Shown one piece after another: positions 1 to 64,000 of a DNA stretch of 64,000 nt. This DNA is from Thiomicrospira pelophila DSM 1534. GTDB taxonomy: Bacteria; Pseudomonadota; Gammaproteobacteria; Thiomicrospirales; Thiomicrospiraceae. The translations under genes and the position numbers were made by a program. The notes below the pieces were generated by a model. The model did not search any database and was not told the origin of the DNA. It saw nothing but the letters and a program-made list of their open reading frames with translations. Every line of letters starts with the position of its first letter. Within the stretch, counting starts at the first letter, position 1. The DNA is taken from positions 1,426,001 through 1,490,000 of the forward strand of contig NZ_JOMR01000001.1 of the NCBI RefSeq assembly GCF_000711195.1, written 5' to 3'.

Positions 1-672
1 CTGCACAAAAATATCGCCATTGTTACCATGCTCAAATGCATACAACACCAAATCCACTGCATCTGCCAAGGTCATCATAAAGCGTGTCATATTCGGATCA
101 GTAATCGACAAAGGCGTACCTGCTCGCATCTGTTCAATAAACAACGGAATTACCGAACCACGCGATGCCATTACATTGCCATATCTTGTACCACAAATAA
201 CGGTTTTTTCATCATCCACATTGCGTGACTTGGCGACCATCACCTTTTCCATCATTGCCTTAGAAATACCCATGGCATTAATTGGGTAAACCGCTTTATC
301 GGTACTCAAGCAAACAACACGCTTCACTTCATTTTGGATCGCCGCCTCAAGAACATTTTCCGTACCCAAAACATTCGTATTCACCGCCTCCATCGGGTGA
401 AACTCACACGAAGGCACTTGCTTTAAAGCAGCCGCATGGAAAATAAAATCCACCCCACGCGTCGCATTCAACACAGAACGGAAATCCCGCACATCACCAA
501 TATAAAACTTCAATTTTGGATGCGCATACTTCTTGCGGATATCATCCTGCTTTTTCTCATCACGCGAGAAAATACGAATTTCTTTCAAATCCGATTCCAA
601 AAACCGCTTTAACACCACGTTACCAAACGAACCTGTGCCGCCGGTGATCATTAATACTTTATTTTTAAACAT
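1..672 (-). CDS. fnlA: UDP-GlcNAc 4,6-dehydratase/5-epimerase FnlA (WbjB/CapE type), 3' end cut off by window
   Basis: The first 224 codons read from an ATG at 672 and run off the left edge. The N-terminus carries the Rossmann motif GGTGSFG (residues 11-17), followed by RDEKKQDD, YIGDVRD, HAAALKQVPSCE and STDKAVYPINAMGISK. In this short-chain dehydrogenase subgroup the usual YxxxK is MxxxK, as seen here (MGISK). FnlA acts in the cytoplasm on UDP-GlcNAc and starts the UDP-N-acetyl-L-fucosamine pathway with FnlB and FnlC, which would lie outside the window. It follows the GT4 gene by 2 nt, so it is probably the same transcript. The family call is strong; the final sugar depends on genes I cannot see. 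Confidence 0.93.
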   Translation of the reverse strand, partial: MFKNKVLMITGGTGSFGNVVLKRFLESDLKEIRIFSRDEKKQDDIRKKYAHPKLKFYIGDVRDFRSVLNATRGVDFIFHAAALKQVPSCEFHPMEAVNTNVLGTENVLEAAIQNEVKRVVCLSTDKAVYPINAMGISKAMMEKVMVAKSRNVDDEKTVICGTRYGNVMASRGSVIPLFIEQMRAGTPLSITDPNMTRFMMTLADAVDLVLYAFEHGNNGDIFVQ

Positions 673-674
673 AC

Positions 675-1844
675 TTAAACCTTATCTAGGTTAAATCGTT
701 CGACTGCAAACTCAAACAATCTTCTATTAGCCTCTAAATCAGCATTAGAATTGACACGCTTTAATCCATTTTCAAAAATTATCTGACGACTAGACGCTCT
801 TTCTTCTGAACTTAAATTTGCAAAAATCTCAATTTTTTTTACAAACTCTTTCATTGAATTAAGAGGTAAATCCCAACCAATATTATCATCTGCAAGATCT
901 CGCCAAGGAGTTTGATTGCTAATTAAAACTGGTGTACCAACGGATAAGGACTCAGCAATTACATGGCCATAGTTTTCACCACGCGTTGGAAAAAAGAATA
1001 AATCATATCTTGAAAAAATCTCAGCGACTTGATCAGATTTAACGGAACCATAATAATTAACCGTAATATTAGTTGGCAATGCCTCAATTAGTTTTAAACA
1101 AATTTTCCAGTAAGCTTCATCTTCTTTTGGACCATAAATATCAAACACAGCTTCATTTGTAACAAATGCCAAGCATTTTAGTGCGTAATCTAAGTTTTTC
1201 TTTGGTGAAAGACGTGAAAGAAAAACAATCTTAAAAACCTTAGACGGTCGATAGTTAAATTTAAGGTCAGAGTTCGTTAACCTAGAAGACAAGTTTTTAG
1301 CTACAAGAACGCTATCTGGCTTAACAGATAAAGCATCAATAATATCTTGACGCTCAAACTCGCTAGAAGCCTGCCATAAAACACCCTGATATAAACCGAT
1401 CCAGGAAGAAACCCTTATAAATAATCTTTTTTTAAAAGGTTTTATTTCCATAGCGCCTTTAGAAAATTCACCGCGTGGCGCTAAGACTACTGGACACGGC
1501 TTGACCTTCCCAATTCTCATTGCCAACAAGGGTTTTATTGAAAAAATTGAGTCAAAAAAACTATTTAAATAGAGAACATCAAAAGAGGTTTCATTTATGA
1601 GCTTTGCTATTGCATTGAAAGAAAGTTGCTTTGGCGACAAGTACATAACACTAGCACCCCCATAATTTTGCCAAGAACCCGGAATTACGTGTTCAAAAGG
1701 TAAAACATCAGCTAAATCACGATCACTCGTAACAACATTGAACTTAAAATCTTCTAAATTCTCAACTAGATTACTTATGCTTTTTACTGGACCACCAGCC
1801 TTGTATGCAGGCTTATAGTATCCAGTAATGACTAATATCTTCAT
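675..1844 (-). CDS. GT4 family glycosyltransferase (GT-B fold)
   Basis: A 389-residue cytoplasmic glycosyltransferase. The N-terminus (MKILVITGYYKPAYKAGGP) is the donor-site glycine loop typical of GT4 enzymes in O-antigen clusters. The C-terminal half has the strand VFLSRLSPKKNLDYAL (about residues 207-222) and the nucleotide-sugar E-x7-E region around RGENYGHVIAESLSVGTPV. Enzymes of this kind sit next to fnlA in N-acetylfucosamine O-antigen clusters (WbjE in Pseudomonas), so a role in building the repeat unit on undecaprenyl phosphate is likely. Donor and acceptor cannot be read from the sequence. The gene lies 16 nt downstream of the polymerase gene and 2 nt upstream of fnlA. Confidence 0.85.
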   Translation of the reverse strand: MKILVITGYYKPAYKAGGPVKSISNLVENLEDFKFNVVTSDRDLADVLPFEHVIPGSWQNYGGASVMYLSPKQLSFNAIAKLINETSFDVLYLNSFFDSIFSIKPLLAMRIGKVKPCPVVLAPRGEFSKGAMEIKPFKKRLFIRVSSWIGLYQGVLWQASSEFERQDIIDALSVKPDSVLVAKNLSSRLTNSDLKFNYRPSKVFKIVFLSRLSPKKNLDYALKCLAFVTNEAVFDIYGPKEDEAYWKICLKLIEALPTNITVNYYGSVKSDQVAEIFSRYDLFFFPTRGENYGHVIAESLSVGTPVLISNQTPWRDLADDNIGWDLPLNSMKEFVKKIEIFANLSSEERASSRQIIFENGLKRVNSNADLEANRRLFEFAVERFNLDKV

Positions 1845-1860
1845 CGTTTAAACCCTTTCT

Positions 1861-2907
1861 TCAAAACACACCCAAAAAAACATTTGAATATGGTAAATAC
1901 TGTTCAGATGTAATGTTTCTATAAAAAAGCATAGAACCATAGAGTAGTAAAAAAGCATATAAAAAAAATTTTTCATAGGCAGATAAATAAAAAACAACTA
2001 TTGAAAAAAAAATTATTATAAATATATAAAAATAGTTAGCCAACCTTATAAAGTAACCATAATCTATAAGCATACAATTCAACAAAACACCCGAGAATGT
2101 TACAGAAAAATACAACAATACCTCTTTATGTTTATAAAAACCCCTTATTAAAAACAAATAAATAAATAAAATTAAAAATATTAAAACTTCAAATACAGGC
2201 CTCATTCCAAGACCACCTTGAACGTTTTTTTCTATATTCATAAAATAACCATGTAGATTATTTGGCACATAACCACTAGCAAAAACTATATCTATAAAAA
2301 AACTAAAGGAAAATAATGAAGCAGCCAAAGCTAAAAAAGATAAAACTGGATAAAAGTAAAAAAATATCAGGAAGACCCCTATCAAGGCGGAATAATGAAT
2401 AAACGACGCAACAGCTAAAATAAGTAAATATTTTATTATTATTTTATCATTTGAAAATGATATAAAAGCATATAAAACTAAAACAATTGAAATACCCTGC
2501 TTAACAATATTATTAAAACTAAATAAAAATCCAAAAATGATAAAACTATAAATAAATATAAAATAGTTTAAGTTAATTTTTTTTGATGTTAACCATAACA
2601 TGACATATGTAAATAGAACTGTAAATAATATATAAACTTCTGAACCCGTACCTAACTTTGTGAAAATCAAAGTAAAATAATAAAAAATTGGCTCCAACTT
2701 TTCCTGAAGAAAATATGTATCGCCTAAATAAATACGTTGATATATATCAACATAGTTTTGATAATCGGTTCCGACATCTACCCTTAATCCAAAAATAAAA
2801 ATTATTATAGCAATTGGGATAAAGGAAAAATATCTATTCCTGAAAATCCATGCAGAAAAGAGTACTAGCACAACACTGGCCGTGTAAAAAAAAACTGATA
2901 AGTACAT
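1861..2907 (-). CDS. wzy: EpsG-type O-antigen polymerase (Wzy)
   Basis: A 348-residue, very hydrophobic protein with roughly ten membrane segments. The early motif FGLRVDVGTDYQNY (about residues 39-52) is the hallmark of the EpsG/Wzy polymerase family. Wzy joins repeat units on the periplasmic face of the inner membrane; the matching flippase (6911-8335) and chain-length regulator (18784-19383) are in the same locus. Composition is strikingly AT-rich (long runs of a and t, many Phe/Ile/Lys codons), more so than the neighbouring genes. This is usual for wzy genes and suggests lateral acquisition. The gene is the only polymerase candidate in the window. Confidence 0.85.
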   Translation of the reverse strand: MYLSVFFYTASVVLVLFSAWIFRNRYFSFIPIAIIIFIFGLRVDVGTDYQNYVDIYQRIYLGDTYFLQEKLEPIFYYFTLIFTKLGTGSEVYILFTVLFTYVMLWLTSKKINLNYFIFIYSFIIFGFLFSFNNIVKQGISIVLVLYAFISFSNDKIIIKYLLILAVASFIHYSALIGVFLIFFYFYPVLSFLALAASLFSFSFFIDIVFASGYVPNNLHGYFMNIEKNVQGGLGMRPVFEVLIFLILFIYLFLIRGFYKHKEVLLYFSVTFSGVLLNCMLIDYGYFIRLANYFYIFIIIFFSIVVFYLSAYEKFFLYAFLLLYGSMLFYRNITSEQYLPYSNVFLGVF

Positions 2908-2940
2908 GAAGAAAAAAGCCCTTTAAAATTTATTCTTGAT

Positions 2941-3816
2941 TTAAGAACGAGCAATTTTTACTAAATTAAATAAAACCCCAATAGTAAAAATAGTTCCATA
3001 AATTTTCACAATATAAACCAAAATGGTTAACGTCAGCTTTTCACTCACTGTTAATCTATGTGCACGCCATTGAAGCAAAATAGCACGGGGGGGCAAAAAA
3101 CCCATAATAATACTCCTCGTCAATCCGTAGAACTTGCTTCGACTTCGTGCAGCGGCACCACCTGAAACACGTTTTTGTTTTTGAAAAATTTCTTTTAAAC
3201 TATCTCTAGCAGGGTGCTTAACAACCACGTCAGGTGCATATTGTATTGGAATCCCCAAGTCTTTTGCTCGCCAGCCCCATTCGTTGTCGCCGCCTGACAT
3301 GAGCGAATCATTAAACCACCCCACCGTATCAAAATGCTTGCGCCAAGTGATCATATTTGCCGTTACAGATCCACCGGCTTTGGCATTCGATTCCTGATCA
3401 AACGCAAAGGCTTTTTCATAAATTTCAGCTAAGGTTAGTTTATCTGACTTAAAGAACAACTCTACTCTTCCTGCAATACGCTCTGCTCCTTTTTGCAACC
3501 TTTCAACCGCATTGATTAACCAATTCTCTTCAGGAATACAATCAGAATCGGTAAATGCAATAACCTCACCTTTTGCAATGCCTAATGCCGCATTCCGTGC
3601 CGCATAAGAACCAGGTTTTTGTTCACTTAATAATTGACAGTTTGTTGGCAATTTTAATTCTATTGGTGGTGTATCTTGTGGATCGTTATTTACAACAAGA
3701 ATTTCAAAGTCTTGTTGTCTTATTGTTTGCGCTTCTAATGCATTCAGGCAGAGCTGCAATCTTGGCCAATCGTGATAAGTTGGAATAATCACGCTAATTT
3801 TAAGTTTTTCTGACAT
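2941..3816 (-). CDS. GT2 family glycosyltransferase
   Basis: A 291-residue GT-A glycosyltransferase. It has the fold start ISVIIPTYHDW, the acidic motif FTDSDCIPEENW (DSD near residue 92, binding metal and nucleotide sugar) and an acceptor-side SGGDNEWGWRAK. One hydrophobic segment near the C-terminus suggests membrane association. It is clearly paralogous to the GT2 at 24406-25320: both share PGSYAARN, FTD(S/A)DCIP, AEIY(E/S)KAF(A/V)FDQ and LMSGGD(N/F)EW. That supports duplication of the O-antigen module. Donor sugar unknown. Confidence 0.85.
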   Translation of the reverse strand: MSEKLKISVIIPTYHDWPRLQLCLNALEAQTIRQQDFEILVVNNDPQDTPPIELKLPTNCQLLSEQKPGSYAARNAALGIAKGEVIAFTDSDCIPEENWLINAVERLQKGAERIAGRVELFFKSDKLTLAEIYEKAFAFDQESNAKAGGSVTANMITWRKHFDTVGWFNDSLMSGGDNEWGWRAKDLGIPIQYAPDVVVKHPARDSLKEIFQKQKRVSGGAAARSRSKFYGLTRSIIMGFLPPRAILLQWRAHRLTVSEKLTLTILVYIVKIYGTIFTIGVLFNLVKIARS

Positions 3817-4012
3817 CTTGTTTTTATTTCCTCAACCACTATATCTATCGGGCACTTGGCCTAGTGGTCTTATTGCTTAATTTTAAGTTTTTAGTTTTTT
3901 AATTTGTTTACAATGTATTCTGTCGCTTACCATTTGTTCTTCTGTCTTGTGGCCGAGTATATATACGCCCGCGGCAGGAAGTATCCAGAGGATAGCGAGC
4001 AAAAGCGGTGCA

Positions 4013-4206
4013 TTATGGCAAAATTACACCCAGTAGCATGACATTATGCAGTACCAATAAAAAAATTGCTGTGTTCTCTAAGGTGTTTATAGCTGTCTGG
4101 ATCAAAACAACCTCATTTTCGCGCTTTGTGTACCACACGCGCCGACCACCGTGCCTACGGCATAACGCACGATATAGACTTCCCACCAGCGGTTTGTTTG
4201 CTTCAC
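4013..4206 (-). pseudogene. Relic of a small membrane protein gene (frameshifted)
   Basis: Between the GT2 and the pentapeptide-type gene lie about 450 bases without an intact gene. On the minus strand a GTG at 4206, preceded by AAGGAC, opens a reading frame starting MKQTNRWWEVYIVRYAVGTV. It stops at 4102 after 34 codons. A second frame then continues as WYTKRENEV...LLVLHNVMLLGVILP to a stop at 4013. The WWExYxVRYxxGTVxGA start resembles N-termini of unnamed membrane proteins I recall from polysaccharide loci. I read it as the decayed start of such a gene; no function is claimed. Positions 3817-4012 hold only AT-rich sequence. Confidence 0.4.
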
Positions 4207-4267
4207 TGCTTGTCCTTTTTAATGCTCAACCCTTTGCGCAACATACCCATGGACCTGACTGGTGGTA

Positions 4268-5794
4268 TTAGCGTTTTACGTGCCTTCTAAAGACGACCAG
4301 AGCTTGCCAGATAAAAGCTGAAATAAATAATCCAATGAGTAGGCTTAAAAATTCGATACCGGGAATGGTGAGGTGTTTAAATAAAGGAATCTCTTTAACG
4401 AAACCATTAAAAAAATAGTCCAAGCATTCAAAACACGGATTACATGGTTCACAAACTTGATAAAGCCAGTTTTCTTGTTGTACAAAGTGCAAAGTCTTTA
4501 AGACCACCAACGCGCCTAGAATCCAAGCGACAGGTTTCCAGTAGCTTTGCCCGTGATCCGATACTGCCTTATTAAAGCCTAACAACAACTTTTCCCAAAA
4601 CACGCCCTGCCCTGGCTGATTCAACTCGCGCCGATAGGCTTCCATTTCATAGGCATAAAAACGATTCGCTTCAATATGGTTACCAACCGCGTCGAACGAA
4701 TGTTTGATAATGCGGAAGGTTTCACGGTCGATCTGTTTTAGTGCCGATTCAGTAAAGGTGATGCCTAAAAAATTCGAGGGTTGATTAAAAACTGCACCAT
4801 GCAAGGTTAAACATTCCTGAATATCAACACCACTCGCATCCAGCGAATAGTGAAATGACGCTTGCGACACATTTAGCACGCCAAGGTTTGCGCCTTTGAT
4901 TGAACAAAAATGATTAAAACTGGTTTGTGAAATCATCAGCTTATCGGCATATAAACCATCCAAGTTAAAGGAAAATTCACACTGACAATCAGAAATCAAA
5001 AACATTTTAGAATGCAAAAACTTGCAATCAACCTTGGCAAGAAAAACACAATTGGAAAGCGAAAAGCTATCCACTTCCATCCTGCTTAATTCAAAATCGG
5101 ATTCAAATGTGACATCCGATAAGGTAATGTTTTCGGCTTTAGATCGCTTATCGGGATCATCTTTATCACTTGTTACCATAATAAGTTGGTTTTTAACCCG
5201 AATTCCGCGGACAACTAAACTGTTAAATTCACATTCAACAATCAGGCCGCCAAACAGATTCAACAGGTTTTCATCGGTCAAATTATGATCAACCACCAAA
5301 CACGAAGTAAAAGTACAATCTCTGAAAATCTGCGAATCTTTAGCGTGCTTGCGTGCTATATCATTAACTTCCAGCGCACGCAATCCGAGACGATAGGTTT
5401 TAGTAAAGGTGCAATCAATGAAGGTATAGAAAAAAGGCAAAGTTGGAAAATCTTCAACTTCAATCGTGTAATTTTTAAAATCCACCCAAGCACATTTTTT
5501 TAGCGCGTTAAAAATCTCATCCTCAGAATCATTGGAAATCTTCAAACCAGCAACAACCACCTGGTCATTTCTTAAAAAATCAACCAACTCTAATAATGGG
5601 CTAGGTTTTTCATCATGCATTAACACCGTCCGAGTGCGATATTCTTCACTCGTCAACCAGGCCTGACCACCCTCAACAAACTGATCTCGACCTAAATAAT
5701 CCAACACCTCGACTTCTGTTAAAGCCGACGTCGGATAAGCACGCTTAAAGGAAACAAACACATCCTGCGCTATTTGTTGAAGTAGTTCAGACAT
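4268..5794 (-). CDS. Membrane protein with pentapeptide-like repeats
   Basis: About 508 residues if read from the ATG at 5794; an in-frame GTG lies 12 nt further upstream but has poor ribosome-site spacing. Residues 100-340 form loose pentapeptide-like repeats (FRDCTFTSC, LIVECEFNS, LSDVTFESD, ISDCQCEFS), suggesting a right-handed beta-helix. A conserved-looking segment DRETFRIIKHSFDAVGNHIEA follows, a form often seen between pentapeptide repeats and membrane helices in ion-channel-like proteins. Two hydrophobic segments close the protein (about 410-430 and 470-495). No glycan motif is visible, so it looks like a passenger in the O-antigen locus. Function not recognised. Confidence 0.7.
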   Translation of the reverse strand: MSELLQQIAQDVFVSFKRAYPTSALTEVEVLDYLGRDQFVEGGQAWLTSEEYRTRTVLMHDEKPSPLLELVDFLRNDQVVVAGLKISNDSEDEIFNALKKCAWVDFKNYTIEVEDFPTLPFFYTFIDCTFTKTYRLGLRALEVNDIARKHAKDSQIFRDCTFTSCLVVDHNLTDENLLNLFGGLIVECEFNSLVVRGIRVKNQLIMVTSDKDDPDKRSKAENITLSDVTFESDFELSRMEVDSFSLSNCVFLAKVDCKFLHSKMFLISDCQCEFSFNLDGLYADKLMISQTSFNHFCSIKGANLGVLNVSQASFHYSLDASGVDIQECLTLHGAVFNQPSNFLGITFTESALKQIDRETFRIIKHSFDAVGNHIEANRFYAYEMEAYRRELNQPGQGVFWEKLLLGFNKAVSDHGQSYWKPVAWILGALVVLKTLHFVQQENWLYQVCEPCNPCFECLDYFFNGFVKEIPLFKHLTIPGIEFLSLLIGLFISAFIWQALVVFRRHVKR

Positions 5795-5815
5795 TATCGA
5801 CTTCACTTCCCTGGT

Positions 5816-6084
5816 TTATTTTTTACGAGCATACAAATCCAAACTATTTAGACATCCTTTAACGCGCTCATCGCATTCTGCCTCAGAAAGCATTGTCGTT
5901 ATTTCAATACAATCATCTGCAGTCTTGGTGAAAGTCGCTGTGTCGTCTTCATAGTACCGATCCACTGCATCAAAAAAACACGCCAAGTTATATTCAACTT
6001 CATTGGGTGTTAATTCATCGCGGAATGCCTGTGCCCGCGATGGCCCATCATATTTGTAATAAGTTGGTATTTATATTTGCTCAC
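5816..6084 (-). pseudogene. Small acidic protein gene with a likely early frameshift
   Basis: A GTG at 6084 with a good upstream AAGGATGAAGA reads MSKYKYQLIT and then soon meets a stop. In another frame, from about 6058, the sequence reads YYKYDGPSRAQAFRDELTPN and onward through an acidic, protein-like stretch (FFDAVDRYYEDD, ITTMLSEAECDE) to a TAA at 5816. Joining the two frames near 6058 gives one continuous protein of about 88 residues. Either this is a one-base frameshift that broke the gene, or the shorter frame uses an unusual start. Family not recognised. It fills most of the 322-base gap between its neighbours. Confidence 0.45.
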
Positions 6085-6128
6085 TCTTCATCCTTAACTT
6101 ATACGCAGTTTTCAAAGACCCAGATTAT

Positions 6129-6914
6129 CTAAAACAGCGCCACCAAGCCCACGCCTGCGCCGATAATCCAAAACGCGATTTCCATGCGTTTATAGCGCGC
6201 GTTTTGCGCTGTGTGCTGTTTGGCAGTGATTAGGTCGGACAAGTCTTGCACTTGGGTTTTCATTTCATCATGCACTTGCGGCAATTCAAATAGTTTCGAC
6301 AGAATCGGCCAGGCCTGGCGGAGTTCGTGGCGATCAATTAACACTGGATTGCTGTAGTAGTTTTTTAAGTCAAACGCTAAAATCGCCTCGCGGTAATCAA
6401 TCATTTTTTCTAAATCTTTGGAATCATAGGCCTGTGCGACTTTTTGCAATTGCATCTCAGCATATAAGTTATAGCTTCTTGCCAGCAAGTACAGTAACTG
6501 ATAGCGTACAAATACATCCGGCTTGCCAAACTTCGGCCAAATCCATGCACCCTTTTCAGCAAACACTGCTTTTACCGTTGTGCTTTCAAAGGTATTCGCT
6601 TCACAAACGGCTAACGTGCTACTACCGCGCAACGATTGTGAGATCGCCTCTGGTACGGCATCTTTATCCGCTTGATAAAAATCGAATATCAAACTCGGCT
6701 TGGCCTTGTAATCATTTAAGGCTTGCCCCGCGTCACCATTCGCAACCAGCGCAAAATAAATACAACCAAAAAAGCCGATATACTCACGGTTTTTCGCATC
6801 TTGATAAAACTTCACATCCACCAACAAACTAGGCTGCAAAAACTTATGCGAATTCGCAACCGGTTTTGCATCAGCCGGCAAAAGGGATAATTGAATCGCG
6901 CGGGTTGGGGTCAT
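6129..6914 (-). CDS. Uncharacterised protein with C-terminal membrane anchor
   Basis: 261 residues, start ATGA-overlapped with the flippase stop (6911-6914), so translation is probably coupled to wzx. The body is soluble-looking, with a charged helical region around residues 150-240. The last 19 residues (AFWIIGAGVGLVALF region) form a single membrane helix, placing the body in the cytoplasm as a tail-anchored protein. I do not recognise a family or a catalytic motif. Position in the locus might hint at a role with Wzx or as cargo, but this is only proximity. One copy of the 10-bp CCAGGCCTGG palindrome lies inside at 6309-6318. Confidence 0.65.
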   Translation of the reverse strand: MTPTRAIQLSLLPADAKPVANSHKFLQPSLLVDVKFYQDAKNREYIGFFGCIYFALVANGDAGQALNDYKAKPSLIFDFYQADKDAVPEAISQSLRGSSTLAVCEANTFESTTVKAVFAEKGAWIWPKFGKPDVFVRYQLLYLLARSYNLYAEMQLQKVAQAYDSKDLEKMIDYREAILAFDLKNYYSNPVLIDRHELRQAWPILSKLFELPQVHDEMKTQVQDLSDLITAKQHTAQNARYKRMEIAFWIIGAGVGLVALF

Positions 6915-8335
6915 GATTTATTCTTTAATCTCTTAATAACTTTTTCTACCACAAAACTATACGCCTGTGTGCTTTGGGTTTTGAAAGCAATCAGCCCTAT
7001 CAACAATACGGTTGAATAAAAGATGATTTGAAGCAAACCCACATCGATTAAATTAATCAGAAGACTCAAAACTAACAACAGTAAAATAAACCCATACATC
7101 CGCCAGCGTTCAAAATTCACCCATAGCTTTGAGCTCGCTTCGGTACGAATGGTGAAGAAGATAAAAAAAGCTAAAGCCGAACCCATTGCAGCGCCTGCTG
7201 CCCCGTATATCGGAATCAAAAACCAGTTTGCAATCGCGTTGAACACTAATGCTACCATTGCGGCAAGCAAAGAAAACATCGTCTTGCGTTGAATACCAAT
7301 TCCCACACCGGTCGATTCTGACAAGGTATAAAGCAACGGATAGGCCATCGCCGCCAATAGTATGTACTGAACACTTATATATTCAGGTGGCAATATATAG
7401 GGAACCACCCAAGAAAACATACCTGCCAAAGACCAAATCAAAATCACCGCCAGAGTGACAAAATCCATCACATTTTTAATTTTCTTTGGGTCAACGCCCT
7501 CAGACGCCCATTTATACACTACTGGCGCCCAAATCGTCGAAAAAATAGCTTGAAAGACTAAAGCCGCACCTGCAAAACTCACAGCAACGGAATAAATTCC
7601 CAACTCTTCAAACGAGGAAATGGTTCTTAAAAAGACCTTATCCATAGTGGTTAAACCCCAAAACGCCACACCGCTACCAATCAACGGAATGGCATAGCGG
7701 ATCATTTGATTTTGCTTGGCTTTATCAATGGTCGCCGTGAGCGCGGGTATCCAGTCTTTACGCGTATTCCACGCATAAACCATAAACACCAACGATAAAG
7801 CCAACACATTAGCAAGCATCAGGTTTTCAAAAATAGCCGCGGCACCAAGCCACATATAGCCCAGCACAATCACCAAAAATAATAATTTTGGCAATAATTG
7901 ACTCATAGAAAAAGCCAAACCACGCTCCTGCATTCGCAAAATCAAACTCAAAAAACGCGAAAAGAAGCTGAGCAAAATCGCTAACACCATTAAGCCACTT
8001 AATAAAAGCGAATCCATGCCAAACAACACTTCAGAAATCGACCAAGGACTTAAAATCACCGCAACAAGCGCAACCAGTAGAATCAAAAACCCTGGAATAA
8101 AGACCGCTTTCAGCAGGCCAGGTTTATCTTGCACCTCGTGGAACTCGCGAACATAGGCCTGATCCAAACCCAAACTAAATAATAGCAACGCAAAACTTAT
8201 TGTTACATTCAGCATAGTCAAACGCCCAATATCTTCTGGCGAAAACAACCACGCCACAATCGGCAAGGTGATCAACCCCAATACCGCCGCGCCAATCGGC
8301 CCAACTGAAAAGGCTAAGACTTTACGGGGGTTCAA
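6911..8335 (-). CDS. wzx: O-antigen flippase (Wzx, MATE/MOP superfamily)
   Basis: 474 residues with about twelve membrane segments, start MNPRKVLAFSVGPIGAAVLG. The first helices carry the pattern LGLITLPIVAWLFSPEDIGR followed by SLGLDQAYVREF, typical of the polysaccharide biosynthesis/flippase family. Wzx moves the undecaprenyl-diphosphate-linked repeat unit across the inner membrane, where Wzy (1861-2907) and the chain-length protein act. It overlaps the GT56 gene upstream by 4 nt (8332-8335) and the unknown gene downstream by 4 nt, a tight cluster. Confidence 0.9.
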   Translation of the reverse strand: MNPRKVLAFSVGPIGAAVLGLITLPIVAWLFSPEDIGRLTMLNVTISFALLLFSLGLDQAYVREFHEVQDKPGLLKAVFIPGFLILLVALVAVILSPWSISEVLFGMDSLLLSGLMVLAILLSFFSRFLSLILRMQERGLAFSMSQLLPKLLFLVIVLGYMWLGAAAIFENLMLANVLALSLVFMVYAWNTRKDWIPALTATIDKAKQNQMIRYAIPLIGSGVAFWGLTTMDKVFLRTISSFEELGIYSVAVSFAGAALVFQAIFSTIWAPVVYKWASEGVDPKKIKNVMDFVTLAVILIWSLAGMFSWVVPYILPPEYISVQYILLAAMAYPLLYTLSESTGVGIGIQRKTMFSLLAAMVALVFNAIANWFLIPIYGAAGAAMGSALAFFIFFTIRTEASSKLWVNFERWRMYGFILLLLVLSLLINLIDVGLLQIIFYSTVLLIGLIAFKTQSTQAYSFVVEKVIKRLKNKS

Positions 8336-9507
8336 GCATGCTCTCCAAGGTCAAGGTGAAAACTCACCAAGTTCTTGGTTTTCAGGTCTATCGCTTGTTT
8401 TGACCAGTGCTTATATAGTATTGCGATATTCGTTTGTATCTCTTGTTCTGTTAAAGGTGCTTTAAGCAGGTCTGGTTGTTGTTCTAATTCCATTATTGTG
8501 TTCAAAATAGCACCATCGTTTTTTAGCATTTGATAGGTAGGATTCTCTTCACGCAAAAACACTCTAGCGCCTAAGTAAAGCATAATCACGATGTTCCCTA
8601 CGGCTTGTTGGCGTTTGTGATTCATAATCGCAAATCCGCATTGTTTTAAAAGCGCCACATAGTCATCAATCGCCATAAAATCGACAACCGGATGAAAACG
8701 TTCACCAAAATTTAACTCACCTTGTTCAAGCATCGCTTTTTTATAACACGCATCGCCATAACTTAACGGTGCGACAATTTTTGAATGTAGTCCAATTACA
8801 TCTTCATTAGCTTGTATTAGCTCGAACGCCTCAAGATGATTATTAGTAAACGAGGCGCTATTACCCAATAAAATCGCATCGCCATTCACCCTTTCACCGA
8901 TAAAGTTTTTGACTAGGCTTTCTTCCAGCGAACCGTAATTCCAAGGCATTAAAGCTGGCAAATGCGTAATCAACCCCGCGTTTGCAACCAGTTTGTGTTC
9001 TTCAGATAACACAGGCGAAAAAGAACCAATGCGTTTTAAGGCTTTATTTTTAAAAGCGAGTTCTGTCAGCTTTCGCGCCACCTTTTTTGCTAATTTGACT
9101 GGATGTAAAAAATCAGCGAATGATGTTTTTCTGCAAGATTTTTTTAATGGCAAGGTTTCGGATAACAATAACGCATCTTCGTTTTTGTAAATATAGCTGT
9201 AATAATCATACCCCCAACCCAACCACGCAAACTTAACCCCTGCTGGTGCCAACGCCACCAATGGGAACTTAAACAAGTCAAAACCATGAATCACGACCAA
9301 GTCAAAGGCTTTCAACTTTTTTAAAAAAGACGGCTTCAAGGTATCAAAAAAAGTAAACTCTAAATCGCGGTGATTTTTAGATACATGGCCATCATGCCCA
9401 TTCGCAAACATCCAAACTGTGTTTTGGCCTGGATACACATTTTCGAAGGTCGTTAAGGCATGGCTTATAAATTTGTTGTCTGTGGTTATGTGTAAAATCT
9501 TTTTCAT
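8332..9507 (-). CDS. GT56 family 4-amino-deoxysugar transferase, second paralogue (WecF-like)
   Basis: 391 residues. The C-terminal half has the GT56 (TDP-Fuc4NAc:lipid II transferase) signature: GNSASFTNNHLEAFE, then PLSYGDACYKKAML, then MNHKRQQAVGNIVIMLYLGA. Enzymes of this family transfer Fuc4NAc to a lipid-linked acceptor at the cytoplasmic membrane face. A paralogue lies at 27959-29002. That copy sits beside wecE and is the natural Fuc4NAc transferase. This copy is in the module with the 2,3-dehydratase, so I infer its donor may be the predicted TDP-4-acylamino-2,4,6-trideoxyhexose. Stop and start overlap its neighbours by 4 nt. Confidence 0.85.
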   Translation of the reverse strand: MKKILHITTDNKFISHALTTFENVYPGQNTVWMFANGHDGHVSKNHRDLEFTFFDTLKPSFLKKLKAFDLVVIHGFDLFKFPLVALAPAGVKFAWLGWGYDYYSYIYKNEDALLLSETLPLKKSCRKTSFADFLHPVKLAKKVARKLTELAFKNKALKRIGSFSPVLSEEHKLVANAGLITHLPALMPWNYGSLEESLVKNFIGERVNGDAILLGNSASFTNNHLEAFELIQANEDVIGLHSKIVAPLSYGDACYKKAMLEQGELNFGERFHPVVDFMAIDDYVALLKQCGFAIMNHKRQQAVGNIVIMLYLGARVFLREENPTYQMLKNDGAILNTIMELEQQPDLLKAPLTEQEIQTNIAILYKHWSKQAIDLKTKNLVSFHLDLGEHA

Positions 9508-10034
9508 TTAATCTGCTTTCTTAATTCATTGCGCAACGCTTTGTGTGCTTGCTCAACAGCTTGGTAAAACTGGTCACCGAAGCCCAGTGCTTTTTTCTCA
9601 AGCCAAATGGGGTAATTTTGTACTATTTCTGCCTCTTCGGTCTCTTCATCTATGTAAGCATAAACAACAGTTTTCGCCTTGGCTATTTGCGCAATTGTTA
9701 CTTCGCTTAATAACACATCGTACTTTTCTAAAAAATAGCTCAAAAACTCACCGTGATCCGGTAACTGTGATGATAGATGCTTCATTACATCATCCCACTT
9801 ATCAGCAAAATGATGCTTTTGGGGTAACAGCCCATAGAAAAACGAACTAAACTCTTGAGCGGCCAAATATTGATGCTCAAAGAAAAACTCTGACTTCTTT
9901 AGCTGATTTTTGATTTCCTCTTGTCTAATAACAAGTTTTGAGCGGTATCGTTCAATAAACATTGGCACTGCTAATCCACTAAGCGCACCAGTAACAGCAC
10001 TTACAGCAAAAGTAATTATCCAATCCCAACTCAT
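9504..10034 (-). CDS. Uncharacterised single-pass membrane protein
   Basis: 176 residues from the ATG at 10034 (MSWDWIITFAVSAVTGAL), preceded by AAAGGGATGG; a GTG 24 nt further upstream would overlap the arm of a hairpin. One N-terminal membrane helix (about residues 5-25) is followed by a charged soluble domain with FFFEHQYLAAQEFSSFFYG and an acidic region. No family recognised. It sits between the DUF2971 gene and the GT56 gene and overlaps the latter by 4 nt. Together with the DUF2971 gene it may be cargo within the O-antigen locus rather than a sugar gene. Confidence 0.65.
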   Translation of the reverse strand: MSWDWIITFAVSAVTGALSGLAVPMFIERYRSKLVIRQEEIKNQLKKSEFFFEHQYLAAQEFSSFFYGLLPQKHHFADKWDDVMKHLSSQLPDHGEFLSYFLEKYDVLLSEVTIAQIAKAKTVVYAYIDEETEEAEIVQNYPIWLEKKALGFGDQFYQAVEQAHKALRNELRKQIK

Positions 10035-10054
10035 CTTACAGCCATCCCTTTCAG

Positions 10055-10070
10055 CCACCAGATCTGGTGG
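10055..10070. repeat. 16-bp perfect palindrome downstream of the DUF2971 gene
   Basis: CCACCAGATCTGGTGG is a perfect palindrome 5 nt past the DUF2971 stop. On the minus strand it is preceded by AAAA, giving AAAACCACCAG, the same 11 bases that start the hairpin at 10873-10898 on the other side of the gene. There is no U-tract, so a plain intrinsic terminator is unlikely. Confidence 0.7.
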
Positions 10071-10075
10071 TTTTG

Positions 10076-10837
10076 TTAAATATTCACCAGTTCTATCTCA
10101 AATTTGCCTGTTTTAAACTTAGCTTGTTTAAATGCCACATGACCAAAACCGTTTTGCCTGCACAGGTTTTGTATTCTTGCAATTTCAGATTCAGGCGTTT
10201 TAGCACCGACAATAATCGTTTTTAACGACTCTTTTTTAAAAGTTTTATTACCGTTACCGTTCAGATCTATAAAACGGTATTCCTGCTCATAAGCCCAGTC
10301 GGTCGCTTTTGTTAATTGCTCGGTTACAAACTGTTCTTGTTTAGGTTTACCTACCAAGGCATAAGAAAGTAATTCATATTCGTTATTTTCTGCATAATCG
10401 ACTTTTAATGGATGACCTTTAAAACTAGCGGTGGTTGAACCTAAAAATAAATCCGGTTCAAATTCGTAAACAATGCCTTTATGATTGTTAGCGTAATGCG
10501 ACCACATCAAAATGTTGTACGGTGATACTGAAAAACAGCACACCCCCATTTGGCTTCTGAATTGATTGAAAATCAGATTCTGCTGGTCAACAAACCTTTC
10601 ATTGCTGCCCCAGCGTTGCATTATTTCATCGATTGTTTGCGGATGATCCGGTTTGCTTTGCAAAAAACCACCCCAAAAATATTTAATCTCTGCCTGAGAG
10701 TATTCTTGTCGATAATCTAGTCTTGAATCTAATGGATCGTTGAAATTTTCAGGTTTTGTAAACCACAACTGAGCATTCAAAATCACTTCGTCACGATGTT
10801 CATTTGTGTGCGGGGTGTAACGATATAAAGTATTCAC
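10076..10837 (-). CDS. DUF2971 family protein
   Basis: 253 residues from a GTG at 10837 (reads MNTLYRYTPHT) with GTAGG just upstream; a TTG at 10864 would add nine residues. The N-terminal LYRYTP, then LWFTKPENFNDPLDSRL and CCFSVSPYNILMWSHYA, are the typical DUF2971 signatures. The role of this family is not established. The gene is bracketed by two related hairpins (10055-10070 and 10873-10898) and has no visible link to sugar metabolism, so it looks like an inserted cargo gene. Confident in the family, not in any function. Confidence 0.75.
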   Translation of the reverse strand: MNTLYRYTPHTNEHRDEVILNAQLWFTKPENFNDPLDSRLDYRQEYSQAEIKYFWGGFLQSKPDHPQTIDEIMQRWGSNERFVDQQNLIFNQFRSQMGVCCFSVSPYNILMWSHYANNHKGIVYEFEPDLFLGSTTASFKGHPLKVDYAENNEYELLSYALVGKPKQEQFVTEQLTKATDWAYEQEYRFIDLNGNGNKTFKKESLKTIIVGAKTPESEIARIQNLCRQNGFGHVAFKQAKFKTGKFEIELVNI

Positions 10838-10872
10838 TGCAAACCTACTTTTTTTATCAAGCAATCCATATA

Positions 10873-10898
10873 CAAAACTACCAAGCCTGGTGGTTTTG
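10873..10898. repeat. Imperfect palindrome upstream of the DUF2971 gene
   Basis: CAAAACTACCAAGCCTGGTGGTTTTG folds into a 26-base hairpin with few mismatches. It lies 8 nt downstream of the MaoC stop. On the minus strand its first half, AAAACCACCAG, matches the start of the palindrome at 10055. The core CCAAGCCTGG is one base from the window-wide CCAGGCCTGG motif. Confidence 0.6.
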
Positions 10899-10905
10899 AT
10901 TCACA

Positions 10906-11325
10906 TCATGCAGGTTCAGGTACATACAATTCTGCATCACCAACAATCACTATCTTTCCACTCACATAACAAACTGTTTTAAAAAATACTCTTCTTTTTA
11001 TTTCATCTTTTTTGGTTACGGTGACTTCAGCCGTCACTGTGTCATTAAGATAAACGGGTCTTAAAAACCTCAAGTTTTGGCCAACATAAACACAACCTTC
11101 GCCTGGCAACTCTTTGCCAAACAACGCTGAAAAAAAACTGCTTGAAATCATTCCATGCGCGATTCTTTTCTTAAACTGCGATTTCTCTGCATATTCATCA
11201 CTCATGTGAACGGGGTTATTATCACCAGATAAACCTGCGAAGGTTTTAACATCGGCATCTGTTATAGTCTGGCTATAACTTCGCATCATTCCAACCTCTA
11301 TGTCATCAAACGAAACTTTTGCCAC
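10906..11325 (-). CDS. MaoC-like (R)-specific hydratase
   Basis: 139 residues, a single hot-dog domain. The catalytic loop FAGLSGDNNPVHMSDEYA (about residues 30-47) holds the Asp and His of (R)-specific enoyl-CoA hydratases; HGMISSSFFSALFG and FLRPVYLNDTVTAEV complete the fold. Such enzymes add water to a 2-enoyl-CoA to give an (R)-3-hydroxyacyl-CoA. The gene lies 1 nt from the acyltransferase gene inside an amino-sugar cassette. I therefore infer that it supplies a 3-hydroxyacyl group (for example 3-hydroxybutyryl) for N-acylation of the sugar, as a hydratase does in the anthrose pathway. A housekeeping role remains possible. Confidence 0.85.
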   Translation of the reverse strand: MAKVSFDDIEVGMMRSYSQTITDADVKTFAGLSGDNNPVHMSDEYAEKSQFKKRIAHGMISSSFFSALFGKELPGEGCVYVGQNLRFLRPVYLNDTVTAEVTVTKKDEIKRRVFFKTVCYVSGKIVIVGDAELYVPEPA

Positions 11326-11326
11326 T

Positions 11327-11950
11327 TTATTCTCCTAGTGTTTTGATAACTCTAGCTGGGTTTCCCACCGCAAATTTGTTGGACTCCAAATCCTTACTCA
11401 ATACACTTCCCATTCCAAGTATAGAGTCTTCACCAATGGTTATTTTTTCTACCAAAGTTGCACCGGTACCTACATTGACACCATCACCAATAGTTATATT
11501 TCCTGAAATTGAACAATTTGGTGCAATTGTCACAAAATCACCCACTTTCACATCATGTCCAAGCGTTGTATTAAGATTAACAATACTATGTTTACCAATT
11601 TGAACATCAACTGTCGCTATTACACCCGCACAAATAATTGAACCAGTACCAACAAAACTGGCATCAATAATTGCAGAAGGGTCAATTAAGGTTGTAAATT
11701 CAACACTACCGCCTAACTTTTCAAAAATAGTGCGGCGACCATTTGGCGAACCTACCCCAATAACAAAGTCACATTCAAGGTAGTTTTTATAATCTGAAAC
11801 TTTTCCAATAACGGGTACACCCATGATAATAGCGCCCTGCTTTTCTGGTGTGTCATCTAAAAACCCTTTAACAACAAGCCCAAGTCGCTGTGCCAACCAC
11901 AAAACCTCTTTTCCAAAACCACTAGCACCGATGATAATTAGCTTCTTCAT
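11327..11950 (-). CDS. PglD/NeuD-like sugar N-acyltransferase
   Basis: 207 residues. The N-terminal Rossmann-like half starts KKLIIIGASGFGKEVLWLAQ and includes DFVIGVGSPNGRR. The second half is a left-handed beta-helix of hexapeptide repeats (VDVQIGKHSIVNLNTTLGHD, ITIGDGVNVGTGATL) ending with AVGNPARVIK. The His in LGHD is the usual catalytic base. PglD-type enzymes acylate the 4-amino group of UDP- or TDP-4-amino-deoxysugars. It is downstream of a 4-aminotransferase and next to a MaoC hydratase, so the acyl group may be acetyl or 3-hydroxyacyl. Its ATG overlaps the stop of the aminotransferase remnant (ATGA). Confidence 0.88.
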   Translation of the reverse strand: MKKLIIIGASGFGKEVLWLAQRLGLVVKGFLDDTPEKQGAIIMGVPVIGKVSDYKNYLECDFVIGVGSPNGRRTIFEKLGGSVEFTTLIDPSAIIDASFVGTGSIICAGVIATVDVQIGKHSIVNLNTTLGHDVKVGDFVTIAPNCSISGNITIGDGVNVGTGATLVEKITIGEDSILGMGSVLSKDLESNKFAVGNPARVIKTLGE

Positions 11951-12096
11951 AAACCTTCCTTTAAAGCATTTATAACTTGTTTCTGTTCTTCATCATTCAA
12001 ATCCGGATAAATCGGCAAACATAAAACCCGGCTGGCAATATCTCTTGAAACTAAGCAGGCCTGATTGTTTTGAATTTGTGGGATCCAAAGTATCAT
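11947..12096 (-). pseudogene. C-terminal remnant of a DegT-type aminotransferase
   Basis: A 49-codon frame opens with an ATG overlapping the stop of the intact aminotransferase (12093-12096) and ends by overlapping the start of the acyltransferase. Its text SRDIASRVLCLPIYPDLNDE matches the C-terminal end of DegT/DnrJ/EryC1 aminotransferases and parallels SESIAKRILCLPLYKNLQID in the intact gene just upstream. The rest of that protein is missing. I read this as the tail of an earlier aminotransferase gene left behind when a different allele replaced it. It could still be translated but would not be active. Confidence 0.75.
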
Positions 12097-13181
12097 GCAA
12101 TCAATCTTATTATTTTTTCGATATCGTCAATCTGTAGGTTTTTATATAACGGTAAACACAGTATTCGCTTTGCAATACTTTCTGATTCAGGCATCGGTTG
12201 ATATTCGACAATATGACCTAGTGTGTTTAATGAAGGATAAAAATATCTTCTAGGGAAGATTTTTTGCTTGTTTAATTTTTTCTCTGCCTCCAATAATGTT
12301 TGCTCGGTTTCAAAAATAACGGGAAAGTAGGAATAATTGCACCCATCTCCGTTTAATTTTTGGAAGCTTAACTTTGAGTTGGCTTGCAGTGCGTCACGAT
12401 AAAGCAGGTATTTGTGTTTTCTGTCGGCTAAGACTTCATCAAAATACTTTAGATTCGCTAAACCTAATGCAGCATGAACTTCAGTCATTTTGCCGTTGAA
12501 GCCATCTTCAACGATGTCTTTGTTTTGATCGTGTCCAAAAAAACGTATGCGTTTTAGTTTTTCGTGCAGGTCTAAGTTGGTGGTTATACAGCCGCCGCCT
12601 TCTGCGGTGTTAAGCAGTTTGGTGCCGTGTAAGCTGGTTGCGGAAATATCACCCCATTCTAAAACGCTTTTGCCGTTTACCGTGGTGCCGATGGCGTGTG
12701 CGCCATCATAAATGACTTTGAGGTTGTGTTTTTTTGCTATGGCTTCGATTTGTTCGACATGACATGGATTGCCGAATACATGCACCGGCATAATCGCCAC
12801 AGTTTTATCGGTAATTAAGGCTTCAATTTTAGCCGGGTTGATATTTAAGGTTTCCGGGTCTATGTCGCAAAAAGCAGGGGTACAGCCCTCCCATTTTATG
12901 GCGCTGATGGTGGCTACCCAACTGAATGGCGTGGTGATGATTTCGCCTTTTAACTCTAAGGCTTTGATCGCCATTTGAATGGCAATGGTGCCATTGGTGA
13001 CGGTAACGAAGTTTTTAATATTTAATGTATTACAGAGTTGTTTTTCCAACTCTTGCACCAATGGCCCATTGTGCGTGAGTATGCCGCTTTGCCATACGCC
13101 TTTTAAATAATCCACATATTCTTCGAGTGGCGGTAATGAAGGTTGTGTTACATAAATGGGTTGATTATTTTGCGCGTTCAC
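12093..13181 (-). CDS. DegT/DnrJ/EryC1 PLP aminotransferase (VioA-like, predicted 4-aminotransferase)
   Basis: 362 residues. PLP would bind Lys188 in SLHGTKLLNTAEGGG; VTNGTIAIQMAI, TTPFSWVATISA, FCDIDPETLNI and VIYDGAHAIG are the other family landmarks. The N-terminus IYVTQPSLPPLEEY resembles VioA and relatives, which aminate C4 of TDP-4-keto-6-deoxyhexoses. Upstream genes remove O2 and reduce C3, so its likely substrate is TDP-4-keto-2,6-dideoxyhexose and the product a TDP-4-amino-2,4,6-trideoxyhexose. It overlaps the ketoreductase gene by 17 nt. Stereochemistry cannot be read from the sequence. Confidence 0.88.
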   Translation of the reverse strand: MNAQNNQPIYVTQPSLPPLEEYVDYLKGVWQSGILTHNGPLVQELEKQLCNTLNIKNFVTVTNGTIAIQMAIKALELKGEIITTPFSWVATISAIKWEGCTPAFCDIDPETLNINPAKIEALITDKTVAIMPVHVFGNPCHVEQIEAIAKKHNLKVIYDGAHAIGTTVNGKSVLEWGDISATSLHGTKLLNTAEGGGCITTNLDLHEKLKRIRFFGHDQNKDIVEDGFNGKMTEVHAALGLANLKYFDEVLADRKHKYLLYRDALQANSKLSFQKLNGDGCNYSYFPVIFETEQTLLEAEKKLNKQKIFPRRYFYPSLNTLGHIVEYQPMPESESIAKRILCLPLYKNLQIDDIEKIIRLIA

Positions 13182-14133
13182 TTAATTCACCTATCAGCCT
13201 GGCTTGGTTAATGTTTTGATGGTATTCATCGTTTAAATTTTGTTTGGTATTGATGCAGTTTGCAAAGTGGTTGAGCATATTAACAAAGTGATTGTCTTCT
13301 GGTAACACAATGCTTTCTTTGCCTTCTTGGGTTTCTATAATCACCTCGGGCTTTACGCCTGGGCCAGCTGTAAAAATTCTTGTAGCAGTAAGTTTGCCTT
13401 TTGTGCCCCATAATTCCAGGTTGTTTTGGTAAAAATGGTCAAAGCCAAACGCGATTTGTGAAGTTAGCTTGCCATTTTCTTGTTTAACAAAAGCGCTTCC
13501 CCAAATATCGACTTGTTTGTCGGCGGGAAAGGCTAAGCTTGAACTATCAACATAAATATCGTTGCCGAGAAAGATTTGGCTGATTTTTATTGGGTAGGCG
13601 CCAGCATCTAGCAACGCCCCACCACCGAGTTGTTTGTGGTATCGGATATTATCGGCATCTGGGAACGGTGGAAAGCCAAAGCTGGCACGTATATTTCTTA
13701 ATTCGCCTAATTTGCCTGATTTTAATACTTGTTGGATGTACGCCATTTGTGTGTGAAAACGAAATTGGAAATTTTCAATCAACACAAGCCCTTTCGATTG
13801 TGCCAAGGTATTAAGTTCTTGTGTTTGCTCTAGGCTACAGGTCATGGATTTTTCAACTAGAACATGTAGGTTGTTATTGAGTGATTTTTTTATCCATTCA
13901 TAATGCAGGCTATTCGGCAGAGGGATATAAACGGCGTCTAATGTCGCGTTAATCAGTTCGTCATAACTCTCAAAGACCTTGGTTTCAAAGTCGCTTGCGG
14001 CTTGTTTTGCTTTTTCCGGGTTACGACTGGCTATTCCGTATAATTCAAAGCTTGGTGTTTGTTTAATAGCCGGAATAACAAAGCGTCTTGCAATGCTTGC
14101 ACAGCTTAGGATGCCGATTTTAATTTTGTTCAT
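13165..14133 (-). CDS. Gfo/Idh/MocA oxidoreductase, predicted TDP-sugar 3-ketoreductase
   Basis: 322 residues. It has an N-terminal NAD(P) fold (KIGILSCASIARRFVIPAIK, slightly off the usual GxGxxA), the conserved VLVEKSMTCSLEQT with the EK pair (about residue 93), and a C-terminal alpha/beta domain with GGGALLDAGAYPIKIS. In actinomycete 2-deoxysugar pathways, Gfo/Idh-type reductases such as KijD10 and SpnN reduce the C3 ketone formed by the 2,3-dehydratase. Here the gene directly follows such a dehydratase, with starts and stops overlapping by 14 nt, so the same step is inferred. Family assignment is firm; substrate is contextual. Confidence 0.87.
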   Translation of the reverse strand: MNKIKIGILSCASIARRFVIPAIKQTPSFELYGIASRNPEKAKQAASDFETKVFESYDELINATLDAVYIPLPNSLHYEWIKKSLNNNLHVLVEKSMTCSLEQTQELNTLAQSKGLVLIENFQFRFHTQMAYIQQVLKSGKLGELRNIRASFGFPPFPDADNIRYHKQLGGGALLDAGAYPIKISQIFLGNDIYVDSSSLAFPADKQVDIWGSAFVKQENGKLTSQIAFGFDHFYQNNLELWGTKGKLTATRIFTAGPGVKPEVIIETQEGKESIVLPEDNHFVNMLNHFANCINTKQNLNDEYHQNINQARLIGELSERAK

Positions 14134-15541
14134 TTTCGCCTCGCGTGTAACTGATCGTGGCTATTAGGTTGCGTGCTTGAATGTTTAAATAGTTATTAAA
14201 CTTTATAAAGGTATGCAGTTGATTGAGTGTCATCCAAATAAAGTTATCGGGTAATTGTTCACCGAAGGTTTCGTCTGCAATGACAATGGTGTTGCGATTT
14301 TGTTCTTTGTAAAAGCGCCCGCCTTCCTCGGATTGCAGGGTATCGAAATATATTTGCTCGGGTTTTGCATTGAGGATGTAGTCTAAAAATGGAATGGTGT
14401 TTTGGGGTGAGGCTTTGTAATCCCCTGTCAGGGTTTGCACTGTAGGGGCAAATTCAACAATATCGTGGTTGCCGCATTCGACTTTGGCTTGAACGGCAAA
14501 GTGCATTACTCCATCAATGGGTTTGCAAATAAAGGCACACAATCCCTCTTGTGCTGGCTCGACCATGGGTTGTGACCAGGTGACGACTTCACGGTTTCCG
14601 ATTTCTACATCTACCCCTATGATTTTGAAGTATTTGTTATCAGGCCTGGTGATTTCGGTTTCGGTTACTTGCCAGCCGTGCATTTGCGATAAGGGGATTT
14701 GTTTCACGGTTAGATCATTAACGCTTTTGATTTGAGTCATAAAGGTAATAATTTCTTCAATCGTGTGCTGTGCTTTGTTATTGATTAGCGCAGATTGTAG
14801 GAAGCTTTGCTCTATCGATTTTCTTTGATTAAGGTAGCTAAAAAATTCAACAGTTTGTTGGTCGTAGCCGCCAAATTCAATGCCGGATACAACGGTTCTT
14901 GCATCCATGTTTACAAGATTATCGATTTGCATGAGTTTTTTTAGTTGACCAAGCGTTAGCCAGATAAAATTTGGATGAACTTCTATTTCTTGGTCTATTT
15001 TAATAATGATGTTTCGATTGCGTTTTCTTAGGAATCTTGCTCCCTGCTCGGACTGGAGTTGGTCAAGGAGTATTTGGTCTTTGCTGGCGTTTTGGAAGTA
15101 TTCAAGATAAAGGGGTTTTTTGCCACCGTGTGTTTGCAGGTAGTTACTTCGTGTCGCTTGAAGCGTCGGCGAAAGTTGAACAAAGTTGACATTGCCCGGT
15201 TCAATCTTGGCTTGTACCAAAAAATGCAAAACACCGTTTATTTCTTTTACGATAAACCCTAGAAAACCTATTTCGGGTTGATTGATAATCGGTTGATCCC
15301 AGGTCGGCTGGCTTCCCCAAGTGGTTTCAACCCGAATGCCGTCGATGGTAAAAAATCGTCCGGTTTCATGTCTAAGGTTGCCAAGTTCTTCGTCAAAATA
15401 CCATTTTTGTAAATTTTTAAACGGCACTTTGTTGATGGATACATTGACGATGTCGTTTTGGTGTTTGACCCAATCGACTACCGTTGTAATTTCTTTGGTT
15501 GTTAGGGCGCTTTTTAAAAAGGCGTATTGTTTATTCTTCAT
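14120..15541 (-). CDS. NDP-hexose 2,3-dehydratase
   Basis: 473 residues in two tandem homologous halves, as in the family. The first half has LGNLRHETGRFFTIDGIRV, INQPEIGFLGFIVKE, QAKIEPGNVNFVQLSPT, LQSEQGARFLRKRNRN and NLVNMDARTV. The second half repeats these as VEPAQEGLCAFICK, QAKVECGNHDIVEFAPTVQ, LQSEEGGRFYKEQNRN and NYLNIQARN. These match dehydratases such as TylX3, EryBVI and SpnO closely. The enzyme removes the C2 hydroxyl of TDP-4-keto-6-deoxyglucose, the committed step to 2,6-dideoxysugars. These enzymes are best known from actinomycete glycosylated antibiotics, so finding one in a Gram-negative O-antigen locus is unusual. It lies between rmlC and the ketoreductase. Confidence 0.95.
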   Translation of the reverse strand: MKNKQYAFLKSALTTKEITTVVDWVKHQNDIVNVSINKVPFKNLQKWYFDEELGNLRHETGRFFTIDGIRVETTWGSQPTWDQPIINQPEIGFLGFIVKEINGVLHFLVQAKIEPGNVNFVQLSPTLQATRSNYLQTHGGKKPLYLEYFQNASKDQILLDQLQSEQGARFLRKRNRNIIIKIDQEIEVHPNFIWLTLGQLKKLMQIDNLVNMDARTVVSGIEFGGYDQQTVEFFSYLNQRKSIEQSFLQSALINNKAQHTIEEIITFMTQIKSVNDLTVKQIPLSQMHGWQVTETEITRPDNKYFKIIGVDVEIGNREVVTWSQPMVEPAQEGLCAFICKPIDGVMHFAVQAKVECGNHDIVEFAPTVQTLTGDYKASPQNTIPFLDYILNAKPEQIYFDTLQSEEGGRFYKEQNRNTIVIADETFGEQLPDNFIWMTLNQLHTFIKFNNYLNIQARNLIATISYTRGENEQN

Positions 15542-15562
15542 ATACTGTCAGCTTCGTTTATC

Positions 15563-16105
15563 TTAGTGTTGCACTGGTAAATCGGGATGATTCCGATCTT
15601 TATCCGATAAAGTTAATTGGTCATGGGGCAGAATCCAGTCAATTTTTAATTTGTCTGAATCAAAGGCAATCCCGCGAATGTTTTCACTGGAAAAATAGTT
15701 ATCCACTTTGTAGGTATAAACGGCTTGCTCACTTAACACGACAAAGCCGTGCGCAAAACCGCGTGGTATAAACAGTTGCTGTTTCTTGATCGAGTCCAAT
15801 TTTACTGCAATGTGTTGAAGATAAGTCGGACTACCCTGACGAATATCTACCGTGACATCCAAAACTTCTCCCTCAATCACCCTTACCAATTTGCTTTGCT
15901 CATAGGGTGGTAATTGGTAATGCAAACCTCGCAACACGCCTTTGGTGGATTTAGATTCATTGTCTTGGCAGAAGTTGACTTTGTAATCGACGGCTTGTTC
16001 AAACTTGTCTTGTCGAAAGGTTTCCACAAAGTAACCACGATGATCGCCAAGTATTTGAGGCTCAATTAGTATGATTTCAGGTATGGACTGAGGTATAAAG
16101 TTCAT
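15563..16105 (-). CDS. rmlC: dTDP-4-dehydrorhamnose 3,5-epimerase family protein (RmlC)
   Basis: 180 residues, a cupin epimerase of normal length. GVLRGLHYQLPPYEQSKLVR contains the catalytic His62; Tyr132 lies in VYTYKVDNYFS, and RGFAHGFVVLSE is conserved. It normally turns dTDP-4-keto-6-deoxyglucose into the L-lyxo form for RmlD. No rmlD gene is in the window, and this gene sits directly before the 2,3-dehydratase. It may therefore epimerise C5 (or C3) of a 2-deoxysugar intermediate, giving an L-sugar, as epimerase homologues do in antibiotic clusters. The usual Trp after RGI is Phe here (GIAFDSDKL), a mild deviation. It starts 4 nt after the rmlA stop. Confidence 0.9.
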   Translation of the reverse strand: MNFIPQSIPEIILIEPQILGDHRGYFVETFRQDKFEQAVDYKVNFCQDNESKSTKGVLRGLHYQLPPYEQSKLVRVIEGEVLDVTVDIRQGSPTYLQHIAVKLDSIKKQQLFIPRGFAHGFVVLSEQAVYTYKVDNYFSSENIRGIAFDSDKLKIDWILPHDQLTLSDKDRNHPDLPVQH

Positions 16106-16109
16106 TTAT

Positions 16110-16973
16110 TTACTTCAACAAGTCAGCAAGATACTGACCATAGCTGTTTTTAGATAGGGCTTTGGCCGTTTGCATGACTTGTTCATCACTTAGCCAGCCA
16201 TTGCGCCAGGCGATTTCTTCTAAACAGGCAATTTTATAGCCTTGGCGTTTCTCGATAGTTTCCACAAACATGGCCGCTTCTAACAGGCTTTCGTGGGTGC
16301 CTGTGTCGAGCCAGGCAAAACCTCGACCTAGCAATTCGACATTAAGGTCGCCCCGCTCCATATACATTTGGTTGATGGTGGTGATTTCGAGTTCACCTCG
16401 GTGGCTAGGTTTAACTTGTTTGGCAATATCAATGACATCATTGTCGTAGAAATATAGGCCGGTGACGGCAAAATTGGATTTTGGGTTTTCTGGTTTTTCT
16501 TCTAGGCTGATGGCTTTTTGGTTTTGGTCAAATTCGACCACACCAAAACGTTCGGGGTCTTTTACTTGATAACCGAATACGGTGGCTCCAGCAGGCCTGG
16601 CGGCGGCGCGCTTTAGAATCGGTGAGAAGCCTTGTCCCCAGAATATGTTATCTCCTAGCACTAAACATACGCTATCGTTGCCAATAAACTCTTCGCCAAT
16701 GATAAAAGCTTGGGCAAGGCCGTCTGGGCTGGGTTGAATGGCATAGGTTAGGTTGACGCCAAAATCTTTGCCATCGCCGAGCATTCTTTGAAAACCGGCT
16801 TGGTCTTCTGGCGTGGTGATGATCATTATGTCTTGTATGCCCGCGAGCATCAACACGGATAGCGGGTAATAGATCATCGGTTTGTCGTAAACCGGTAACA
16901 ACTGTTTGGATACGCCGCGTGTTATCGGGTATAAACGTGTGCCGGAACCGCCAGCGAGGATGATACCTTTCAT
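16110..16973 (-). CDS. rmlA: Glucose-1-phosphate thymidylyltransferase RmlA, copy 1
   Basis: 287 residues from the ATG at 16973, which overlaps the rmlB stop (ATGA). A longer in-frame start would only add rmlB-antisense-like residues. [20 protein letters not shown] (residues 8-27) is the nucleotidyltransferase signature, with LGDNIFWG and [11 protein letters not shown] following. It makes TDP-glucose from dTTP and glucose-1-phosphate in the cytoplasm. A second copy at 29054-29923 is almost identical except for the last 30 or so codons (here ending [10 protein letters not shown]). This copy feeds the 2,6-dideoxysugar branch by position. Confidence 0.96.
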
Positions 16974-18184
16974 TGTTTGCTTCCTAATCGTTCTCTTTGG
17001 TAACTGCCGTCTTGCACATGTTGGCACCAGACCTGGTTGTCGAGATACCACTGTACGGTTTTACGGATGCCCGATTCAAAGGTTTCTTGTGGTGTCCAAC
17101 CGAGTTCATGTTCGATTTTGCTCGCGTCGATGGCGTAGCGCATGTCGTGTCCGGGGCGGTCAGTTACAAAGACCTTTAGGTCTTTGTAATGATTAATTTT
17201 TAATGTTGAATTTTTAATGGTTTCGTTTTGCGCAATTGGGGCAAGTTCATCGAGAATCTCACAGATTTTATCCACGACTTCGATGTTTTGTTTTTCGTTG
17301 TGGCCGCCGATATTGTAGGTTTGACCTACCTTACCGTTTGTTGCCACTAACACGAGCGCTCTAGCGTGATCTTCTACATACAACCAATCACGGATTTGAT
17401 TACCTTTTCCGTACACAGGGAGTGGTTTGCCTTCTAGGGCATTAAGAATCATTAACGGGATGAGTTTTTCCGGAAAGTGATACGGACCATAGTTGTTTGA
17501 GCAATTGGTAACTAACGTTGGTAACCCATAGGTTCTTTGCCAAGCCCGCACGATGTGATCAGAGGCCGCTTTAGACGCACTATAAGGGGAGCTGGGTGCA
17601 TAAGGCGTAGTTTCGGTGAATAGAGGCAATATACTTTTGTCATTTTGAGGCACAGACGAAACAACGAAGTCAGCGCGTAAGCCTGAATCTTGTCGGCCTG
17701 CCAGAGATCCTTCGCTTCGCTCAGGATGACCAAGTGTTGTTTCATCAGGATGCGGTAGATCGCCATAAACTTCGTCAGTTGAAATATGATGAAAGCGGAA
17801 GTTGGTTTTTTTGTCGCCTTCTAACTGATCCCAGTAGGCGCGAGCTTGTTCCAATAAAGTATATGTACCAACTATGTTGGTTTGGATAAACTCACCCGGA
17901 CCGTCAATCGAACGATCCACATGCGATTCTGCGGCAAGGTGCATGACTAGGTCTGGTTGGTGTTCGTTAAACACCCGCTTGAGTTCAGGTGCATCGCAAA
18001 TATCAACTTGTTCAAATGCATAGCGCGGGTTATCACTGACGCTTACAAGTGATTCAAGATTGCCCGCGTAGCTGAGTTTATCGACATTGACGACTGAGTA
18101 GTCAGTATCGTTAATAATGTGCCGCACCACTGCAGAGCCTATAAAACCGGCACCGCCAGTTACGAGAATTTTTTTACGATTCAT
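16970..18184 (-). CDS. rmlB: dTDP-glucose 4,6-dehydratase RmlB, copy 1, with two in-frame repeat insertions
   Basis: 404 residues from the ATG at 18184 ([11 protein letters not shown], preceded by AGGAA). It has Rossmann [21 protein letters not shown] with the catalytic [13 protein letters not shown] with YxxxK, and [14 protein letters not shown]. Usual length is about 355; the surplus comes from two insertions. The first (17629-17740, about 37 residues) carries GHPERSEGS between PHPDE and LPLFTETT, a place where typical RmlB has a short loop. The second (near 17191-17220) reads KNSTLKINH just before VTDRPGHD. Both leave the catalytic motifs intact. It makes TDP-4-keto-6-deoxyglucose. Confidence 0.95.
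17191..17220 (-). repeat. AT-rich in-frame repeat in rmlB copy 1
   Basis: On the minus strand this reads in frame as KNSTLKINH. The same peptide-coding repeat occurs in rmlB copy 2 (30141-30170) and in the 4-epimerase gene (20281-20310), always in the same frame. Confidence 0.8.
17629..17740 (-). repeat. HPERSEGS-type insertion in rmlB copy 1
   Basis: Contains GATCCTTCGCTTCGCTCAGG (plus strand), read in frame as GHPERSEGS on the minus strand. The rest ([18 protein letters not shown]) looks like a longer version of the same interspersed element. The rmlB copy at 30579-30660 has a different insert at the same loop. Confidence 0.8.
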
Positions 18185-18494
18185 TTTTATACGCAGTTCC
18201 TGCAATCTGCTCTAATTCTTTTTGCAAAAGTTCGTATTCTTCGCGTTTGCGTTGGATGAAGCTTTCGGTGAGTTCAATCCGTTCACGAATGCCTTGCGGC
18301 GTGAGCACATAACGATAACCAAGTTTATTAGGGTTTTGTGCAAAGCGTTCGGCTTTGACTAGGCCTTTATCTATAAGCGCTTTGAGCACATAGTTGGTTT
18401 TGCCGATACTGAATCCTAGCTTTTGTGCCAGCGTACGTTGGTTTGGCTCTGTGCTTATGTGTCGCAAGGTTTTTAGGCGGGTTTCTGAATCCAT
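18174..18494 (-). CDS. EPS-associated MarR family transcriptional regulator
   Basis: 106 residues, a winged-helix protein. [20 protein letters not shown] is the helix-turn-helix (about residues 21-40) and [20 protein letters not shown] the wing and linker, followed by a coiled-coil helix. It matches the small MarR-type regulators found at the front of exopolysaccharide and O-antigen loci. Its stop overlaps the rmlB copy 1 start region by 11 nt, so it is co-transcribed with the second sugar module and may regulate it. Upstream (18495-18783) there is no gene, only repeats. Confidence 0.85.
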
Positions 18495-18495
18495 T

Positions 18496-18533
18496 TCTTT
18501 AATTTTTAATATTGAGTTTTTAATATTGAATTA
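18496..18533. repeat. AT-rich repeat upstream of the MarR gene
   Basis: TTTTTAATATTGAGTTTTTA and flanks belong to the same AT-rich family found in frame inside rmlB and the epimerase gene. Here it is non-coding and overlaps the probable leader of the MarR gene. Confidence 0.6.
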
Positions 18534-18547
18534 TTAGTCTTTTGGGT

Positions 18548-18660
18548 TAGAGATCCTTCGCTTCACTCAGGATGACAAACTTATTAAAAATACTTCACTA
18601 CGTTTAGGATGATATGTATTAAGCACCTAGTTCTTCTATTCAAGAAGGCCGTCATCCTGT
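18548..18660. repeat. Intergenic HPERSEGS-type repeat block
   Basis: AGATCCTTCGCTTCACTCAG followed by GATGAC at 18550-18576 matches the element inside rmlB. A decayed second copy (CTTCACTACGTTTAGGATGA) follows at about 18594, and an opposite arm GTCATCCTG lies near 18650. No gene is present. Confidence 0.65.
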
Positions 18661-18732
18661 TCATTTTTTGAACCTTACGAGATTATACATAAGGAAACCA
18701 GGAAAAACATGGTTGTTTTTTGTAAATGTTTT

Positions 18733-18776
18733 ATACACACTTCCAGTCACCAGGCCTGGTAGCTGGGAGTGTGTAT
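18733..18776. repeat. 44-bp palindrome with ACCAGGCCTGGT core, 3' of wzz
   Basis: The two 14-base arms ATACACACTTCCAG and CTGGGAGTGTGTAT surround ACCAGGCCTGGT, all sharing one centre (18754/18755). There are only a few mismatches. It lies 7 nt past the wzz stop and could fold into a strong hairpin. No U-tract follows on the minus strand, so it may be an RNA-stabilising or factor-dependent element, or a protein-binding site. Confidence 0.8.
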
Positions 18777-18783
18777 GGATGCT

Positions 18784-19383
18784 TTAGATTGCAGCGGTTT
18801 GTAGTTTACGTTTGCGAATAGCAGAGCGAATAAGTGCTATAAACACACCCAACATACACCCTAAGACAAAGGCTACTGCCAAAATGAGTTTTAACTTATC
18901 TTTGGGCGACACCCGTTCAACGCTGGCCTGCCCGACTACCTGGGTTGGTTGAATTACATTTTCTTTTAACTTGCTAGAGGTAAATTTTTCGTGACGTTGC
19001 AAAACAAAATCTATCGCCTCTTGCAGTTTATCAGCCGAACTCTCTTTATCTATGCTTGATGTTTCGATCTCTAATACTTTGACCGACGTTCTAGGAACAT
19101 TAGTTTCAGCATTAAATTGTTTACTGATGATTAGTGACAGATCCTCAGGACGTTCTATCGTATGGATCACGCCATCATGTGATGCATAGGCGCCGATTTC
19201 GATTAAAGCTTTGCCTTGAAACGTATCAGGTTTAACAGGCTGGCTAACCGTAAACACAAAAGCCAATATCGGCGCAATTAGAGTAGTGGCCAAGATTAAC
19301 CACTTTTGCTGCCACAATGTTTGAAACAGCTCAAATAGGTCTATTTCATCGTCTTGGTAATTCATCGGTTGTTGGTTCTGCAT
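18784..19383 (-). CDS. wzz: Wzz-type polysaccharide chain-length protein (short)
   Basis: 199 residues. The N-terminal cytoplasmic stretch DDEIDLFELFQTLWQQKWLI leads into a first membrane helix (about residues 30-50). A periplasmic domain with a coiled region follows, then a second membrane helix (about 165-187) before a basic tail. This is the Wzz topology, but enteric WzzB proteins are about 325 residues, so the periplasmic part is short. It should set O-antigen chain length with Wzy. A 44-bp palindrome follows its stop, separating it from the MarR-led module. Confidence 0.85.
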   Translation of the reverse strand: MQNQQPMNYQDDEIDLFELFQTLWQQKWLILATTLIAPILAFVFTVSQPVKPDTFQGKALIEIGAYASHDGVIHTIERPEDLSLIISKQFNAETNVPRTSVKVLEIETSSIDKESSADKLQEAIDFVLQRHEKFTSSKLKENVIQPTQVVGQASVERVSPKDKLKLILAVAFVLGCMLGVFIALIRSAIRKRKLQTAAI

Positions 19384-19431
19384 TAGTATTCCTCCAAAAA
19401 TTACTTATGTTTTTAATGCCATTATTTAAGG

Positions 19432-20523
19432 CTATTTTTGATAATAACTTCTATACCATTCGACAAATTTTGCGATACCCTCTTCGATGGTCGTAGACGG
19501 TTTAAAGCCGGTAACGGCTATCAATTCATCAACATCTGCAAATGTTACAGGTACATCCCCCGGTTGCATGGGGAGCAAGTTTTCTTTGGCTTTTTTACCG
19601 CAGGCGGTTTCAATGGCGGTGATGAAGCGCCGCAGGGTGACGGGTTGATTGTTGCCGATGTTGTAAACTTTATAGGGAGCCTTCGCCGTCGTAATGTTTA
19701 ATCTTGAATTTTTAATTTTTAATTCGTCTTCAAGCGTTGGTGGACGTTCTATTACACGGGTGATGCCTTCTACTATGTCGTCTATGTAGGTGAAGTCTCT
19801 TTGCATTTCACCATTATTGAAGACGTCAATGATTTCGCCGTTTAGGATTTTTTTTGTGAAGGAGAAATACGCCATGTCTGGACGACCCATTGGGCCGTAT
19901 ACGGTGAAAAACCTGAGTCCTGTTGTTGGAATACCATACAGATGACTGTAGGTATGCGCCATCAATTCATTGGATTTTTTGGTGGCAGCGTATAGGCTGA
20001 TTGGGTAATCAACACGGTCTTCGGTACTGAAGGGTTGTTTGATGTTCATGCCATAAACCGAGCTGGAGCTAGCATATACAAGGTGTTTGACTTTGTTGTG
20101 GCGGCAACCTTCTAGGATATTTACAAACCCCACTAAATTTGAATCGACATAAGCATGTGGGTTGTCAATGGAGTAGCGCACCCCGGCTTGGGCACCCAGG
20201 TTGACGACGATATCGAATTGGTTTTGTAGAAATAGGGTTTCGATGGACACCCTATCAGCAAGGTCAAGCCGATAGAATGTTAAATTATTAATTTTTAATG
20301 TTGAATTATGGCCTGCGGCCATTGTTTCGACTTCGTCATTTTTGAAACCTTGGGCTTTTAGGCGGTCTAGTTTTAGTTGGGGGTCGTAGTAATCGTTTAG
20401 GTTGTCTATGCCGACGATGTTGTGATTGTATTGCTTTAGGGCTTGGATTAGGTGGAAGCCGATAAAGCCTGCGGCGCCGGTCACTAAAATTTTTAGTTTT
20501 GAATCTTGAATGTTTAATTTCAT
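19432..20523 (-). CDS. UDP-glucuronate 4-epimerase homologue with in-frame repeat insertions
   Basis: 363 residues, an extended short-chain dehydrogenase: TGAAGFIGFHLIQAL (NAD loop), LDLADR, NLGAQAGVRYSIDNPHAYVD, SSSSVYG and YAATKKSNELMAH (YxxxK). This pattern is typical of UDP-glucuronate 4-epimerases, giving UDP-galacturonate from the Ugd product encoded at 20944. Three copies of the AT-rich repeat are translated in frame: at the N-terminus (MKLNIQDSKLKIL), after MAAGH (NSTLKINN), and after TLEDE (LKIKNSRLNIT). All three sit outside the catalytic motifs. The N-terminal copy supplies the start codon, so the native start may have been displaced. Confidence 0.87.
   Translation of the reverse strand: MKLNIQDSKLKILVTGAAGFIGFHLIQALKQYNHNIVGIDNLNDYYDPQLKLDRLKAQGFKNDEVETMAAGHNSTLKINNLTFYRLDLADRVSIETLFLQNQFDIVVNLGAQAGVRYSIDNPHAYVDSNLVGFVNILEGCRHNKVKHLVYASSSSVYGMNIKQPFSTEDRVDYPISLYAATKKSNELMAHTYSHLYGIPTTGLRFFTVYGPMGRPDMAYFSFTKKILNGEIIDVFNNGEMQRDFTYIDDIVEGITRVIERPPTLEDELKIKNSRLNITTAKAPYKVYNIGNNQPVTLRRFITAIETACGKKAKENLLPMQPGDVPVTFADVDELIAVTGFKPSTTIEEGIAKFVEWYRSYYQK
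19692..19724 (-). repeat. AT-rich in-frame repeat, epimerase C-terminal copy
   Basis: Reads LKIKNSRLNIT in frame on the minus strand, between TLEDE and TAKAPYKVYNIG. It is absent from the usual form of the enzyme as I know it. Confidence 0.75.
20281..20310 (-). repeat. AT-rich in-frame repeat, epimerase middle copy
   Basis: Reads HNSTLKINN in frame on the minus strand. It is base-for-base close to the rmlB repeats at 17191 and 30141. Confidence 0.75.
20486..20523 (-). repeat. AT-rich in-frame repeat at the epimerase start
   Basis: Reads MKLNIQDSKLKIL in frame on the minus strand and provides the apparent start codon of the epimerase gene. Confidence 0.7.
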
Positions 20524-20530
20524 AGTTGAG

Positions 20531-20890
20531 TTATTTCTTGTTTTTTAATTGCGTGGTTTTGATAATGCTTGTCAACAACTTAATCAGTTCGATACTTTCT
20601 TCTAATAAACTAACAACATGCTGTTCTTTGTTGTTTAGTTAACCCGTTTCAGTCAGAAGTTGTAACCAATAATTGGTCTCCCTCGCTTCTTTATTCGCAA
20701 TACTAAGCTTGGCAATAAAATCCTTTTCTGATTAAGCAGCTTGAGCTTCATTTATATTGGCTCCAATGGAAGTACCTGCTCTAAGCAATTGCTTTGAAAG
20801 CACATACTCATTATGCAAACTGATAGACCTTCACAATGCGAATAGAAAAAGTAACGGACTTATCCAAAATGAGGTTTTCAGTTTTCAAAC
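20531..20890 (-). pseudogene. Broken four-helix-bundle (S23/IVS-type) protein gene
   Basis: The 420-base gap between ugd and the epimerase gene holds a decayed gene. Minus-strand frames read ENLILDKSVTFSIRIVKVYQ, then after a frameshift NEYVLSKQLLRAGTSIGANI and NEAQAA, an in-frame stop, then SEKDFIAKLSIANKEARETN and YWLQLLTETG, a second stop, and LLEESIELIKLLTSIIKTT. These segments match the small four-helix-bundle proteins first noted in 23S rRNA intervening sequences. One frameshift and two stops make it a pseudogene. Positions 20891-20943 hold an AT-rich repeat (20913-20940). Confidence 0.85.
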
Positions 20891-20912
20891 TCAGCACCTA
20901 CCAACTATCATT

Positions 20913-20940
20913 CAAAGTTAAAAATTTAACATTGAAAATT
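20913..20940. repeat. AT-rich repeat between ugd and the broken four-helix gene
   Basis: AAAATTTAACATTGAAAATT belongs to the same family as the in-frame repeats in rmlB and the epimerase gene. Here it is non-coding, just past the ugd stop. Confidence 0.6.
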
Positions 20941-20943
20941 GGG

Positions 20944-22125
20944 TTAGTCTTTTCCAAATAAGTCACGTGTATAGACTTTGTCTTTAACATCCATAATGTC
21001 ATCTGTTAGGCGGTTGGCTATTATTACGTCGGACATTTTTTTGAACTCTTGTAGGTCTGTTATGATTTTAGAACGGAAAAACTCGGACTCTCCTTGTTCG
21101 CTCAGTACCGGTTCATAAATAACGACCTCGATACCTTTGGCCTTAATGCGCTTCATAACACCCTGGATGGCACTAGCACGGAAGTTATCACTGCCCTGCT
21201 TCATAATTAATCTATGAATACCCACAACTTTGGGATTGCGTTTAATTACCTGGTCGGCAATAAACTCTTTACGGGTTGTATTAGAGTCAACAATGGCTTT
21301 TATAAGGTTCTGCGGGACGTCACTATAGTTAGCAAGCAGTTGCTTTGTGTCTTTTGGCAGACAATAACCACCGTAACCAAAACTTGGATTATTGTAGTGA
21401 TCACCAATGCGCGGATCGAGACCGACCCCTTGAATGACTTGTTTGCTACTTAAACCATGGGTTTCGCAATAGGTGTCAAGCTCGTTAAAGTAGGCGACAC
21501 GAAGGGCTAAGTATGTGTTGGAAAAAAGCTTTATCGCTTCCGCTTCAGTTGAGTCCGTAAACAATACTGAAATGTCTTTTGCTGGTTTCTGAGCCCCTTC
21601 AATCAACAAATCAGCAAAGCCTTTAGCTCGCTCTGACTGCTCGCCCATGACAATACGCGATGGGTGCAAGTTATCCCAAAGCGCTTTGCCTTCGCGTAGA
21701 AACTCTGGTGAGAACAAGATATTATCGGTACTAAATTTAGTTTTAACCGATGTGGTATAACCCACCGGAACCGTTGATTTAATAATCATTATTGCTTTCG
21801 GATTAATCGCCAATACATCTTTAATTACCGCTTCGACTGATTTTGTATTGAAAGTGTTGGTTTCAGTATCGTAGTCCGTCGGGGTGGCTATGACTATAAA
21901 CTCAGCGTCTTTATACGCTAGGTTTTTATCTAAGGTGGCCATCAGGTTAAGTGATTTATTAGCCAGAAAATCTTCAATTTCTGCGTCCACAATCGGTGAC
22001 TTTTTATTATTAAGTAGGTCAATTTTTTCCTTAATAATGTCGAGCGCCACAACCTCATGATGTTGAGCCAACAATACGGCTAATGACAAGCCTACATACC
22101 CTGTTCCTGCTACTGCGATTTTCAT
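20944..22125 (-). CDS. ugd: UDP-glucose 6-dehydrogenase
   Basis: 393 residues, the normal length for the short bacterial form. It has the NAD-binding GTGYVGLS (residues 7-14), [20 protein letters not shown], and the catalytic Cys255 in [14 protein letters not shown]. It oxidises UDP-glucose twice to UDP-glucuronate in the cytoplasm. The downstream 4-epimerase homologue (19432) would convert this to UDP-galacturonate. It starts 3 nt after the upstream glycosyltransferase stop, so it belongs to the same transcript. Confidence 0.95.
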
Positions 22126-22128
22126 TAT

Positions 22129-23034
22129 TTACACCTTCATTCTTAAACTTGGGATAGGGTCTTCTGTCACCAATCCATATTTTTTTAGCACTGGAATATC
22201 ATCAGAGGGAATAATAAAACGTTGATACTCTTGATATAAACAATCTTCATCCAACAACTTTACCCAACGACGATAATGTTGCCCCATTTTAGCATTCGGG
22301 TTTTTTAACAATTCACGACGATGTTTGATCGAGTCTTCAAAATGCGCCCATGAACGAACCGGATAATGGTAAACCCGAATACCATTTTCAACTCTTCCGG
22401 TCGCTAGATTTCCAATATGCTTCGCACGGTGATTTCCGCCACTAATTTTTATAAAACCATTCGGATTAACAATGACTTTAGCCGGAGTTTCGTTAAAGAA
22501 AATAGACACATCTTGCTCTTCAACTCTCGCCTCAACCGGATAACGCATGGGATATTTTATACGCAACTTTAACTGAGAAAAATGAAAGTCATCACGCAAT
22601 GATTCTTCCGTAAGCAACATATTACTTTTTGGCACGGTTACAACCGAGTCGGCATAATTTAAATAATCTTTTAATGTTTTAGCTGAATCCTGCGGCATCC
22701 AAAATTCATCCGCATCATTACTAATCACCCAATCCGCACCTAAGTCCCGCGCTGTATGAACCAATTGCTTCATCCACAAAGCTTGCTGATAGGTTTGCGA
22801 TGGCTGATCAATAATCACAACATGGTAATCTTTAGCTAACTGATTCAACAACTCACGCGTACCATCGGTTGAACCGTTGTCCATCACAATAAATGTATCC
22901 ACACCCAATGCCGCGTGGGTTTTAATATTTGCGCCAATAATATCCACTTCATTGCGACACAATATAGTCATAAATAAGCGCTCATTGCCGCTTTTGACTT
23001 TTTTATAATTTTTTATGTACTTAAGCCAGTGCAC
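22129..23034 (-). CDS. Glycosyltransferase (family 2-like, Glyco_tranf_2_4 type)
   Basis: 301 residues from a GTG at 23034 with AGGGAG upstream. An upstream in-frame ATG at 23151 would overlap the ligase gene by about 100 bases and is less likely. Motifs: LFMTILCRNEVDII, FIVMDNGSTDGTRELL, WVISNDADEFWMP (DAD acidic motif) and GGNHRAKH. This group of GT-A enzymes transfers sugars onto LPS or capsule intermediates; specificity is unknown. It lies between the O-antigen ligase and ugd, 11 nt after the ligase stop. Confidence 0.82.
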   Translation of the reverse strand: MHWLKYIKNYKKVKSGNERLFMTILCRNEVDIIGANIKTHAALGVDTFIVMDNGSTDGTRELLNQLAKDYHVVIIDQPSQTYQQALWMKQLVHTARDLGADWVISNDADEFWMPQDSAKTLKDYLNYADSVVTVPKSNMLLTEESLRDDFHFSQLKLRIKYPMRYPVEARVEEQDVSIFFNETPAKVIVNPNGFIKISGGNHRAKHIGNLATGRVENGIRVYHYPVRSWAHFEDSIKHRRELLKNPNAKMGQHYRRWVKLLDEDCLYQEYQRFIIPSDDIPVLKKYGLVTEDPIPSLRMKV

Positions 23035-23045
23035 TAAATAGCTCC

Positions 23046-24377
23046 CTATGAATCTGCAGTCAAGCGCGTTGCATTTTTTTGCTGAACTAAAAACACAAAA
23101 AAGGTCGCGAAAAATATAAAGAACACCACGCCTGAGCGTAAATGCAACCAAGCCTCAGTAAGCATTGAAATAGATGAACTGACAACAAACAGCAGTCCAA
23201 TTAATGCCCAAGGAGAATTTAAATTACTATTTTGTTTAACGCGATGTTTTAAATTTTTCCCAAAAAACACCAGCAGAAAACCAAGTGTGATAACAAAAGA
23301 TAACAAACCAAGAACCCCTCGGGTATAGGCCTCCTGAATAAACTGATTATGTAAGTGCGTTTTTGAAAAGGCTCTTGGCGAACCATAGATTCTTTGCATA
23401 ATTGGGGCCGAGAGTTCTTGCTGTTTTTGTTCAGCATTATCAACCCCAACACCCGTTAACGGATTCTCTAAAAAGCCTTTTATACCTACTTCGTACATCA
23501 CCAATCTCAACCCAACGCTTCCGCCCGTACCACTTCCACTAAGGTAATTGTTAAAATCCACAACCATTGCATCCCATCGTTTTTCAAATCGATCACCAAA
23601 TTGAGTCACAATAGTCATTAAGCTAGCTGCAATAAATAACATCATTATTAAGGTTTTTTTTGTATTTTTTGGCTTATTTTGTTTAAAGTGGAGCCAATAA
23701 AATACGGCCCAGACAATTAATGCCTCAATTAGTCCTGCCCAAGCTGAACGCGTGTTCGAAAGAATTACAGCACTAAGCGCCACAAATATAGAAAAAATCA
23801 GTATTAGGGTCGTTAAACTGCCTTTTTTGATCGCCCAAATAAAACCACCTAACAACACAACTAAAAATAAATTGCTATAGATGCCAAAGCGCAATACATG
23901 AGGAGTCGCCGCCGAACCAAATCGGTGTGTAAATAACTTTGCAAAATCACCCAATAAATAAAGCTCATAACCCAGCGCAAAAATGATAGCAAACGAACCA
24001 CCGATTATCCCCCACCAAATCACATCCTCCGAAGGTCGTAATTGCCAGAACATAACCCAAATATAAATAAAGACTAAAAGTGCAGTAAATCTTGCATTGA
24101 CTAGATTTAACGATGACTCTCCTAACGGTAAAAACCAAACCATGGGAGCAAGGGCGAGGAAAATAAAACAGCTCACTAATACAAATAACCATTGCCAAGG
24201 CAAAATTAACGCTTCTCTTAAAGGTCTTCTATAGACCAAAATAGCTAAACCGAGTAATAGTGTAAAAATGGCTTCGAATGAAATCAGCTTCGATAGAAAA
24301 ATTGACCAAAATGAAACTGAAATAATAAATATTTTAGTCAACTCACTTAGCATTGGTTTTAGGGAGTTAATAGTCAT
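23046..24377 (-). CDS. waaL: O-antigen ligase (WaaL/Wzy_C family)
   Basis: 443 residues with about twelve membrane segments. The large periplasmic loop carries FLENPLTGVGVDN and then KTHLHNQFIQEAYTRGVLGL (about residues 340-360), the core of the Wzy_C family with its conserved His. Such proteins are O-antigen ligases, joining the finished polysaccharide to lipid A-core, or O-antigen polymerases. The EpsG-type polymerase at 1861 fills the Wzy role, so ligase is the better reading here. It lies between GT2 genes in the first module. Confidence 0.8.
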   Translation of the reverse strand: MTINSLKPMLSELTKIFIISVSFWSIFLSKLISFEAIFTLLLGLAILVYRRPLREALILPWQWLFVLVSCFIFLALAPMVWFLPLGESSLNLVNARFTALLVFIYIWVMFWQLRPSEDVIWWGIIGGSFAIIFALGYELYLLGDFAKLFTHRFGSAATPHVLRFGIYSNLFLVVLLGGFIWAIKKGSLTTLILIFSIFVALSAVILSNTRSAWAGLIEALIVWAVFYWLHFKQNKPKNTKKTLIMMLFIAASLMTIVTQFGDRFEKRWDAMVVDFNNYLSGSGTGGSVGLRLVMYEVGIKGFLENPLTGVGVDNAEQKQQELSAPIMQRIYGSPRAFSKTHLHNQFIQEAYTRGVLGLLSFVITLGFLLVFFGKNLKHRVKQNSNLNSPWALIGLLFVVSSSISMLTEAWLHLRSGVVFFIFFATFFVFLVQQKNATRLTADS

Positions 24378-24405
24378 ACAGTTTTTTCCATGTGCTTTAT
24401 AATTT

Positions 24406-25320
24406 TTAGCACCTCGTCACACCACGCAATCCGCTATATATCAAAAATTTACTGTATTGCTTATAACCATTGAGAAAGTAATGAATCGAAAATGCTAAGA
24501 CTGCTTCGTAAGCTGTTAAATCTTTTCTTTTTAATAACCTAAACAAAACCTTAACTGGCGGAAGTAAGTTTCGAATCAGTGAGAAAAATGAAATCCCTTC
24601 ACCTCGCATTTTCTTAAGTGTAATTACACCGCCCGCAATCCGTCGTTCTTTTTTCAGTAATTCACGAATGGTCTTTAAAGAAGGATGTGTAACTTTTGCA
24701 CTTGGAGCATAAACAATATTACAACCCAATTTGGTTGCTCTCTCATTCCATTCAAAATCACCACCCGACATTAATTGTTCGTTAAACAATCCAACTTTTT
24801 CAAATAATTCTTTCTTAACAAACAAATTAGCCGTTACCGCTACGCCTTTCTTCACTCGCTTAAACTGGTCAAAAACAAAGGCCTTTGAGTAAATTTCAGC
24901 TACCGTTTGCTTATTTTTAGGACTCTGCTCCAAAATTATATGCCCTGCCACCCTATCAGCTCCCTTTTCAATCACCTGTAAACCCTCTGTTAACCAATTA
25001 ACATCGGGTATACAGTCAGCATCGGTAAAAACCAAAACATCACCACTTGCATGACTTATACCAGTATTACGAGCCGCGTAAGAACCAGGTTGAGCTTCTT
25101 CTATAACCATCACATTTGGTGATAAATCCATTTTTGGATTATTATCTTTTGGATTATTATTCACGACAATGACTTCAAAATCGTTTTCTGGAAACGTTTG
25201 TCTACTTAAGGCGTCCAAGCATACCGCAACCCGATTCCAATCTTTATAGGTTGGGATAATTACCGATACTTTAAGCATAGATATAGTTTCTACTTTTTTT
25301 ATAGGTTCATGCTCTGACAT
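24406..25320 (-). CDS. GT2 family glycosyltransferase
   Basis: 304 residues, GT-A fold: VSVIIPTYKDWN, FTDADCIPDVNW (DAD acidic motif), AGHIILEQSP and LMSGGDFEWNERA. It is a clear paralogue of the GT2 at 2941-3816. Its ATG overlaps the stop of the next upstream GT2 by one base (TAATG), so translation is coupled; an internal ATG (MLKVSVI, 25278) is a possible alternative start. The last 40 residues are hydrophobic, suggesting membrane contact. Donor sugar unknown. Confidence 0.85.
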   Translation of the reverse strand: MSEHEPIKKVETISMLKVSVIIPTYKDWNRVAVCLDALSRQTFPENDFEVIVVNNNPKDNNPKMDLSPNVMVIEEAQPGSYAARNTGISHASGDVLVFTDADCIPDVNWLTEGLQVIEKGADRVAGHIILEQSPKNKQTVAEIYSKAFVFDQFKRVKKGVAVTANLFVKKELFEKVGLFNEQLMSGGDFEWNERATKLGCNIVYAPSAKVTHPSLKTIRELLKKERRIAGGVITLKKMRGEGISFFSLIRNLLPPVKVLFRLLKRKDLTAYEAVLAFSIHYFLNGYKQYSKFLIYSGLRGVTRC

Positions 25321-26261
25321 TAATATTTCCGCCCACTAAAACCAAATAGTTTTCTTACGTTCTGCGGCCAAACAGTTGTTATATACAAAACAAGTGCATA
25401 TAGAAAATCACCGCGCCAATATAGCTTAGCGGCTAAATTGAAATTTTGACAACCGCGATGAATATTCGACTTCCAATCATTTCGCAGCCAACGATTAAAA
25501 TACTTTTGTAACAATAATTTTTCATCTGTTTTCAACGATAATGCCAAAGATTTAAAAACATCTTCACTCATTAAATAACCCGTTGATGGTGCTGATTTAG
25601 TGACCATATTTAACGCATCGGTATAGTATAAACTACCAATGTGGTTACTCCACGCCATTTGCTTGTGAAAACACAGCATCTTTAGCCACGCAAATAAATC
25701 CCCACCTCGTTTTACTTCTGGGTGAATAATAAACAGCTCACTCAGCAATGGAGATGATCTTTTTACACATGCCACACTAGTGTGAATTGGCCGAGAACCA
25801 TGCAATCCTTTCTGTAAATATTCCGAAAGTGTAACCAAATGAGAAGCAGCATTTGGGTGCTGTCGGCTATATTTATCGATTGAGCTTTTTTTAGCACTTC
25901 TCGACTCCCAACCCGCTCCCAACATCATTGCACCAGGAAATTTCTGACTTAACGCATGCATTTTTTCTAAATGACAAGGTAACCACTCATCATCTGCATC
26001 TAAAAACGCAATCCACTCACCCTGAGCCTTTTCAATTCCTAAGTTACGTGCCGCATAACCTCCCGGCCCTGGTTGATTTCGATAAAACACCTTAATGCGG
26101 GGGTCTTGAAACTTTTCAACTTCAGTATTGCTATTATCCGTTGAGGGGTCACAAACTACGATGACTTCAAAATCGTCAAATTTCTGCGAAAAAACGGAAT
26201 TAAGCGCCCTAGCAATATGAGGCCCTTTGTTATAAACAGGGATTACAATCGAAAAAAACAT
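25320..26261 (-). CDS. GT2 family glycosyltransferase
   Basis: 313 residues, GT-A fold: FSIVIPVYNKGPHIARAL, VVCDPSTDNS, PGPGGYAARNLGIEKA and the acidic motif AFLDADDEWLP (about residues 92-102). It starts 2 nt after the wecE stop, so it is in the same operon and may add a sugar to the same repeat unit. It is not closely related to the other two GT2 enzymes. Specificity cannot be read from the sequence. Confidence 0.85.
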   Translation of the reverse strand: MFFSIVIPVYNKGPHIARALNSVFSQKFDDFEVIVVCDPSTDNSNTEVEKFQDPRIKVFYRNQPGPGGYAARNLGIEKAQGEWIAFLDADDEWLPCHLEKMHALSQKFPGAMMLGAGWESRSAKKSSIDKYSRQHPNAASHLVTLSEYLQKGLHGSRPIHTSVACVKRSSPLLSELFIIHPEVKRGGDLFAWLKMLCFHKQMAWSNHIGSLYYTDALNMVTKSAPSTGYLMSEDVFKSLALSLKTDEKLLLQKYFNRWLRNDWKSNIHRGCQNFNLAAKLYWRGDFLYALVLYITTVWPQNVRKLFGFSGRKY

Positions 26262-26263
26262 AT

Positions 26264-27409
26264 TTATTCAACCTGACTAAAAAATTGAATTACACTACTT
26301 ATAACTCTTGCAGACTCAAAACCTTGCATCCCGAAATACATCGGCAATCTAACTAATCGCTCACTGTCATTAGTTGTAAAACGGTCTCGACCATTAAATA
26401 GGCCAAACTTTATACCCGCAGGAGCCGAATGGAGTGGAATGTAGTGGAATACCGCCATTATATCCTTGGCTTTTAGGTAGTCGATAAAGGCTGTGCGCTG
26501 TTCCAGGTCTTTTAACTTTAGATAATACATATGCGCATTATGCTGACAATATTCTGCAATGATTGGTAAATCCACAAGGCTTGCTTGCTGTAGTGGCTTA
26601 AAAGCTTCGTGGTATGCATTCCACGTCGCCAAACGATTTTGGTTAATTTCATTGGCCTTTTCTAATTGCCCCCAAAGATAAGCGGCTTGTAACTCACTAG
26701 GCAGATAACTACTTCCTAGGTCCACCCAGGTATATTTGTCTACCTGCCCTCTAAAAAATTGGCTACGGTTAGTACCTTTTTCACGAATCACTTCGGAGCG
26801 TTGTAAAAAACGTTCATCGTTAATTAATAACAACCCGCCCTCACCGCCGCTGGTGTAGTTTTTGGTTTCGTGAAAACTAAACACCCCCAGATGTCCAATC
26901 GTTCCCAGTGGCTTACCTTTGTATTGGCTCATCATGCCCTGTGCAGCATCTTCCACCACAAACAACTCATGACGATTAGCGATGCTCATAATTGTATCCA
27001 TTTCGCACCCCACACCTGCATAATGTACAGGCACAATCGCTTTGGTTTTGTTAGTAATCGCGGCTTCAATTTTGGTTTCATCGATATTCAGGGTATCGGG
27101 GCGAATATCCACAAACGTAATCTTTGCGCCACGCAATACAAATGCATTGGCAGTACTGACAAAGGTATAGCTGGGCATAATGACTTCATCGCCCGGCTGA
27201 ATATCAATCAAAATCGCTGCCATTTCCAACGCCGCTGTGCAAGAAGGGGTAAGCAAGGTTTTGGGGCAACCCAACTTTTCTTCAAACCAGGCCTGACACT
27301 TTTTACCAAAAAATCCATCTCCCGAAATTTTATTGCTCTGCATCGCCTGTAAAACATATTGCTGCTCATTACCGGTTAAAGGCGGCTTATTAAATGGAAT
27401 CATGTTCAC
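26264..27409 (-). CDS. wecE: dTDP-4-amino-4,6-dideoxygalactose transaminase
   Basis: 381 residues, closely following E. coli WecE/RffA: MIPFNKPPLTGNE, LLTPSCTAALEMAA, VIMPSYTFVSTANAFVLRGA, SFHETKNYTSGGEGG with PLP Lys183, and REKGTNRSQFFRGQVDKYTW. It aminates C4 of TDP-4-keto-6-deoxyglucose to TDP-Fuc4N. Its substrate comes from the rmlB-rmlA pair at 29.1-31.1 kb, and the next gene upstream encodes the N-acyltransferase. It overlaps that gene by 20 nt. Very high confidence by sequence and context. Confidence 0.95.
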   Translation of the reverse strand: MNMIPFNKPPLTGNEQQYVLQAMQSNKISGDGFFGKKCQAWFEEKLGCPKTLLTPSCTAALEMAAILIDIQPGDEVIMPSYTFVSTANAFVLRGAKITFVDIRPDTLNIDETKIEAAITNKTKAIVPVHYAGVGCEMDTIMSIANRHELFVVEDAAQGMMSQYKGKPLGTIGHLGVFSFHETKNYTSGGEGGLLLINDERFLQRSEVIREKGTNRSQFFRGQVDKYTWVDLGSSYLPSELQAAYLWGQLEKANEINQNRLATWNAYHEAFKPLQQASLVDLPIIAEYCQHNAHMYYLKLKDLEQRTAFIDYLKAKDIMAVFHYIPLHSAPAGIKFGLFNGRDRFTTNDSERLVRLPMYFGMQGFESARVISSVIQFFSQVE

Positions 27410-27959
27410 TCTCTAAATACTTCTTCTCTAATTCAAGCAAATCTTTTTTACGGTCTTTAATTTTCTTAGCTGGTGAACCTACATAAATTGACCAAACTTC
27501 TGTTGATTTTAAAACTAATGAATTTGCACCAATTGAACCACCATCCCCAACTTCAACACCCGGCATAATTATTGATCCGGCACCAATGATGGAGTGTTTA
27601 CCAATTTTTACCGGCAACATAATTTCATTTTTAAAATCTTTTGGAATTGTCGAGTTTGTCATCGTCACACCAGAGTAATCATCTGATTGAGTAAAAATTT
27701 TAACTCCATAAGCTAGCGCCACAAAATCCTCTATAACTAAACCAAGCTCTCCACCAGCAACTAAACATTGAGGTGTTATATGCACATTTCGTCCAATTTT
27801 TATATTGCCTGAAATAACGCAAAAATCATCAATTCGTGAATAGTCACCAATTTCTATTTGGTCGGCATTATAAATGCTGGCCCGATCACTGATTTTGACA
27901 TTTTTTCCCAGCGATTTAAAACCCAGGTCAGCCAATTGTAATTCTGTTAAATATGCCAT
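27390..27959 (-). CDS. Hexapeptide-repeat N-acetyltransferase, predicted for TDP-Fuc4N
   Basis: 189 residues forming a left-handed beta-helix: VKISDRASIYNADQIEIGDY, ISGNIKIGRNVHITPQCLVA, IMLPVKIGKHSIIGAGSIIM and IGANSLVLKS. A charged C-terminal helix follows. Hexapeptide acyltransferases of this size acetylate amino sugars. Between wecE and a GT56 gene the obvious task is acetylating TDP-Fuc4N to TDP-Fuc4NAc, replacing the GNAT-type WecD of E. coli. The start overlaps the GT56 stop by one base (TAATG). Confidence 0.82.
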   Translation of the reverse strand: MAYLTELQLADLGFKSLGKNVKISDRASIYNADQIEIGDYSRIDDFCVISGNIKIGRNVHITPQCLVAGGELGLVIEDFVALAYGVKIFTQSDDYSGVTMTNSTIPKDFKNEIMLPVKIGKHSIIGAGSIIMPGVEVGDGGSIGANSLVLKSTEVWSIYVGSPAKKIKDRKKDLLELEKKYLESEHDSI

Positions 27960-29002
27960 TAGTTAAATAATTCGTGTAATTGAACAATATAATTTTCATA
28001 TGAAAAAAATTGTTTGACGGTTTCTTTATTTCTATCTAGTATTGATTGATCAAACTGGCTAATTTCAAAATATTCGATGTCATAAACGACAATGTCATGG
28101 CTTTTAAAAAACTCCCACTGAGTAACATCACTGCGCATAAACACTTTCTTTCCCAAGCCCAACAACGTAATAGTATTACCCATCGCCTGTTGTCGTTTAT
28201 GGTTAAATATAGCTATATCAATTTTGCCAAGGACATCAAGATATTGATTAAACGGCATGTGTTCAATGAATGCATCGAACTTATCACCAAAGCGCTGTTT
28301 TCCTTGTTCAATAATCGTTTTCGCATAATCTGGATTGCCGTAAGTCAAAGGCGCATAGATTTTTATATCTTGAGCTTTAAAGGCTTCAAGTTTATCAAAC
28401 ACATCTAAATGGTTATTGCTCGGGTCGGCAGAGTTACCAACCAAAATATTGATGCCTGTGTGTTGTTTTTTCGGTACATCATATTCTTTATAAAGGTTAC
28501 TGGGATACATAAAGCATTCATGGTATTGCCCTTTTGTACCATACCATTGTTGGGCCAGCTCATAATCGCCTTTGATATAGGTAACCAAATGCCCCATATT
28601 TTTAATCACAGGCCGACGAAAAAACTCTTTAAACTTTGAGGAAAAGTTTGTATTCCTTTTTTGATATCGATATAAATCTAATCCAAGTATTACCCAATAA
28701 GTTTTTTTTAAAATCCAGGGCATTAACCACAGCAATTTCACTAAATCATTACTAACCAAACCATGCACAATAATTTTATCGGCCTTCACCATTGCACGAA
28801 CTAAATTGAACATCACGACTAGATTAAACCATGATAAATCATGTTCAATATAAACACGTGACCTAGTTTTTATAGAATACTTTTCTTTTTTTCCAAAAAA
28901 ACGGTACTCATGCTGAGATATGTCAAAATCATCCTCAACAACATTAATAAAATCTGAAATAAACTTATCTAAGTGACCAATATGTAAAATCTTACTACCC
29001 AC
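27959..29002 (-). CDS. GT56 family TDP-Fuc4NAc transferase (WecF-like)
   Basis: 347 residues. It has the GT56 landmarks VGNSADPSNNHLDVFD, IYAPLTYGNPDYAKTII, FGDKFDAFIEHMPFNQYL and IFNHKRQQAMGNTITLLGLG. E. coli WecF transfers Fuc4NAc to a lipid-linked disaccharide. The neighbouring rmlBA, acetyltransferase and wecE genes complete a TDP-Fuc4NAc pathway, so this is probably the matching transferase. A paralogue at 8332-9507 serves the other module. Confidence 0.87.
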   Translation of the reverse strand: MGSKILHIGHLDKFISDFINVVEDDFDISQHEYRFFGKKEKYSIKTRSRVYIEHDLSWFNLVVMFNLVRAMVKADKIIVHGLVSNDLVKLLWLMPWILKKTYWVILGLDLYRYQKRNTNFSSKFKEFFRRPVIKNMGHLVTYIKGDYELAQQWYGTKGQYHECFMYPSNLYKEYDVPKKQHTGINILVGNSADPSNNHLDVFDKLEAFKAQDIKIYAPLTYGNPDYAKTIIEQGKQRFGDKFDAFIEHMPFNQYLDVLGKIDIAIFNHKRQQAMGNTITLLGLGKKVFMRSDVTQWEFFKSHDIVVYDIEYFEISQFDQSILDRNKETVKQFFSYENYIVQLHELFN

Positions 29003-29053
29003 TTTATAGCCTTATATTAAATTTGAAACATGTATAAGTTAAATAAAATACTG

Positions 29054-29923
29054 TCATTTACCTTCAACGATCTCTTTCAAATATTGCCCATAGGTATTTT
29101 TGGATAAAGCTCTAGCGGTTTGCATAACTTGTTCATTACTTAACCACCCATTGCGCCAGGCGATTTCTTCTAAACAGGCAATTTTATAGCCTTGGCGTTT
29201 CTCGATAGTTTCCACAAACATAGCCGCTTCTAACAGGCTTTCGTGGGTGCCTGTGTCGAGCCAGGCAAAACCTCGACCTAGCAATTCGACATTAAGGTCG
29301 CCCCGCTCCATATACATTTGGTTGATGGTGGTGATTTCGAGTTCACCTCGGTGGCTAGGTTTAACTTGTTTGGCAATATCAATGACATCATTGTCGTAGA
29401 AATATAGGCCGGTGACGGCAAAATTGGATTTTGGGTTTTCTGGTTTTTCTTCTAGGCTGATGGCTTTTTGGTTTTGGTCAAATTCGACCACACCAAAACG
29501 TTCGGGGTCTTTTACTTGATAACCGAATACGGTGGCTCCAGCAGGCCTGGCGGCGGCGCGCTTTAGAATCGGTGAGAAGCCTTGTCCCCAGAATATGTTA
29601 TCTCCTAGCACTAAACATACGCTATCGTTGCCAATAAACTCTTCGCCAATGATAAAAGCTTGGGCAAGGCCGTCTGGGCTGGGTTGAATGGCATAGGTTA
29701 GGTTGACGCCAAAATCTTTGCCATCGCCGAGCATTCTTTGAAAACCGGCTTGGTCTTCTGGCGTGGTGATGATCATTATGTCTTGTATGCCCGCGAGCAT
29801 CAACACGGATAGCGGGTAATAGATCATCGGTTTGTCGTAAACCGGTAACAACTGTTTGGATACGCCGCGTGTTATCGGGTATAAACGTGTGCCGGAACCG
29901 CCAGCGAGGATGATACCTTTCAT
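29054..29923 (-). CDS. rmlA: Glucose-1-phosphate thymidylyltransferase RmlA, copy 2
   Basis: 289 residues from the ATG at 29923, overlapping the rmlB stop (ATGA). [20 protein letters not shown] and LGDNIFWG are present. Almost identical to copy 1 (16110-16973) until about 30 codons from the end, where it diverges (ends [13 protein letters not shown]). By position it supplies TDP-glucose to the Fuc4NAc branch, though the two products are interchangeable in the cell. Confidence 0.96.
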
Positions 29924-31098
29924 TGTTTGCTTCCTAATCGTTCTCTTTGGTAACTGCCGTCTTGCACATGTTGGCACCAGACCTGGTTGTCGAGATACCA
30001 CTGTACGGTTTTACGGATGCCCGATTCAAAGGTTTCTTGTGGTGTCCAACCGAGTTCATGTTCGATTTTGCTCGCGTCGATGGCGTAGCGCATGTCGTGT
30101 CCGGGGCGGTCAGTTACAAAGACCTTTAGGTCTTTGTAATGATTAATTTTTAATGTTGAATTTTTAATGGTTTCGTTTTGCGCAATTGGGGCAAGTTCAT
30201 CGAGAATCTCACAGATTTTATCCACGACTTCGATGTTTTGTTTTTCGTTGTGGCCGCCGATATTGTAGGTTTGACCTACCTTACCGTTTGTTGCCACTAA
30301 CACGAGCGCTCTAGCGTGATCTTCTACATACAACCAATCACGGATTTGATTACCTTTTCCGTACACAGGGAGTGGTTTGCCTTCTAGGGCATTAAGAATC
30401 ATTAACGGGATGAGTTTTTCCGGAAAGTGATACGGACCATAGTTGTTTGAGCAATTGGTAACTAACGTTGGTAACCCATAGGTTCTTTGCCAAGCCCGCA
30501 CGAGGTGATCAGAGGCCGCTTTAGACGCACTATAGGGGGAGCTGGGTGCATAAGGCGTAGTTTCGGTGAATAGAGGCAATATTAAATTTTGAATGTTTAA
30601 TTTTGAATTATGGGCATCTGTTGGAGATCCTTCGCTTTGTTCAGGATGACCAAGTGTTGTTTCATCAGGATGCGGTAGATCGCCATAAACTTCGTCAGTT
30701 GAAATATGATGAAAGCGGAAGTTGGTTTTTTTGTCGCCTTCTAACTGATCCCAGTAGGCGCGAGCTTGTTCCAATAAAGTATATGTACCAACTATGTTGG
30801 TTTGGATAAACTCACCCGGACCGTCAATCGAACGATCCACATGCGATTCTGCGGCAAGGTGCATGACTAGGTCTGGTTGGTGTTCGTTAAACACCCGCTT
30901 GAGTTCAGGTGCATCGCAAATATCAACTTGTTCAAATGCATAGCGCGGGTTATCACTGACGCTTACAAGTGACTCAAGATTGCCCGCATAGCTGAGTTTA
31001 TCGACATTGACGACTGAGTCGTCAGTATCGTTAATAATGTGCCGCACCACTGCAGAGCCTATAAAACCGGCACCGCCAGTTACGAGAATCTTGAACAT
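29920..31098 (-). CDS. rmlB: dTDP-glucose 4,6-dehydratase RmlB, copy 2, with two in-frame repeat insertions
   Basis: 392 residues starting [14 protein letters not shown], directly after the stop of the GT-C gene (TAAATG). The catalytic STDEVYGDL and [10 protein letters not shown] are intact. In the same surface loop as copy 1 it has a different insertion (30579-30660), reading GHPEQSEGS and then [11 protein letters not shown], so both repeat types are side by side. The later KNSTLKINH insertion (30141-30170) is shared with copy 1. Otherwise the two copies differ by only a few bases. Confidence 0.95.
30141..30170 (-). repeat. AT-rich in-frame repeat in rmlB copy 2
   Basis: Same sequence and frame as 17191-17220 (KNSTLKINH), as expected within the long duplication. 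Confidence 0.8.
30579..30660 (-). repeat. Composite repeat insertion in rmlB copy 2
   Basis: On the minus strand it reads GHPEQSEGS followed by [11 protein letters not shown]. It joins the HPERSEGS-type and AT-rich repeats in one in-frame insert, at the loop where copy 1 has a different, longer insert. Confidence 0.8.
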
Positions 31099-32247
31099 TT
31101 AAGCCTCTATTTTCGCTTTTATCGTACTGTTTTTAATCAAAAAAACAACGATAATTAACTGGAATACAAAGGTCGGAAGACCGATCACTTCTCGCAACCA
31201 TTCATATTCGCCTTGCATTCTACCCGTCAGCGGATAAACCAATCCGGCCATGACTCCGAACCACAAGGCAAATAAAACCACAGCATAGAACGCTTTACGA
31301 TTAGGTGTATCAGATTGAAACTCTAACAATACCCAAAAAAGAAATACCGCGAAATAGGAAATGTAGAATTGGAAATTACCGACTTTGTAAAACATGAACA
31401 AAAAAGTAAAGCCTAACAATAACGCAGTATGAACAGCAAACCGGCCTTTTAATAGCTGGTAAAAGACATATCCCATAGAAACTAAAATAAATAAATTGCC
31501 TAATAAGATAACGATCTCTGCAGTAACTTGACCAAAAGGAAAATAGCTATTGAATACAAACGCCATCAACGAGAACATTGCAGGATCTCGGCCGTTTGCT
31601 TTACCAAAGGGGTAAAAAACTGAGCTCCCCCAAATCAGATACGCGACTAAATATACAGAGACCACTACACCCAAAAATAACAATACATTGTTTTTAATTG
31701 TTCGCTTTTCTCGCGTTAAAAACGGCAATAAGAATAATGGATAAAGCTTGGTGACGAAGGCAATGGCCAATAAGCTAACCCCCTGCTTCATCTTTTGCGG
31801 AGCTTGGGTTGCCAATATCAACCCCCAAAACATCAAAAGCGCAACAAATGCATCGTTAAAGCCGTAGGCAAGCATTCCGACTAAGAATAGCGGGTTTAGA
31901 AACCAAATAAAAAACAACAAGCCTATTTCAAACCGCTGCATATTCGACTTTTCAATCAACTTATATAGGGTATACCAACCAATAAACAGCCAGCTGGCGA
32001 TAAAAATGAGTTTAGGCCCTTGAATATTAATGGCATAAATAAAAGCGAACAGATTATGGGCTGGGCCGTAGGCGTTGGCACCATGAATTCGTGCCCAAGG
32101 ATCACCACCGGATAGAACAAGATCCCAGTGTTTGAAATAACCTAAATAATCATGGGTTGGGGCTATGTAATACCCGATGATGAACATCACTAGTGAAACG
32201 AGCGATGCAAAAATTAAAAATGACTTTTTTGAAGCTGATGTCATCAT
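31099..32247 (-). CDS. Multi-pass membrane glycosyltransferase (GT-C, GT87/DUF2029-like)
   Basis: 382 residues with about ten membrane segments. The first periplasmic loop reads GYFKHWDLVLSGGDPWARIH and NAYGPAHNLFAF, the pattern of DUF2029/GT87 polyprenyl-phosphate-dependent transferases with an acidic residue after the first helix. VTKLYPLFLLPFLTREKR is also typical. Such enzymes add sugars in the periplasm. Here it heads the first O-antigen module, just before rmlB copy 2 (no gap). The sugar transferred is unknown. Confidence 0.7.
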   Translation of the reverse strand: MMTSASKKSFLIFASLVSLVMFIIGYYIAPTHDYLGYFKHWDLVLSGGDPWARIHGANAYGPAHNLFAFIYAINIQGPKLIFIASWLFIGWYTLYKLIEKSNMQRFEIGLLFFIWFLNPLFLVGMLAYGFNDAFVALLMFWGLILATQAPQKMKQGVSLLAIAFVTKLYPLFLLPFLTREKRTIKNNVLLFLGVVVSVYLVAYLIWGSSVFYPFGKANGRDPAMFSLMAFVFNSYFPFGQVTAEIVILLGNLFILVSMGYVFYQLLKGRFAVHTALLLGFTFLFMFYKVGNFQFYISYFAVFLFWVLLEFQSDTPNRKAFYAVVLFALWFGVMAGLVYPLTGRMQGEYEWLREVIGLPTFVFQLIIVVFLIKNSTIKAKIEA

Positions 32248-32304
32248 CCATTCCTTTGGAATTGTAGCTTTAGGCCGCTATTTAGCTCTTAAATCTTATC
32301 TAAG

Positions 32305-33372
32305 TTATAGATCAAAATTAAAACCCTCAAAAACTGTGATGCCATGTTCTTCGAACATCGGCACAAATCTTTGCTGGAACTCGTCTTGTTTATTCAATAC
32401 GGCTATAGGTTTTAAGTCTTCACGCAACCATTTCGTAGTCAGAAGCACGGTTCCTACATCACCAATCACCTTGGCGCCGTTAGGCAATAACGGAAGTACA
32501 AACTCAAATGCTAATGCCGTTGGAATGACACTTACCAAATCGGATTGCGCTAAGCCCAGTGCGTCTTCACCTTGTTGACGCGGGTGGTATTTTAACGCAA
32601 TGCGTTTGCCTTGCGCAGTTAATTGCTCAACAAACGCATGGATGCGCGATGCGTAATCCTTCATTTTTAGCTGATTATTCGGGTGCGGGATAATAATTAC
32701 AACATCAACAGAAGCGAGAACTTGTCCATCAAAATCAAATTGATCCGTAACCAATCGACTAAATTCTTGAGTCACTGAGCCTGAGATCCATTTAGACTGC
32801 AATCTATCCATCGTTTTATTTTTCAATAATGGGTGAGCTTGCTCCGGCTGGAACAACCAGGCCTGGTTAATCCAGTGAGAAGCGCCCACGGTTTTCGGTT
32901 CATCCCACCAAAAACCATAAGTAAGCTTTTTCAACCAACGATTAATACTATCTTTAATAGGATGGTATGGACGACCCGCATAAGAGTACAGACCGTCATC
33001 TAAATACCAACCTTGAGTAGTTGATTGATGCCTTGTTAACTGGTGCATAGCGTATTGAAATTCGATTCGTCGGTCACTGCCTACTGCAATCACATCGGGC
33101 TGGAAAAGCTTTAAACCTTGGCGGATCACGCCAAAGTTAGCTTTACGCTCTAAGAGCTTGCCCCGCCCTTTTGCTTTTCCTGGCAAAACTTTTATTTTCT
33201 TAAACGGACTATGCGGCCAGTTTTGTAGAGCTTGTAAATAAGGGTTATCATCCAGCTGCTTTTGGTCAATCAACCAAAGCTCAGCTTGATCAGTTTCGCG
33301 TCGCGAATTTGCTAGCGCCGCGCAGACCAGCACATTGAGTGGCGTGGAGGGCATATAAAGAACTTTAGCCAT
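32305..33372 (-). CDS. GT-B glycosyltransferase with sialyltransferase-type DDG and HP motifs
   Basis: 355 residues from the ATG at 33372; a further upstream in-frame start lies inside waaC. Residues 123-129 (YLDDGLY) hold the D/E-D/E-G motif and residues 260-266 (LKYHPRQ) the HP motif shared by bacterial sialyltransferase families (GT38, GT52, GT80). The N-terminus MAKVLYMPSTPLNVLVCAAL fits the GT52 type. No CMP-sugar synthetase or sialic acid gene is in the window, so the donor may be another CMP-linked acid or something else. Two copies of CAGGCCTGG-type codons are present, one a perfect 12-mer. It overlaps waaC by 8 nt and likely modifies the LPS core. Confidence 0.7.
   Translation of the reverse strand: MAKVLYMPSTPLNVLVCAALANSRRETDQAELWLIDQKQLDDNPYLQALQNWPHSPFKKIKVLPGKAKGRGKLLERKANFGVIRQGLKLFQPDVIAVGSDRRIEFQYAMHQLTRHQSTTQGWYLDDGLYSYAGRPYHPIKDSINRWLKKLTYGFWWDEPKTVGASHWINQAWLFQPEQAHPLLKNKTMDRLQSKWISGSVTQEFSRLVTDQFDFDGQVLASVDVVIIIPHPNNQLKMKDYASRIHAFVEQLTAQGKRIALKYHPRQQGEDALGLAQSDLVSVIPTALAFEFVLPLLPNGAKVIGDVGTVLLTTKWLREDLKPIAVLNKQDEFQQRFVPMFEEHGITVFEGFNFDL
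32866..32877. repeat. ACCAGGCCTGGT palindrome copy in the DDG/HP transferase gene
   Basis: Perfect 12-mer, extended to AACCAGGCCTGGTT. Read as QAW in the coding frame. Confidence 0.85.
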
Positions 33373-34381
33373 GGTCAATGCCTTGCGCTGTGAGTGTTTG
33401 CAAAACATCGTCTACCGATAAACCCTGTAAGGATTGCTGAGCTTGACCAGATTTAAATTTTTTAATGTAATTGGGCGCCAAGGGTGAGCATAAGTGCACT
33501 ACTTTTTGACCAAGCGCACCGACCAATCTGGGGTCTGTAACGCGATACAACACCACCATGGGTACATCTAAGGCGGCGGCCACATGAGATAAGCCTGTAT
33601 CCACCGAAACGACAGCTTGGGCGTGTTTAAGTAAGCGTGCCATATCCGTCAGTTTGAGTTGTTGATCCGGGCACCAGGCCTGGCGGTTGCCGGCTAATCG
33701 CTCTGAGCGTGCTTTTTCTTCCAGATTGCCCCAGGGCAATACAACCTTCAGGCCTTGTTGGTTCAGTTTACTAATGAGCTCTTGCCAGTGCTCTTCCGGC
33801 CAGTATTTAGTTTCCCAAGTAGTTGCATGCAAACACACTACATAAGCTTGTTGTTTCAGCTCTGTAAGTGATGACCAGGCCTGGTGAGTTAGCCCATAGT
33901 CTATCGGTGTACTTGGAACAGGATAGTCTAACGCTTTAGCGAATAATTCTCGCAGACGACTAATCGCATGCTGATCTTTAGCGACGTGAATTTTGCGGTC
34001 ATAAAATAAACTGGCGAGTTTTTCTCGGGCAGATGGCCAATCTAACCCCACCTTAGGTGCGTCAATTTGTCGAGCTACCCAAACGCTTTTTAACAAACCT
34101 TGCGCATCTAATACCATGTCGTACTTTTGTTCATTCAACCGCGCAAAAAAATCAATTTTTTGTTGGCGCGTTTGCTGGGAAAACGGTTGTTTACGCCAAC
34201 GTCGCAAAGCAATCGGCAACACTCGCTCCACCAGTGGATGCCAAGCCGGGATTTCAGCAAACGCCTCTTCCACCACCCAATCGACCACCAGACCTGGTTT
34301 AGCCTGCATTAAATCGGTTAAGGCTGGGAATGTATGAAACACATCCCCCATTGACGACATTTTGATGATGAGAATTCGCAC
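33365..34381 (-). CDS. waaC: LPS heptosyltransferase I
   Basis: 338 residues, GT9 fold. MRILIIKMSSMGDVFHTFPA is the WaaC N-terminus with its conserved Lys and Asp; DMVLDAQGLLKSVWVARQI, CLHATTWETKYWPEEHW and SVDTGLSHVAAALDVPMV complete the pattern. It adds the first L-glycero-D-manno-heptose to Kdo in the LPS inner core. It lies 5 nt after hldD, which makes its donor, so the two form a heptose unit. Three near or perfect CCAGGCCTGG sites occur in or around it (33673, 33874). Confidence 0.93.
   Translation of the reverse strand: MRILIIKMSSMGDVFHTFPALTDLMQAKPGLVVDWVVEEAFAEIPAWHPLVERVLPIALRRWRKQPFSQQTRQQKIDFFARLNEQKYDMVLDAQGLLKSVWVARQIDAPKVGLDWPSAREKLASLFYDRKIHVAKDQHAISRLRELFAKALDYPVPSTPIDYGLTHQAWSSLTELKQQAYVVCLHATTWETKYWPEEHWQELISKLNQQGLKVVLPWGNLEEKARSERLAGNRQAWCPDQQLKLTDMARLLKHAQAVVSVDTGLSHVAAALDVPMVVLYRVTDPRLVGALGQKVVHLCSPLAPNYIKKFKSGQAQQSLQGLSVDDVLQTLTAQGIDHG
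33874..33885. repeat. ACCAGGCCTGGT palindrome copy in waaC
   Basis: Perfect 12-mer read as QAW. A second site, ACCAGGCCTGGC, lies at 33673-33684 in the same gene. Confidence 0.85.
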
Positions 34382-34386
34382 GGGCT

Positions 34387-35355
34387 TTATTTAGTAAAAT
34401 CTAAAAAGTGTTTATTTTCTGTCAACCAGCTTAGATACTTTTCAACCCCTTGCGCTACTGTGTGGAACTTTTCAGCATAACCCGCTTGGCGTAAACGACT
34501 GTTATCCGCTTGGGTAAAGCTTTGATAGGCGCCTTTTAGATGATCCGGGAACGGAATATACTCAATCTCGCCTTTTGCATGAAATTTAATAACGGCTTCG
34601 GCAATATGTTTAAACGGTTCGGCCGCGGCGGGACCTAGGTTAAAAATACCGGACTTATCTGGATGCTGCATAAACCAAAGATTGACTTTAACCACGTCTT
34701 CGATATACACAAAATCGCGCGTTTGCATACCGGCTTCATAACCGTCATAAGCACCAAATAGTTTGAGTTTATCGCCACGAAGGATTTGGTTATGCAACTT
34801 AAACGCGACACTCGCCATATCGCCCTTATGCTGCTCGCGTGGGCCATAGACGTTAAAATAACGAAACCCAACAACCTGACTCTTGGCTTTCGGCAAAATG
34901 CTGCGAACATATTGGTCAAACTGAAACTTTGAGTAACCATACACGTTTAAAGGCTTTTCGTATTGGCGCTCTTCAATAAACACAGGGCCATCGCCATAAG
35001 TGGCGGCCGACGAGGCATACAAAAACGGAATATTCTTGTTGAGACAAAAATGCAGTAGGTCTTTGGAGTATTCGTAATTATTGTCCATGACATATTTGCC
35101 ATCCCACTCCGTGGTGGCCGAACACGCGCCTTCATGAAACACACAATCAATATCCGGCAAGCCTTCTTCGGCAAAAATACGCGCTTGAAAATCTTCTTTG
35201 TCTAGATAGTCTGCAATATCGCAATCGGCTATATTGATAAACTTTTTACCGTTTTTTAAATTATCCACCACCAAAATGTCGGTGCGACCTTGTGCATTAA
35301 GGGCCTTGACGATATTACTGCCTATAAATCCTGCTCCACCGGTTACGACGATCAC
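34387..35355 (-). CDS. hldD: ADP-L-glycero-D-manno-heptose 6-epimerase
   Basis: 322 residues from the GTG at 35355 (reads [19 protein letters not shown]), with GGAG 7 nt upstream. This matches the E. coli HldD start better than the TTG four codons earlier. [31 protein letters not shown] and the catalytic YGYSKFQFD are all present. It inverts C6 of ADP-D-glycero-D-manno-heptose to give the donor used by WaaC. The gene sits just upstream of waaC in the same transcript. Confidence 0.95.
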
Positions 35356-35409
35356 AACTTTCTCCAACTTGTTATTTACTAAGTATTAATTTTCTATTCT
35401 GCCAAACTC

Positions 35410-35793
35410 TTAGGCATTTAAGTAACTCGCAAACTTTGATATTAAAAAACCACACCAAACTATAATCGCGACAGCAAAACTTAAAAAAACCGCCGCTGAT
35501 GCTTGGTCTTTTGCTCGACCGGATAGTGGATGATAATCTTCACTGATCCGATCCACCACCGTTTCTATACTCGAATTTAACAACTCAACTATCAATACAA
35601 TAAATAGTACGCTAATTAAAATTGTTTGCTCAAAGGCCGTTTCACCAAGCCAGAGTGCCAATGGCATCATAATCAAAACCAGGATCACTTCTTGACGAAA
35701 CGCCGCTTCTTCACGCCATGTGGCTGCAAAACCTTTCCATGAATAAAGGCCGGCATAAACAATTCGTTTTAAACCAGTGTGGGGCGACTTCAT
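35410..35793 (-). CDS. dgkA: Diacylglycerol kinase
   Basis: 127 residues, the usual length, with three membrane helices. The active-site stretch VELLNSSIETVVDRIS (Glu and Asn) and the start RIVYAGLYSWKGFAATWREEAAF with its amphipathic helix are characteristic. DgkA recycles diacylglycerol, including that released when phosphoethanolamine is transferred to LPS. Coupling fits: its ATG overlaps the stop of the EptA-like gene by 4 nt, and that enzyme produces diacylglycerol from phosphatidylethanolamine. Confidence 0.93.
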   Translation of the reverse strand: MKSPHTGLKRIVYAGLYSWKGFAATWREEAAFRQEVILVLIMMPLALWLGETAFEQTILISVLFIVLIVELLNSSIETVVDRISEDYHPLSGRAKDQASAAVFLSFAVAIIVWCGFLISKFASYLNA

Positions 35794-37406
35794 CGAATAA
35801 GATCCTCATAAGCCTGCCCGTAAATTATACGCTGTTTAGGCTTGTAGTCTAAACTGCATAAAGATCGAGCTGGATCATAAAGCTCCGTATTTACCTGGGT
35901 TAGACAAATGGTTAAGTGGAATAATTCATCAAGCATAAACGGACTACCTGTACTTTTTTGTAGATGACGATCAACCTGTGGAAACTCAGCTTGATAAGCT
36001 TGGTTACGCCAAAAAATCAATGGGATATCCACCATATTATGTGTGACCCCATCTGGCCCATGCCCCTTAAAGTCCCTGACATCAAACACCTCTTCACCGT
36101 GATCGGCAAAGAACAATAACCCCGAAACACCTTCAAGTTGGTCAAGTTTATCGACCCAACTTCCTAGCAAGCTATCCGTGTAATGCACAGAGTTATCGTA
36201 ATTATTGATATCACTTATCTGACCGCCAGACAGATCATCGGTATAAGCTTTAATTCCTTTTTCATCTTTAAAAATTTCATGTTCCTCTATGGGGTAACGA
36301 CTCTCATAATGAAGGTGACTGCCCATCATATGCACAAATATCACCTTGTGCTTGGCATCAGACGCTAAGGCCTTTTCATAATAGGGTGTCATATAACCAT
36401 CGTAACGATAGTTTTCTACACCATAAAAATCATGACTAATAAAGTGCTCGTGATCTGAAAGCGATGCAATGGCTGAGGTTGGGTAACGCAACGGCTGTTG
36501 GTTTGAAATCCACCAGGTTTCAAAACCGGCTCGTTTAAATACCTCCATTAAACTCATGGCCGAATGGGTTTGCTCAAGTTTATTACTCGCTACCTGAGTC
36601 AAACTGACACTTAATGAAGGTCGCGTTTGTGCAAATGCAGATACGGCATCCGTAAAGACAATGCTTTGTGGTGCCAGCCTGGTTAAGTTAGGTGTGGTAT
36701 TGCGTTCATAACCATACAACGACATGTGATTTCTGTTCAGCGATTCACCAATTACCACCACATAGGTTTGAGGGGTTTCTGATCGTTTTTCAGAAACAAA
36801 CGTGCTCTCCTCGTAAAGCTTCTTTCTAAGTAAAGTCACTTCCTCTAAGGATTCACGTCCACCGGAGTAATCCAGTGCCACGCCAACAAAGCCGGGAATC
36901 ACGTCAAAGTAGCGGCCGCGATCATTTATTTGCTGGACGGCGAATACCAGCATGACAACGCCTATTAAAACTAAGAATTTCTGATATTTCGTGATAGCGG
37001 ATTGAAAAACGACCTGGCGTAAAGAGACATAGGAGAGAATGACATAAGCTAAAAACAACAATGTGTTTTCAAGGCTTATGTAGGCCATGAGAAACTCCCA
37101 ACTCTCTGATGAGTCAGTATAAATTAACGCCTCTAACGAAGCACTTTGAAAAACCCCACCAAAGGTCACGGCATATAAAACATCTAACGCTCCGGACACA
37201 ACAAATGCAATTAATATGGCAAGAAAAAACTTTTGCAAAATAGTATGGCGAAATATATACGCCATCCCACCAATGAGAAGCAACCAACCGATCCTTGCAT
37301 TAACTTCCGACTCTCGAATAAAGTCGACATAGCCGTACATAACCGCTAAAGGAAAAAACAATATAAAAAAGGTCGCCCACCAGTGTGACGCAAGAAATTT
37401 AGACAT
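35790..37406 (-). CDS. Phosphoethanolamine transferase (EptA/CptA family)
   Basis: 538 residues. About five N-terminal membrane helices (residues 5-170) precede a periplasmic alkaline-phosphatase-fold domain. VVIGESLNRNHMSLYGYERN holds the nucleophile region just after GE. FVHMMGSHLHYESRYP and FFADHGEEVFD (Asp-His metal ligands) with DGVTHNMVDIPLIFW complete the site. The family moves phosphoethanolamine from phosphatidylethanolamine to lipid A or LPS core. The nucleophile position has Ser where EptA has Thr, closer to core-type CptA/EptC enzymes. It is the first gene of the LPS locus, divergent from the phosphatase gene. Confidence 0.85.
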   Translation of the reverse strand: MSKFLASHWWATFFILFFPLAVMYGYVDFIRESEVNARIGWLLLIGGMAYIFRHTILQKFFLAILIAFVVSGALDVLYAVTFGGVFQSASLEALIYTDSSESWEFLMAYISLENTLLFLAYVILSYVSLRQVVFQSAITKYQKFLVLIGVVMLVFAVQQINDRGRYFDVIPGFVGVALDYSGGRESLEEVTLLRKKLYEESTFVSEKRSETPQTYVVVIGESLNRNHMSLYGYERNTTPNLTRLAPQSIVFTDAVSAFAQTRPSLSVSLTQVASNKLEQTHSAMSLMEVFKRAGFETWWISNQQPLRYPTSAIASLSDHEHFISHDFYGVENYRYDGYMTPYYEKALASDAKHKVIFVHMMGSHLHYESRYPIEEHEIFKDEKGIKAYTDDLSGGQISDINNYDNSVHYTDSLLGSWVDKLDQLEGVSGLLFFADHGEEVFDVRDFKGHGPDGVTHNMVDIPLIFWRNQAYQAEFPQVDRHLQKSTGSPFMLDELFHLTICLTQVNTELYDPARSLCSLDYKPKQRIIYGQAYEDLIR

Positions 37407-37522
37407 AAAATTGTTCCACAGATTTATTGATACACTGAGTCAAAAACAGCATTCTAACATTTCCTCTAACTTATCCTTTAAAAAAGGTAAAATAGCGTCA
37501 TTTTGTAGGGTCATATTTTCGA

Positions 37523-38185
37523 ATGGACAGGTTAAACACCCGCTGGGGAAGACTAAAAGCTTATTTAGACGCATGGTTTGTCGATCATGAAATTTTACGC
37601 ATGATTTATCGGAACTTTTACGCCTTATCTGACCAAGCCTTTCGTAGCAATCATCCCTCTGCCGCTTTTATCGCTAAGCTTCAAAAAAAACACGGCCTAA
37701 AAACCATTATCAGTTTACGTCGAGCCGACCAATCTGGGCCCTATTTATTAGAGAAAGAGGCTTGTGATCGACTAGGTATAACCTTAATAAATCATCCTAT
37801 GTCATCAAGAAGTTTACCCGACGTAGATAAAGTATTAGCGGCTAAACAGATTTTAGAAACCGCCCAATACCCGATTTTAATCCATTGTAAATCAGGCGCA
37901 GACCGCGCCGGATTATTGAGTGTTTTTTACAAACACTTTATTGAAAAAGAACCACTTGAGCTAGCGGTAAAACAATTGAGCATGAAATACGGGCATTTTC
38001 GCTGGGCGGACACAGGCAAACTAGATTTCTTCTTTGATAGTTTTTTCGCCTACCAAGCCATCCATCCTGAAATCGATTTTTTAACTTGGCTACAAACGGT
38101 CTATGATAAACCCAGGTTGAATGCACAATTTAAAAGTGCCGGCTGGGCCAACATTGTGGTCAATAAAATTCTAAAGCGTGAATAA
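37523..38185 (+). CDS. Dual-specificity/tyrosine phosphatase-like protein
   Basis: 220 residues. The CX5R signature HCKSGADRAGL places the catalytic Cys at 122 and Arg at 128; ISLRRADQSGPYL is the preceding conserved strand and loop. This is the cysteine phosphatase fold, acting on phosphoproteins, phosphoinositides or other phosphate esters. The gene is divergent from the EptA-like gene and 37 nt upstream of msbA. A role in lipid or envelope metabolism is suggested only by position. It has no signal peptide, so it is cytoplasmic. Confidence 0.8.
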   Translation: MDRLNTRWGRLKAYLDAWFVDHEILRMIYRNFYALSDQAFRSNHPSAAFIAKLQKKHGLKTIISLRRADQSGPYLLEKEACDRLGITLINHPMSSRSLPDVDKVLAAKQILETAQYPILIHCKSGADRAGLLSVFYKHFIEKEPLELAVKQLSMKYGHFRWADTGKLDFFFDSFFAYQAIHPEIDFLTWLQTVYDKPRLNAQFKSAGWANIVVNKILKRE

Positions 38186-38222
38186 ATCCACCTAAAACTA
38201 AAAAGGCAACGCTCCAACTTAT

Positions 38223-39986
38223 ATGTTTGATAAACACACCCTCACTCTCTACCGTCGGTTATTAGGCTACATCAAGTCTTATAAAGGCATGATTGCGCTT
38301 ACATTATTTATGTTGGTAACCATTGCAGCCATGGAACCAGCGACTGCCGCTATTTTAAAAGACCTGGTGGATCGAAGCTTGATTGAAAAAGACCCAGATA
38401 GTTTTTTAATTTTGCCGTTAATGCTTGCTGGGGTATTTATTGTTAAGGGTGTCGCTGAATACTTCAGTAAAGTGGCGAGCCAATGGATTGCGCAAAAAGC
38501 GATTCTGCAAATTCGAGCTGATATGCATCGCAAAATGCAGTTTTTGCCATTACCGATCTTTCAACAGTATTCGACTGGTACCTTAATGTCGAAGATTACC
38601 TATGATGTTGCCCAAACCAGTAACGCCCTATCCGAGGCCTGGATTGTGATTATTCGTGATTCTTTGATTGTGTTAGCTCTATTCGGCTACATGCTTTATA
38701 TTTCTTGGGAGTTGACTTTACTGATGCTGCTAGTTGGCCCAGTCGTGGCCTGGATTATTAATAAAGCCAGTAAGTTGATGCGCCAGTCAAGTAAACACAT
38801 GCAAAGTAACATGGGTCAACTCACCCACCAGCTAGAAGAAGGCCTAGTTGGCCATCGTGATATTAAAATGTATGGCGCTGAAAGTTATGAACAAGCCCGT
38901 TTCCACTACACGGCCAACGAACTGTTTAAACACACCCTTCGGGTTACAAAAGTAGCGGCGTTAAATGTGCCCTTGGTACAAGTTTTAGCCGCCCTCGCCC
39001 TATCTGGTGTGATTTACATCGCGATGCAACTATCCGCGCAAGATGCTTTTACGCCCGGTGAACTCTTGTCCTACATTACCGCGATGGCGTTAACTTTTGA
39101 GCCAATTCGTCGATTGACCAATGTGAACCTTGTGATACAAAAAGGTATGGCGGCTTCTGAAAGTATTTTTGAGATGCTGGATCAGCCAGAAGAAGCCAAC
39201 CCAGGGCAACTACGCCCCGCTATTCAAGGTAAAATTGAATTTAAAAATGTCAACTTTCAATATCTCAATAGTGATAATTTGGCATTAAAAAACTTCAGTT
39301 TAGATTTTCCGCCCTACAAAACTACCGCTTTAGTCGGCCAATCTGGCAGCGGAAAAACCACCTTGGTCAATTTGATCGCACGCTTTTATTTACCCAGCGA
39401 TGGTGAGATTTTATTAGATGACACGCCTTTAAACGCGTTTGATCTGAACTATCTGCGCCAACAAATTGCATTTGTTAGCCAGAACGTAGTGTTGTTTAAT
39501 GACTCGGTGCGCGCCAATATTGCTTATGGTCATACTGAATATGATGAACAAGCCATCATTCAGGCCGCTAAAGATGCGCATGCCTGGGAGTTTATTGAAA
39601 AGCTACCACAAGGTTTGGATACAACCATTGGGGATAATGGCGCGCTTTTATCCGGTGGACAACGCCAGCGTTTGGCGATTGCACGTGCCTTTTTGAAAAA
39701 TGCGCCGATTCTAATTCTAGATGAGGCCACCTCAGCCTTGGATAATCAAAGCGAAACCATGATTCAGATTGCGATGGATAAATTACGTCGTGATCGAACC
39801 GTGATCATCATCGCTCACCGTTTAAGCACGATTGAAAATGCGGATCAGATCGTAGTAATGGAGCACGGCGAACTCAAAGAATTAGGAAGCCATCAACAAC
39901 TGTTAGCCCTTAACGGAATGTATGCCGGCTTATATCAACAAGGTGCACTTGAGGAAACAACGCATGTCTCAAGCCATTCAATTTAA
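38223..39986 (+). CDS. msbA: Lipid A export ABC transporter MsbA
   Basis: 587 residues, a half transporter. The N-terminal six-helix domain contains [20 protein letters not shown] and [14 protein letters not shown]; the ATPase domain has Walker [16 protein letters not shown] (about residue 375), the signature [15 protein letters not shown], Walker [14 protein letters not shown] and the His in IIAHRLS. MsbA flips lipid A-core across the inner membrane. It overlaps lpxL by 23 nt, pairing lipid A acylation with export. Confidence 0.95.
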
Positions 39987-40923
39987 GAAACAATTTTTAT
40001 GCCCTCGTTATTGGGGAATTTGGTTGGGTGTCGGTTTGCTACGCCTGCTGAGTTTTCTGCCCTACCAAACTAAATTTTCCCTAGGTCCGGCTTTAGGGCG
40101 TGTCATGTATTGGCTATCCGGCGGACGACGCAAACTAGCACGGCAGAATATCCGCTTAGCGTTTCCTAATCATTCCGATACTCAGACTGAACAATTGCTA
40201 AAAGATCATTTTGCATCTTTAGGCATCAGCTTAATGGAAACTGCGATTGTTTGGTGGGGGGACTATCGTAAGCATCCCAATAAGGGATTTGAGCGCAACC
40301 TAGTGCATTATGAAGGCATAGAGAACCTTAAGAAAGCTCAAGCCCGTGGCAAAGGTGTACTGATCCTTGCCCCGCACTTTACCACGCTCGAAATGACAGG
40401 ATTGTTTGTGTCATTTCTAACTCACTTTAACGCGATTTATCGGCCACATGATAATCCACTGATGGACTATTTGATTGCTAAAGGCCGCTCAATCCCATTG
40501 GCTGATGGACGTTGCGCGCATCCAATTGCGAATCACAACACTCGTAGCATGTTAAAGGTTTTGCGCAAAGGTGAAAGCATGGTAATCCTGCCCGACCAGC
40601 GTTATCGAGCACGAGGTCATGTAAAAGTACCGTTTTTTGGTCACATGACGCGTAGTAACCCAGCCACCTCAAAAATTGCCAAACTAACCAATTGTGCAGT
40701 TGTGCCTTGCTTAACCGAACGCACAACAGATAACCGCTACATAGTGACGTTTTTACCAGCACTGGAAAATTTTCCATCCGATAGTGCCGAACAAGATACC
40801 TTACGTTTACACGCGATTTATGAGCAGGCTATTAAGAACAACCCAACCCAGTATTTATGGGTTCACAATCGCTGGGATTTAAAGTTAAACAGAAAAGGTG
40901 AGATTATTTCACGCAAACCTTAA
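39964..40923 (+). CDS. lpxL: Lipid A acyltransferase (LpxL/LpxM family)
   Basis: 319 residues from the ATG at 39964 ([17 protein letters not shown], preceded by GAGGAAACAACGC); an earlier in-frame start lies deep inside msb[12 protein letters not shown] contains the HX4E catalytic motif, followed by [11 protein letters not shown] and [20 protein letters not shown]. It transfers a secondary acyl chain from acyl-ACP onto Kdo2-lipid IVA at the inner membrane. Whether it is the LpxL or LpxM enzyme cannot be decided from one copy. Confidence 0.9.
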
Positions 40924-40945
40924 ATAATTCTAAAACTCAGTTCAT

Positions 40946-40974
40946 AAAAAAACCGTCACTTGGACGGTTTTTTT
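40946..40974. terminator. Bidirectional intrinsic terminator
   Basis: AAAAAAACCGTC - acttg - GACGGTTTTTTT is a clean GC stem flanked by A- and T-runs, so it works on both strands. It lies between lpxL (plus) and the comEA-like gene (minus), which converge here. Confidence 0.9.
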
Positions 40975-40993
40975 ATGATTCAAACTCAGTCTA

Positions 40994-41275
40994 CTAAGGT
41001 AGATTTCCTTCCAGCTTTATATCATCAGCATTTTTTTCTAGCGTCTTAGGACCAATACCTTTTACTTTTCCAAGATCCTCTAGACTTCCAAAATTACCGT
41101 GTTGTTCACGGTATTCAACAATCGCTTGGGCTTTCACCATGCCAACACCGTTCAGTGAACTGGCAATTTTTTGCGCGTCCGCTTGGTTAACATTAACGGG
41201 TGCCGCCCAAACACTGATCGAAAACACCAGACCAGCTAAACCCAATAACAACTTACTGATTTGTTTATTCTTCAT
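40994..41275 (-). CDS. comEA: ComEA-like helix-hairpin-helix protein
   Basis: 93 residues. A signal peptide ends near WAAP (residues 1-25). Then come VNVNQADAQKIASSLNGVGM and LGKVKGIGPKTLEKNADDIK, the paired helix-hairpin-helix DNA-binding motifs of ComEA. The protein acts in the periplasm, where ComEA binds and pulls in DNA during natural transformation. Short HHH proteins of this kind can also exist without competence, so function is likely but not certain. A perfect FNR-type box lies 137 nt upstream of its start. Confidence 0.87.
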   Translation of the reverse strand: MKNKQISKLLLGLAGLVFSISVWAAPVNVNQADAQKIASSLNGVGMVKAQAIVEYREQHGNFGSLEDLGKVKGIGPKTLEKNADDIKLEGNLP

Positions 41276-41411
41276 CCTACCGCTCCTTATATTATTGATT
41301 AGCCTTAAAAACTCGTTAAAAGTCTAAGACTTAGCCAAACTAAAAAACAGCACTCATGAAAAGTACGAAGTCGGTATGAATTCAAAAGAGATGGTAAATA
41401 GTTTACTATTT

Positions 41412-41429
41412 AATTGATCTCGATCAATT
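41412..41429. promoter_or_regulatory. Perfect FNR/Anr-type box
   Basis: AATTGATCTCGATCAATT contains TTGAT-N4-ATCAA, an exact match to the FNR/Anr consensus. It lies in the 253-base gap between the LysR stop and the comEA-like start, so comEA or an unseen RNA is the only obvious target. No other gene is visible in this gap. Confidence 0.5.
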
Positions 41430-41528
41430 TTTGAAGGGAGGAACGACTAAAATAAATGAAAGTTTGAACGGAAAGATGACTTCCGCTCAAACAATATGAT
41501 AGCTAAACTCTATATAAAAAGCGCGCGT

Positions 41529-42491
41529 TTAGTCGTAATGCGTGCTGTAGCGCTTTTGCTCTGTCTTATCAGGCACTTCAAAGCCTTGTTCAACCGCTTT
41601 TTCTTTACAATAAGCCACCGCGAAATCAAGCAACTCACCCACGGCGCGGTGACGGAACTTGTGCTTCTGACGCACATGTGAGAACGGACGGCGTAATGGT
41701 GGATTCAATGGCAACGCTTTTAGGGTGCCGAGCTTCAGCTCTTTCATCAAAGTCGTACGTGACACAATGGCCAGACCAACATCGGCTTCAACCGCCATTT
41801 TGACCGATTCAGGTGCACCTAACTCCATCACGATATTAAAGTCGCTCATGCTCAAACCTTGTTCGCGTACGTAACTGTCAATCACAGAACGCGAACCCGA
41901 ACCTTCTTCACGGTTAATAAAGGGATACTTACGTACATCTTCAATTGTCACTTCGGTGCGTTTTGCCAACGGGTGATCCATTGGGCAAATGACTTGCATT
42001 TCGTCAATGCGGCAGACTTCCACTTCTAGGTTTTTATTGTTTACTGGCGCTTCGACCAATCCCAGGTCAATCATATTGTTTTCAACCATCGATACAATTG
42101 CATCGGTGTTACCAACCTGTAGACGAATATTGACGTCTTTAAACTGTTTTTTAAACGCACCCAATAAACAAGGCAACATGTATTCCGCAATCGTCGTACT
42201 CGCGCCAATTACCAAACTTCCTGAAACCTCACCGGTTAGGTCACGCACCTGCGAGTTCATTTTTTCACACAGCTCTAAAATATTGTCTGAAAACTCGTAC
42301 ACCACGCGACCAGCGTCAGTCAGCGTAATTTTGTTGTGCGTTCGGTCAAATAAGCGTGTATTAAAGAAATCTTCGAGTTGTTTAACCTGAAAAGTGACCG
42401 CAGGCTGAGTCATGTGCAAAGTTTCTGCCGCTTTGGTGAAACTCATGACTTTGGCTACAGTATGAAACACTTGGAGACGTCTATCGGCCAT
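41529..42491 (-). CDS. LysR family transcriptional regulator
   Basis: 320 residues. The N-terminal helix-turn-helix FHTVAKVMSFTKAAETLHMT and TQPAVTFQVKQLEDFF is classic LysR; GSLVIGASTTIAEYMLPCLL opens the effector-binding domain. The overall form resembles CbbR and YeiE-type regulators. Neither neighbour suggests a target: a comEA-like gene lies downstream and ubiI upstream. A short dyad TGACAAAAATGTCA at 42558-42571 in the upstream gap could be an operator, but I cannot prove it. Confidence 0.85.
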   Translation of the reverse strand: MADRRLQVFHTVAKVMSFTKAAETLHMTQPAVTFQVKQLEDFFNTRLFDRTHNKITLTDAGRVVYEFSDNILELCEKMNSQVRDLTGEVSGSLVIGASTTIAEYMLPCLLGAFKKQFKDVNIRLQVGNTDAIVSMVENNMIDLGLVEAPVNNKNLEVEVCRIDEMQVICPMDHPLAKRTEVTIEDVRKYPFINREEGSGSRSVIDSYVREQGLSMSDFNIVMELGAPESVKMAVEADVGLAIVSRTTLMKELKLGTLKALPLNPPLRRPFSHVRQKHKFRHRAVGELLDFAVAYCKEKAVEQGFEVPDKTEQKRYSTHYD

Positions 42492-42679
42492 TGCGTTTGC
42501 CCTTACTATTAGATAGGTTTTTCATAAAATATATTGATCGTAGGAATATAGGCGTTAATGACAAAAATGTCAAAGTAAACTTAGTTTTTAGCTATTACCA
42601 AGCCTCAGTGTCTTCTTTATACCACCCGCTTTATACAAGACTTGCGACACCATGCCACCGCTTAAATTGAACCAACTTA

Positions 42680-43921
42680 TTAATGTGACTTTTTAGCCAG
42701 GTTTGGTAATGGGTCACGGCCATATAAAGCCTGTTGGATTAACCAATTTTTTAAAGGTTTCGCTACATTGGCTAAAGGCAATAAACGTTGGCGTAATTGA
42801 TCTTTCATTCCGTGATCCGATTTAAACAACCAATCAAAGCCTTCCATTGCGCGTTGTACAATCAGGTTATCTCCTTTGCGCCAACGTTCGTAACGACGTA
42901 GCACAGCTTGGTCACCTAAGTACTCGCCCGCTCGCTTGGCCTGCAACAGCACATCTACCAAGGTTGCGGCATCCAACAAGCCCAAATTCACGCCTTGACC
43001 GGCTTGTGGATGAATCGTGTGTGCTGCATCTCCCACCAAGGCTAGATTCGGCTTAACATACTGTTGTGCATGACGACGCGTGAGCGGAAACGCGGCACGT
43101 GTCCAGGTTTGAGTTATTTCGCCTAAACGCCCATCTGAGGCTTTAAACAACTCAGCACGATAATCTTCTTCAGATAAATCCAGCGCCCATTGCATTTTTT
43201 CGACTGGCAGATACCAAGCAATCGAGCTGACATTGTCATCCATTGCCAAATATGCAAACGGGCCATCGGCTTGATAACGTTGCCAACAGGTATCTTGGTG
43301 CGGTGCTTGAGTCCGCACACAACCCACCACAGCACATTGTGCATAATCGTGTTGATCCAACCCAATGCCGGCGAGGCTTCTAACTTGCGAAAAGGCGCCG
43401 TCCGCCCCGATTAATAAGGACGTTTGCATCTCGGCCAAGCCTTCCACTGATAACCAGGCCTGGTGATTATCGAACCGCAGATTTTGCAAACTGTGACCGC
43501 AAAACACCTGCACACCGGCCGGTTCCAACTGCTCCCATAAGGCCGCTTGAATCACTTGGTTTTCGACGACATAACCCAAATTCGGTTCGTTTAACGAGGC
43601 GGCATCAAAACTGATTTCAGCATCCGTAGCGTCCTCCCAAATGCGCATCGCAATAAACGCATGCGCTCGGCGCCGCTCAATGCCTTGCCAAGCATTCAGG
43701 TGGCGCAAAATATTTTCTGACGCGCGTGTTAACGCACTCACTCGTGCTTGATAGGGTTTGTTATCCGACCAGCTCAGATCGGGTTCGTTGCGCTCCAACA
43801 AGGCTACGTTTACACCGCCTTGTGCCAACCCCAGCGCCGTGGCCGCGCCCACCATGCCGCCGCCCACAATCACGACATCAAACTTTAACGGGGCCATTTG
43901 TGCATCGGTGTTTTGAGTCAT
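42680..43921 (-). CDS. ubiI: Ubiquinone-biosynthesis FAD monooxygenase (UbiI/VisC family)
   Basis: 413 residues. FDVVIVGGGMVGAATALGLA (dinucleotide-binding fold), YVVENQVIQAALWEQL, IGADGAFSQVR and LVGDAAHTIHPQAGQGVNLG are the UbiH/UbiF/UbiI family landmarks. The enzyme hydroxylates the ring of a ubiquinone precursor. It follows ubiH with a one-base overlap, as visC follows ubiH in E. coli, which favours the UbiI call over UbiF. A perfect ACCAGGCCTGGT copy lies at 43453-43464. Confidence 0.9.
   Translation of the reverse strand: MTQNTDAQMAPLKFDVVIVGGGMVGAATALGLAQGGVNVALLERNEPDLSWSDNKPYQARVSALTRASENILRHLNAWQGIERRRAHAFIAMRIWEDATDAEISFDAASLNEPNLGYVVENQVIQAALWEQLEPAGVQVFCGHSLQNLRFDNHQAWLSVEGLAEMQTSLLIGADGAFSQVRSLAGIGLDQHDYAQCAVVGCVRTQAPHQDTCWQRYQADGPFAYLAMDDNVSSIAWYLPVEKMQWALDLSEEDYRAELFKASDGRLGEITQTWTRAAFPLTRRHAQQYVKPNLALVGDAAHTIHPQAGQGVNLGLLDAATLVDVLLQAKRAGEYLGDQAVLRRYERWRKGDNLIVQRAMEGFDWLFKSDHGMKDQLRQRLLPLANVAKPLKNWLIQQALYGRDPLPNLAKKSH
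43453..43464. repeat. ACCAGGCCTGGT palindrome copy in ubiI
   Basis: Perfect 12-mer, read as QAW in the coding frame. Confidence 0.85.
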
Positions 43922-45150
43922 TATTTAGCTCCCTGCTTTGCGCCTTGCATCGAAAACCGGGCTAAGCGTCGTTTGAGCTTGGGTAGGGCTTGCAAGGTCA
44001 TCATGGCTAAACCACGCGCATGTCCCACCAAGGGCGACGAGTGTTCAAAAATCCGAATCAGGCTGTCGGTTAAGCCCATCACCTTTTGATGATCGGTTTG
44101 GCGTTGTTGCTCATAATGCGCTAAAAATGATGGCTCGGTTAGATTCACCAGGCCTGGTTGCAAGCCTTGTAAAAAATCATCGACATCGCGCAGCCCCAAG
44201 TTTAAACCTTGCGCGGCGACGGGATGCTGAGTGTGTGATGCATTGCCCATCAGCACCGCATGACCTTTTACCACACCCTTTACATAGGTTTCTTTCAGCG
44301 GGTAGGCGACTCTAGGACTTAGGTTTTGATAGGCGCCAAAACGCTCACCCATTTTTTGACTGAAGGCTTGAAGGAACTCAGCATCCGATAAACTCAGTAG
44401 CGATTGGTAATTGGCATCTGACGCCACATATACCAGCTTGTGCGTCGCCGTATTAAGCGGCAATAACGCCACCGGCCCTTCATTGGTAAAACGTTCAAAT
44501 GCCCAGTTTTGATGCGGTTTTTCAGTGTCGACCTGCGCTAAAATTGCCCAAGCGCCATAGTTTTTCTGCTGTAAGGTTAAGCCCATAGTTTGGCGAACTT
44601 GAGAGTCGGTGCCATCCGCGCCCACCACTAAACGAGCGCGACGTTCAATAACTTGCTCACCCTGCTGCAAACTCACTTCCACGCCGTCGGCCAACTCTTT
44701 AAAACTTAAAATCTTAGCAGGACAATGCAAACGAATCTCCGAGTTGGCTTGAACTTTTTGCCACAACACACGCCCTAAATCGCTGGCGCGAATGCTATAA
44801 CCTAAAGCCGGCACATCTAACTCATCCGAGTGCATCAGGGTCAAGCCCAAATAACCTTGTTGCGACACATGAACATGGTGAATTTCAGTCACATAAGGCT
44901 GTAGATCTGCCCAAACATTCAGGTCTTGTAAAATTAAGCGCGAACCTTCAGATAAAGCCAACACACGCCCATCAAACGAATTGGGCTGACCGGAGTCGGG
45001 TGCAAAAACTTCAATTAAATCTACCTGCGCGCCGCGTTGCGCCATCCCTAATGCCAGCGTTAAGCCCACTGGGCCACCGCCCGCAATCACGAGGTCACAA
45101 TCATATTGCGCGTTAGATGATGCGTTCAAATCCGGTTGGTTTGCATCCAC
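43921..45150 (-). CDS. ubiH: 2-octaprenyl-6-methoxyphenol hydroxylase
   Basis: 409 residues, FAD monooxygenase: CDLVIAGGGPVGLTLALGMA, FDGRVLALSEGSRLIL, VVGADGTDSQVRQTMG, and LMGNASHTQHPVAAQGLNLG, where GNASH replaces the common GDAAH as in UbiH. It acts late in ubiquinone synthesis at the inner membrane complex. It overlaps pepP by 25 nt and ubiI by one, the same ygfB-pepP-ubiH-ubiI order as in enteric bacteria. Confidence 0.93.
   Translation of the reverse strand: MDANQPDLNASSNAQYDCDLVIAGGGPVGLTLALGMAQRGAQVDLIEVFAPDSGQPNSFDGRVLALSEGSRLILQDLNVWADLQPYVTEIHHVHVSQQGYLGLTLMHSDELDVPALGYSIRASDLGRVLWQKVQANSEIRLHCPAKILSFKELADGVEVSLQQGEQVIERRARLVVGADGTDSQVRQTMGLTLQQKNYGAWAILAQVDTEKPHQNWAFERFTNEGPVALLPLNTATHKLVYVASDANYQSLLSLSDAEFLQAFSQKMGERFGAYQNLSPRVAYPLKETYVKGVVKGHAVLMGNASHTQHPVAAQGLNLGLRDVDDFLQGLQPGLVNLTEPSFLAHYEQQRQTDHQKVMGLTDSLIRIFEHSSPLVGHARGLAMMTLQALPKLKRRLARFSMQGAKQGAK
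44147..44158. repeat. ACCAGGCCTGGT palindrome copy in ubiH
   Basis: Perfect 12-mer, read as PGL (CCA GGC CTG), a different frame from the QAW copies. Confidence 0.85.
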
Positions 45151-46469
45151 TGCTCTATCTCCTCCACCGTGCGCGGCAATCGCAGCGCGCCTTGGGTTAA
45201 TATCTCGTGACCGTTTTCGGTAACCAGTACATCATCTTCAATTCGAATGCCGATACCCTGCCATTGCGTTTCAATATCTTTTAAGCCTTTTGGAATATAC
45301 AAGCCAGGCTCCACCGTCACGACCATACCCGGTTCAAAACTACGCCATTCGCCGTTGATTTTATAACGCCCAACATCGTGCACATCCAAACCTAACCAAT
45401 GTCCAGTGCCGTGCATAAAAAAGCGTTTAAACGCTTCTTTTTCTAACAATTCATCTAATTCGCCGTGCAAAATCTCCAGCTCAATTAAACCGATGGTGAT
45501 GACCTCAGCGCTGGCCTGGTGCATTAGATTATAAGGCTGCCCGGGTTGCACCGCGTTGATCGCCGCTTGCTGGGCTTTAAGCACCAGGTTATACAAGTGT
45601 TTTTGTGGTTCGCTAAAACGTCCGTTGATCGGATAGGTATGGCTGATATCGCCCGCATAGCCTTGCCATTCAGCGCCCGCATCCAGCAAAATCAAATCGC
45701 CATCTTGTAATTGAGTTTGATTTTCGGTGTAGTGCAAAATACAGGCGTTTTCGCCCGCCGCCGCAATCGTGTTAAACGCGACACGCGGCGAACCGGCTAG
45801 GCGGAATTCGTGTTCAATCGCACTTTGAATTTGATATTCGTAAGCACCAGGCCTGGTGGCACGCATCGCCGCTAAATGACCGGCGACAGAAATTTGCGCG
45901 GCTTGACGCATAACCTCAATTTCTTGCGGCGACTTAAATAGACGTTGTTCATGCAACACCGTATCTAAATCATTCAAGCTAGTCGGCACCGTCACGCCTT
46001 TACGCACTTGGGTTTTAAGCTCGGATAACCAATCTGCCATGCGGCCACTCCATTCCGCCAAATGGCCAAAACTGAAATAAACCTGCTTGGCATGGGTTAA
46101 GAATTGTGGCGCGATTTCATCCAAATCATCAATCGACCAGGCCTGGTCAATATTTAACTGAGCCGGGGCATCTTCCACACCTAAGCGTTTACCCTGCCAG
46201 GTTTCTTGTTCAGGATCTTTAGGACGACAGAATAACCAGGCCTGGTGGTGGGGTTGTTCATAATCCGTATCGGCTAATACTTCAGTGCGAACCAGTACCA
46301 ACACTGAATCCGGTTCGGTAAAACCGGTGAGATAGATAAAATCACTGTCGGCTCGAAATGGGTATTCCACATCCCGATTACGAATTTGCTCTTCGCCGGA
46401 ATGGATTAAGGCGACACTACCGGCAGGCAATTTTTCGAGCAAATCTTGACGACGTTGAGCAAAGTTCAT
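45126..46469 (-). CDS. pepP: Xaa-Pro aminopeptidase P
   Basis: 447 residues. The N-terminal domain has SDFIYLTGFTEPDSVLVLV and the C-terminal pita-bread domain has LLDAGAEWQGYAGDISHTYP (metal Asp pair), FMHGTGHWLGLDVHDVGRY (metal His) and MVVTVEPGLYIP with IGIRIEDDVLVT (metal Glu pair). It cleaves N-terminal residues before proline using two Mn ions. Three perfect ACCAGGCCTGGT sites fall in this one gene (45846, 46136, 46235). Confidence 0.94.
   Translation of the reverse strand: MNFAQRRQDLLEKLPAGSVALIHSGEEQIRNRDVEYPFRADSDFIYLTGFTEPDSVLVLVRTEVLADTDYEQPHHQAWLFCRPKDPEQETWQGKRLGVEDAPAQLNIDQAWSIDDLDEIAPQFLTHAKQVYFSFGHLAEWSGRMADWLSELKTQVRKGVTVPTSLNDLDTVLHEQRLFKSPQEIEVMRQAAQISVAGHLAAMRATRPGAYEYQIQSAIEHEFRLAGSPRVAFNTIAAAGENACILHYTENQTQLQDGDLILLDAGAEWQGYAGDISHTYPINGRFSEPQKHLYNLVLKAQQAAINAVQPGQPYNLMHQASAEVITIGLIELEILHGELDELLEKEAFKRFFMHGTGHWLGLDVHDVGRYKINGEWRSFEPGMVVTVEPGLYIPKGLKDIETQWQGIGIRIEDDVLVTENGHEILTQGALRLPRTVEEIEQWMQTNRI
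45846..45857. repeat. ACCAGGCCTGGT palindrome copy in pepP (RPG frame)
   Basis: Perfect 12-mer, read as TRPG (ACC AGG CCT GGT), the third reading frame of the motif. Confidence 0.85.
46136..46147. repeat. ACCAGGCCTGGT palindrome copy in pepP
   Basis: Perfect 12-mer, read as QAW. The copy at 46235 is under 100 bases away. Confidence 0.85.
46235..46246. repeat. ACCAGGCCTGGT palindrome copy in pepP
   Basis: Perfect 12-mer, read as QAW in HHQAWLF. Confidence 0.85.
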
Positions 46470-46498
46470 AATCGATTTCCGTGAATAGACGTTGCGGT

Positions 46499-47071
46499 TT
46501 AATGCAAAGTGGGTTTTTTATCTTCGTCTGGAATTGGAATAGGTTGTTGTGGCACCGGATTGAGTTCGTCATACACCATAATCGCCCCCATGCGCACAAA
46601 TTCAACTAATTCAGTTAAATTATCATCGGCTTTGTCATCCGGTTCTTCCGGCACTTCTAACAAGGATATTTCGCCAAAATCATTCAGCAACTCACTCACT
46701 TCGCGCGACAACTCGCCTAAACTGCCTAAGCCCATGCCATATAAGAATCCCTCACACCACTCAGCCAAATGCCTTCCTCGTTGAGCTAAAGGATCATCAT
46801 CAGCTGGCAGTAGCATCTCAAAATCACATTCCGCGCTGTTTAAGCCGGCCAAAGTATCCATATAAAGCTGGTGTAATGCGACCAAAAAAGACTCTTTAAT
46901 CGCCCCCATTCCACCTTCATCAACCAGACGTTTAATCCATTGCGCCTCGGTCATACTGGGTGTGCTAGAAAGCTGCCCCACCAGCATCCCCTGTACAAAT
47001 GAGGCCGACTCTAATTGCGAATAAGGCGCAAACGCGTCCGCGTATTCGTTAAAACTTAACTTTGTGTTCAT
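46499..47071 (-). CDS. ygfB: UPF0149 family protein YgfB
   Basis: 190 residues from the ATG at 47071 (MNTKLSFNEYADAF); a start 36 nt upstream is in frame but less like the family. HLAEWCEGFLYGMGLG (about residues 110-125) and FVRMGAIMVYDEL are the family signatures; the protein is all-helical and acidic. Its role is poorly known; in Pseudomonas YgfB has been linked to regulation of a cell-wall amidase. It heads the operon with pepP, ubiH and ubiI, divergent from zapA. Confidence 0.92.
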   Translation of the reverse strand: MNTKLSFNEYADAFAPYSQLESASFVQGMLVGQLSSTPSMTEAQWIKRLVDEGGMGAIKESFLVALHQLYMDTLAGLNSAECDFEMLLPADDDPLAQRGRHLAEWCEGFLYGMGLGSLGELSREVSELLNDFGEISLLEVPEEPDDKADDNLTELVEFVRMGAIMVYDELNPVPQQPIPIPDEDKKPTLH

Positions 47072-47197
47072 CTGAAACAGTCTTTTGCTACAATAATTAA
47101 GGCGCAATCATATCATAGGCATTTAGCAAAAGCCTATCTGGCCGCGCCAAAACTAGCCCGCGATTTATGACAGCACGACTCTTAAGGAGCCCGCAAA

Positions 47198-47467
47198 ATG
47201 CTACACCTCACACTGATGAACCATCACTTTGAAGTCCCTTGTGAGGATAGCGAACGTGAAGCGCTGGTTGAAGCTGCTACTTTGCTCGAAGATAAGCTAG
47301 ATCAAGTTACGCACTTAAAAGGCGAAAACAAGATTCTAATGGTTGCTCTCAACCTATGTTACGACTATGTACAAATGAAGCGCGATACTATGCAGTATTC
47401 CGACCATTTGGAAAAACAGCTTGAAGGCTTGATGCAAAGCTTAGTCGAAGAGTCTACGACGAACTAA
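47198..47467 (+). CDS. zapA: Cell division protein ZapA
   Basis: 89 residues. The start MLHLTLMNHHFEVPCEDSER is the small N-terminal domain, followed by LVEAATLLEDKLDQV and the long dimerising helix to the end. ZapA binds and bundles FtsZ at the division ring. It is divergent from ygfB, as in E. coli, but instead of 6S RNA the next genes are tamA and tamB; the 6S RNA and fau lie 8 kb away. SD sequence AAGGAG is 8 nt upstream. Confidence 0.92.
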   Translation: MLHLTLMNHHFEVPCEDSEREALVEAATLLEDKLDQVTHLKGENKILMVALNLCYDYVQMKRDTMQYSDHLEKQLEGLMQSLVEESTTN

Positions 47468-47468
47468 C

Positions 47469-49277
47469 ATGTGGCTTTTTCGCCTAACTTTATCCCTTCT
47501 CATTCTTACTAACCGCCGATTACGACGATTCACTCGATTAATTGGGTTGTCAGTTTACTGGGTGAGCTTGACTCTGTGCGCTAGTTCGGTTTCCGCGCAG
47601 CCAAATATTGAAGTGCAAATCAAACACAACGCCTCCAATAAAACCGAGTTATTAAATGAATTGAGTGCCAACTTATCCATTTCGCATCTCAAAAATGACG
47701 CCTATCCGGCTCAGACCAACTTTCTGTTTGAGCGTGGCGAAACCGAGTTGCTGAATACATTAAAAACCCAAGGCTACTATCAAGCTCAAATTCAAAGTGA
47801 ACTTGAGCGCTTAGAAGAAGTGACGCGAGCCAAGTTTGAAATCGACTTGGGTTCCACAGTTAAAATTCGTAAGCTTGATTTGCAGATCCTCGGCCCGGGA
47901 AGTGATTTAAGAATCTGGCAACAATACCGTCAATTTGATCTGCGTTTGAAAGTTGGCCAGGTATTTAAACATCAAGACTACAGAGCCACCTTACGAGATC
48001 TAACCAATTTAGCCTTAGACCAAGGTTATATGGATGCCGATTTTGAGCAGCGCGTATTTCGGGTTTATCCGCACGAAAAAGCGGTCGACATTCAAATTCA
48101 TTTAAATACTGACATGCCCTACCAATTTGGCGAAGTCAACTTTATAGGTAACCAAGCGCTTGATGATGATTTCCTCGCCAAATTTGTTGAGTTTCAGCCA
48201 GGAGAAAGCTACCAGCGTGACGCTCTATCCGATCTGCAAAAAAGCTTAATTGACAGCGGCTATTTTGGTTTGGTGCGAATTGAACCGCAGTTTGCGGACG
48301 AACAAGATGGTGCGATTCCGATTCAAGTCGAGCTGGAAGATAATTTGCGCCATCGCTATAACATGGGTGGTGGTTTTGGCAGTGATACCGGCGCGCGTTT
48401 GTTATTTGGGTTTGAAAATCGGCGAGTTAATCAACAAGGGCACAATTACCAAATTGAAAGCGTGATTGGCGAACGTGCCCAGTCTTTTGACATTAACTAC
48501 CGAATTCCGGGGCAACGCCCAAGCAAACAAAGTTGGAACATCGGCCTGGGTTGGGAAGCCACCCAATCCAGCAACTTGAAACGATACCGTACGGCCTTTA
48601 TGCCCGAATATGTTTATCAAATCGACCGTTTTTGGCGCCTCAACCCGTTTATTTCGCTGGAAACGGAAACCTATCGTTACCAAGAACAACCAGATGAAAC
48701 CAGCCAAACTTTACTATCAGGCGTCAATATCCAAAAGCGCTGGGTCAATGATGAAGCCTACCCGTCTTCAGGCTATCGCTTAGACAGTGGGCTTAGAATC
48801 GCTAGCAAACAGGTTTTATCGGACACGGAGTTTTTGCAGCTCGAACTTGGCGCACGTGGCGTTGTCTCACCGATTGATTTTTGGCGATTCCACGCTCGGG
48901 TTAGAACGGTAATAACCGCCACCAATGCGCCCGAAACACTACCGGCGACCTATCGTTATCTATTGGGTGGTGAAAATTTGCGTGGCTATGGCTTTGAAAC
49001 CATCGGGATTGAAACAGATACAGGCCTGGTGGGTGCAAAAAATATGATGTTAGGCAGCATTGAAACTGACTATCGTTTCTCTAAATACTTAGGGGTGGGC
49101 GCGTTTAGTGATGCTGGCCAAGTATTTGACGATCAACCGAACGAATTCAAAGTCGGCGCAGGCTTAGGCTTACGTGGATTTACGCCGGTTGGTACCGCTA
49201 AACTGGATGTCGCTTGGCCGATCTCAGAAGACCAATCGGATTGGCGATTGCACTTTTCAATTGGGTTGGATTTATGA
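47469..49277 (+). CDS. tamA: Translocation and assembly module TamA (Omp85 family)
   Basis: 602 residues. A signal segment ends near SVSAQPN (about residue 44). Three POTRA-like domains follow (about 45-270; for example YQFGEVNFIGNQALDDDFL). From about 290 the 16-strand barrel includes GGGFGSDTGARLLFGFENRR, YLLGGENLRGYG and GAGLGLRGFTPVGTAKLDVA. TamA sits in the outer membrane and works with TamB in moving proteins or phospholipids between membranes. Its stop overlaps the tamB start (ATGA), and it is 1 nt from zapA. Confidence 0.92.
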   Translation: MWLFRLTLSLLILTNRRLRRFTRLIGLSVYWVSLTLCASSVSAQPNIEVQIKHNASNKTELLNELSANLSISHLKNDAYPAQTNFLFERGETELLNTLKTQGYYQAQIQSELERLEEVTRAKFEIDLGSTVKIRKLDLQILGPGSDLRIWQQYRQFDLRLKVGQVFKHQDYRATLRDLTNLALDQGYMDADFEQRVFRVYPHEKAVDIQIHLNTDMPYQFGEVNFIGNQALDDDFLAKFVEFQPGESYQRDALSDLQKSLIDSGYFGLVRIEPQFADEQDGAIPIQVELEDNLRHRYNMGGGFGSDTGARLLFGFENRRVNQQGHNYQIESVIGERAQSFDINYRIPGQRPSKQSWNIGLGWEATQSSNLKRYRTAFMPEYVYQIDRFWRLNPFISLETETYRYQEQPDETSQTLLSGVNIQKRWVNDEAYPSSGYRLDSGLRIASKQVLSDTEFLQLELGARGVVSPIDFWRFHARVRTVITATNAPETLPATYRYLLGGENLRGYGFETIGIETDTGLVGAKNMMLGSIETDYRFSKYLGVGAFSDAGQVFDDQPNEFKVGAGLGLRGFTPVGTAKLDVAWPISEDQSDWRLHFSIGLDL

Positions 49278-52200
49278 TGAATCGACTAAAAACTCTAAGC
49301 TATGCCTTACTCAAATGGTGCCTAATCAGCTTATTAGGCCTATTGGGGCTGGCTACTTTAACTGTAATGGGCTTATTGAGTTGGTTGATAGTTTCGCCAC
49401 AAGCACCCAATCAAATTTGGCCTTATCTCAACGATCTAACATATGGCCAAGTCCAGGTCGAATCCAGCCAGGGTCGACTGATAAATGGACTGCAAATTCA
49501 AGGCCTGCGCATTCAAACACCACAGGCTAAGGTTCAAGTAGAACAGCTAGAATTTGAATGGCAGCTTTTGGCTTTATTAAAGTCGAAGCTGCATGTTAAT
49601 CGACTAGCGATTAGACAGGCGCAAGTGCAGGTTAGCTCAACTAAACCACCAAAACTTGATACGCCAAACACCGAGCCGTTTGCGTTTGTTGATGCCTTGG
49701 GCTTCGCTCTGCAAGTGGACGAGCTGAGTGTAGATCAAGCATTCCTGCAGTTAGAACAACAACCTAGCCAAAATTTGCCGAATCTTTCGACCGCGCTAGC
49801 ATGGCGTGATCGTCAACTTCAGTTGAGCAAACTAAACATAGATTATGCGCCCCACCAGCTATCGGGTGACGCTTTGATTAACTTTAAAACCGCTCGCGAG
49901 TTTGCGGGTGAAATGAATCTGGCCTTACAAGGGCTGACTGGTTTGGATCAGCTCAATCCAGACAATCCAACTTTAGTTTGGCAGGCGCAATGGCAAGGCT
50001 CATTAGACGATTTAAGTGTGGACTTGAATATCACTCACCCCTATCAGCTTGAATCACACCATCACCTTCAGCGAAATTCGGATCAATTTACCCTCAACTC
50101 GGATTGGTTATCGTTGGATGCGCAACTGACACCGGAATGGAAACTGCATCAATTAAGCGGTCAAAGCCAGCTTCACTATCAACTCGAATCCAACCAACTC
50201 GACAGCCAAGCCAACCTGGGTTTGGCATTCAATGACCTGCCCAGCACAAAACTGACTTGGCAAGCCGAGTTAGATAAAACACAACAACTTCAGTTCGATC
50301 TGCTAGCCCAATCCGAACAGATGGGATCAATTCGACTCAATGGACACACCCTTTTATCGCTCGCCAGCTCAGATATCAAGCTAACGACACAAGATTTCCG
50401 TCTCGACTGGTTACGCCCAAACCTAGACTATCAGCTCAATACGCAATTGCATTATCAATTGCACGATTTGGTTGAGCGCGACAGTCAATTGACTGTAACG
50501 TCCTTCGATTTAACAGGTTTACCCGAGCGACTGCAAATAAGTGGCCAAATCGATAGCCAACTGATTAACGATACCGACTATGCGTTCACGATTCAGAAGC
50601 TCGACTTAACTTATGGCACCCACAGCGGAAGAGTTAACGCTAACGTCAATACGACTTCGGATTTATCCGACATTAAGATCAAGCACGCTCAGGTTCAATT
50701 AGGCGATAACCAAATCCAACTAAATGGCCGCTGGGCTGAAAGCTTTGATTTAACCCTAAGTGCTCAACTCAACCAACTTAACCAACTCGCCAAGGAGTTA
50801 AGTGGTCAAGCCAATTTAACTCTGCAATCAAAAGGACAACGCGACAATCAAAGCGAAACCCTGGCATTCACCCAAGGCTGGGCGGATTTGAAAGTGGATT
50901 TCAACCAACTACGTTTTGAAGATTTTAGGTTGAATCAAGCACAACTCAACGCGCGCGTTCCATTAAACAAGCCGCAGTGGGCGGATCTGGATTTACAATT
51001 AAATCAACTGAATCAATATAGTGCGGAGACAGAAATCAGCACCTTGTTAATTGAGCAACTCAATCTAACACGTCAACCATCCGAAGCCGGTTTAACCACA
51101 GATTTACAATGGCAACATCCGCAACTCATGCTAGAAGCACAATGGTTTGAAACCAACCCGAGCTGGCGTGAGCAAACGCTGCGTTTAAACTGGTTAGAAA
51201 TCAGTAACGAGGCGACGGGTAATTGGCAGTTAAACCAGACAACCGACTTAAACTGGCAAGCCCCAAATCTGGTGCGTTTACCCCAAACCTGCTTGCATTC
51301 AGATCAGGACCCACTCGCACAACTGTGCTTTGAGGTCGATGCGCCCGAGGCTAACTGGCAATTTAATGCCTTACCGATTTTTGATTGGGTTAGGCCTTGG
51401 TTGCCGAATGATTTACAAGTGGATGGCCGCTTAAATGGGCAAGGCCAAATCAACTGGCAAAGCGATATCAGAGCACATCAAACCCTCAGTGTGCTACAAC
51501 TAGATGTGCGACTTATGCAACAAGGTTTTGAGTGGCCGCTGACTGTAACCGATTGGCAAACCGAGTTTAATCTCTCCAATCAACAAGCGGATTTAACCAG
51601 TCATGCGGGCTTAAATGACAGCGGCGGTTTTAGTGCCAAAATCACGTTACGCAACCAGCAGGCCTGGTCACAAGCTGAACTGGATGGCAATTTACGTTTG
51701 CAGCTTAATGAATGGCAAATTGGGGAACGCTTAGCCGAACTGATCACGTTACATAAAACTCAACTAAACTTAGAAACCGCGTTATTTGGGCAGCTTAATG
51801 AAATTGCACACGATACGCGCGCGCGCATGGCAATGGATTTTGATTTACCAATATTAGGCCTGGCGGAGCAATCTATTAACTTACAAGCACAGGTGGCCGA
51901 GCAAGCAATTAACGCGCATGGTCTCTGGCAACAACCGGATAAACGCCAAGCCGAATTAAGCCTTAACTTAACGGGTTTACAAACTGTACCGCGCATAGAG
52001 ATTGAGCTAACCAGTGATTCTATTGAATTGCTTAAAACCAATTTCGCCCATTTGAATACACAAGCCGGAATAGCTTTTAGCCTAACAAACGGTCGGGCTC
52101 GGCTGAGCGGTGGCGTAAAGCTGCATGACAGTTATTTCAATCTGGATTCGATGCCATTACATCAACAAGCACGTCCACACAGTGATGAAATCATCATAAA

Positions 52201-52957
52201 TGAGCAAAACCAGCCTATCGGACAAGATGAGTCTAACCTGACTTTAGACTTAGACTTAACTGTGGGGCTTGGGGAGCAAGTCAAAATTAATCTACTCGAT
52301 GCTCAGGCATACTTGGGCGGTGAATTGCGTTTAGTGCAAACTGAGCAAGACCGAAATATGCGCGCCTTTGGCGAAGTCTTGTTGCGCGAAGGTTATATCA
52401 ACTTGGACCATCGTAATCGAGTTCAAATTGACCGTTCCAGCTTCAACTTTACCGGCGTCATTGCCAACCCAGCTTTAAACGTTAATCTATTTCGTACGGT
52501 AGACCAAACTACCGCACGCCTAAACATTACTGGTAGCACCAGCCAACCCGGTTTTGTGTTCTACTCCACCCCGTCCTTGTCTCAAGCGCGCATTATTAAT
52601 CTGCTGGTATTTGGACGCGCAGGCGACTTGGAAACCGAACCTAATTACGAATCGCAAATTTTGTCGGCCTTCTATAAACTGGGGATTCAAAACAATACAC
52701 CGGTTTTAAACCAACTGACGCGGACATTGGGAATTGAAGATATTTATTTTGACGTGCAAGATCAACAGGTTAGTAGTTTGTTATTAGGCCGAGCCTTAAC
52801 GGATGATTTATATGTGCGTTATGCACGTGATTTATCCGGCCAACAAAATAATGCCGTACAGATTTTCTACCAGCTGACCCCCAACTGGCTACTAAAAAGC
52901 GATAGTCGAGACAGTAGTAGCTCGGTGGACTTAATCTTTCGAAAGGAAACTGAATAA
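49274..52957 (+). CDS. tamB: Translocation and assembly module TamB (AsmA-like)
   Basis: 1227 residues from the ATG at 49274, overlapping the tamA stop. An N-terminal membrane helix (about residues 14-40) anchors it in the inner membrane. A very long beta-rich periplasmic part rich in Gln, Leu and Asn follows. The C-terminal TamB domain holds VKINLLDAQAYLGGELRLVQ, VLLREGYINLDHRN and VDQTTARLNITGSTSQPGF, ending VRYARDLSGQQNNAVQIFYQ. It bridges the periplasm to TamA and is implicated in phospholipid transport. Length is normal for the family. Confidence 0.92.
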   Translation: MMNRLKTLSYALLKWCLISLLGLLGLATLTVMGLLSWLIVSPQAPNQIWPYLNDLTYGQVQVESSQGRLINGLQIQGLRIQTPQAKVQVEQLEFEWQLLALLKSKLHVNRLAIRQAQVQVSSTKPPKLDTPNTEPFAFVDALGFALQVDELSVDQAFLQLEQQPSQNLPNLSTALAWRDRQLQLSKLNIDYAPHQLSGDALINFKTAREFAGEMNLALQGLTGLDQLNPDNPTLVWQAQWQGSLDDLSVDLNITHPYQLESHHHLQRNSDQFTLNSDWLSLDAQLTPEWKLHQLSGQSQLHYQLESNQLDSQANLGLAFNDLPSTKLTWQAELDKTQQLQFDLLAQSEQMGSIRLNGHTLLSLASSDIKLTTQDFRLDWLRPNLDYQLNTQLHYQLHDLVERDSQLTVTSFDLTGLPERLQISGQIDSQLINDTDYAFTIQKLDLTYGTHSGRVNANVNTTSDLSDIKIKHAQVQLGDNQIQLNGRWAESFDLTLSAQLNQLNQLAKELSGQANLTLQSKGQRDNQSETLAFTQGWADLKVDFNQLRFEDFRLNQAQLNARVPLNKPQWADLDLQLNQLNQYSAETEISTLLIEQLNLTRQPSEAGLTTDLQWQHPQLMLEAQWFETNPSWREQTLRLNWLEISNEATGNWQLNQTTDLNWQAPNLVRLPQTCLHSDQDPLAQLCFEVDAPEANWQFNALPIFDWVRPWLPNDLQVDGRLNGQGQINWQSDIRAHQTLSVLQLDVRLMQQGFEWPLTVTDWQTEFNLSNQQADLTSHAGLNDSGGFSAKITLRNQQAWSQAELDGNLRLQLNEWQIGERLAELITLHKTQLNLETALFGQLNEIAHDTRARMAMDFDLPILGLAEQSINLQAQVAEQAINAHGLWQQPDKRQAELSLNLTGLQTVPRIEIELTSDSIELLKTNFAHLNTQAGIAFSLTNGRARLSGGVKLHDSYFNLDSMPLHQQARPHSDEIIINEQNQPIGQDESNLTLDLDLTVGLGEQVKINLLDAQAYLGGELRLVQTEQDRNMRAFGEVLLREGYINLDHRNRVQIDRSSFNFTGVIANPALNVNLFRTVDQTTARLNITGSTSQPGFVFYSTPSLSQARIINLLVFGRAGDLETEPNYESQILSAFYKLGIQNNTPVLNQLTRTLGIEDIYFDVQDQQVSSLLLGRALTDDLYVRYARDLSGQQNNAVQIFYQLTPNWLLKSDSRDSSSSVDLIFRKETE

Positions 52958-52977
52958 GCCCACACGGCTAGGTGCAC

Positions 52978-55173
52978 TTAGACTTTTTTCTCACTATCTT
53001 CCATGAGTGCCAACGCAGGCTTATCGAGTTTGACTGAGTGCTGACGGGTTTTAAAAAAGGCCATTTTTTGTTTAAGCTCAAATGCGTTGTCATTTAAACT
53101 TTCGGCCGCCGCGGACGTTTGCTCAACTAACGCCGCATTTTGCTGGGTGACACTGTCAATCTGTGACAAAGCGGCCTTAAGTTGACCAATCCCTTGCGCT
53201 TGCTCTTGTGATGCCTGTGAAATTTCTTCACTCATTTTGGCCACTTGTTCAATTGAGTTAGTTATATCACTGATTGATTCACCCGAATCTTGAGCCAACT
53301 TAGTACCCTGGTCTATTCGTGTAACACTCTCATTAATTAAATCTTTAATATCTTTTGCAGCTTCGGCCGATTTTTGAGCCAAAGCACGAACTTCGCCGGC
53401 CACGACCGCAAACCCCCTTCCATGATCACCGGCTCTAGCCGCTTCGACGGCCGCATTTAAAGCAAGCAAGTTGGTTTGAAACGCAATGCTATCAATTAAG
53501 GTGACGATATCTGAGATTTTGTGACTCGATTCTTGAATCTGGCTCATCGCTTCAATGGTTTTATGCATGACCTCCGCGGCTAACTTAGCTTTCGCCTCAA
53601 CCTCATGCTCAACCTTCGACTCTTCCTGTGAATTCTCGGCATTATGCATTATCGTTTCACTGAGCTCTTCCATCGTTGCAGAGCTTTGTTCGACCGCTGC
53701 GGCTTGTTGTTGTACACGCTGACTTAAATCCGCTGAACCTTGTGCAACTTCTCGTGCCGATGCGGTCACCGTATCCGCTGACAGCATGGCCATTGCTACT
53801 GTTTCATTTAGGTTCTCTAACGAATTATTTATAGCCTGTTTCACATCAAAAAAGACGCCTTTATAATCGGCTGTTAAACGAGGAGTTAAATCTCCTTCAG
53901 ACTGGGCTAAACTGATGGTTTTTACATCCATCATAAAGTCTTCCATAATATCCATTGCTTGGTTTATGTCATGTTTAATTTGCTCGAACGCTCCCTCTGC
54001 TTCAGCTTTAACCCGGTGACTTAATAGACCAGATTTCATACCTTCTACAACCAAACCTATATCTTCAACGATATGCGCTTCAATCGTACGATCCAACCAT
54101 TCGACGACATAACCTAAACGTTCATGCTTGTATTCAATCGGCGTCACAGTGAGGCGCAGGACCAATTTACCAAGCTTAATTTCGGTTTGATGTGTATTTT
54201 GCAAAGCCGCCACCATTTGGCGTTGATGACTTGGATCACGATGAAACACATCCATATTTGAACCCACGACATCCTTAGCAACAAAGTCTGGCAAAACCTC
54301 TTGAATTTTGGCCTGGTTTTTATCAAACATCTTTTTGAGACTTTGATTCGTTCTAATAATGTTAAAGTTTTGGTCCGCAATCATGATGTTTGTACTGGCG
54401 GTATCCAATGCGGTGGTCATGATTTGTGCCGCCCGAAGGGCATCATAACTGCGTGCAGCCGATTCACCGACTCGTGAGCGAATCATATTCAGCATGAACC
54501 CCCACTCTGAATCATCATTAATCTTTTCGTGGAACTCTCCGTTGGAAATAGCCTCACTGCCACGCTTTAATACTGAACTAATGCTCGAATTTGACCATGA
54601 CTGGTAACCTAAAATCCCCACCCCAAATAAAGCACTTGCAAACGCAAACCAGGGATTTCCCATCCCCCATAAAAGCCACACTAACTGAGGAATAATCACT
54701 AGCAACGAGGCTAAAGCCAATGCGGGCTTAACATAACTGGACTTGAGTTTAGTGACGGGAAACTTGGCTCGACCCGCGATCACATTGGCATATAGCGTCT
54801 CAGCCACAGTAATTTGATTACGACTCGCCGGGTAACGTACTGATAAATAGCCGGTTATTTTACCCTGCTCTATTATTGGACTGGCATTCGCCGCTACCCA
54901 GTAATGATCACCATTTTTGCGTTTATTTTTTACAATGCCAAACCAGGGACGACCTTGTTGAATAGTATCCCAAAAGTCTTTAAAGGCTTGCTTAGGCATA
55001 TCCGGATGACGCAGGATGTTGTGCGGCTTGCCTATTAGTTCGGAATCTGCATAGCCAGACGCCTCTCTAAAAGCGGTATTGTAATCAACAATATTCCCTT
55101 TTAAATCGGCTGTAGATAGGATGATCATGTCATCTGGTAATTGGTACTCTTTTTGTGTAATTTTTTGTGTCAT
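52978..55173 (-). CDS. Aer-like PAS methyl-accepting chemotaxis protein
   Basis: 731 residues from the ATG at 55173 ([20 protein letters not shown]); a second in-frame ATG lies 12 nt upstream. An Aer-type PAS domain fills residues 15-120 ([38 protein letters not shown]). Two membrane helices at about 150-190 follow, then a second PAS-like region ([18 protein letters not shown]) and a HAMP-like stretch. The signalling domain has the hairpin tip [20 protein letters not shown]. Aer proteins sense redox state through FAD, so this is a probable energy-taxis receptor. An FNR-type box is 139 nt upstream. Confidence 0.9.
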
Positions 55174-55311
55174 ACGTATCCTCATTCTTTTTATATTATT
55201 AATATATTTATATTATTAATTTAAAAAAAGAAAAAGGCCGTATTCGCAGATTCAAACTACTTAGCCTTTTTTAACAGAATAGTGCAAAAATTAAGATTTT
55301 TGTAACTATAA

Positions 55312-55325
55312 TTGACCTAGATCAA
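55312..55325. promoter_or_regulatory. FNR/Anr-type box upstream of the Aer-like gene
   Basis: TTGACCTAGATCAA fits TTGAY-N4-ATCAA. It lies upstream of the chemoreceptor gene in the gap shared with fau. Distance suits regulation of the redox receptor, though position relative to the promoter is unknown. Confidence 0.5.
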
Positions 55326-55408
55326 CTAAAAAAATTGATATTTACACAAAACATATTAATAACACGTACTTAAAGAAGGGATATATAGAAAAGAATCAAA
55401 TGTGTAAA

Positions 55409-56020
55409 CTAAAACAGATGCAACTTAGCTTCTGTCACCAATGCATTCAACGGCACATCCCAGGGTTGAGGAGTTAAGCCGTTAACCTGCTGACAAGCAT
55501 GCGCCCATCCAATTAAGCGCGGTTTGCGTTTTGGCTGTTTAAGTTTAAATTCCAGAGTTTTATCGTAAAAGCCACCGCCCATACCTAAACGCCGGCCTTC
55601 TAAATCAAAACCAACCAACGGCATGATAATTAAATCCAACTGTTGTGCTTTTACCAAATCCGATGCGCGTTGAACAACCGGCTCACTTATGCCAAAACGA
55701 TTGGGCTCAAGTCGCGTGTCAGGTTGATAGACACCAAAGCTTAAATGGCCGGTCTTAGGTTGAATAATGGGTAAGTAAACCTGGTGATGTCGTTGCCACA
55801 ATGCTTGGATTAACGTTTTAGTGGCGAGTTCGCCATCTTGGTCTAGAAACACCGCAATACGTTTAGGGCGTTGCAACCAAGCACTTCGTAACAAAGCTTG
55901 GCTGGCGGCTTTTTCGTGATGGCGCTGTTGAAAAACACTTAACGCCTTACGCCTTGCGCGCAATTCGCGCCGAGTTTGGTTTAGGTTTTTAGAGACCTCA
56001 AGTACATGAACCTGTGTCAT
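55409..56020 (-). CDS. fau: 5-formyltetrahydrofolate cyclo-ligase
   Basis: 203 residues. RRELRARRKALSVFQQRHHE is the basic start, IAVFLDQDGELATKTLIQAL and YLPIIQPKTGHLSFGVY the middle, and MPLVGFDLEGRRLGMGGGFY the ATP/substrate site. It converts 5-formyl-THF to 5,10-methenyl-THF. It is the YgfA homologue, normally found directly after the 6S RNA gene, and it is again just downstream of it here. Confidence 0.92.
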   Translation of the reverse strand: MTQVHVLEVSKNLNQTRRELRARRKALSVFQQRHHEKAASQALLRSAWLQRPKRIAVFLDQDGELATKTLIQALWQRHHQVYLPIIQPKTGHLSFGVYQPDTRLEPNRFGISEPVVQRASDLVKAQQLDLIIMPLVGFDLEGRRLGMGGGFYDKTLEFKLKQPKRKPRLIGWAHACQQVNGLTPQPWDVPLNALVTEAKLHLF

Positions 56021-56096
56021 TCAGTTATTCCTGTTAATCTGAGTGTGAACAATATCCAAGATTGTAGGCGATCGTCGCTAAAATACCAGCCCAAAC

Positions 56097-56133
56097 AAAA
56101 AAGCCTCTGTAAGCTAATAAGCTCACAAAGGCT
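56097..56133 (-). terminator. Intrinsic terminator of the 6S RNA gene
   Basis: On the minus strand AGCCTTTGTGAGCT - tatt - AGCTTACAGAGGCT is followed by six T. Long stem with two mismatches. It ends the 6S transcript before fau. Confidence 0.85.
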
Positions 56134-56142
56134 GGAAATAGG

Positions 56143-56301
56143 AACGGAATGGAGCGACGGTCCCTGAACCCGAGGGTTCAGGTGGCGGCCTTCGCAAGAA
56201 ATTTAGGCTTCTCGGGCAATTAAGCGAGATGCTCACCATTAAATGCGTCTGGCCCCAAAGTTTTACTTATCGGCTCGAGGGTCTCATCACCCCATCCCGC
56301 A
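56143..56301 (-). ncRNA. ssrS: 6S RNA
   Basis: On the minus strand the hallmark segments of gammaproteobacterial 6S RNA appear in order: GAGCCGATA, GGTGAGCAT, CCGAGAAGCCT, and the hairpin CCTGAACCCTCGGGTTCAGG. The ends (GCGGGATGGGG and CTCCATTCCGT) pair to form the closing stem. 6S RNA binds sigma-70 RNA polymerase and lowers promoter use in stationary phase. It lies directly upstream of fau, as expected. Exact ends are estimated from the promoter and stem, to within a few bases. Confidence 0.92.
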
Positions 56302-56307
56302 AGCTCT

Positions 56308-56313
56308 ATTATA
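56308..56313 (-). promoter_or_regulatory. -10 element of the 6S RNA promoter
   Basis: TATAAT on the minus strand, 7 nt before the estimated 6S start. No good -35 hexamer is visible at 16-18 nt spacing. Confidence 0.65.
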
Positions 56314-56394
56314 TAGAAACACAAGCCGAACTATAGGCCGGTTTCATTGAATATTTTTATTCATTTCATTAACAAAAGGCTATCAAATAAGCAA

Positions 56395-56414
56395 TATCAC
56401 CAGGCCTGGTGATA
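56395..56414. repeat. 20-bp perfect palindrome with ACCAGGCCTGGT core
   Basis: TATCACCAGGCCTGGTGATA, intergenic, between 6S RNA and the sugar dehydrogenase gene. It is one of two non-coding copies of the window-wide motif, and both are extended palindromes. Confidence 0.85.
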
Positions 56415-56502
56415 CTATTTTGCAGGGTAACTTATTCGACTTTAGGGTCACTTACTCATCATGCTATGATTAATTACCCGTTTCCTTATTTAGGAGTTAT
56501 GA

Positions 56503-57600
56503 ATGCGCCGATTTAATCTAGCTTTAAGTTTAGTGTTTTGTATTTTATTACCTAGTGCCCATGCCCAAACTGATTTTAAGCTCGATACACTGGCCGAAGG
56601 TTTAGGTGTGGTATGGGGTATGACATTTATTAGCAATAATGAACTCGTGTTTACCGAACGATCTGGCCGCGCCGGTGTGTTCAACCTTAATAATAAAAAA
56701 ATCCGATGGTTGAGCGGATTACCGAAGGTACATGCTCAAGGTCAAGGCGGTTTACTAGACGTTCAAACCGGCCCGAACTTTGACCAAGATAGTTGGTTAT
56801 ATTTTACTTATTCGCGCCCTCTAGCAGATAAAGCTGACGAAGCTTCGACCACTTTAGCGCGTGCAAAATTTAAGGGATCAGAACTAACGGATTGGCAAGA
56901 TCTGCTCATCACTCAATCCGCCAGCCAGTCAACTCAACATTTTGGTAGCCGGATTGCGTTTGATAATCAAGGCCATGTATTTTTCGGCATCGGTGATCGC
57001 GGCCAACGCGACAATGGTCAAATCTTCACTAATCACGCCGCCAGTATTATTCGTTTAAAGCTTGACGGTAGTCTGTCCAAAGATAATCCATTCGTTGGAA
57101 ATCCAAACTACTTAGATGAAATTTGGAGCGTGGGCCATCGAAACCCACAAGGCCTTGTTTACGATTCGAAACGCGACATCCTATGGGAAATAGAGCATGG
57201 TCCTCGCGGCGGCGATGAACTCAATATTGTTCATAAAGGTCAAAACTATGGCTGGCCAGAAGTGTCTCAAGGCAAAGAATATTGGGGGCCGGTTGCGGTG
57301 GGTGTTCGCCAAAAACCCGGCATGATTGATCCAGTGAAAGTCTACATTCCTTCTATCGCACCCAGTAGCCTTATGCTTTATCAAGGCGATGCTTTTCCCA
57401 GCTGGCGAGGTCAGCTTTTCGCTGGTGCCTTGGTGTTGCGCCATTTAAATCTGATCGAATTGAATGAAGCAGGTGACGTCATAGGTGAGAAGCGATTATT
57501 GGAAGATTTAAATGAGCGGATTCGGGCATTAACTCAGGACACAAACGGCTATATCTACCTCTCAACCGACAGTGGCAAAATAATGCGCTTAAGACCTTAA
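56503..57600 (+). CDS. PQQ-dependent sugar dehydrogenase family protein (Asd/YliI-like)
   Basis: 365 residues with a signal peptide (MRRFNLALSLVFCILLPSAHA). The six-bladed propeller shows GLGVVWGMTFISNNELVFTE, HFGSRIAFDNQGHVFFGIGD and SVGHRNPQGLVYDSKRDILW. WEIEHGPRGGDELN and YGWPEVSQGKEYWG are typical soluble-aldose-dehydrogenase motifs, with the active-site His in HFGSR. It oxidises aldoses in the periplasm if PQQ is available; no pqq genes are in the window. It starts 5 nt after AGGAG. Confidence 0.9.
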   Translation: MRRFNLALSLVFCILLPSAHAQTDFKLDTLAEGLGVVWGMTFISNNELVFTERSGRAGVFNLNNKKIRWLSGLPKVHAQGQGGLLDVQTGPNFDQDSWLYFTYSRPLADKADEASTTLARAKFKGSELTDWQDLLITQSASQSTQHFGSRIAFDNQGHVFFGIGDRGQRDNGQIFTNHAASIIRLKLDGSLSKDNPFVGNPNYLDEIWSVGHRNPQGLVYDSKRDILWEIEHGPRGGDELNIVHKGQNYGWPEVSQGKEYWGPVAVGVRQKPGMIDPVKVYIPSIAPSSLMLYQGDAFPSWRGQLFAGALVLRHLNLIELNEAGDVIGEKRLLEDLNERIRALTQDTNGYIYLSTDSGKIMRLRP

Positions 57601-57693
57601 ATGACAAACTCACAACTTTTGATACATGTTGCTTAACCTTAATGTACAATATTTATACATTAATTCTACACTACTCGTGTAAGGAGATCTAAA

Positions 57694-58209
57694 GTGCGCT
57701 TTTTTATTTGGTCTATTCTCAGCTTTCTACCCTTATTAGCTCAGGCAAATAATTTAGCAGTCGGGGATAAAGCGCCAGACTTTAAACTCATCAACCAACA
57801 TGAAGAAACCATATCACTGTCCGACTATCGTGGTCAGTGGGTAGTTTTGTATTTCTACCCCAAAAACGATACCCCAGGATGTACCACCGAAGCTTGTAGC
57901 TTTCGAGACAATATTAATGCGTTGATTGCTCAGCAAGCCGTGGTCTTAGGGGTCAGTGTGGATAATGCCGAAAGCCATAAAGCTTTTGCCGAAAAATACA
58001 ATTTACCTTTTAGCTTATTGTCCGATCCGAAAGCAGAGGTAGCAGCTAACTATGGCGCCCTGCTTAACTTGGGATTGATTAAGTTTGCTAAACGCCATAG
58101 TTTTATTATTGCGCCCGATGGCGGCATTGCAAAAATCTACCGAGATGTAAACCCAGATAACCATGTTAGAGAGGTGATGGCTGACTTAAAAGCCCTGCAA
58201 GCTAATTAA
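57694..58209 (+). CDS. bcp: Thioredoxin-dependent peroxiredoxin (BCP/PrxQ type) with signal peptide
   Basis: 171 residues from a GTG at 57694 with a strong AAGGAG 8 nt upstream. The first 18 residues (RFFIWSILSFLPLLAQA) form a signal peptide. Cys63 in PKNDTPGCTTEACSF is the peroxidatic residue and Cys68 the resolving one, in the atypical two-Cys BCP pattern. Most BCP proteins are cytoplasmic, so the periplasmic form is notable. It reduces peroxides with electrons from a thioredoxin-like partner. Confidence 0.9.
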   Translation: MRFFIWSILSFLPLLAQANNLAVGDKAPDFKLINQHEETISLSDYRGQWVVLYFYPKNDTPGCTTEACSFRDNINALIAQQAVVLGVSVDNAESHKAFAEKYNLPFSLLSDPKAEVAANYGALLNLGLIKFAKRHSFIIAPDGGIAKIYRDVNPDNHVREVMADLKALQAN

Positions 58210-58249
58210 CCATGGAAAAGGCATTCTAATCAATCCGTAATAATCGCTT

Positions 58250-58290
58250 AGCGCCTTTAAAGTTCGCAATAAAGACTTTAAACGATCGCT
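58250..58290. terminator. Possible hairpin between convergent bcp and amylosucrase genes
   Basis: TTTAAAGT and ACTTTAAA form an eight-pair stem with an 11-base loop at 58256-58282. It is AT-rich with no U-tract, so it is only a weak terminator candidate. Confidence 0.25.
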
Positions 58291-58300
58291 TTAAGCCTAT

Positions 58301-60256
58301 TTACATCTCTCTAAGCCAGTAGAAACCAAAACCCGGAATGACCAATGAATTATTATAAATTTCTGGTTTTTGCCGGCTTTGTAAGTCAAACAATTGGCCC
58401 TGATCATAACTCCCCCAACTGTTGACATCTTCTAGGTCTAACTTTTGGGGTTGGGTGTTAAAATTTGCTACGACTAAAACTCGATCACTTGCCTTTTGTG
58501 AGTTAAACCGACTAAAGACAAATAAATTTGGGTTGCCCACATCTATTAATTCACGGTTATTGAAATCAGCAAATACACCGACTTCTTTACGAACCGAAAT
58601 CATCTTTTTAATTCCATTAAAAATTTCATACTCAATGGTTCCTGTAGAGTGACGTTTTTCGGCCTTTTTCCAGTCGATATATGGGCGATGTACCCAACGA
58701 TTATCACCTACTCTGCTCGGGTCATCGAGGTAGGAGTCATCATTTAAGGTCCCAATTTCATCTCCATAATAGAGTAATGGAATCCCACCAAATGACAGAA
58801 TCATACTATTTAAAAGCAAAATCTGTTTGACTGCATTTTGTTGGGCTTCAATATCGCCAGAATCAACCGCGTATTGCAAGCCAATCAATGAGGCCATCGA
58901 GCCAGAAATACGTGAATCTCCGGTCTTAATGTTCTCGGCAAAAGGGAGCCCACGGGCATGAGATCCCTCATAACGGCCTGTCAGGTAATTGATTAAAAAG
59001 CGGCGGTGTGAGTGTGGTTCATAGCCTGCTTGGATAATATCTTTATCATCAAACCCTAAGCCAATATCATCATGACAGCGAATGTAGTTTAACCAAGTTG
59101 CACGCTCTAGTTTGCTAGGCAGACTTTTAATCCCTTGGGTTAATAATTTGGCATTTTTGGTTGCGACAGCATCCCACATCAACGCCATATATGTCGCGTT
59201 ATAGGCAATTTCACATTCTTTAGCAACTACGGCATCTTCACCAAAATATTTAGTCACTTCTGACGGAGCCACAATCGCCTCAGCAATAAACAGAACCCCA
59301 GGTGCAGTCACCTGACAACAGTCTTTTAATAACTGTAGTATCAAATGAGCTTCATGTTCGTTTTGACAGGTGCTACCGATTTTTTTCCATAGAAATGCGA
59401 CCGCATCTAAGCGCAGGATATCAGCCCCTTGGTTAGCCCAATAGAGTATGACGTCAAGCATTTCAATGAAGACATCCGGATTATTGTAATTTAAATCCCA
59501 CTGATAATTATTGAACACGGTCATTACCCAGCGTTGCATCTTTTCGTCCCAAGTGAAATTACCGGGCGCGGTTTCTGGAAAAACCTCCAGCATACCTTGT
59601 TCAAACATATCCGGGATATTACGAGACTCAAACGTGTAGTAGTAATCAAGGTATACGGGATCACCTTCGCGTGCTTTTTCTGCCCATTCGTGTTCGTCCG
59701 ATGTGTGGTTTAAAACAACATCTAATGCCAACAGCATATCGCGCTCACGCATCTCTTTCGAAAGATTATTTAAGTCTTCAAGTGAACCAACGCGATCATC
59801 AATTTCACGAAAGTCACTGACTGCATAACCGCCATCACTATGCCCTGCTGGGCATTTCATAATTGGCATAATATGCACCAGGTTGACCCCTAGTTCTTGC
59901 AGATAACTCAAATGTCCTTGCATATCTTTTAGGTTTTTGGCAAAACCATTTGAATAAAGCGCCATTCCCACCCACTTTTGGTGGAGGAACCAGTTATAGT
60001 CACGCTCACGCTCTATATCTTGTTGCTTCAACTCGTCCGAACGTTTGATGTATTTTCGAGCCATGACCTCTACCAATTTGAAAGTCTGCTGCTCAAAATC
60101 AGGTCTATTTCCATAGAGTTTTGAAAATAAACCATGAATCGCATAAAAATTAGCACCAAGACGAGTATAAAAATGGCGTAAATCTTTTTGGTAGATATCG
60201 GGTTTGATTTGATTGAGGATGTCGTTCAGTAATGAATGGGAAACTTCTTCGTACAT
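58301..60256 (-). CDS. ams: Amylosucrase-like GH13 enzyme
   Basis: 651 residues. The GH13 barrel has ALDVVLNHTSDEHEWAEKA, nucleophile Asp283 in GADILRLDAVAFLW, acid/base Glu326 in FIAEAIVAP, and RCHDDIGLGFDDKD with the third carboxylate. These positions nearly match the catalytic residues of Neisseria amylosucrase (286, 328, 393). Amylosucrase splits sucrose, moving glucose to glycogen-like chains and freeing fructose. It is the last gene of the sucrose cluster, so it probably controls the sucrose pool or recycles it to glucan. Confidence 0.92.
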   Translation of the reverse strand: MYEEVSHSLLNDILNQIKPDIYQKDLRHFYTRLGANFYAIHGLFSKLYGNRPDFEQQTFKLVEVMARKYIKRSDELKQQDIERERDYNWFLHQKWVGMALYSNGFAKNLKDMQGHLSYLQELGVNLVHIMPIMKCPAGHSDGGYAVSDFREIDDRVGSLEDLNNLSKEMRERDMLLALDVVLNHTSDEHEWAEKAREGDPVYLDYYYTFESRNIPDMFEQGMLEVFPETAPGNFTWDEKMQRWVMTVFNNYQWDLNYNNPDVFIEMLDVILYWANQGADILRLDAVAFLWKKIGSTCQNEHEAHLILQLLKDCCQVTAPGVLFIAEAIVAPSEVTKYFGEDAVVAKECEIAYNATYMALMWDAVATKNAKLLTQGIKSLPSKLERATWLNYIRCHDDIGLGFDDKDIIQAGYEPHSHRRFLINYLTGRYEGSHARGLPFAENIKTGDSRISGSMASLIGLQYAVDSGDIEAQQNAVKQILLLNSMILSFGGIPLLYYGDEIGTLNDDSYLDDPSRVGDNRWVHRPYIDWKKAEKRHSTGTIEYEIFNGIKKMISVRKEVGVFADFNNRELIDVGNPNLFVFSRFNSQKASDRVLVVANFNTQPQKLDLEDVNSWGSYDQGQLFDLQSRQKPEIYNNSLVIPGFGFYWLREM

Positions 60257-60285
60257 AGGCTCTTAACTATTTTTGTATTGAATCA

Positions 60286-61176
60286 TCAGGAAAGCAATGA
60301 CTGGTAAAAGGTTTTATTATTTGGCGTGGCACCACGAATCCCAATAATCTTGCTGGCTAGCGACTGAGCTGCTGTGAGGGTTTTTTGAACCGACCAGCTA
60401 TTGATTAAACCATGTATATAAACTGCAGTAAAGGCATCACCCGCCCCCACTGAATCAACAAATTGATTTATTTTGCCAGGTATTTCTTTAAAAAAACCTT
60501 CTGGGGTCAGCACAGTAACACCATCGGCACCTTGAGTCACGATCACCTGTTCACAACTAAATTCATCTTGAAAGGCTTTTATTGCCGTTTTAAGATTGGA
60601 TTGCTGAAATCCTAACGCACGTAATTCATCAATATTCAGCTTGACCCATTTTGCTTGTTTAATCCATTGAAATAAGCTTTGTTGATCCCACCAAGGGGCT
60701 CTTAAATTAACATCTAAAAAAATATCCCAATCTCTAGAATCAACCAGTTTTTTAAACTGTGTTTTTGCATAACGGCTTCTCAACGCAAGAGAACCATGAT
60801 AAAGAATGCCTTTTGAGTTAGTAGGCAACCTCGTTTCGGAGGTGTTGATATAATCATAAGCACAATCAGTTTTTATATCATAGTGTGGCTCATCATCTTT
60901 AAAAGTGACTTGCACCTTACCCGTTGGATGCTCTTCATCGATTTGTATATTTGATGTTGAAATGCCCCAGTCCTTAGCCTGCTGAATGATTTTTTCGCCA
61001 AGAACGTCCCTACCCACTCGTGATATAAAAACAGGGTTATCTCCCAATGCTTGAAGGTGAAAACAGATATTAAACGGCGCGCCACCAAGCACTTGCTCCT
61101 CAAACTCTTTATGACTAAAACAGTCAAACAGAACTTCGCCAAACAGTGTGATTTGTGTTTCAGGAGATTCACTCAT
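60286..61176 (-). CDS. fruK: Fructokinase (PfkB family)
   Basis: 296 residues. Early glycines LGGAPFNICFHLQALGD, then ISRVGRDVLGEKII, and the PfkB C-terminal signature VDSVGAGDAFTAVYIHG with the catalytic Asp. It phosphorylates fructose with ATP. Between amylosucrase and the sucrose-phosphate phosphatase gene it recovers the fructose released from sucrose. In halotolerant methanotrophs the order sps-spp-fruK-ams is known, and it matches here. Confidence 0.92.
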   Translation of the reverse strand: MSESPETQITLFGEVLFDCFSHKEFEEQVLGGAPFNICFHLQALGDNPVFISRVGRDVLGEKIIQQAKDWGISTSNIQIDEEHPTGKVQVTFKDDEPHYDIKTDCAYDYINTSETRLPTNSKGILYHGSLALRSRYAKTQFKKLVDSRDWDIFLDVNLRAPWWDQQSLFQWIKQAKWVKLNIDELRALGFQQSNLKTAIKAFQDEFSCEQVIVTQGADGVTVLTPEGFFKEIPGKINQFVDSVGAGDAFTAVYIHGLINSWSVQKTLTAAQSLASKIIGIRGATPNNKTFYQSLLS

Positions 61177-61185
61177 TTTGTCACT

Positions 61186-62022
61186 CTAATCCTTTAGGTA
61201 TGGCTTGAATTTTGGGAGAAAGTGCACAACGCCTTGTAATACACCTGCACTGTAATTTCCGTTATCATGATTGGTGTTTGTGGCTTGATAAAACTGCTGC
61301 TTTGTTCCTTGTTGGTCAGCGAATGCTAACGCTTGTTTTTTAAGCTCCGTTGTTGCATTAGCGACCAAAACGGATTGAATGGGACTGATTAATACTTCCA
61401 AATCATTCCCACTGTCTCCAGCAAAAATAATCTCTTCAGCTTGATAGCCTAAGTATTGTTGTAGAAATTCAATAGCGTGCCGTTTATTGGCTCTAGATGG
61501 CAAAATATCGAGCAAACCCGTGTTACTGGTTTCATCAACACTCCAAATCAAATTGGTTGGTATGTTTAAAGGGGCTAGTTGCTTTTTTACTTCACTTAAA
61601 CATTGCTGCTCATCCAGTTGTTGAAGATCGATATAAAAACTAATTTTATGTGGATTCTGTTTTTCAACTTCTTGCAATGAAAGACCGAGTATCGAACCGA
61701 GTAAGCCATGGATTTGTTTTGGTTCCACCTTGTGCCAATCTTGATCGATCTCTTTTTCCCAAGCGGCTATGGGATGCCATTGATTATGCTTGTGATGATA
61801 AATACGAGTACCAACATCGGTAATGGCATAGTCGGCTTGAGGCAATTGGTATTCTTCAATCGCTTGGCACATCAATGTCAAATGACGACCTGTCACGTAA
61901 ACCAAACTGACGTTTGGCAAACGGCAAAAATCAGTAAATTTTTTCCGTGCATCTTTGGCTTCTTTTTGCATGCCATTCGGTATAACCGTGCGATCCATAT
62001 CTGTACAAAGCATTAACTTCAT
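61186..62022 (-). CDS. spp: Sucrose-phosphate phosphatase (HAD family)
   Basis: 278 residues. LCTDMDRTVIPNG is HAD motif I (Asp8 and Asp10), VYVTGRH motif II, SRANKRHAIEFLQQYLG the motif III lysine region and IFAGDSGNDLEVL motif IV. It removes phosphate from sucrose-6-phosphate, the last step of sucrose synthesis. It follows the synthase by 2 nt. The synthase also has its own C-terminal HAD domain, so this separate protein is probably the main phosphatase. Confidence 0.9.
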   Translation of the reverse strand: MKLMLCTDMDRTVIPNGMQKEAKDARKKFTDFCRLPNVSLVYVTGRHLTLMCQAIEEYQLPQADYAITDVGTRIYHHKHNQWHPIAAWEKEIDQDWHKVEPKQIHGLLGSILGLSLQEVEKQNPHKISFYIDLQQLDEQQCLSEVKKQLAPLNIPTNLIWSVDETSNTGLLDILPSRANKRHAIEFLQQYLGYQAEEIIFAGDSGNDLEVLISPIQSVLVANATTELKKQALAFADQQGTKQQFYQATNTNHDNGNYSAGVLQGVVHFLPKFKPYLKD

Positions 62023-62024
62023 CT

Positions 62025-64000
62025 CTAAACATCCTTGCCTTCTATGGCGTCACTACTGTCTATTTCTGCTTGCACTTCTGGTGGACGGCATTTACCAAAA
62101 AAATCATAGTGTTCAATAGCCTCTAAAATGCCTGCTTCGTAGCTTTGCTTTGCATAATAAATCCTCTTAAATTCTTGAATTTGAGAAAGATCCTCTTTAT
62201 GACGGTTAGCAACCACGACCGCGAGCGTATTCCCCCGCATCATATCCTCATCGGCACCAGAGCCACCTGCAACCAGAATATGTTCTATTGGTATTTGCCA
62301 ACGATCAGCCACATAGCGCAAAGCCATCCCTTTGGATGCACGCATAGGCAATATGTCTAGGTAATTATCAAATGAAAGCTGTGTATTTGCCGACAGGTCT
62401 TCTTGATGAAGTATGGCGTTAATATAATCAAGGTCGGTTACATCCTTATTAAGATAATAACTAATTTTAAAAGGCGTTTGCTCAGCCTTTGGTTGAATAT
62501 TTAAGCCCGGGTGACCATCCATAATATCTTTGATTTTATGTCTTACCCAATGAAAATCGATGTGTTTTGCCCAATACTGGTCTTGATTAAGCTTGGGCGC
62601 ATAGTATATTTCAGTACCGGAACTGGTGATTAAGGTGTCTGGCTCTGGAATTTTGTAATGTTTGAGCATACGCAGAGCTGAATCCAGCCTTCTATTAGTC
62701 GCAATAACAAACAAAGTCGATTTACGGTGTTTTTTCAACAATGCGATGAGCTCGGCTAAGGCTTCTGGATTGCCTACTAAGTTGTGATCTAGGCTTGTTA
62801 CCAAGGCTCTATCCCTATACAGTTCCGAGCGTCTTGAAATAGGTGTTCTTGGCAATCGTTCTGAGTTTTTCACAATTGGGGTTATTAAATCTAAATAACG
62901 TTCTGCGTGGGCTTTCCATGCATAGTGTTGCTTCACACCACTTAACCCATGCTTAATCATTTGATTTTTCTGCTTTGGCTGATTAAACATATCAAGCAAG
63001 GCTTGGGTAATGGTTTGTGGCTCTAATGGGTCTATAAGAATTCCATTTTGACAATTCGCAATAATATCATTTGGCCCACCGTCTTCGGTTGCCACAATTG
63101 GCAAGCCCGATGCAGATGCCTCAATTAAGGTTAAACCAAACGGCTCTGTTAAGGCTGGATTAACAAAAACGCCGCCCGATGCGGCCGCGATTCGATAGAT
63201 AAAGGCCACGTCATTACGACAATGATGTTTTGGCAAAGACACTTTTCCATACAAGTCATAGCGATCAATCATTAACCAGATTTCATGAAACACTTGTTGT
63301 GCTCCAGATTCCAAGTCATCCACATCATCTCGGTTACCCGCGATAATCACTAAGTTGGCTTTTTCTTGTAGTTCAGGTGATTGGCCAAAAGCTTCAACCA
63401 AAGCGGCAATATTTTTACGTGGGTCTGGTCTGGACAGCGCAAGAACGATCGGTTTGCCTGGGTCGGTGAGCGAATAGGTTAACTGCTGATAAAGCTCTGA
63501 ACTTAATTCATCACCTCGCGGCGGCTGAAATTGATCTAAATTGGTGCCAGGAGGAATAACCCGCATTTGATCTGGCTGATAGAAATCATATATTTCATAC
63601 TGCTCTTCAATTTCTTGGTGTGTACTGGCAATCACCCTTTCGGCTGTGGCCAAAACATGCTCTTCGGCGTTAATCCGTCTGGACATGTTGTACTGTTCTT
63701 CAATCTCTTTTGACGGAACACCGTTTGCAAAGAGTCGTGCTCGCTTAATACGTCCTAACGAATGACCTGTATGAATAAGGGGGATTGATAATTGATTCGC
63801 TAATTGACTACCCACATAACCTGCGTCAGCATAATGGCTATGAATAATGTCTGGGTAATGGTTTTGATGACGGAAATACCCCATCATATTATCAGCAAAA
63901 GTATCAAGGTAGTCCCATAACTGCTCTTTAAAAATATACTCTTCTGGGCCTGCTTCTATTCTGATTATAGAGAGCTTATCGTTTAGCTTTTCAATCGGTT
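62025..64000 (-). CDS. sps: Sucrose-phosphate synthase with C-terminal HAD domain, 5' end cut off by window
   Basis: Open at the right edge; at least 658 codons are visible. The GT4 domain has SHYADAGYVGSQLANQLSIP, HTGHSLGRIKRARL, VLALSRPDPRKNIAALVEAF and FVNPALTEPFGLTLIEASAS. The HAD-like C-terminal half has TSLDHNLVGNP and ILVAGGSGADEDMMRG. It makes sucrose-6-phosphate from UDP-glucose and fructose-6-phosphate. In the HAD half the motif I nucleophile region reads TSLDHNL, lacking the DxDxT pattern, so this domain is probably regulatory rather than active, as in plant enzymes. Confidence 0.92.
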   Translation of the reverse strand, partial: PIEKLNDKLSIIRIEAGPEEYIFKEQLWDYLDTFADNMMGYFRHQNHYPDIIHSHYADAGYVGSQLANQLSIPLIHTGHSLGRIKRARLFANGVPSKEIEEQYNMSRRINAEEHVLATAERVIASTHQEIEEQYEIYDFYQPDQMRVIPPGTNLDQFQPPRGDELSSELYQQLTYSLTDPGKPIVLALSRPDPRKNIAALVEAFGQSPELQEKANLVIIAGNRDDVDDLESGAQQVFHEIWLMIDRYDLYGKVSLPKHHCRNDVAFIYRIAAASGGVFVNPALTEPFGLTLIEASASGLPIVATEDGGPNDIIANCQNGILIDPLEPQTITQALLDMFNQPKQKNQMIKHGLSGVKQHYAWKAHAERYLDLITPIVKNSERLPRTPISRRSELYRDRALVTSLDHNLVGNPEALAELIALLKKHRKSTLFVIATNRRLDSALRMLKHYKIPEPDTLITSSGTEIYYAPKLNQDQYWAKHIDFHWVRHKIKDIMDGHPGLNIQPKAEQTPFKISYYLNKDVTDLDYINAILHQEDLSANTQLSFDNYLDILPMRASKGMALRYVADRWQIPIEHILVAGGSGADEDMMRGNTLAVVVANRHKEDLSQIQEFKRIYYAKQSYEAGILEAIEHYDFFGKCRPPEVQAEIDSSDAIEGKDV

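Follow-up and report, generated by a model that had tools for sequence, protein, structure and literature searches.

What kind of sugar is made by a locus that places antibiotic-type sugar genes among those for a surface polysaccharide, and where did these genes come from? The question is raised by the DNA analysed here (the window), 64,000 nucleotides from Thiomicrospira pelophila. Antibiotic sugars and coat sugars have been treated as largely separate worlds. The consulted sections of a 2022 review of sugar dehydratases name 2,3-dehydratases from antibiotic pathways only (PMC8987622). Two further papers, in the parts consulted, name a GDP and a CDP 3-dehydratase instead (PMC6124807, PMC4898787). 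Among the marine LPS structures in the consulted part of another (PMC3210612), none was seen in which C2 is deoxy and lacks nitrogen. A literature search that covered few subscription journals turned up no paper in which the sugar of an O-antigen or other surface polysaccharide is made by way of a 2,3-dehydratase. We consider it likely that eight genes of the window make one activated sugar, TDP-4-acylamino-2,4,6-trideoxyhexose, for such a polysaccharide and that a module among them replaced an older aminotransferase.

Organisation of the locus

Eight intact ORFs lie on the minus strand from 10906 to about 18184. Their order agrees with the preliminary description. Transcription runs from rmlB through rmlA, rmlC, the 2,3-dehydratase, a Gfo/Idh reductase, a DegT aminotransferase and a PglD-like acyltransferase to MaoC. 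The TDP-glucose 4,6-dehydratase gene rmlB (16970..18184) scores 497 bits with the NCBIfam model TIGR01181 (cut-off 365); its ORF spans 16970-18205, and the start is probably an inner ATG at about 18184. The glucose-1-phosphate thymidylyltransferase gene rmlA (16110..16973) scores 518 bits with TIGR01207 (cut-off 361), in an ORF of 16110-17051 that probably starts at an inner ATG at about 16973. RmlA and RmlB would supply TDP-4-keto-6-deoxyglucose. The rmlB gene also includes dispersed-repeat sequence that is translated in frame. A pattern search for a repeat in the window gave no match.

The RmlC-type epimerase (15563..16105; TIGR01221, 215 bits, cut-off 156) is less easily placed. A second rmlC, 51% identical, lies with rmlD at C1:1415801-1417200, about 9 kb before the window, and it is therefore needless to regard the first as a rhamnose enzyme only. 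A fixed part in the pathway is also unsupported. In another Thiomicrospira species (G004) the dehydratase gene comes next after rmlA, and the gap of ~150 bases holds no rmlC relic. Near the other non-actinobacterial dehydratases, rmlC was matched only in locus L012, and none was found by other aminotransferase-bearing loci (flanks up to 10 kb, shorter at contig ends). We are unsure of its part; as a guess, RmlC perhaps sets C5 and gives an L sugar.

Between the aminotransferase and acyltransferase genes lies a relic (11947..12071, minus strand) that the preliminary description does not mention. It is the C-terminal end of another aminotransferase, a DesI-like one, and its stop overlaps the acyltransferase start. 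Its DNA matches the end of an intact aminotransferase gene in genome G023 (E=2.3e-20), and this match carries the identification. The relic peptide alone matched the PDB weakly (best E=0.23), with the first five matches all DegT-type aminotransferases by name. Similar tails occur in G007 (two) and G004. Matches were found in 4 of 57 genomes, T. pelophila included.

The dehydratase and the reductase

The 2,3-dehydratase (14120..15541, minus strand) has two domains, each matching PF03559 (266 and 240 bits, cut-off 25; 500 bits for the whole protein). The solved EvaA (PDB 4j7g) is its only solved match and aligns over both halves (E=3.7e-104), which bears out the close match reported earlier. Residues E114 and E165 align with E139 and E190 of EvaA and are kept in all 83 aligned rows; both glutamates are essential in EvaA, according to the consulted section of the review (PMC8987622). 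The matches of the dehydratase and of the reductase (below) are far outside chance. The dehydratase family is rare around T. pelophila: it was found in 4 of 93 relatives (T. pelophila itself counted), in 1 of 398 genomes sampled across the phylum (T. pelophila itself) and in 0 of 14 control genomes. The enzyme is predicted to strip the 2-hydroxyl and to leave a 3,4-diketo-2,6-dideoxy sugar. It differs from EvaA in its place on the non-actinobacterial side of the dehydratase tree and in its neighbours, as the next two genes encode a C3 reductase and a C4-type aminotransferase.

The reductase (13165..14133, minus strand) is closest to KijD10 (PDB 3rbv, E=6.2e-65; next protein 1.3e-26), which is deposited as a sugar 3-ketoreductase. 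K95 and Y180, presumably the catalytic lysine and tyrosine of KijD10-type reductases, are conserved in 59/59 aligned rows, and a deposited KijD10 variant (3rcb) has the K95-equivalent lysine changed. This agrees with the KijD10 type named earlier; the genome context differs from that of KijD10. The reductase would act on C3.

The position of the amine

The next enzyme is a DegT/DnrJ/EryC1 aminotransferase (12093..13181, minus strand; PF01041, 294 bits). Among solved structures the best match is 2po3 (E=7.7e-57), which we take to be DesI; the C4 role of DesI is taken from the title of an NCBIfam model. It is followed by 7b0m (1.9e-45), a sugar aminotransferase of unstated position, and by perosamine synthase (5.6e-45). 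PerA acts at C4 (PMC7725333). The protein falls far below the DesI equivalog cut-off (262 bits vs 650), so the C4 assignment leans on context; the intact DesI-like aminotransferases of G007 and G023 are likewise under it (286 and 295). The Schiff-base lysine K188 is present, in a column with K in 41 and H in 4 of 45 rows. A ColD/SpnQ-type 3-dehydratase is ruled out because the lysine is kept and is not histidine.

The context is provided by related loci. The slot after the reductase (32 loci) is filled by an aminotransferase in 14 and by an SDR in seven, and by both in none, so both plausibly use the C4 ketone. One short ORF separates the reductase and aminotransferase in L030. Weak SDR matches (21-26%) lie outside this third slot in L024, L031 and L041, and in L015 an SDR (46%) precedes the dehydratase and a methyltransferase occupies the slot. 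Directly after the aminotransferase, L018 and L041 have a formyltransferase (307 and 314 bits) over the cut-off of 238 for PRK07579, the model for dTDP-4-amino-4,6-dideoxyglucose formyltransferase; those of L012 and L013 fall far under it. The alternation and the TDP-4-amino-sugar formyltransferases point to an amine at C4.

The opposite arrangement, with the amine at C3 and the reductase acting at C4, would give a 3-amino-2,3,6-trideoxy sugar of the vancosamine or kijanose kind. It draws on the dehydratase, whose only solved match is EvaA; the EvaA pathway includes a 3-aminotransferase. Moreover, C3- and C4-type DegT aminotransferases are homologous, and QdtB, presumably a C3 enzyme, was also matched (E=2.4e-37). 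However, both 2po3 and perosamine synthase rank ahead of QdtB, and the nearest relative of the reductase is a 3-ketoreductase. The same reductase is followed by either an aminotransferase or an SDR, a C4-type formyltransferase stands behind the module in two loci, and the relic indicates an earlier DesI-like aminotransferase in that place. An amine at C3 is therefore improbable. We favour transfer of the amine to C4, which would yield TDP-4-amino-2,4,6-trideoxyhexose. This agrees with the product proposed in the preliminary description, as far as sequence can indicate.

The nearest chemical precedent is the sugar of vicenistatin from Streptomyces, vicenisamine, made by VinA, B, D, E and F (PMC11284099, in the part consulted). 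Compared by enzyme kinds, both systems cluster a TDP-glucose synthase, 4,6-dehydratase, 2,3-dehydratase, 3-ketoreductase and aminotransferase. The vicenisamine genes belong to a polyketide cluster and include the N-methyltransferase VinG, whereas the window has an acyltransferase in its place, an additional RmlC and a polysaccharide locus. TDP-Qui4N and TDP-Fuc4N of O-antigens and ECA (VioA/VioB, WecE, WecF) share the TDP 4-amino-6-deoxy sugar, a PglD/VioB-type N-acyltransferase and GT56, but here the 2-hydroxyl would be lost through the 2,3-dehydratase and reductase. The abequose and colitose 3,6-dideoxyhexoses are also dideoxy sugars of LPS; they lose the C3 oxygen via ColD/E1 enzymes with histidine (consulted part of PMC8987622), whereas an EvaA-like enzyme would here act on C2.

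The acyltransferase and MaoC

The PglD/NeuD/VioB-type sugar N-acyltransferase (11327..11950; TIGR03570, 205 bits, cut-off 161) and the MaoC-type hydratase (10906..11325; PF01575, 94 bits, cut-off 27) lie on the minus strand, and MaoC starts one base after the acyltransferase. A DNA-level search for an E. coli homologue of the acyltransferase gave no match. MaoC scores under the cut-off of each NCBIfam model that it matched. Its motif SGDNNPVH fits SGDxNPxH, which we take to be the motif of (R)-specific enoyl-CoA hydratases (PhaJ/MaoC). The genome has two MaoC proteins, each directly after a PglD-like acyltransferase, the second pair outside the window. This suggests that the acyl group may be a hydroxyacyl group, added to the amine by the PglD-like enzyme with MaoC aiding supply; our guess is 3-hydroxybutyryl. 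In the consulted parts of published R-3-hydroxybutyryl pathways the transferase alone is named (FdhC, QdhC). The 3-hydroxybutyryl of bacillosamine is the S form (PMC3210612, consulted part) and is outside what an R-specific hydratase would yield.

MaoC and the acyltransferase might instead serve another sugar or plain acetylation, with MaoC doing an unrelated job. The acyltransferase is coupled to the relic and not to the present aminotransferase, the genome has no crotonase (PF00378) that might supply an enoyl-CoA for MaoC, and the module of G004 has different genes behind it. In L033 a MaoC only 23% identical lies beside a lyase. Yet both MaoC genes of the genome stand directly behind PglD-like acyltransferases, and the MaoC of the window has no match in the 57 other genomes of the genus and family. 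Such a separate role is possible but doubtful, and a hydroxyacyl group on the 4-amino sugar is preferred.

The polysaccharide setting

The window also holds Wzx, Wzz, Wzy_C, GT2 and GT56 genes (Pfam), and genes for Bac_transf (an initiating sugar transferase) and a WbpM-like protein lie just before it. The flippase, polymerase, chain-length protein, transferases and initiating transferase are thus all in one locus. On the minus strand are a Wzx-type flippase (6911..8335; PF01943, 79 bits, and PF13440), a GT56 transferase (8332..9507; PF07429, 54 bits, cut-off 25), a Wzz-type chain length determinant (18784..19383; PF02706, 37.5 bits, cut-off 25.5) and a Wzy/O-antigen ligase family protein (23046..24377). 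The WecF-like GT56 protein, separated from MaoC by two genes, is a divergent one; its match to WecF models is strongest in the C-terminal half (148 bits vs a cut-off of 457). It is the candidate for transfer of the new sugar, which it, Wzx and Wzy would put into the repeat unit.

About 8 kb from the module is a second cassette, of WecE-WecF type and also on the minus strand. It comprises a WecE-type TDP-4-keto-6-deoxyglucose 4-aminotransferase (26264..27409; TIGR02379, 684 bits, cut-off 435; PRK11706, 653 and 375), a hexapeptide acyltransferase (27390..27959; PF00132) and a WecF-type GT56 transferase (27959..29002; 453.1 bits, cut-off 457; PF07429, 80 bits). A second rmlA-rmlB pair (29054..31098) is 98.8-98.9% identical to the first in DNA.

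The preliminary description had called the locus an O-antigen locus. The sugar might instead be meant for a capsule, for glycans on proteins or for a secreted small molecule. The sole Wzy_C protein of the genome lies in this locus, and PF04932, the model used in the search for a WaaL-type ligase, matched no separate one. Related modules are mostly in Bacteroidota, and some Bacteroidota glycosylate proteins (PMC8698959, consulted part). Nevertheless, Wzx, Wzz, Wzy_C, several transferases and the initiating sugar transferase occur in one run, and Pfam found no polyketide or peptide synthase among 20 proteins of the window and nine of locus L095. These other destinations are rather unlikely; an O-antigen, perhaps attached to lipid A, remains the likely one.

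Origin of the module

The dehydratase and reductase are adjacent in 32 of 33 non-actinobacterial loci vs 18 of 47 actinobacterial ones. An orthologous aminotransferase (at least 50% identity) lies at most 2.5 kb away in 15/33 and 0/47, respectively. The reductase is merely 26-27% identical in L022, L023, L028 and L030; L019 has no reductase match, and that of L042 (27%) was not called as an ORF. In its best segment the dehydratase is 67% identical to an Aquimarina locus vs at most 43% to actinobacterial loci. The aminotransferase is 59-74% identical in other non-actinobacterial genera vs a maximum of about 32% in actinobacterial ones. The nearest relatives of the module are in Bacteroidota and Gammaproteobacteria, and the majority of related modules in the dehydratase tree are from Bacteroidota.

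Recent import from an actinomycete is ruled out, as both the dehydratase and the aminotransferase fall within groups of non-actinobacterial rows. The trees were built quickly, and SH-aLRT is their only support measure: 89, under the 95 mark, for the separation of actinobacterial from other dehydratases, and 94 for the group of Aquimarina and the window. L009, L010 and L080 form long branches, and two actinobacterial rows (L055 and L090) are sister to the aminotransferase clade. Of the label "actinomycete-antibiotic type" the chemistry stands and the source does not. Among the related loci, Wzx adjoins the module in L014, L033 and L041.

In G023 an intact DesI-like aminotransferase gene directly follows rmlB-rmlA, and from this we infer that the module replaced that gene in T. 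pelophila. The dehydratase-reductase-aminotransferase module would have been acquired from a pool outside the actinobacteria, chiefly in Bacteroidota, and would have displaced most of the DesI-like aminotransferase formerly between rmlBA and the acyltransferase. The replacement would have changed a 4-amino-4,6-dideoxy sugar into a 2-deoxy sugar and left the end of the displaced gene behind as a scar.

Relic and repeated tails in relatives suggest unstable, often rearranged loci, so the module could be a partly non-working import in a coat that retains the former 4-amino-6-deoxy sugar, or none at all. This is very improbable, because all the genes are intact with catalytic residues retained and G004, a second species of the genus, has the same module with proteins 90-96% identical. 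The G004 module is split over two contigs, its genes open as far as the contigs extend. This argues for selection.

Implications for bacterial coats

We lean slightly towards a broader reading, in which a non-actinobacterial 2,3-dehydratase/3-ketoreductase clade feeds undescribed 2-deoxy sugars to surface polysaccharides, and in which the swap in Thiomicrospira left its scar. These would be, in the aminotransferase loci, N-acyl or N-formyl 4-amino-2,4,6-trideoxyhexoses and, in the SDR loci, neutral 2,6-dideoxyhexoses. The enzyme set is found in several other phyla, so 2-deoxy amino sugars may be an overlooked part of bacterial coats. Glycosides of 2-deoxy sugars are acid-labile, and the usual hydrolysis could therefore destroy them, which might account for missed detection. 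The module is a ready source of enzymes for TDP-4-amino-2,4,6-trideoxy sugars, and the scar illustrates concretely how coat loci exchange sugars. Should the module work as predicted, surface polysaccharides of several phyla would contain 2-deoxy sugars.

Gene set and enzymes

The genome of T. pelophila DSM 1534 is a single contig of 2.1 Mb. On the minus strand of the window, from approximately 18184 to 10906, ORF calls and family models identify eight intact genes in the order rmlB, rmlA, rmlC, a two-domain 2,3-dehydratase, a Gfo/Idh reductase, a DegT aminotransferase, a PglD/VioB-type acyltransferase and MaoC. The preliminary description had reported this set in this order, an observation that is right; the product class it predicted from sequence, TDP-4-acylamino-2,4,6-trideoxyhexose, is likely. 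Neighbouring genes overlap or lie at most about 20 bases apart, the exception being 142 bases between the aminotransferase and the acyltransferase.

The dehydratase matches the solved EvaA with E=3.7e-104. Its E114 and E165, both present in all 83 aligned rows, are the two glutamates that EvaA needs according to one account of that enzyme (PMC8987622). For the reductase the best match is KijD10 (6.2e-65), deposited as a sugar 3-ketoreductase, and the next protein reaches 1.3e-26; the reductase's lysine and tyrosine are present in 59/59 rows. The aminotransferase has K188. Its closest solved structure is 2po3 (7.7e-57), which we take to be DesI, followed by the sugar aminotransferase 7b0m and perosamine synthases; QdtB, presumably a C3 enzyme, is lower on the match list (2.4e-37). 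The score falls well under the DesI equivalog cut-off, and the protein is therefore a relative of DesI, not a member. The series is shared with vicenisamine, where it is described as VinA, B, D, E and F (PMC11284099), but the amine would be N-acylated here and is N-methylated in vicenisamine.

Position of the amine

The gene following the dehydratase and reductase was compared in 32 loci. This third slot holds an aminotransferase in 14 (in L030 after an intervening short ORF), an SDR in seven and a formyltransferase in two. An aminotransferase and an SDR never follow the reductase jointly (0/32). If the reductase acts at C3, aminotransferase and SDR in this slot would therefore both treat the C4 ketone. 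In L015 a methyltransferase is third and an SDR is upstream of the dehydratase, and in L016, L019, L026, L035, L042 and L080 the slot has none of the three types or the locus ends there. The count leaves out L011, and in L032 and L045 the dehydratase was miscalled by the simple gene caller. The SDR label means a blastp match to a single Pfam-typed member, with weak matches elsewhere in L024, L031 and L041 set aside.

Measured against the dTDP-4-amino-4,6-dideoxyglucose model, the formyltransferases directly after the aminotransferase in L018 and L041 score above the cut-off, and the L012 and L013 formyltransferases score far under it. A hexapeptide protein follows the aminotransferase in L024 and L028.

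The acyl group

Two PF01575 proteins are encoded in the genome, and both have the hydratase motif. The second MaoC gene (L095:12540-12968, just before the window) directly follows another PglD-like gene. On one side of this pair is a Bac_transf gene; on the other come a DegT aminotransferase and, behind it, a WbpM-like dehydratase. The set is presumably bacillosamine-type. The window MaoC is matched in none of 57 other genomes of the genus and family and in 9/35 further genomes of the class (10/93 overall, own included). The placement of both genes after PglD-like genes, the distribution and the motif thus link MaoC to sugar N-acylation here.

Our guess for the acyl group is 3-hydroxybutyryl. 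Amino sugars carrying it, bacillosamine included, are described from marine polysaccharides, there in the S form (PMC3210612). The R form is described on Fuc3N and Qui3N, and there the one gene named is that of a transferase. Counting against this guess, no crotonase was found in the genome. Behind the sugar module of a Bacteroidetes bin (L033:7705-9089), MaoC has a CitE/HpcH-type lyase and WbqC after it, suggesting by gene content yet another acyl group.

An aminotransferase relic and a probable exchange of genes

Within the 142-base gap are the last ~40 codons of another aminotransferase; the stop of this relic overlaps the acyltransferase start. In the relative G023 the relic DNA has a match (E=2.3e-20) to the terminal part of an intact gene, with shorter matches in G007 (two places) and G004, both other species of the genus; in total 4/57 genomes, own included, have it. 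The intact G023 gene is DesI-like, scoring 295 bits where the cut-off is 650, and directly follows rmlB-rmlA (rmlA identity 92%). In G004 an aminotransferase tail lies behind that genome's copy of the module aminotransferase. After it come an unknown protein of 194 aa, a KASIII protein and a hexapeptide protein, in the position that the acyltransferase and MaoC have in the window. From the relic and these comparisons, the dehydratase, reductase and aminotransferase therefore occupy the former place of a DesI-like aminotransferase, behind which the genes vary between genomes. We infer that a 4-amino-4,6-dideoxy sugar was converted to its 2-deoxy form by gene exchange.

The G004 KASIII gene (FabH-like; L123:1350-2273), near the hexapeptide protein and behind the sugar module, looks as if a different acyl chain may be made there. 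The two aminotransferase tails of G007 are at L120:7382-7476 and 11158-11232, one of them just upstream of a PglD-like gene and ~300 bases past an integrase-core ORF. Exchange seems to have happened repeatedly at this end of the gene.

The rmlBA pair is duplicated in direct orientation at 16127-18169 and ~29078-31089 (DNA identity 98.8-98.9%), and the copies enclose an 11 kb stretch that contains wzy and the Fuc4NAc genes. Recombination between them could remove or exchange this stretch. Two dispersed repeats, of the AATTTTTAATGTTGAATTTTTAAT kind and the AGAGATCCTTCGCTTCGCTCAGGATGACCAA kind, occur inside rmlB and an epimerase-type gene. The places are 17186-17232, 17703-17733, 19691-19723, 20281-20313 and 20486-20518, and, between genes, 18492-18579. 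Those within genes seem to be read in frame, and one place differs between the two rmlB copies.

Polymer genes and the second cassette

The window holds Wzx, Wzz, Wzy_C and GT2 genes. A single Wzy_C protein was found in the genome, so ligation of the polymer to lipid A is putative. A second cassette has the near-identical rmlBA, a WecF-type GT56 just below its cut-off, a hexapeptide protein and a WecE above its cut-off, and by these assignments should provide TDP-Fuc4NAc and its transfer. The divergent GT56 adjoining wzx (8332-9507) would be the natural candidate transferase for the new sugar. The genes just before the window suggest precursors of what we take to be L-FucNAc, N-acyl bacillosamine and rhamnose.

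A second rmlC, 51% identical to that of the window, lies with rmlD outside it. The window rmlC is therefore free for the 2-deoxy amino sugar pathway, and its product could make an L sugar. No rmlC was found in the examined flanks of other aminotransferase loci.

Distribution of the module

The 2,3-dehydratase family is rare in relatives, with 4/93 genomes positive, own genome counted, and across the phylum the own genome is the one positive of 398 sampled. A locus titled Thiomicrospira sp. UBA5634 has a 93% identical dehydratase. A scan of genome contigs gave 226 stretches and 130 relatives; it is not a census because it was seeded with relatives of the window and retained best matches. The best 80 of 130 comprise 47 actinobacterial loci and 33 others (20 Bacteroidota, 4 Pseudomonadota, 2 Kiritimatiellota and 7 singles from other phyla). 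Among these 80, the reductase adjoins the dehydratase in 32/33 non-actinobacterial but 18/47 actinobacterial loci, and an orthologous aminotransferase lies within 2.5 kb downstream in 15/33 and 0/47, respectively. In trees the window dehydratase clusters with Aquimarina (67% identical) and Bacteroidota, and the aminotransferase belongs to a 15-row non-actinobacterial clade (SH-aLRT 99) with two actinobacterial rows as sister. In some Bacteroidales the identity of the reductase drops to 26-27%.

Two further proteins of the dehydratase family were seen. A 279-aa single-domain 2,3-dehydratase (L009:1351-2187, genome G068) consists of the active half alone with both glutamates, adjoins a Gfo/Idh reductase and a WecE-like aminotransferase, and appears to be a variant that lacks the inactive half of EvaA. 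A divergent 430-aa PF03559 protein (L010:9024-10313, genome G091) stands alone, and no sugar-pathway neighbours were recognised with the queries used.

No description of the 2,3-dehydratase route in such a polysaccharide setting was found in the literature searched. The route is known chemistry, and the module in this setting is not a one-off.
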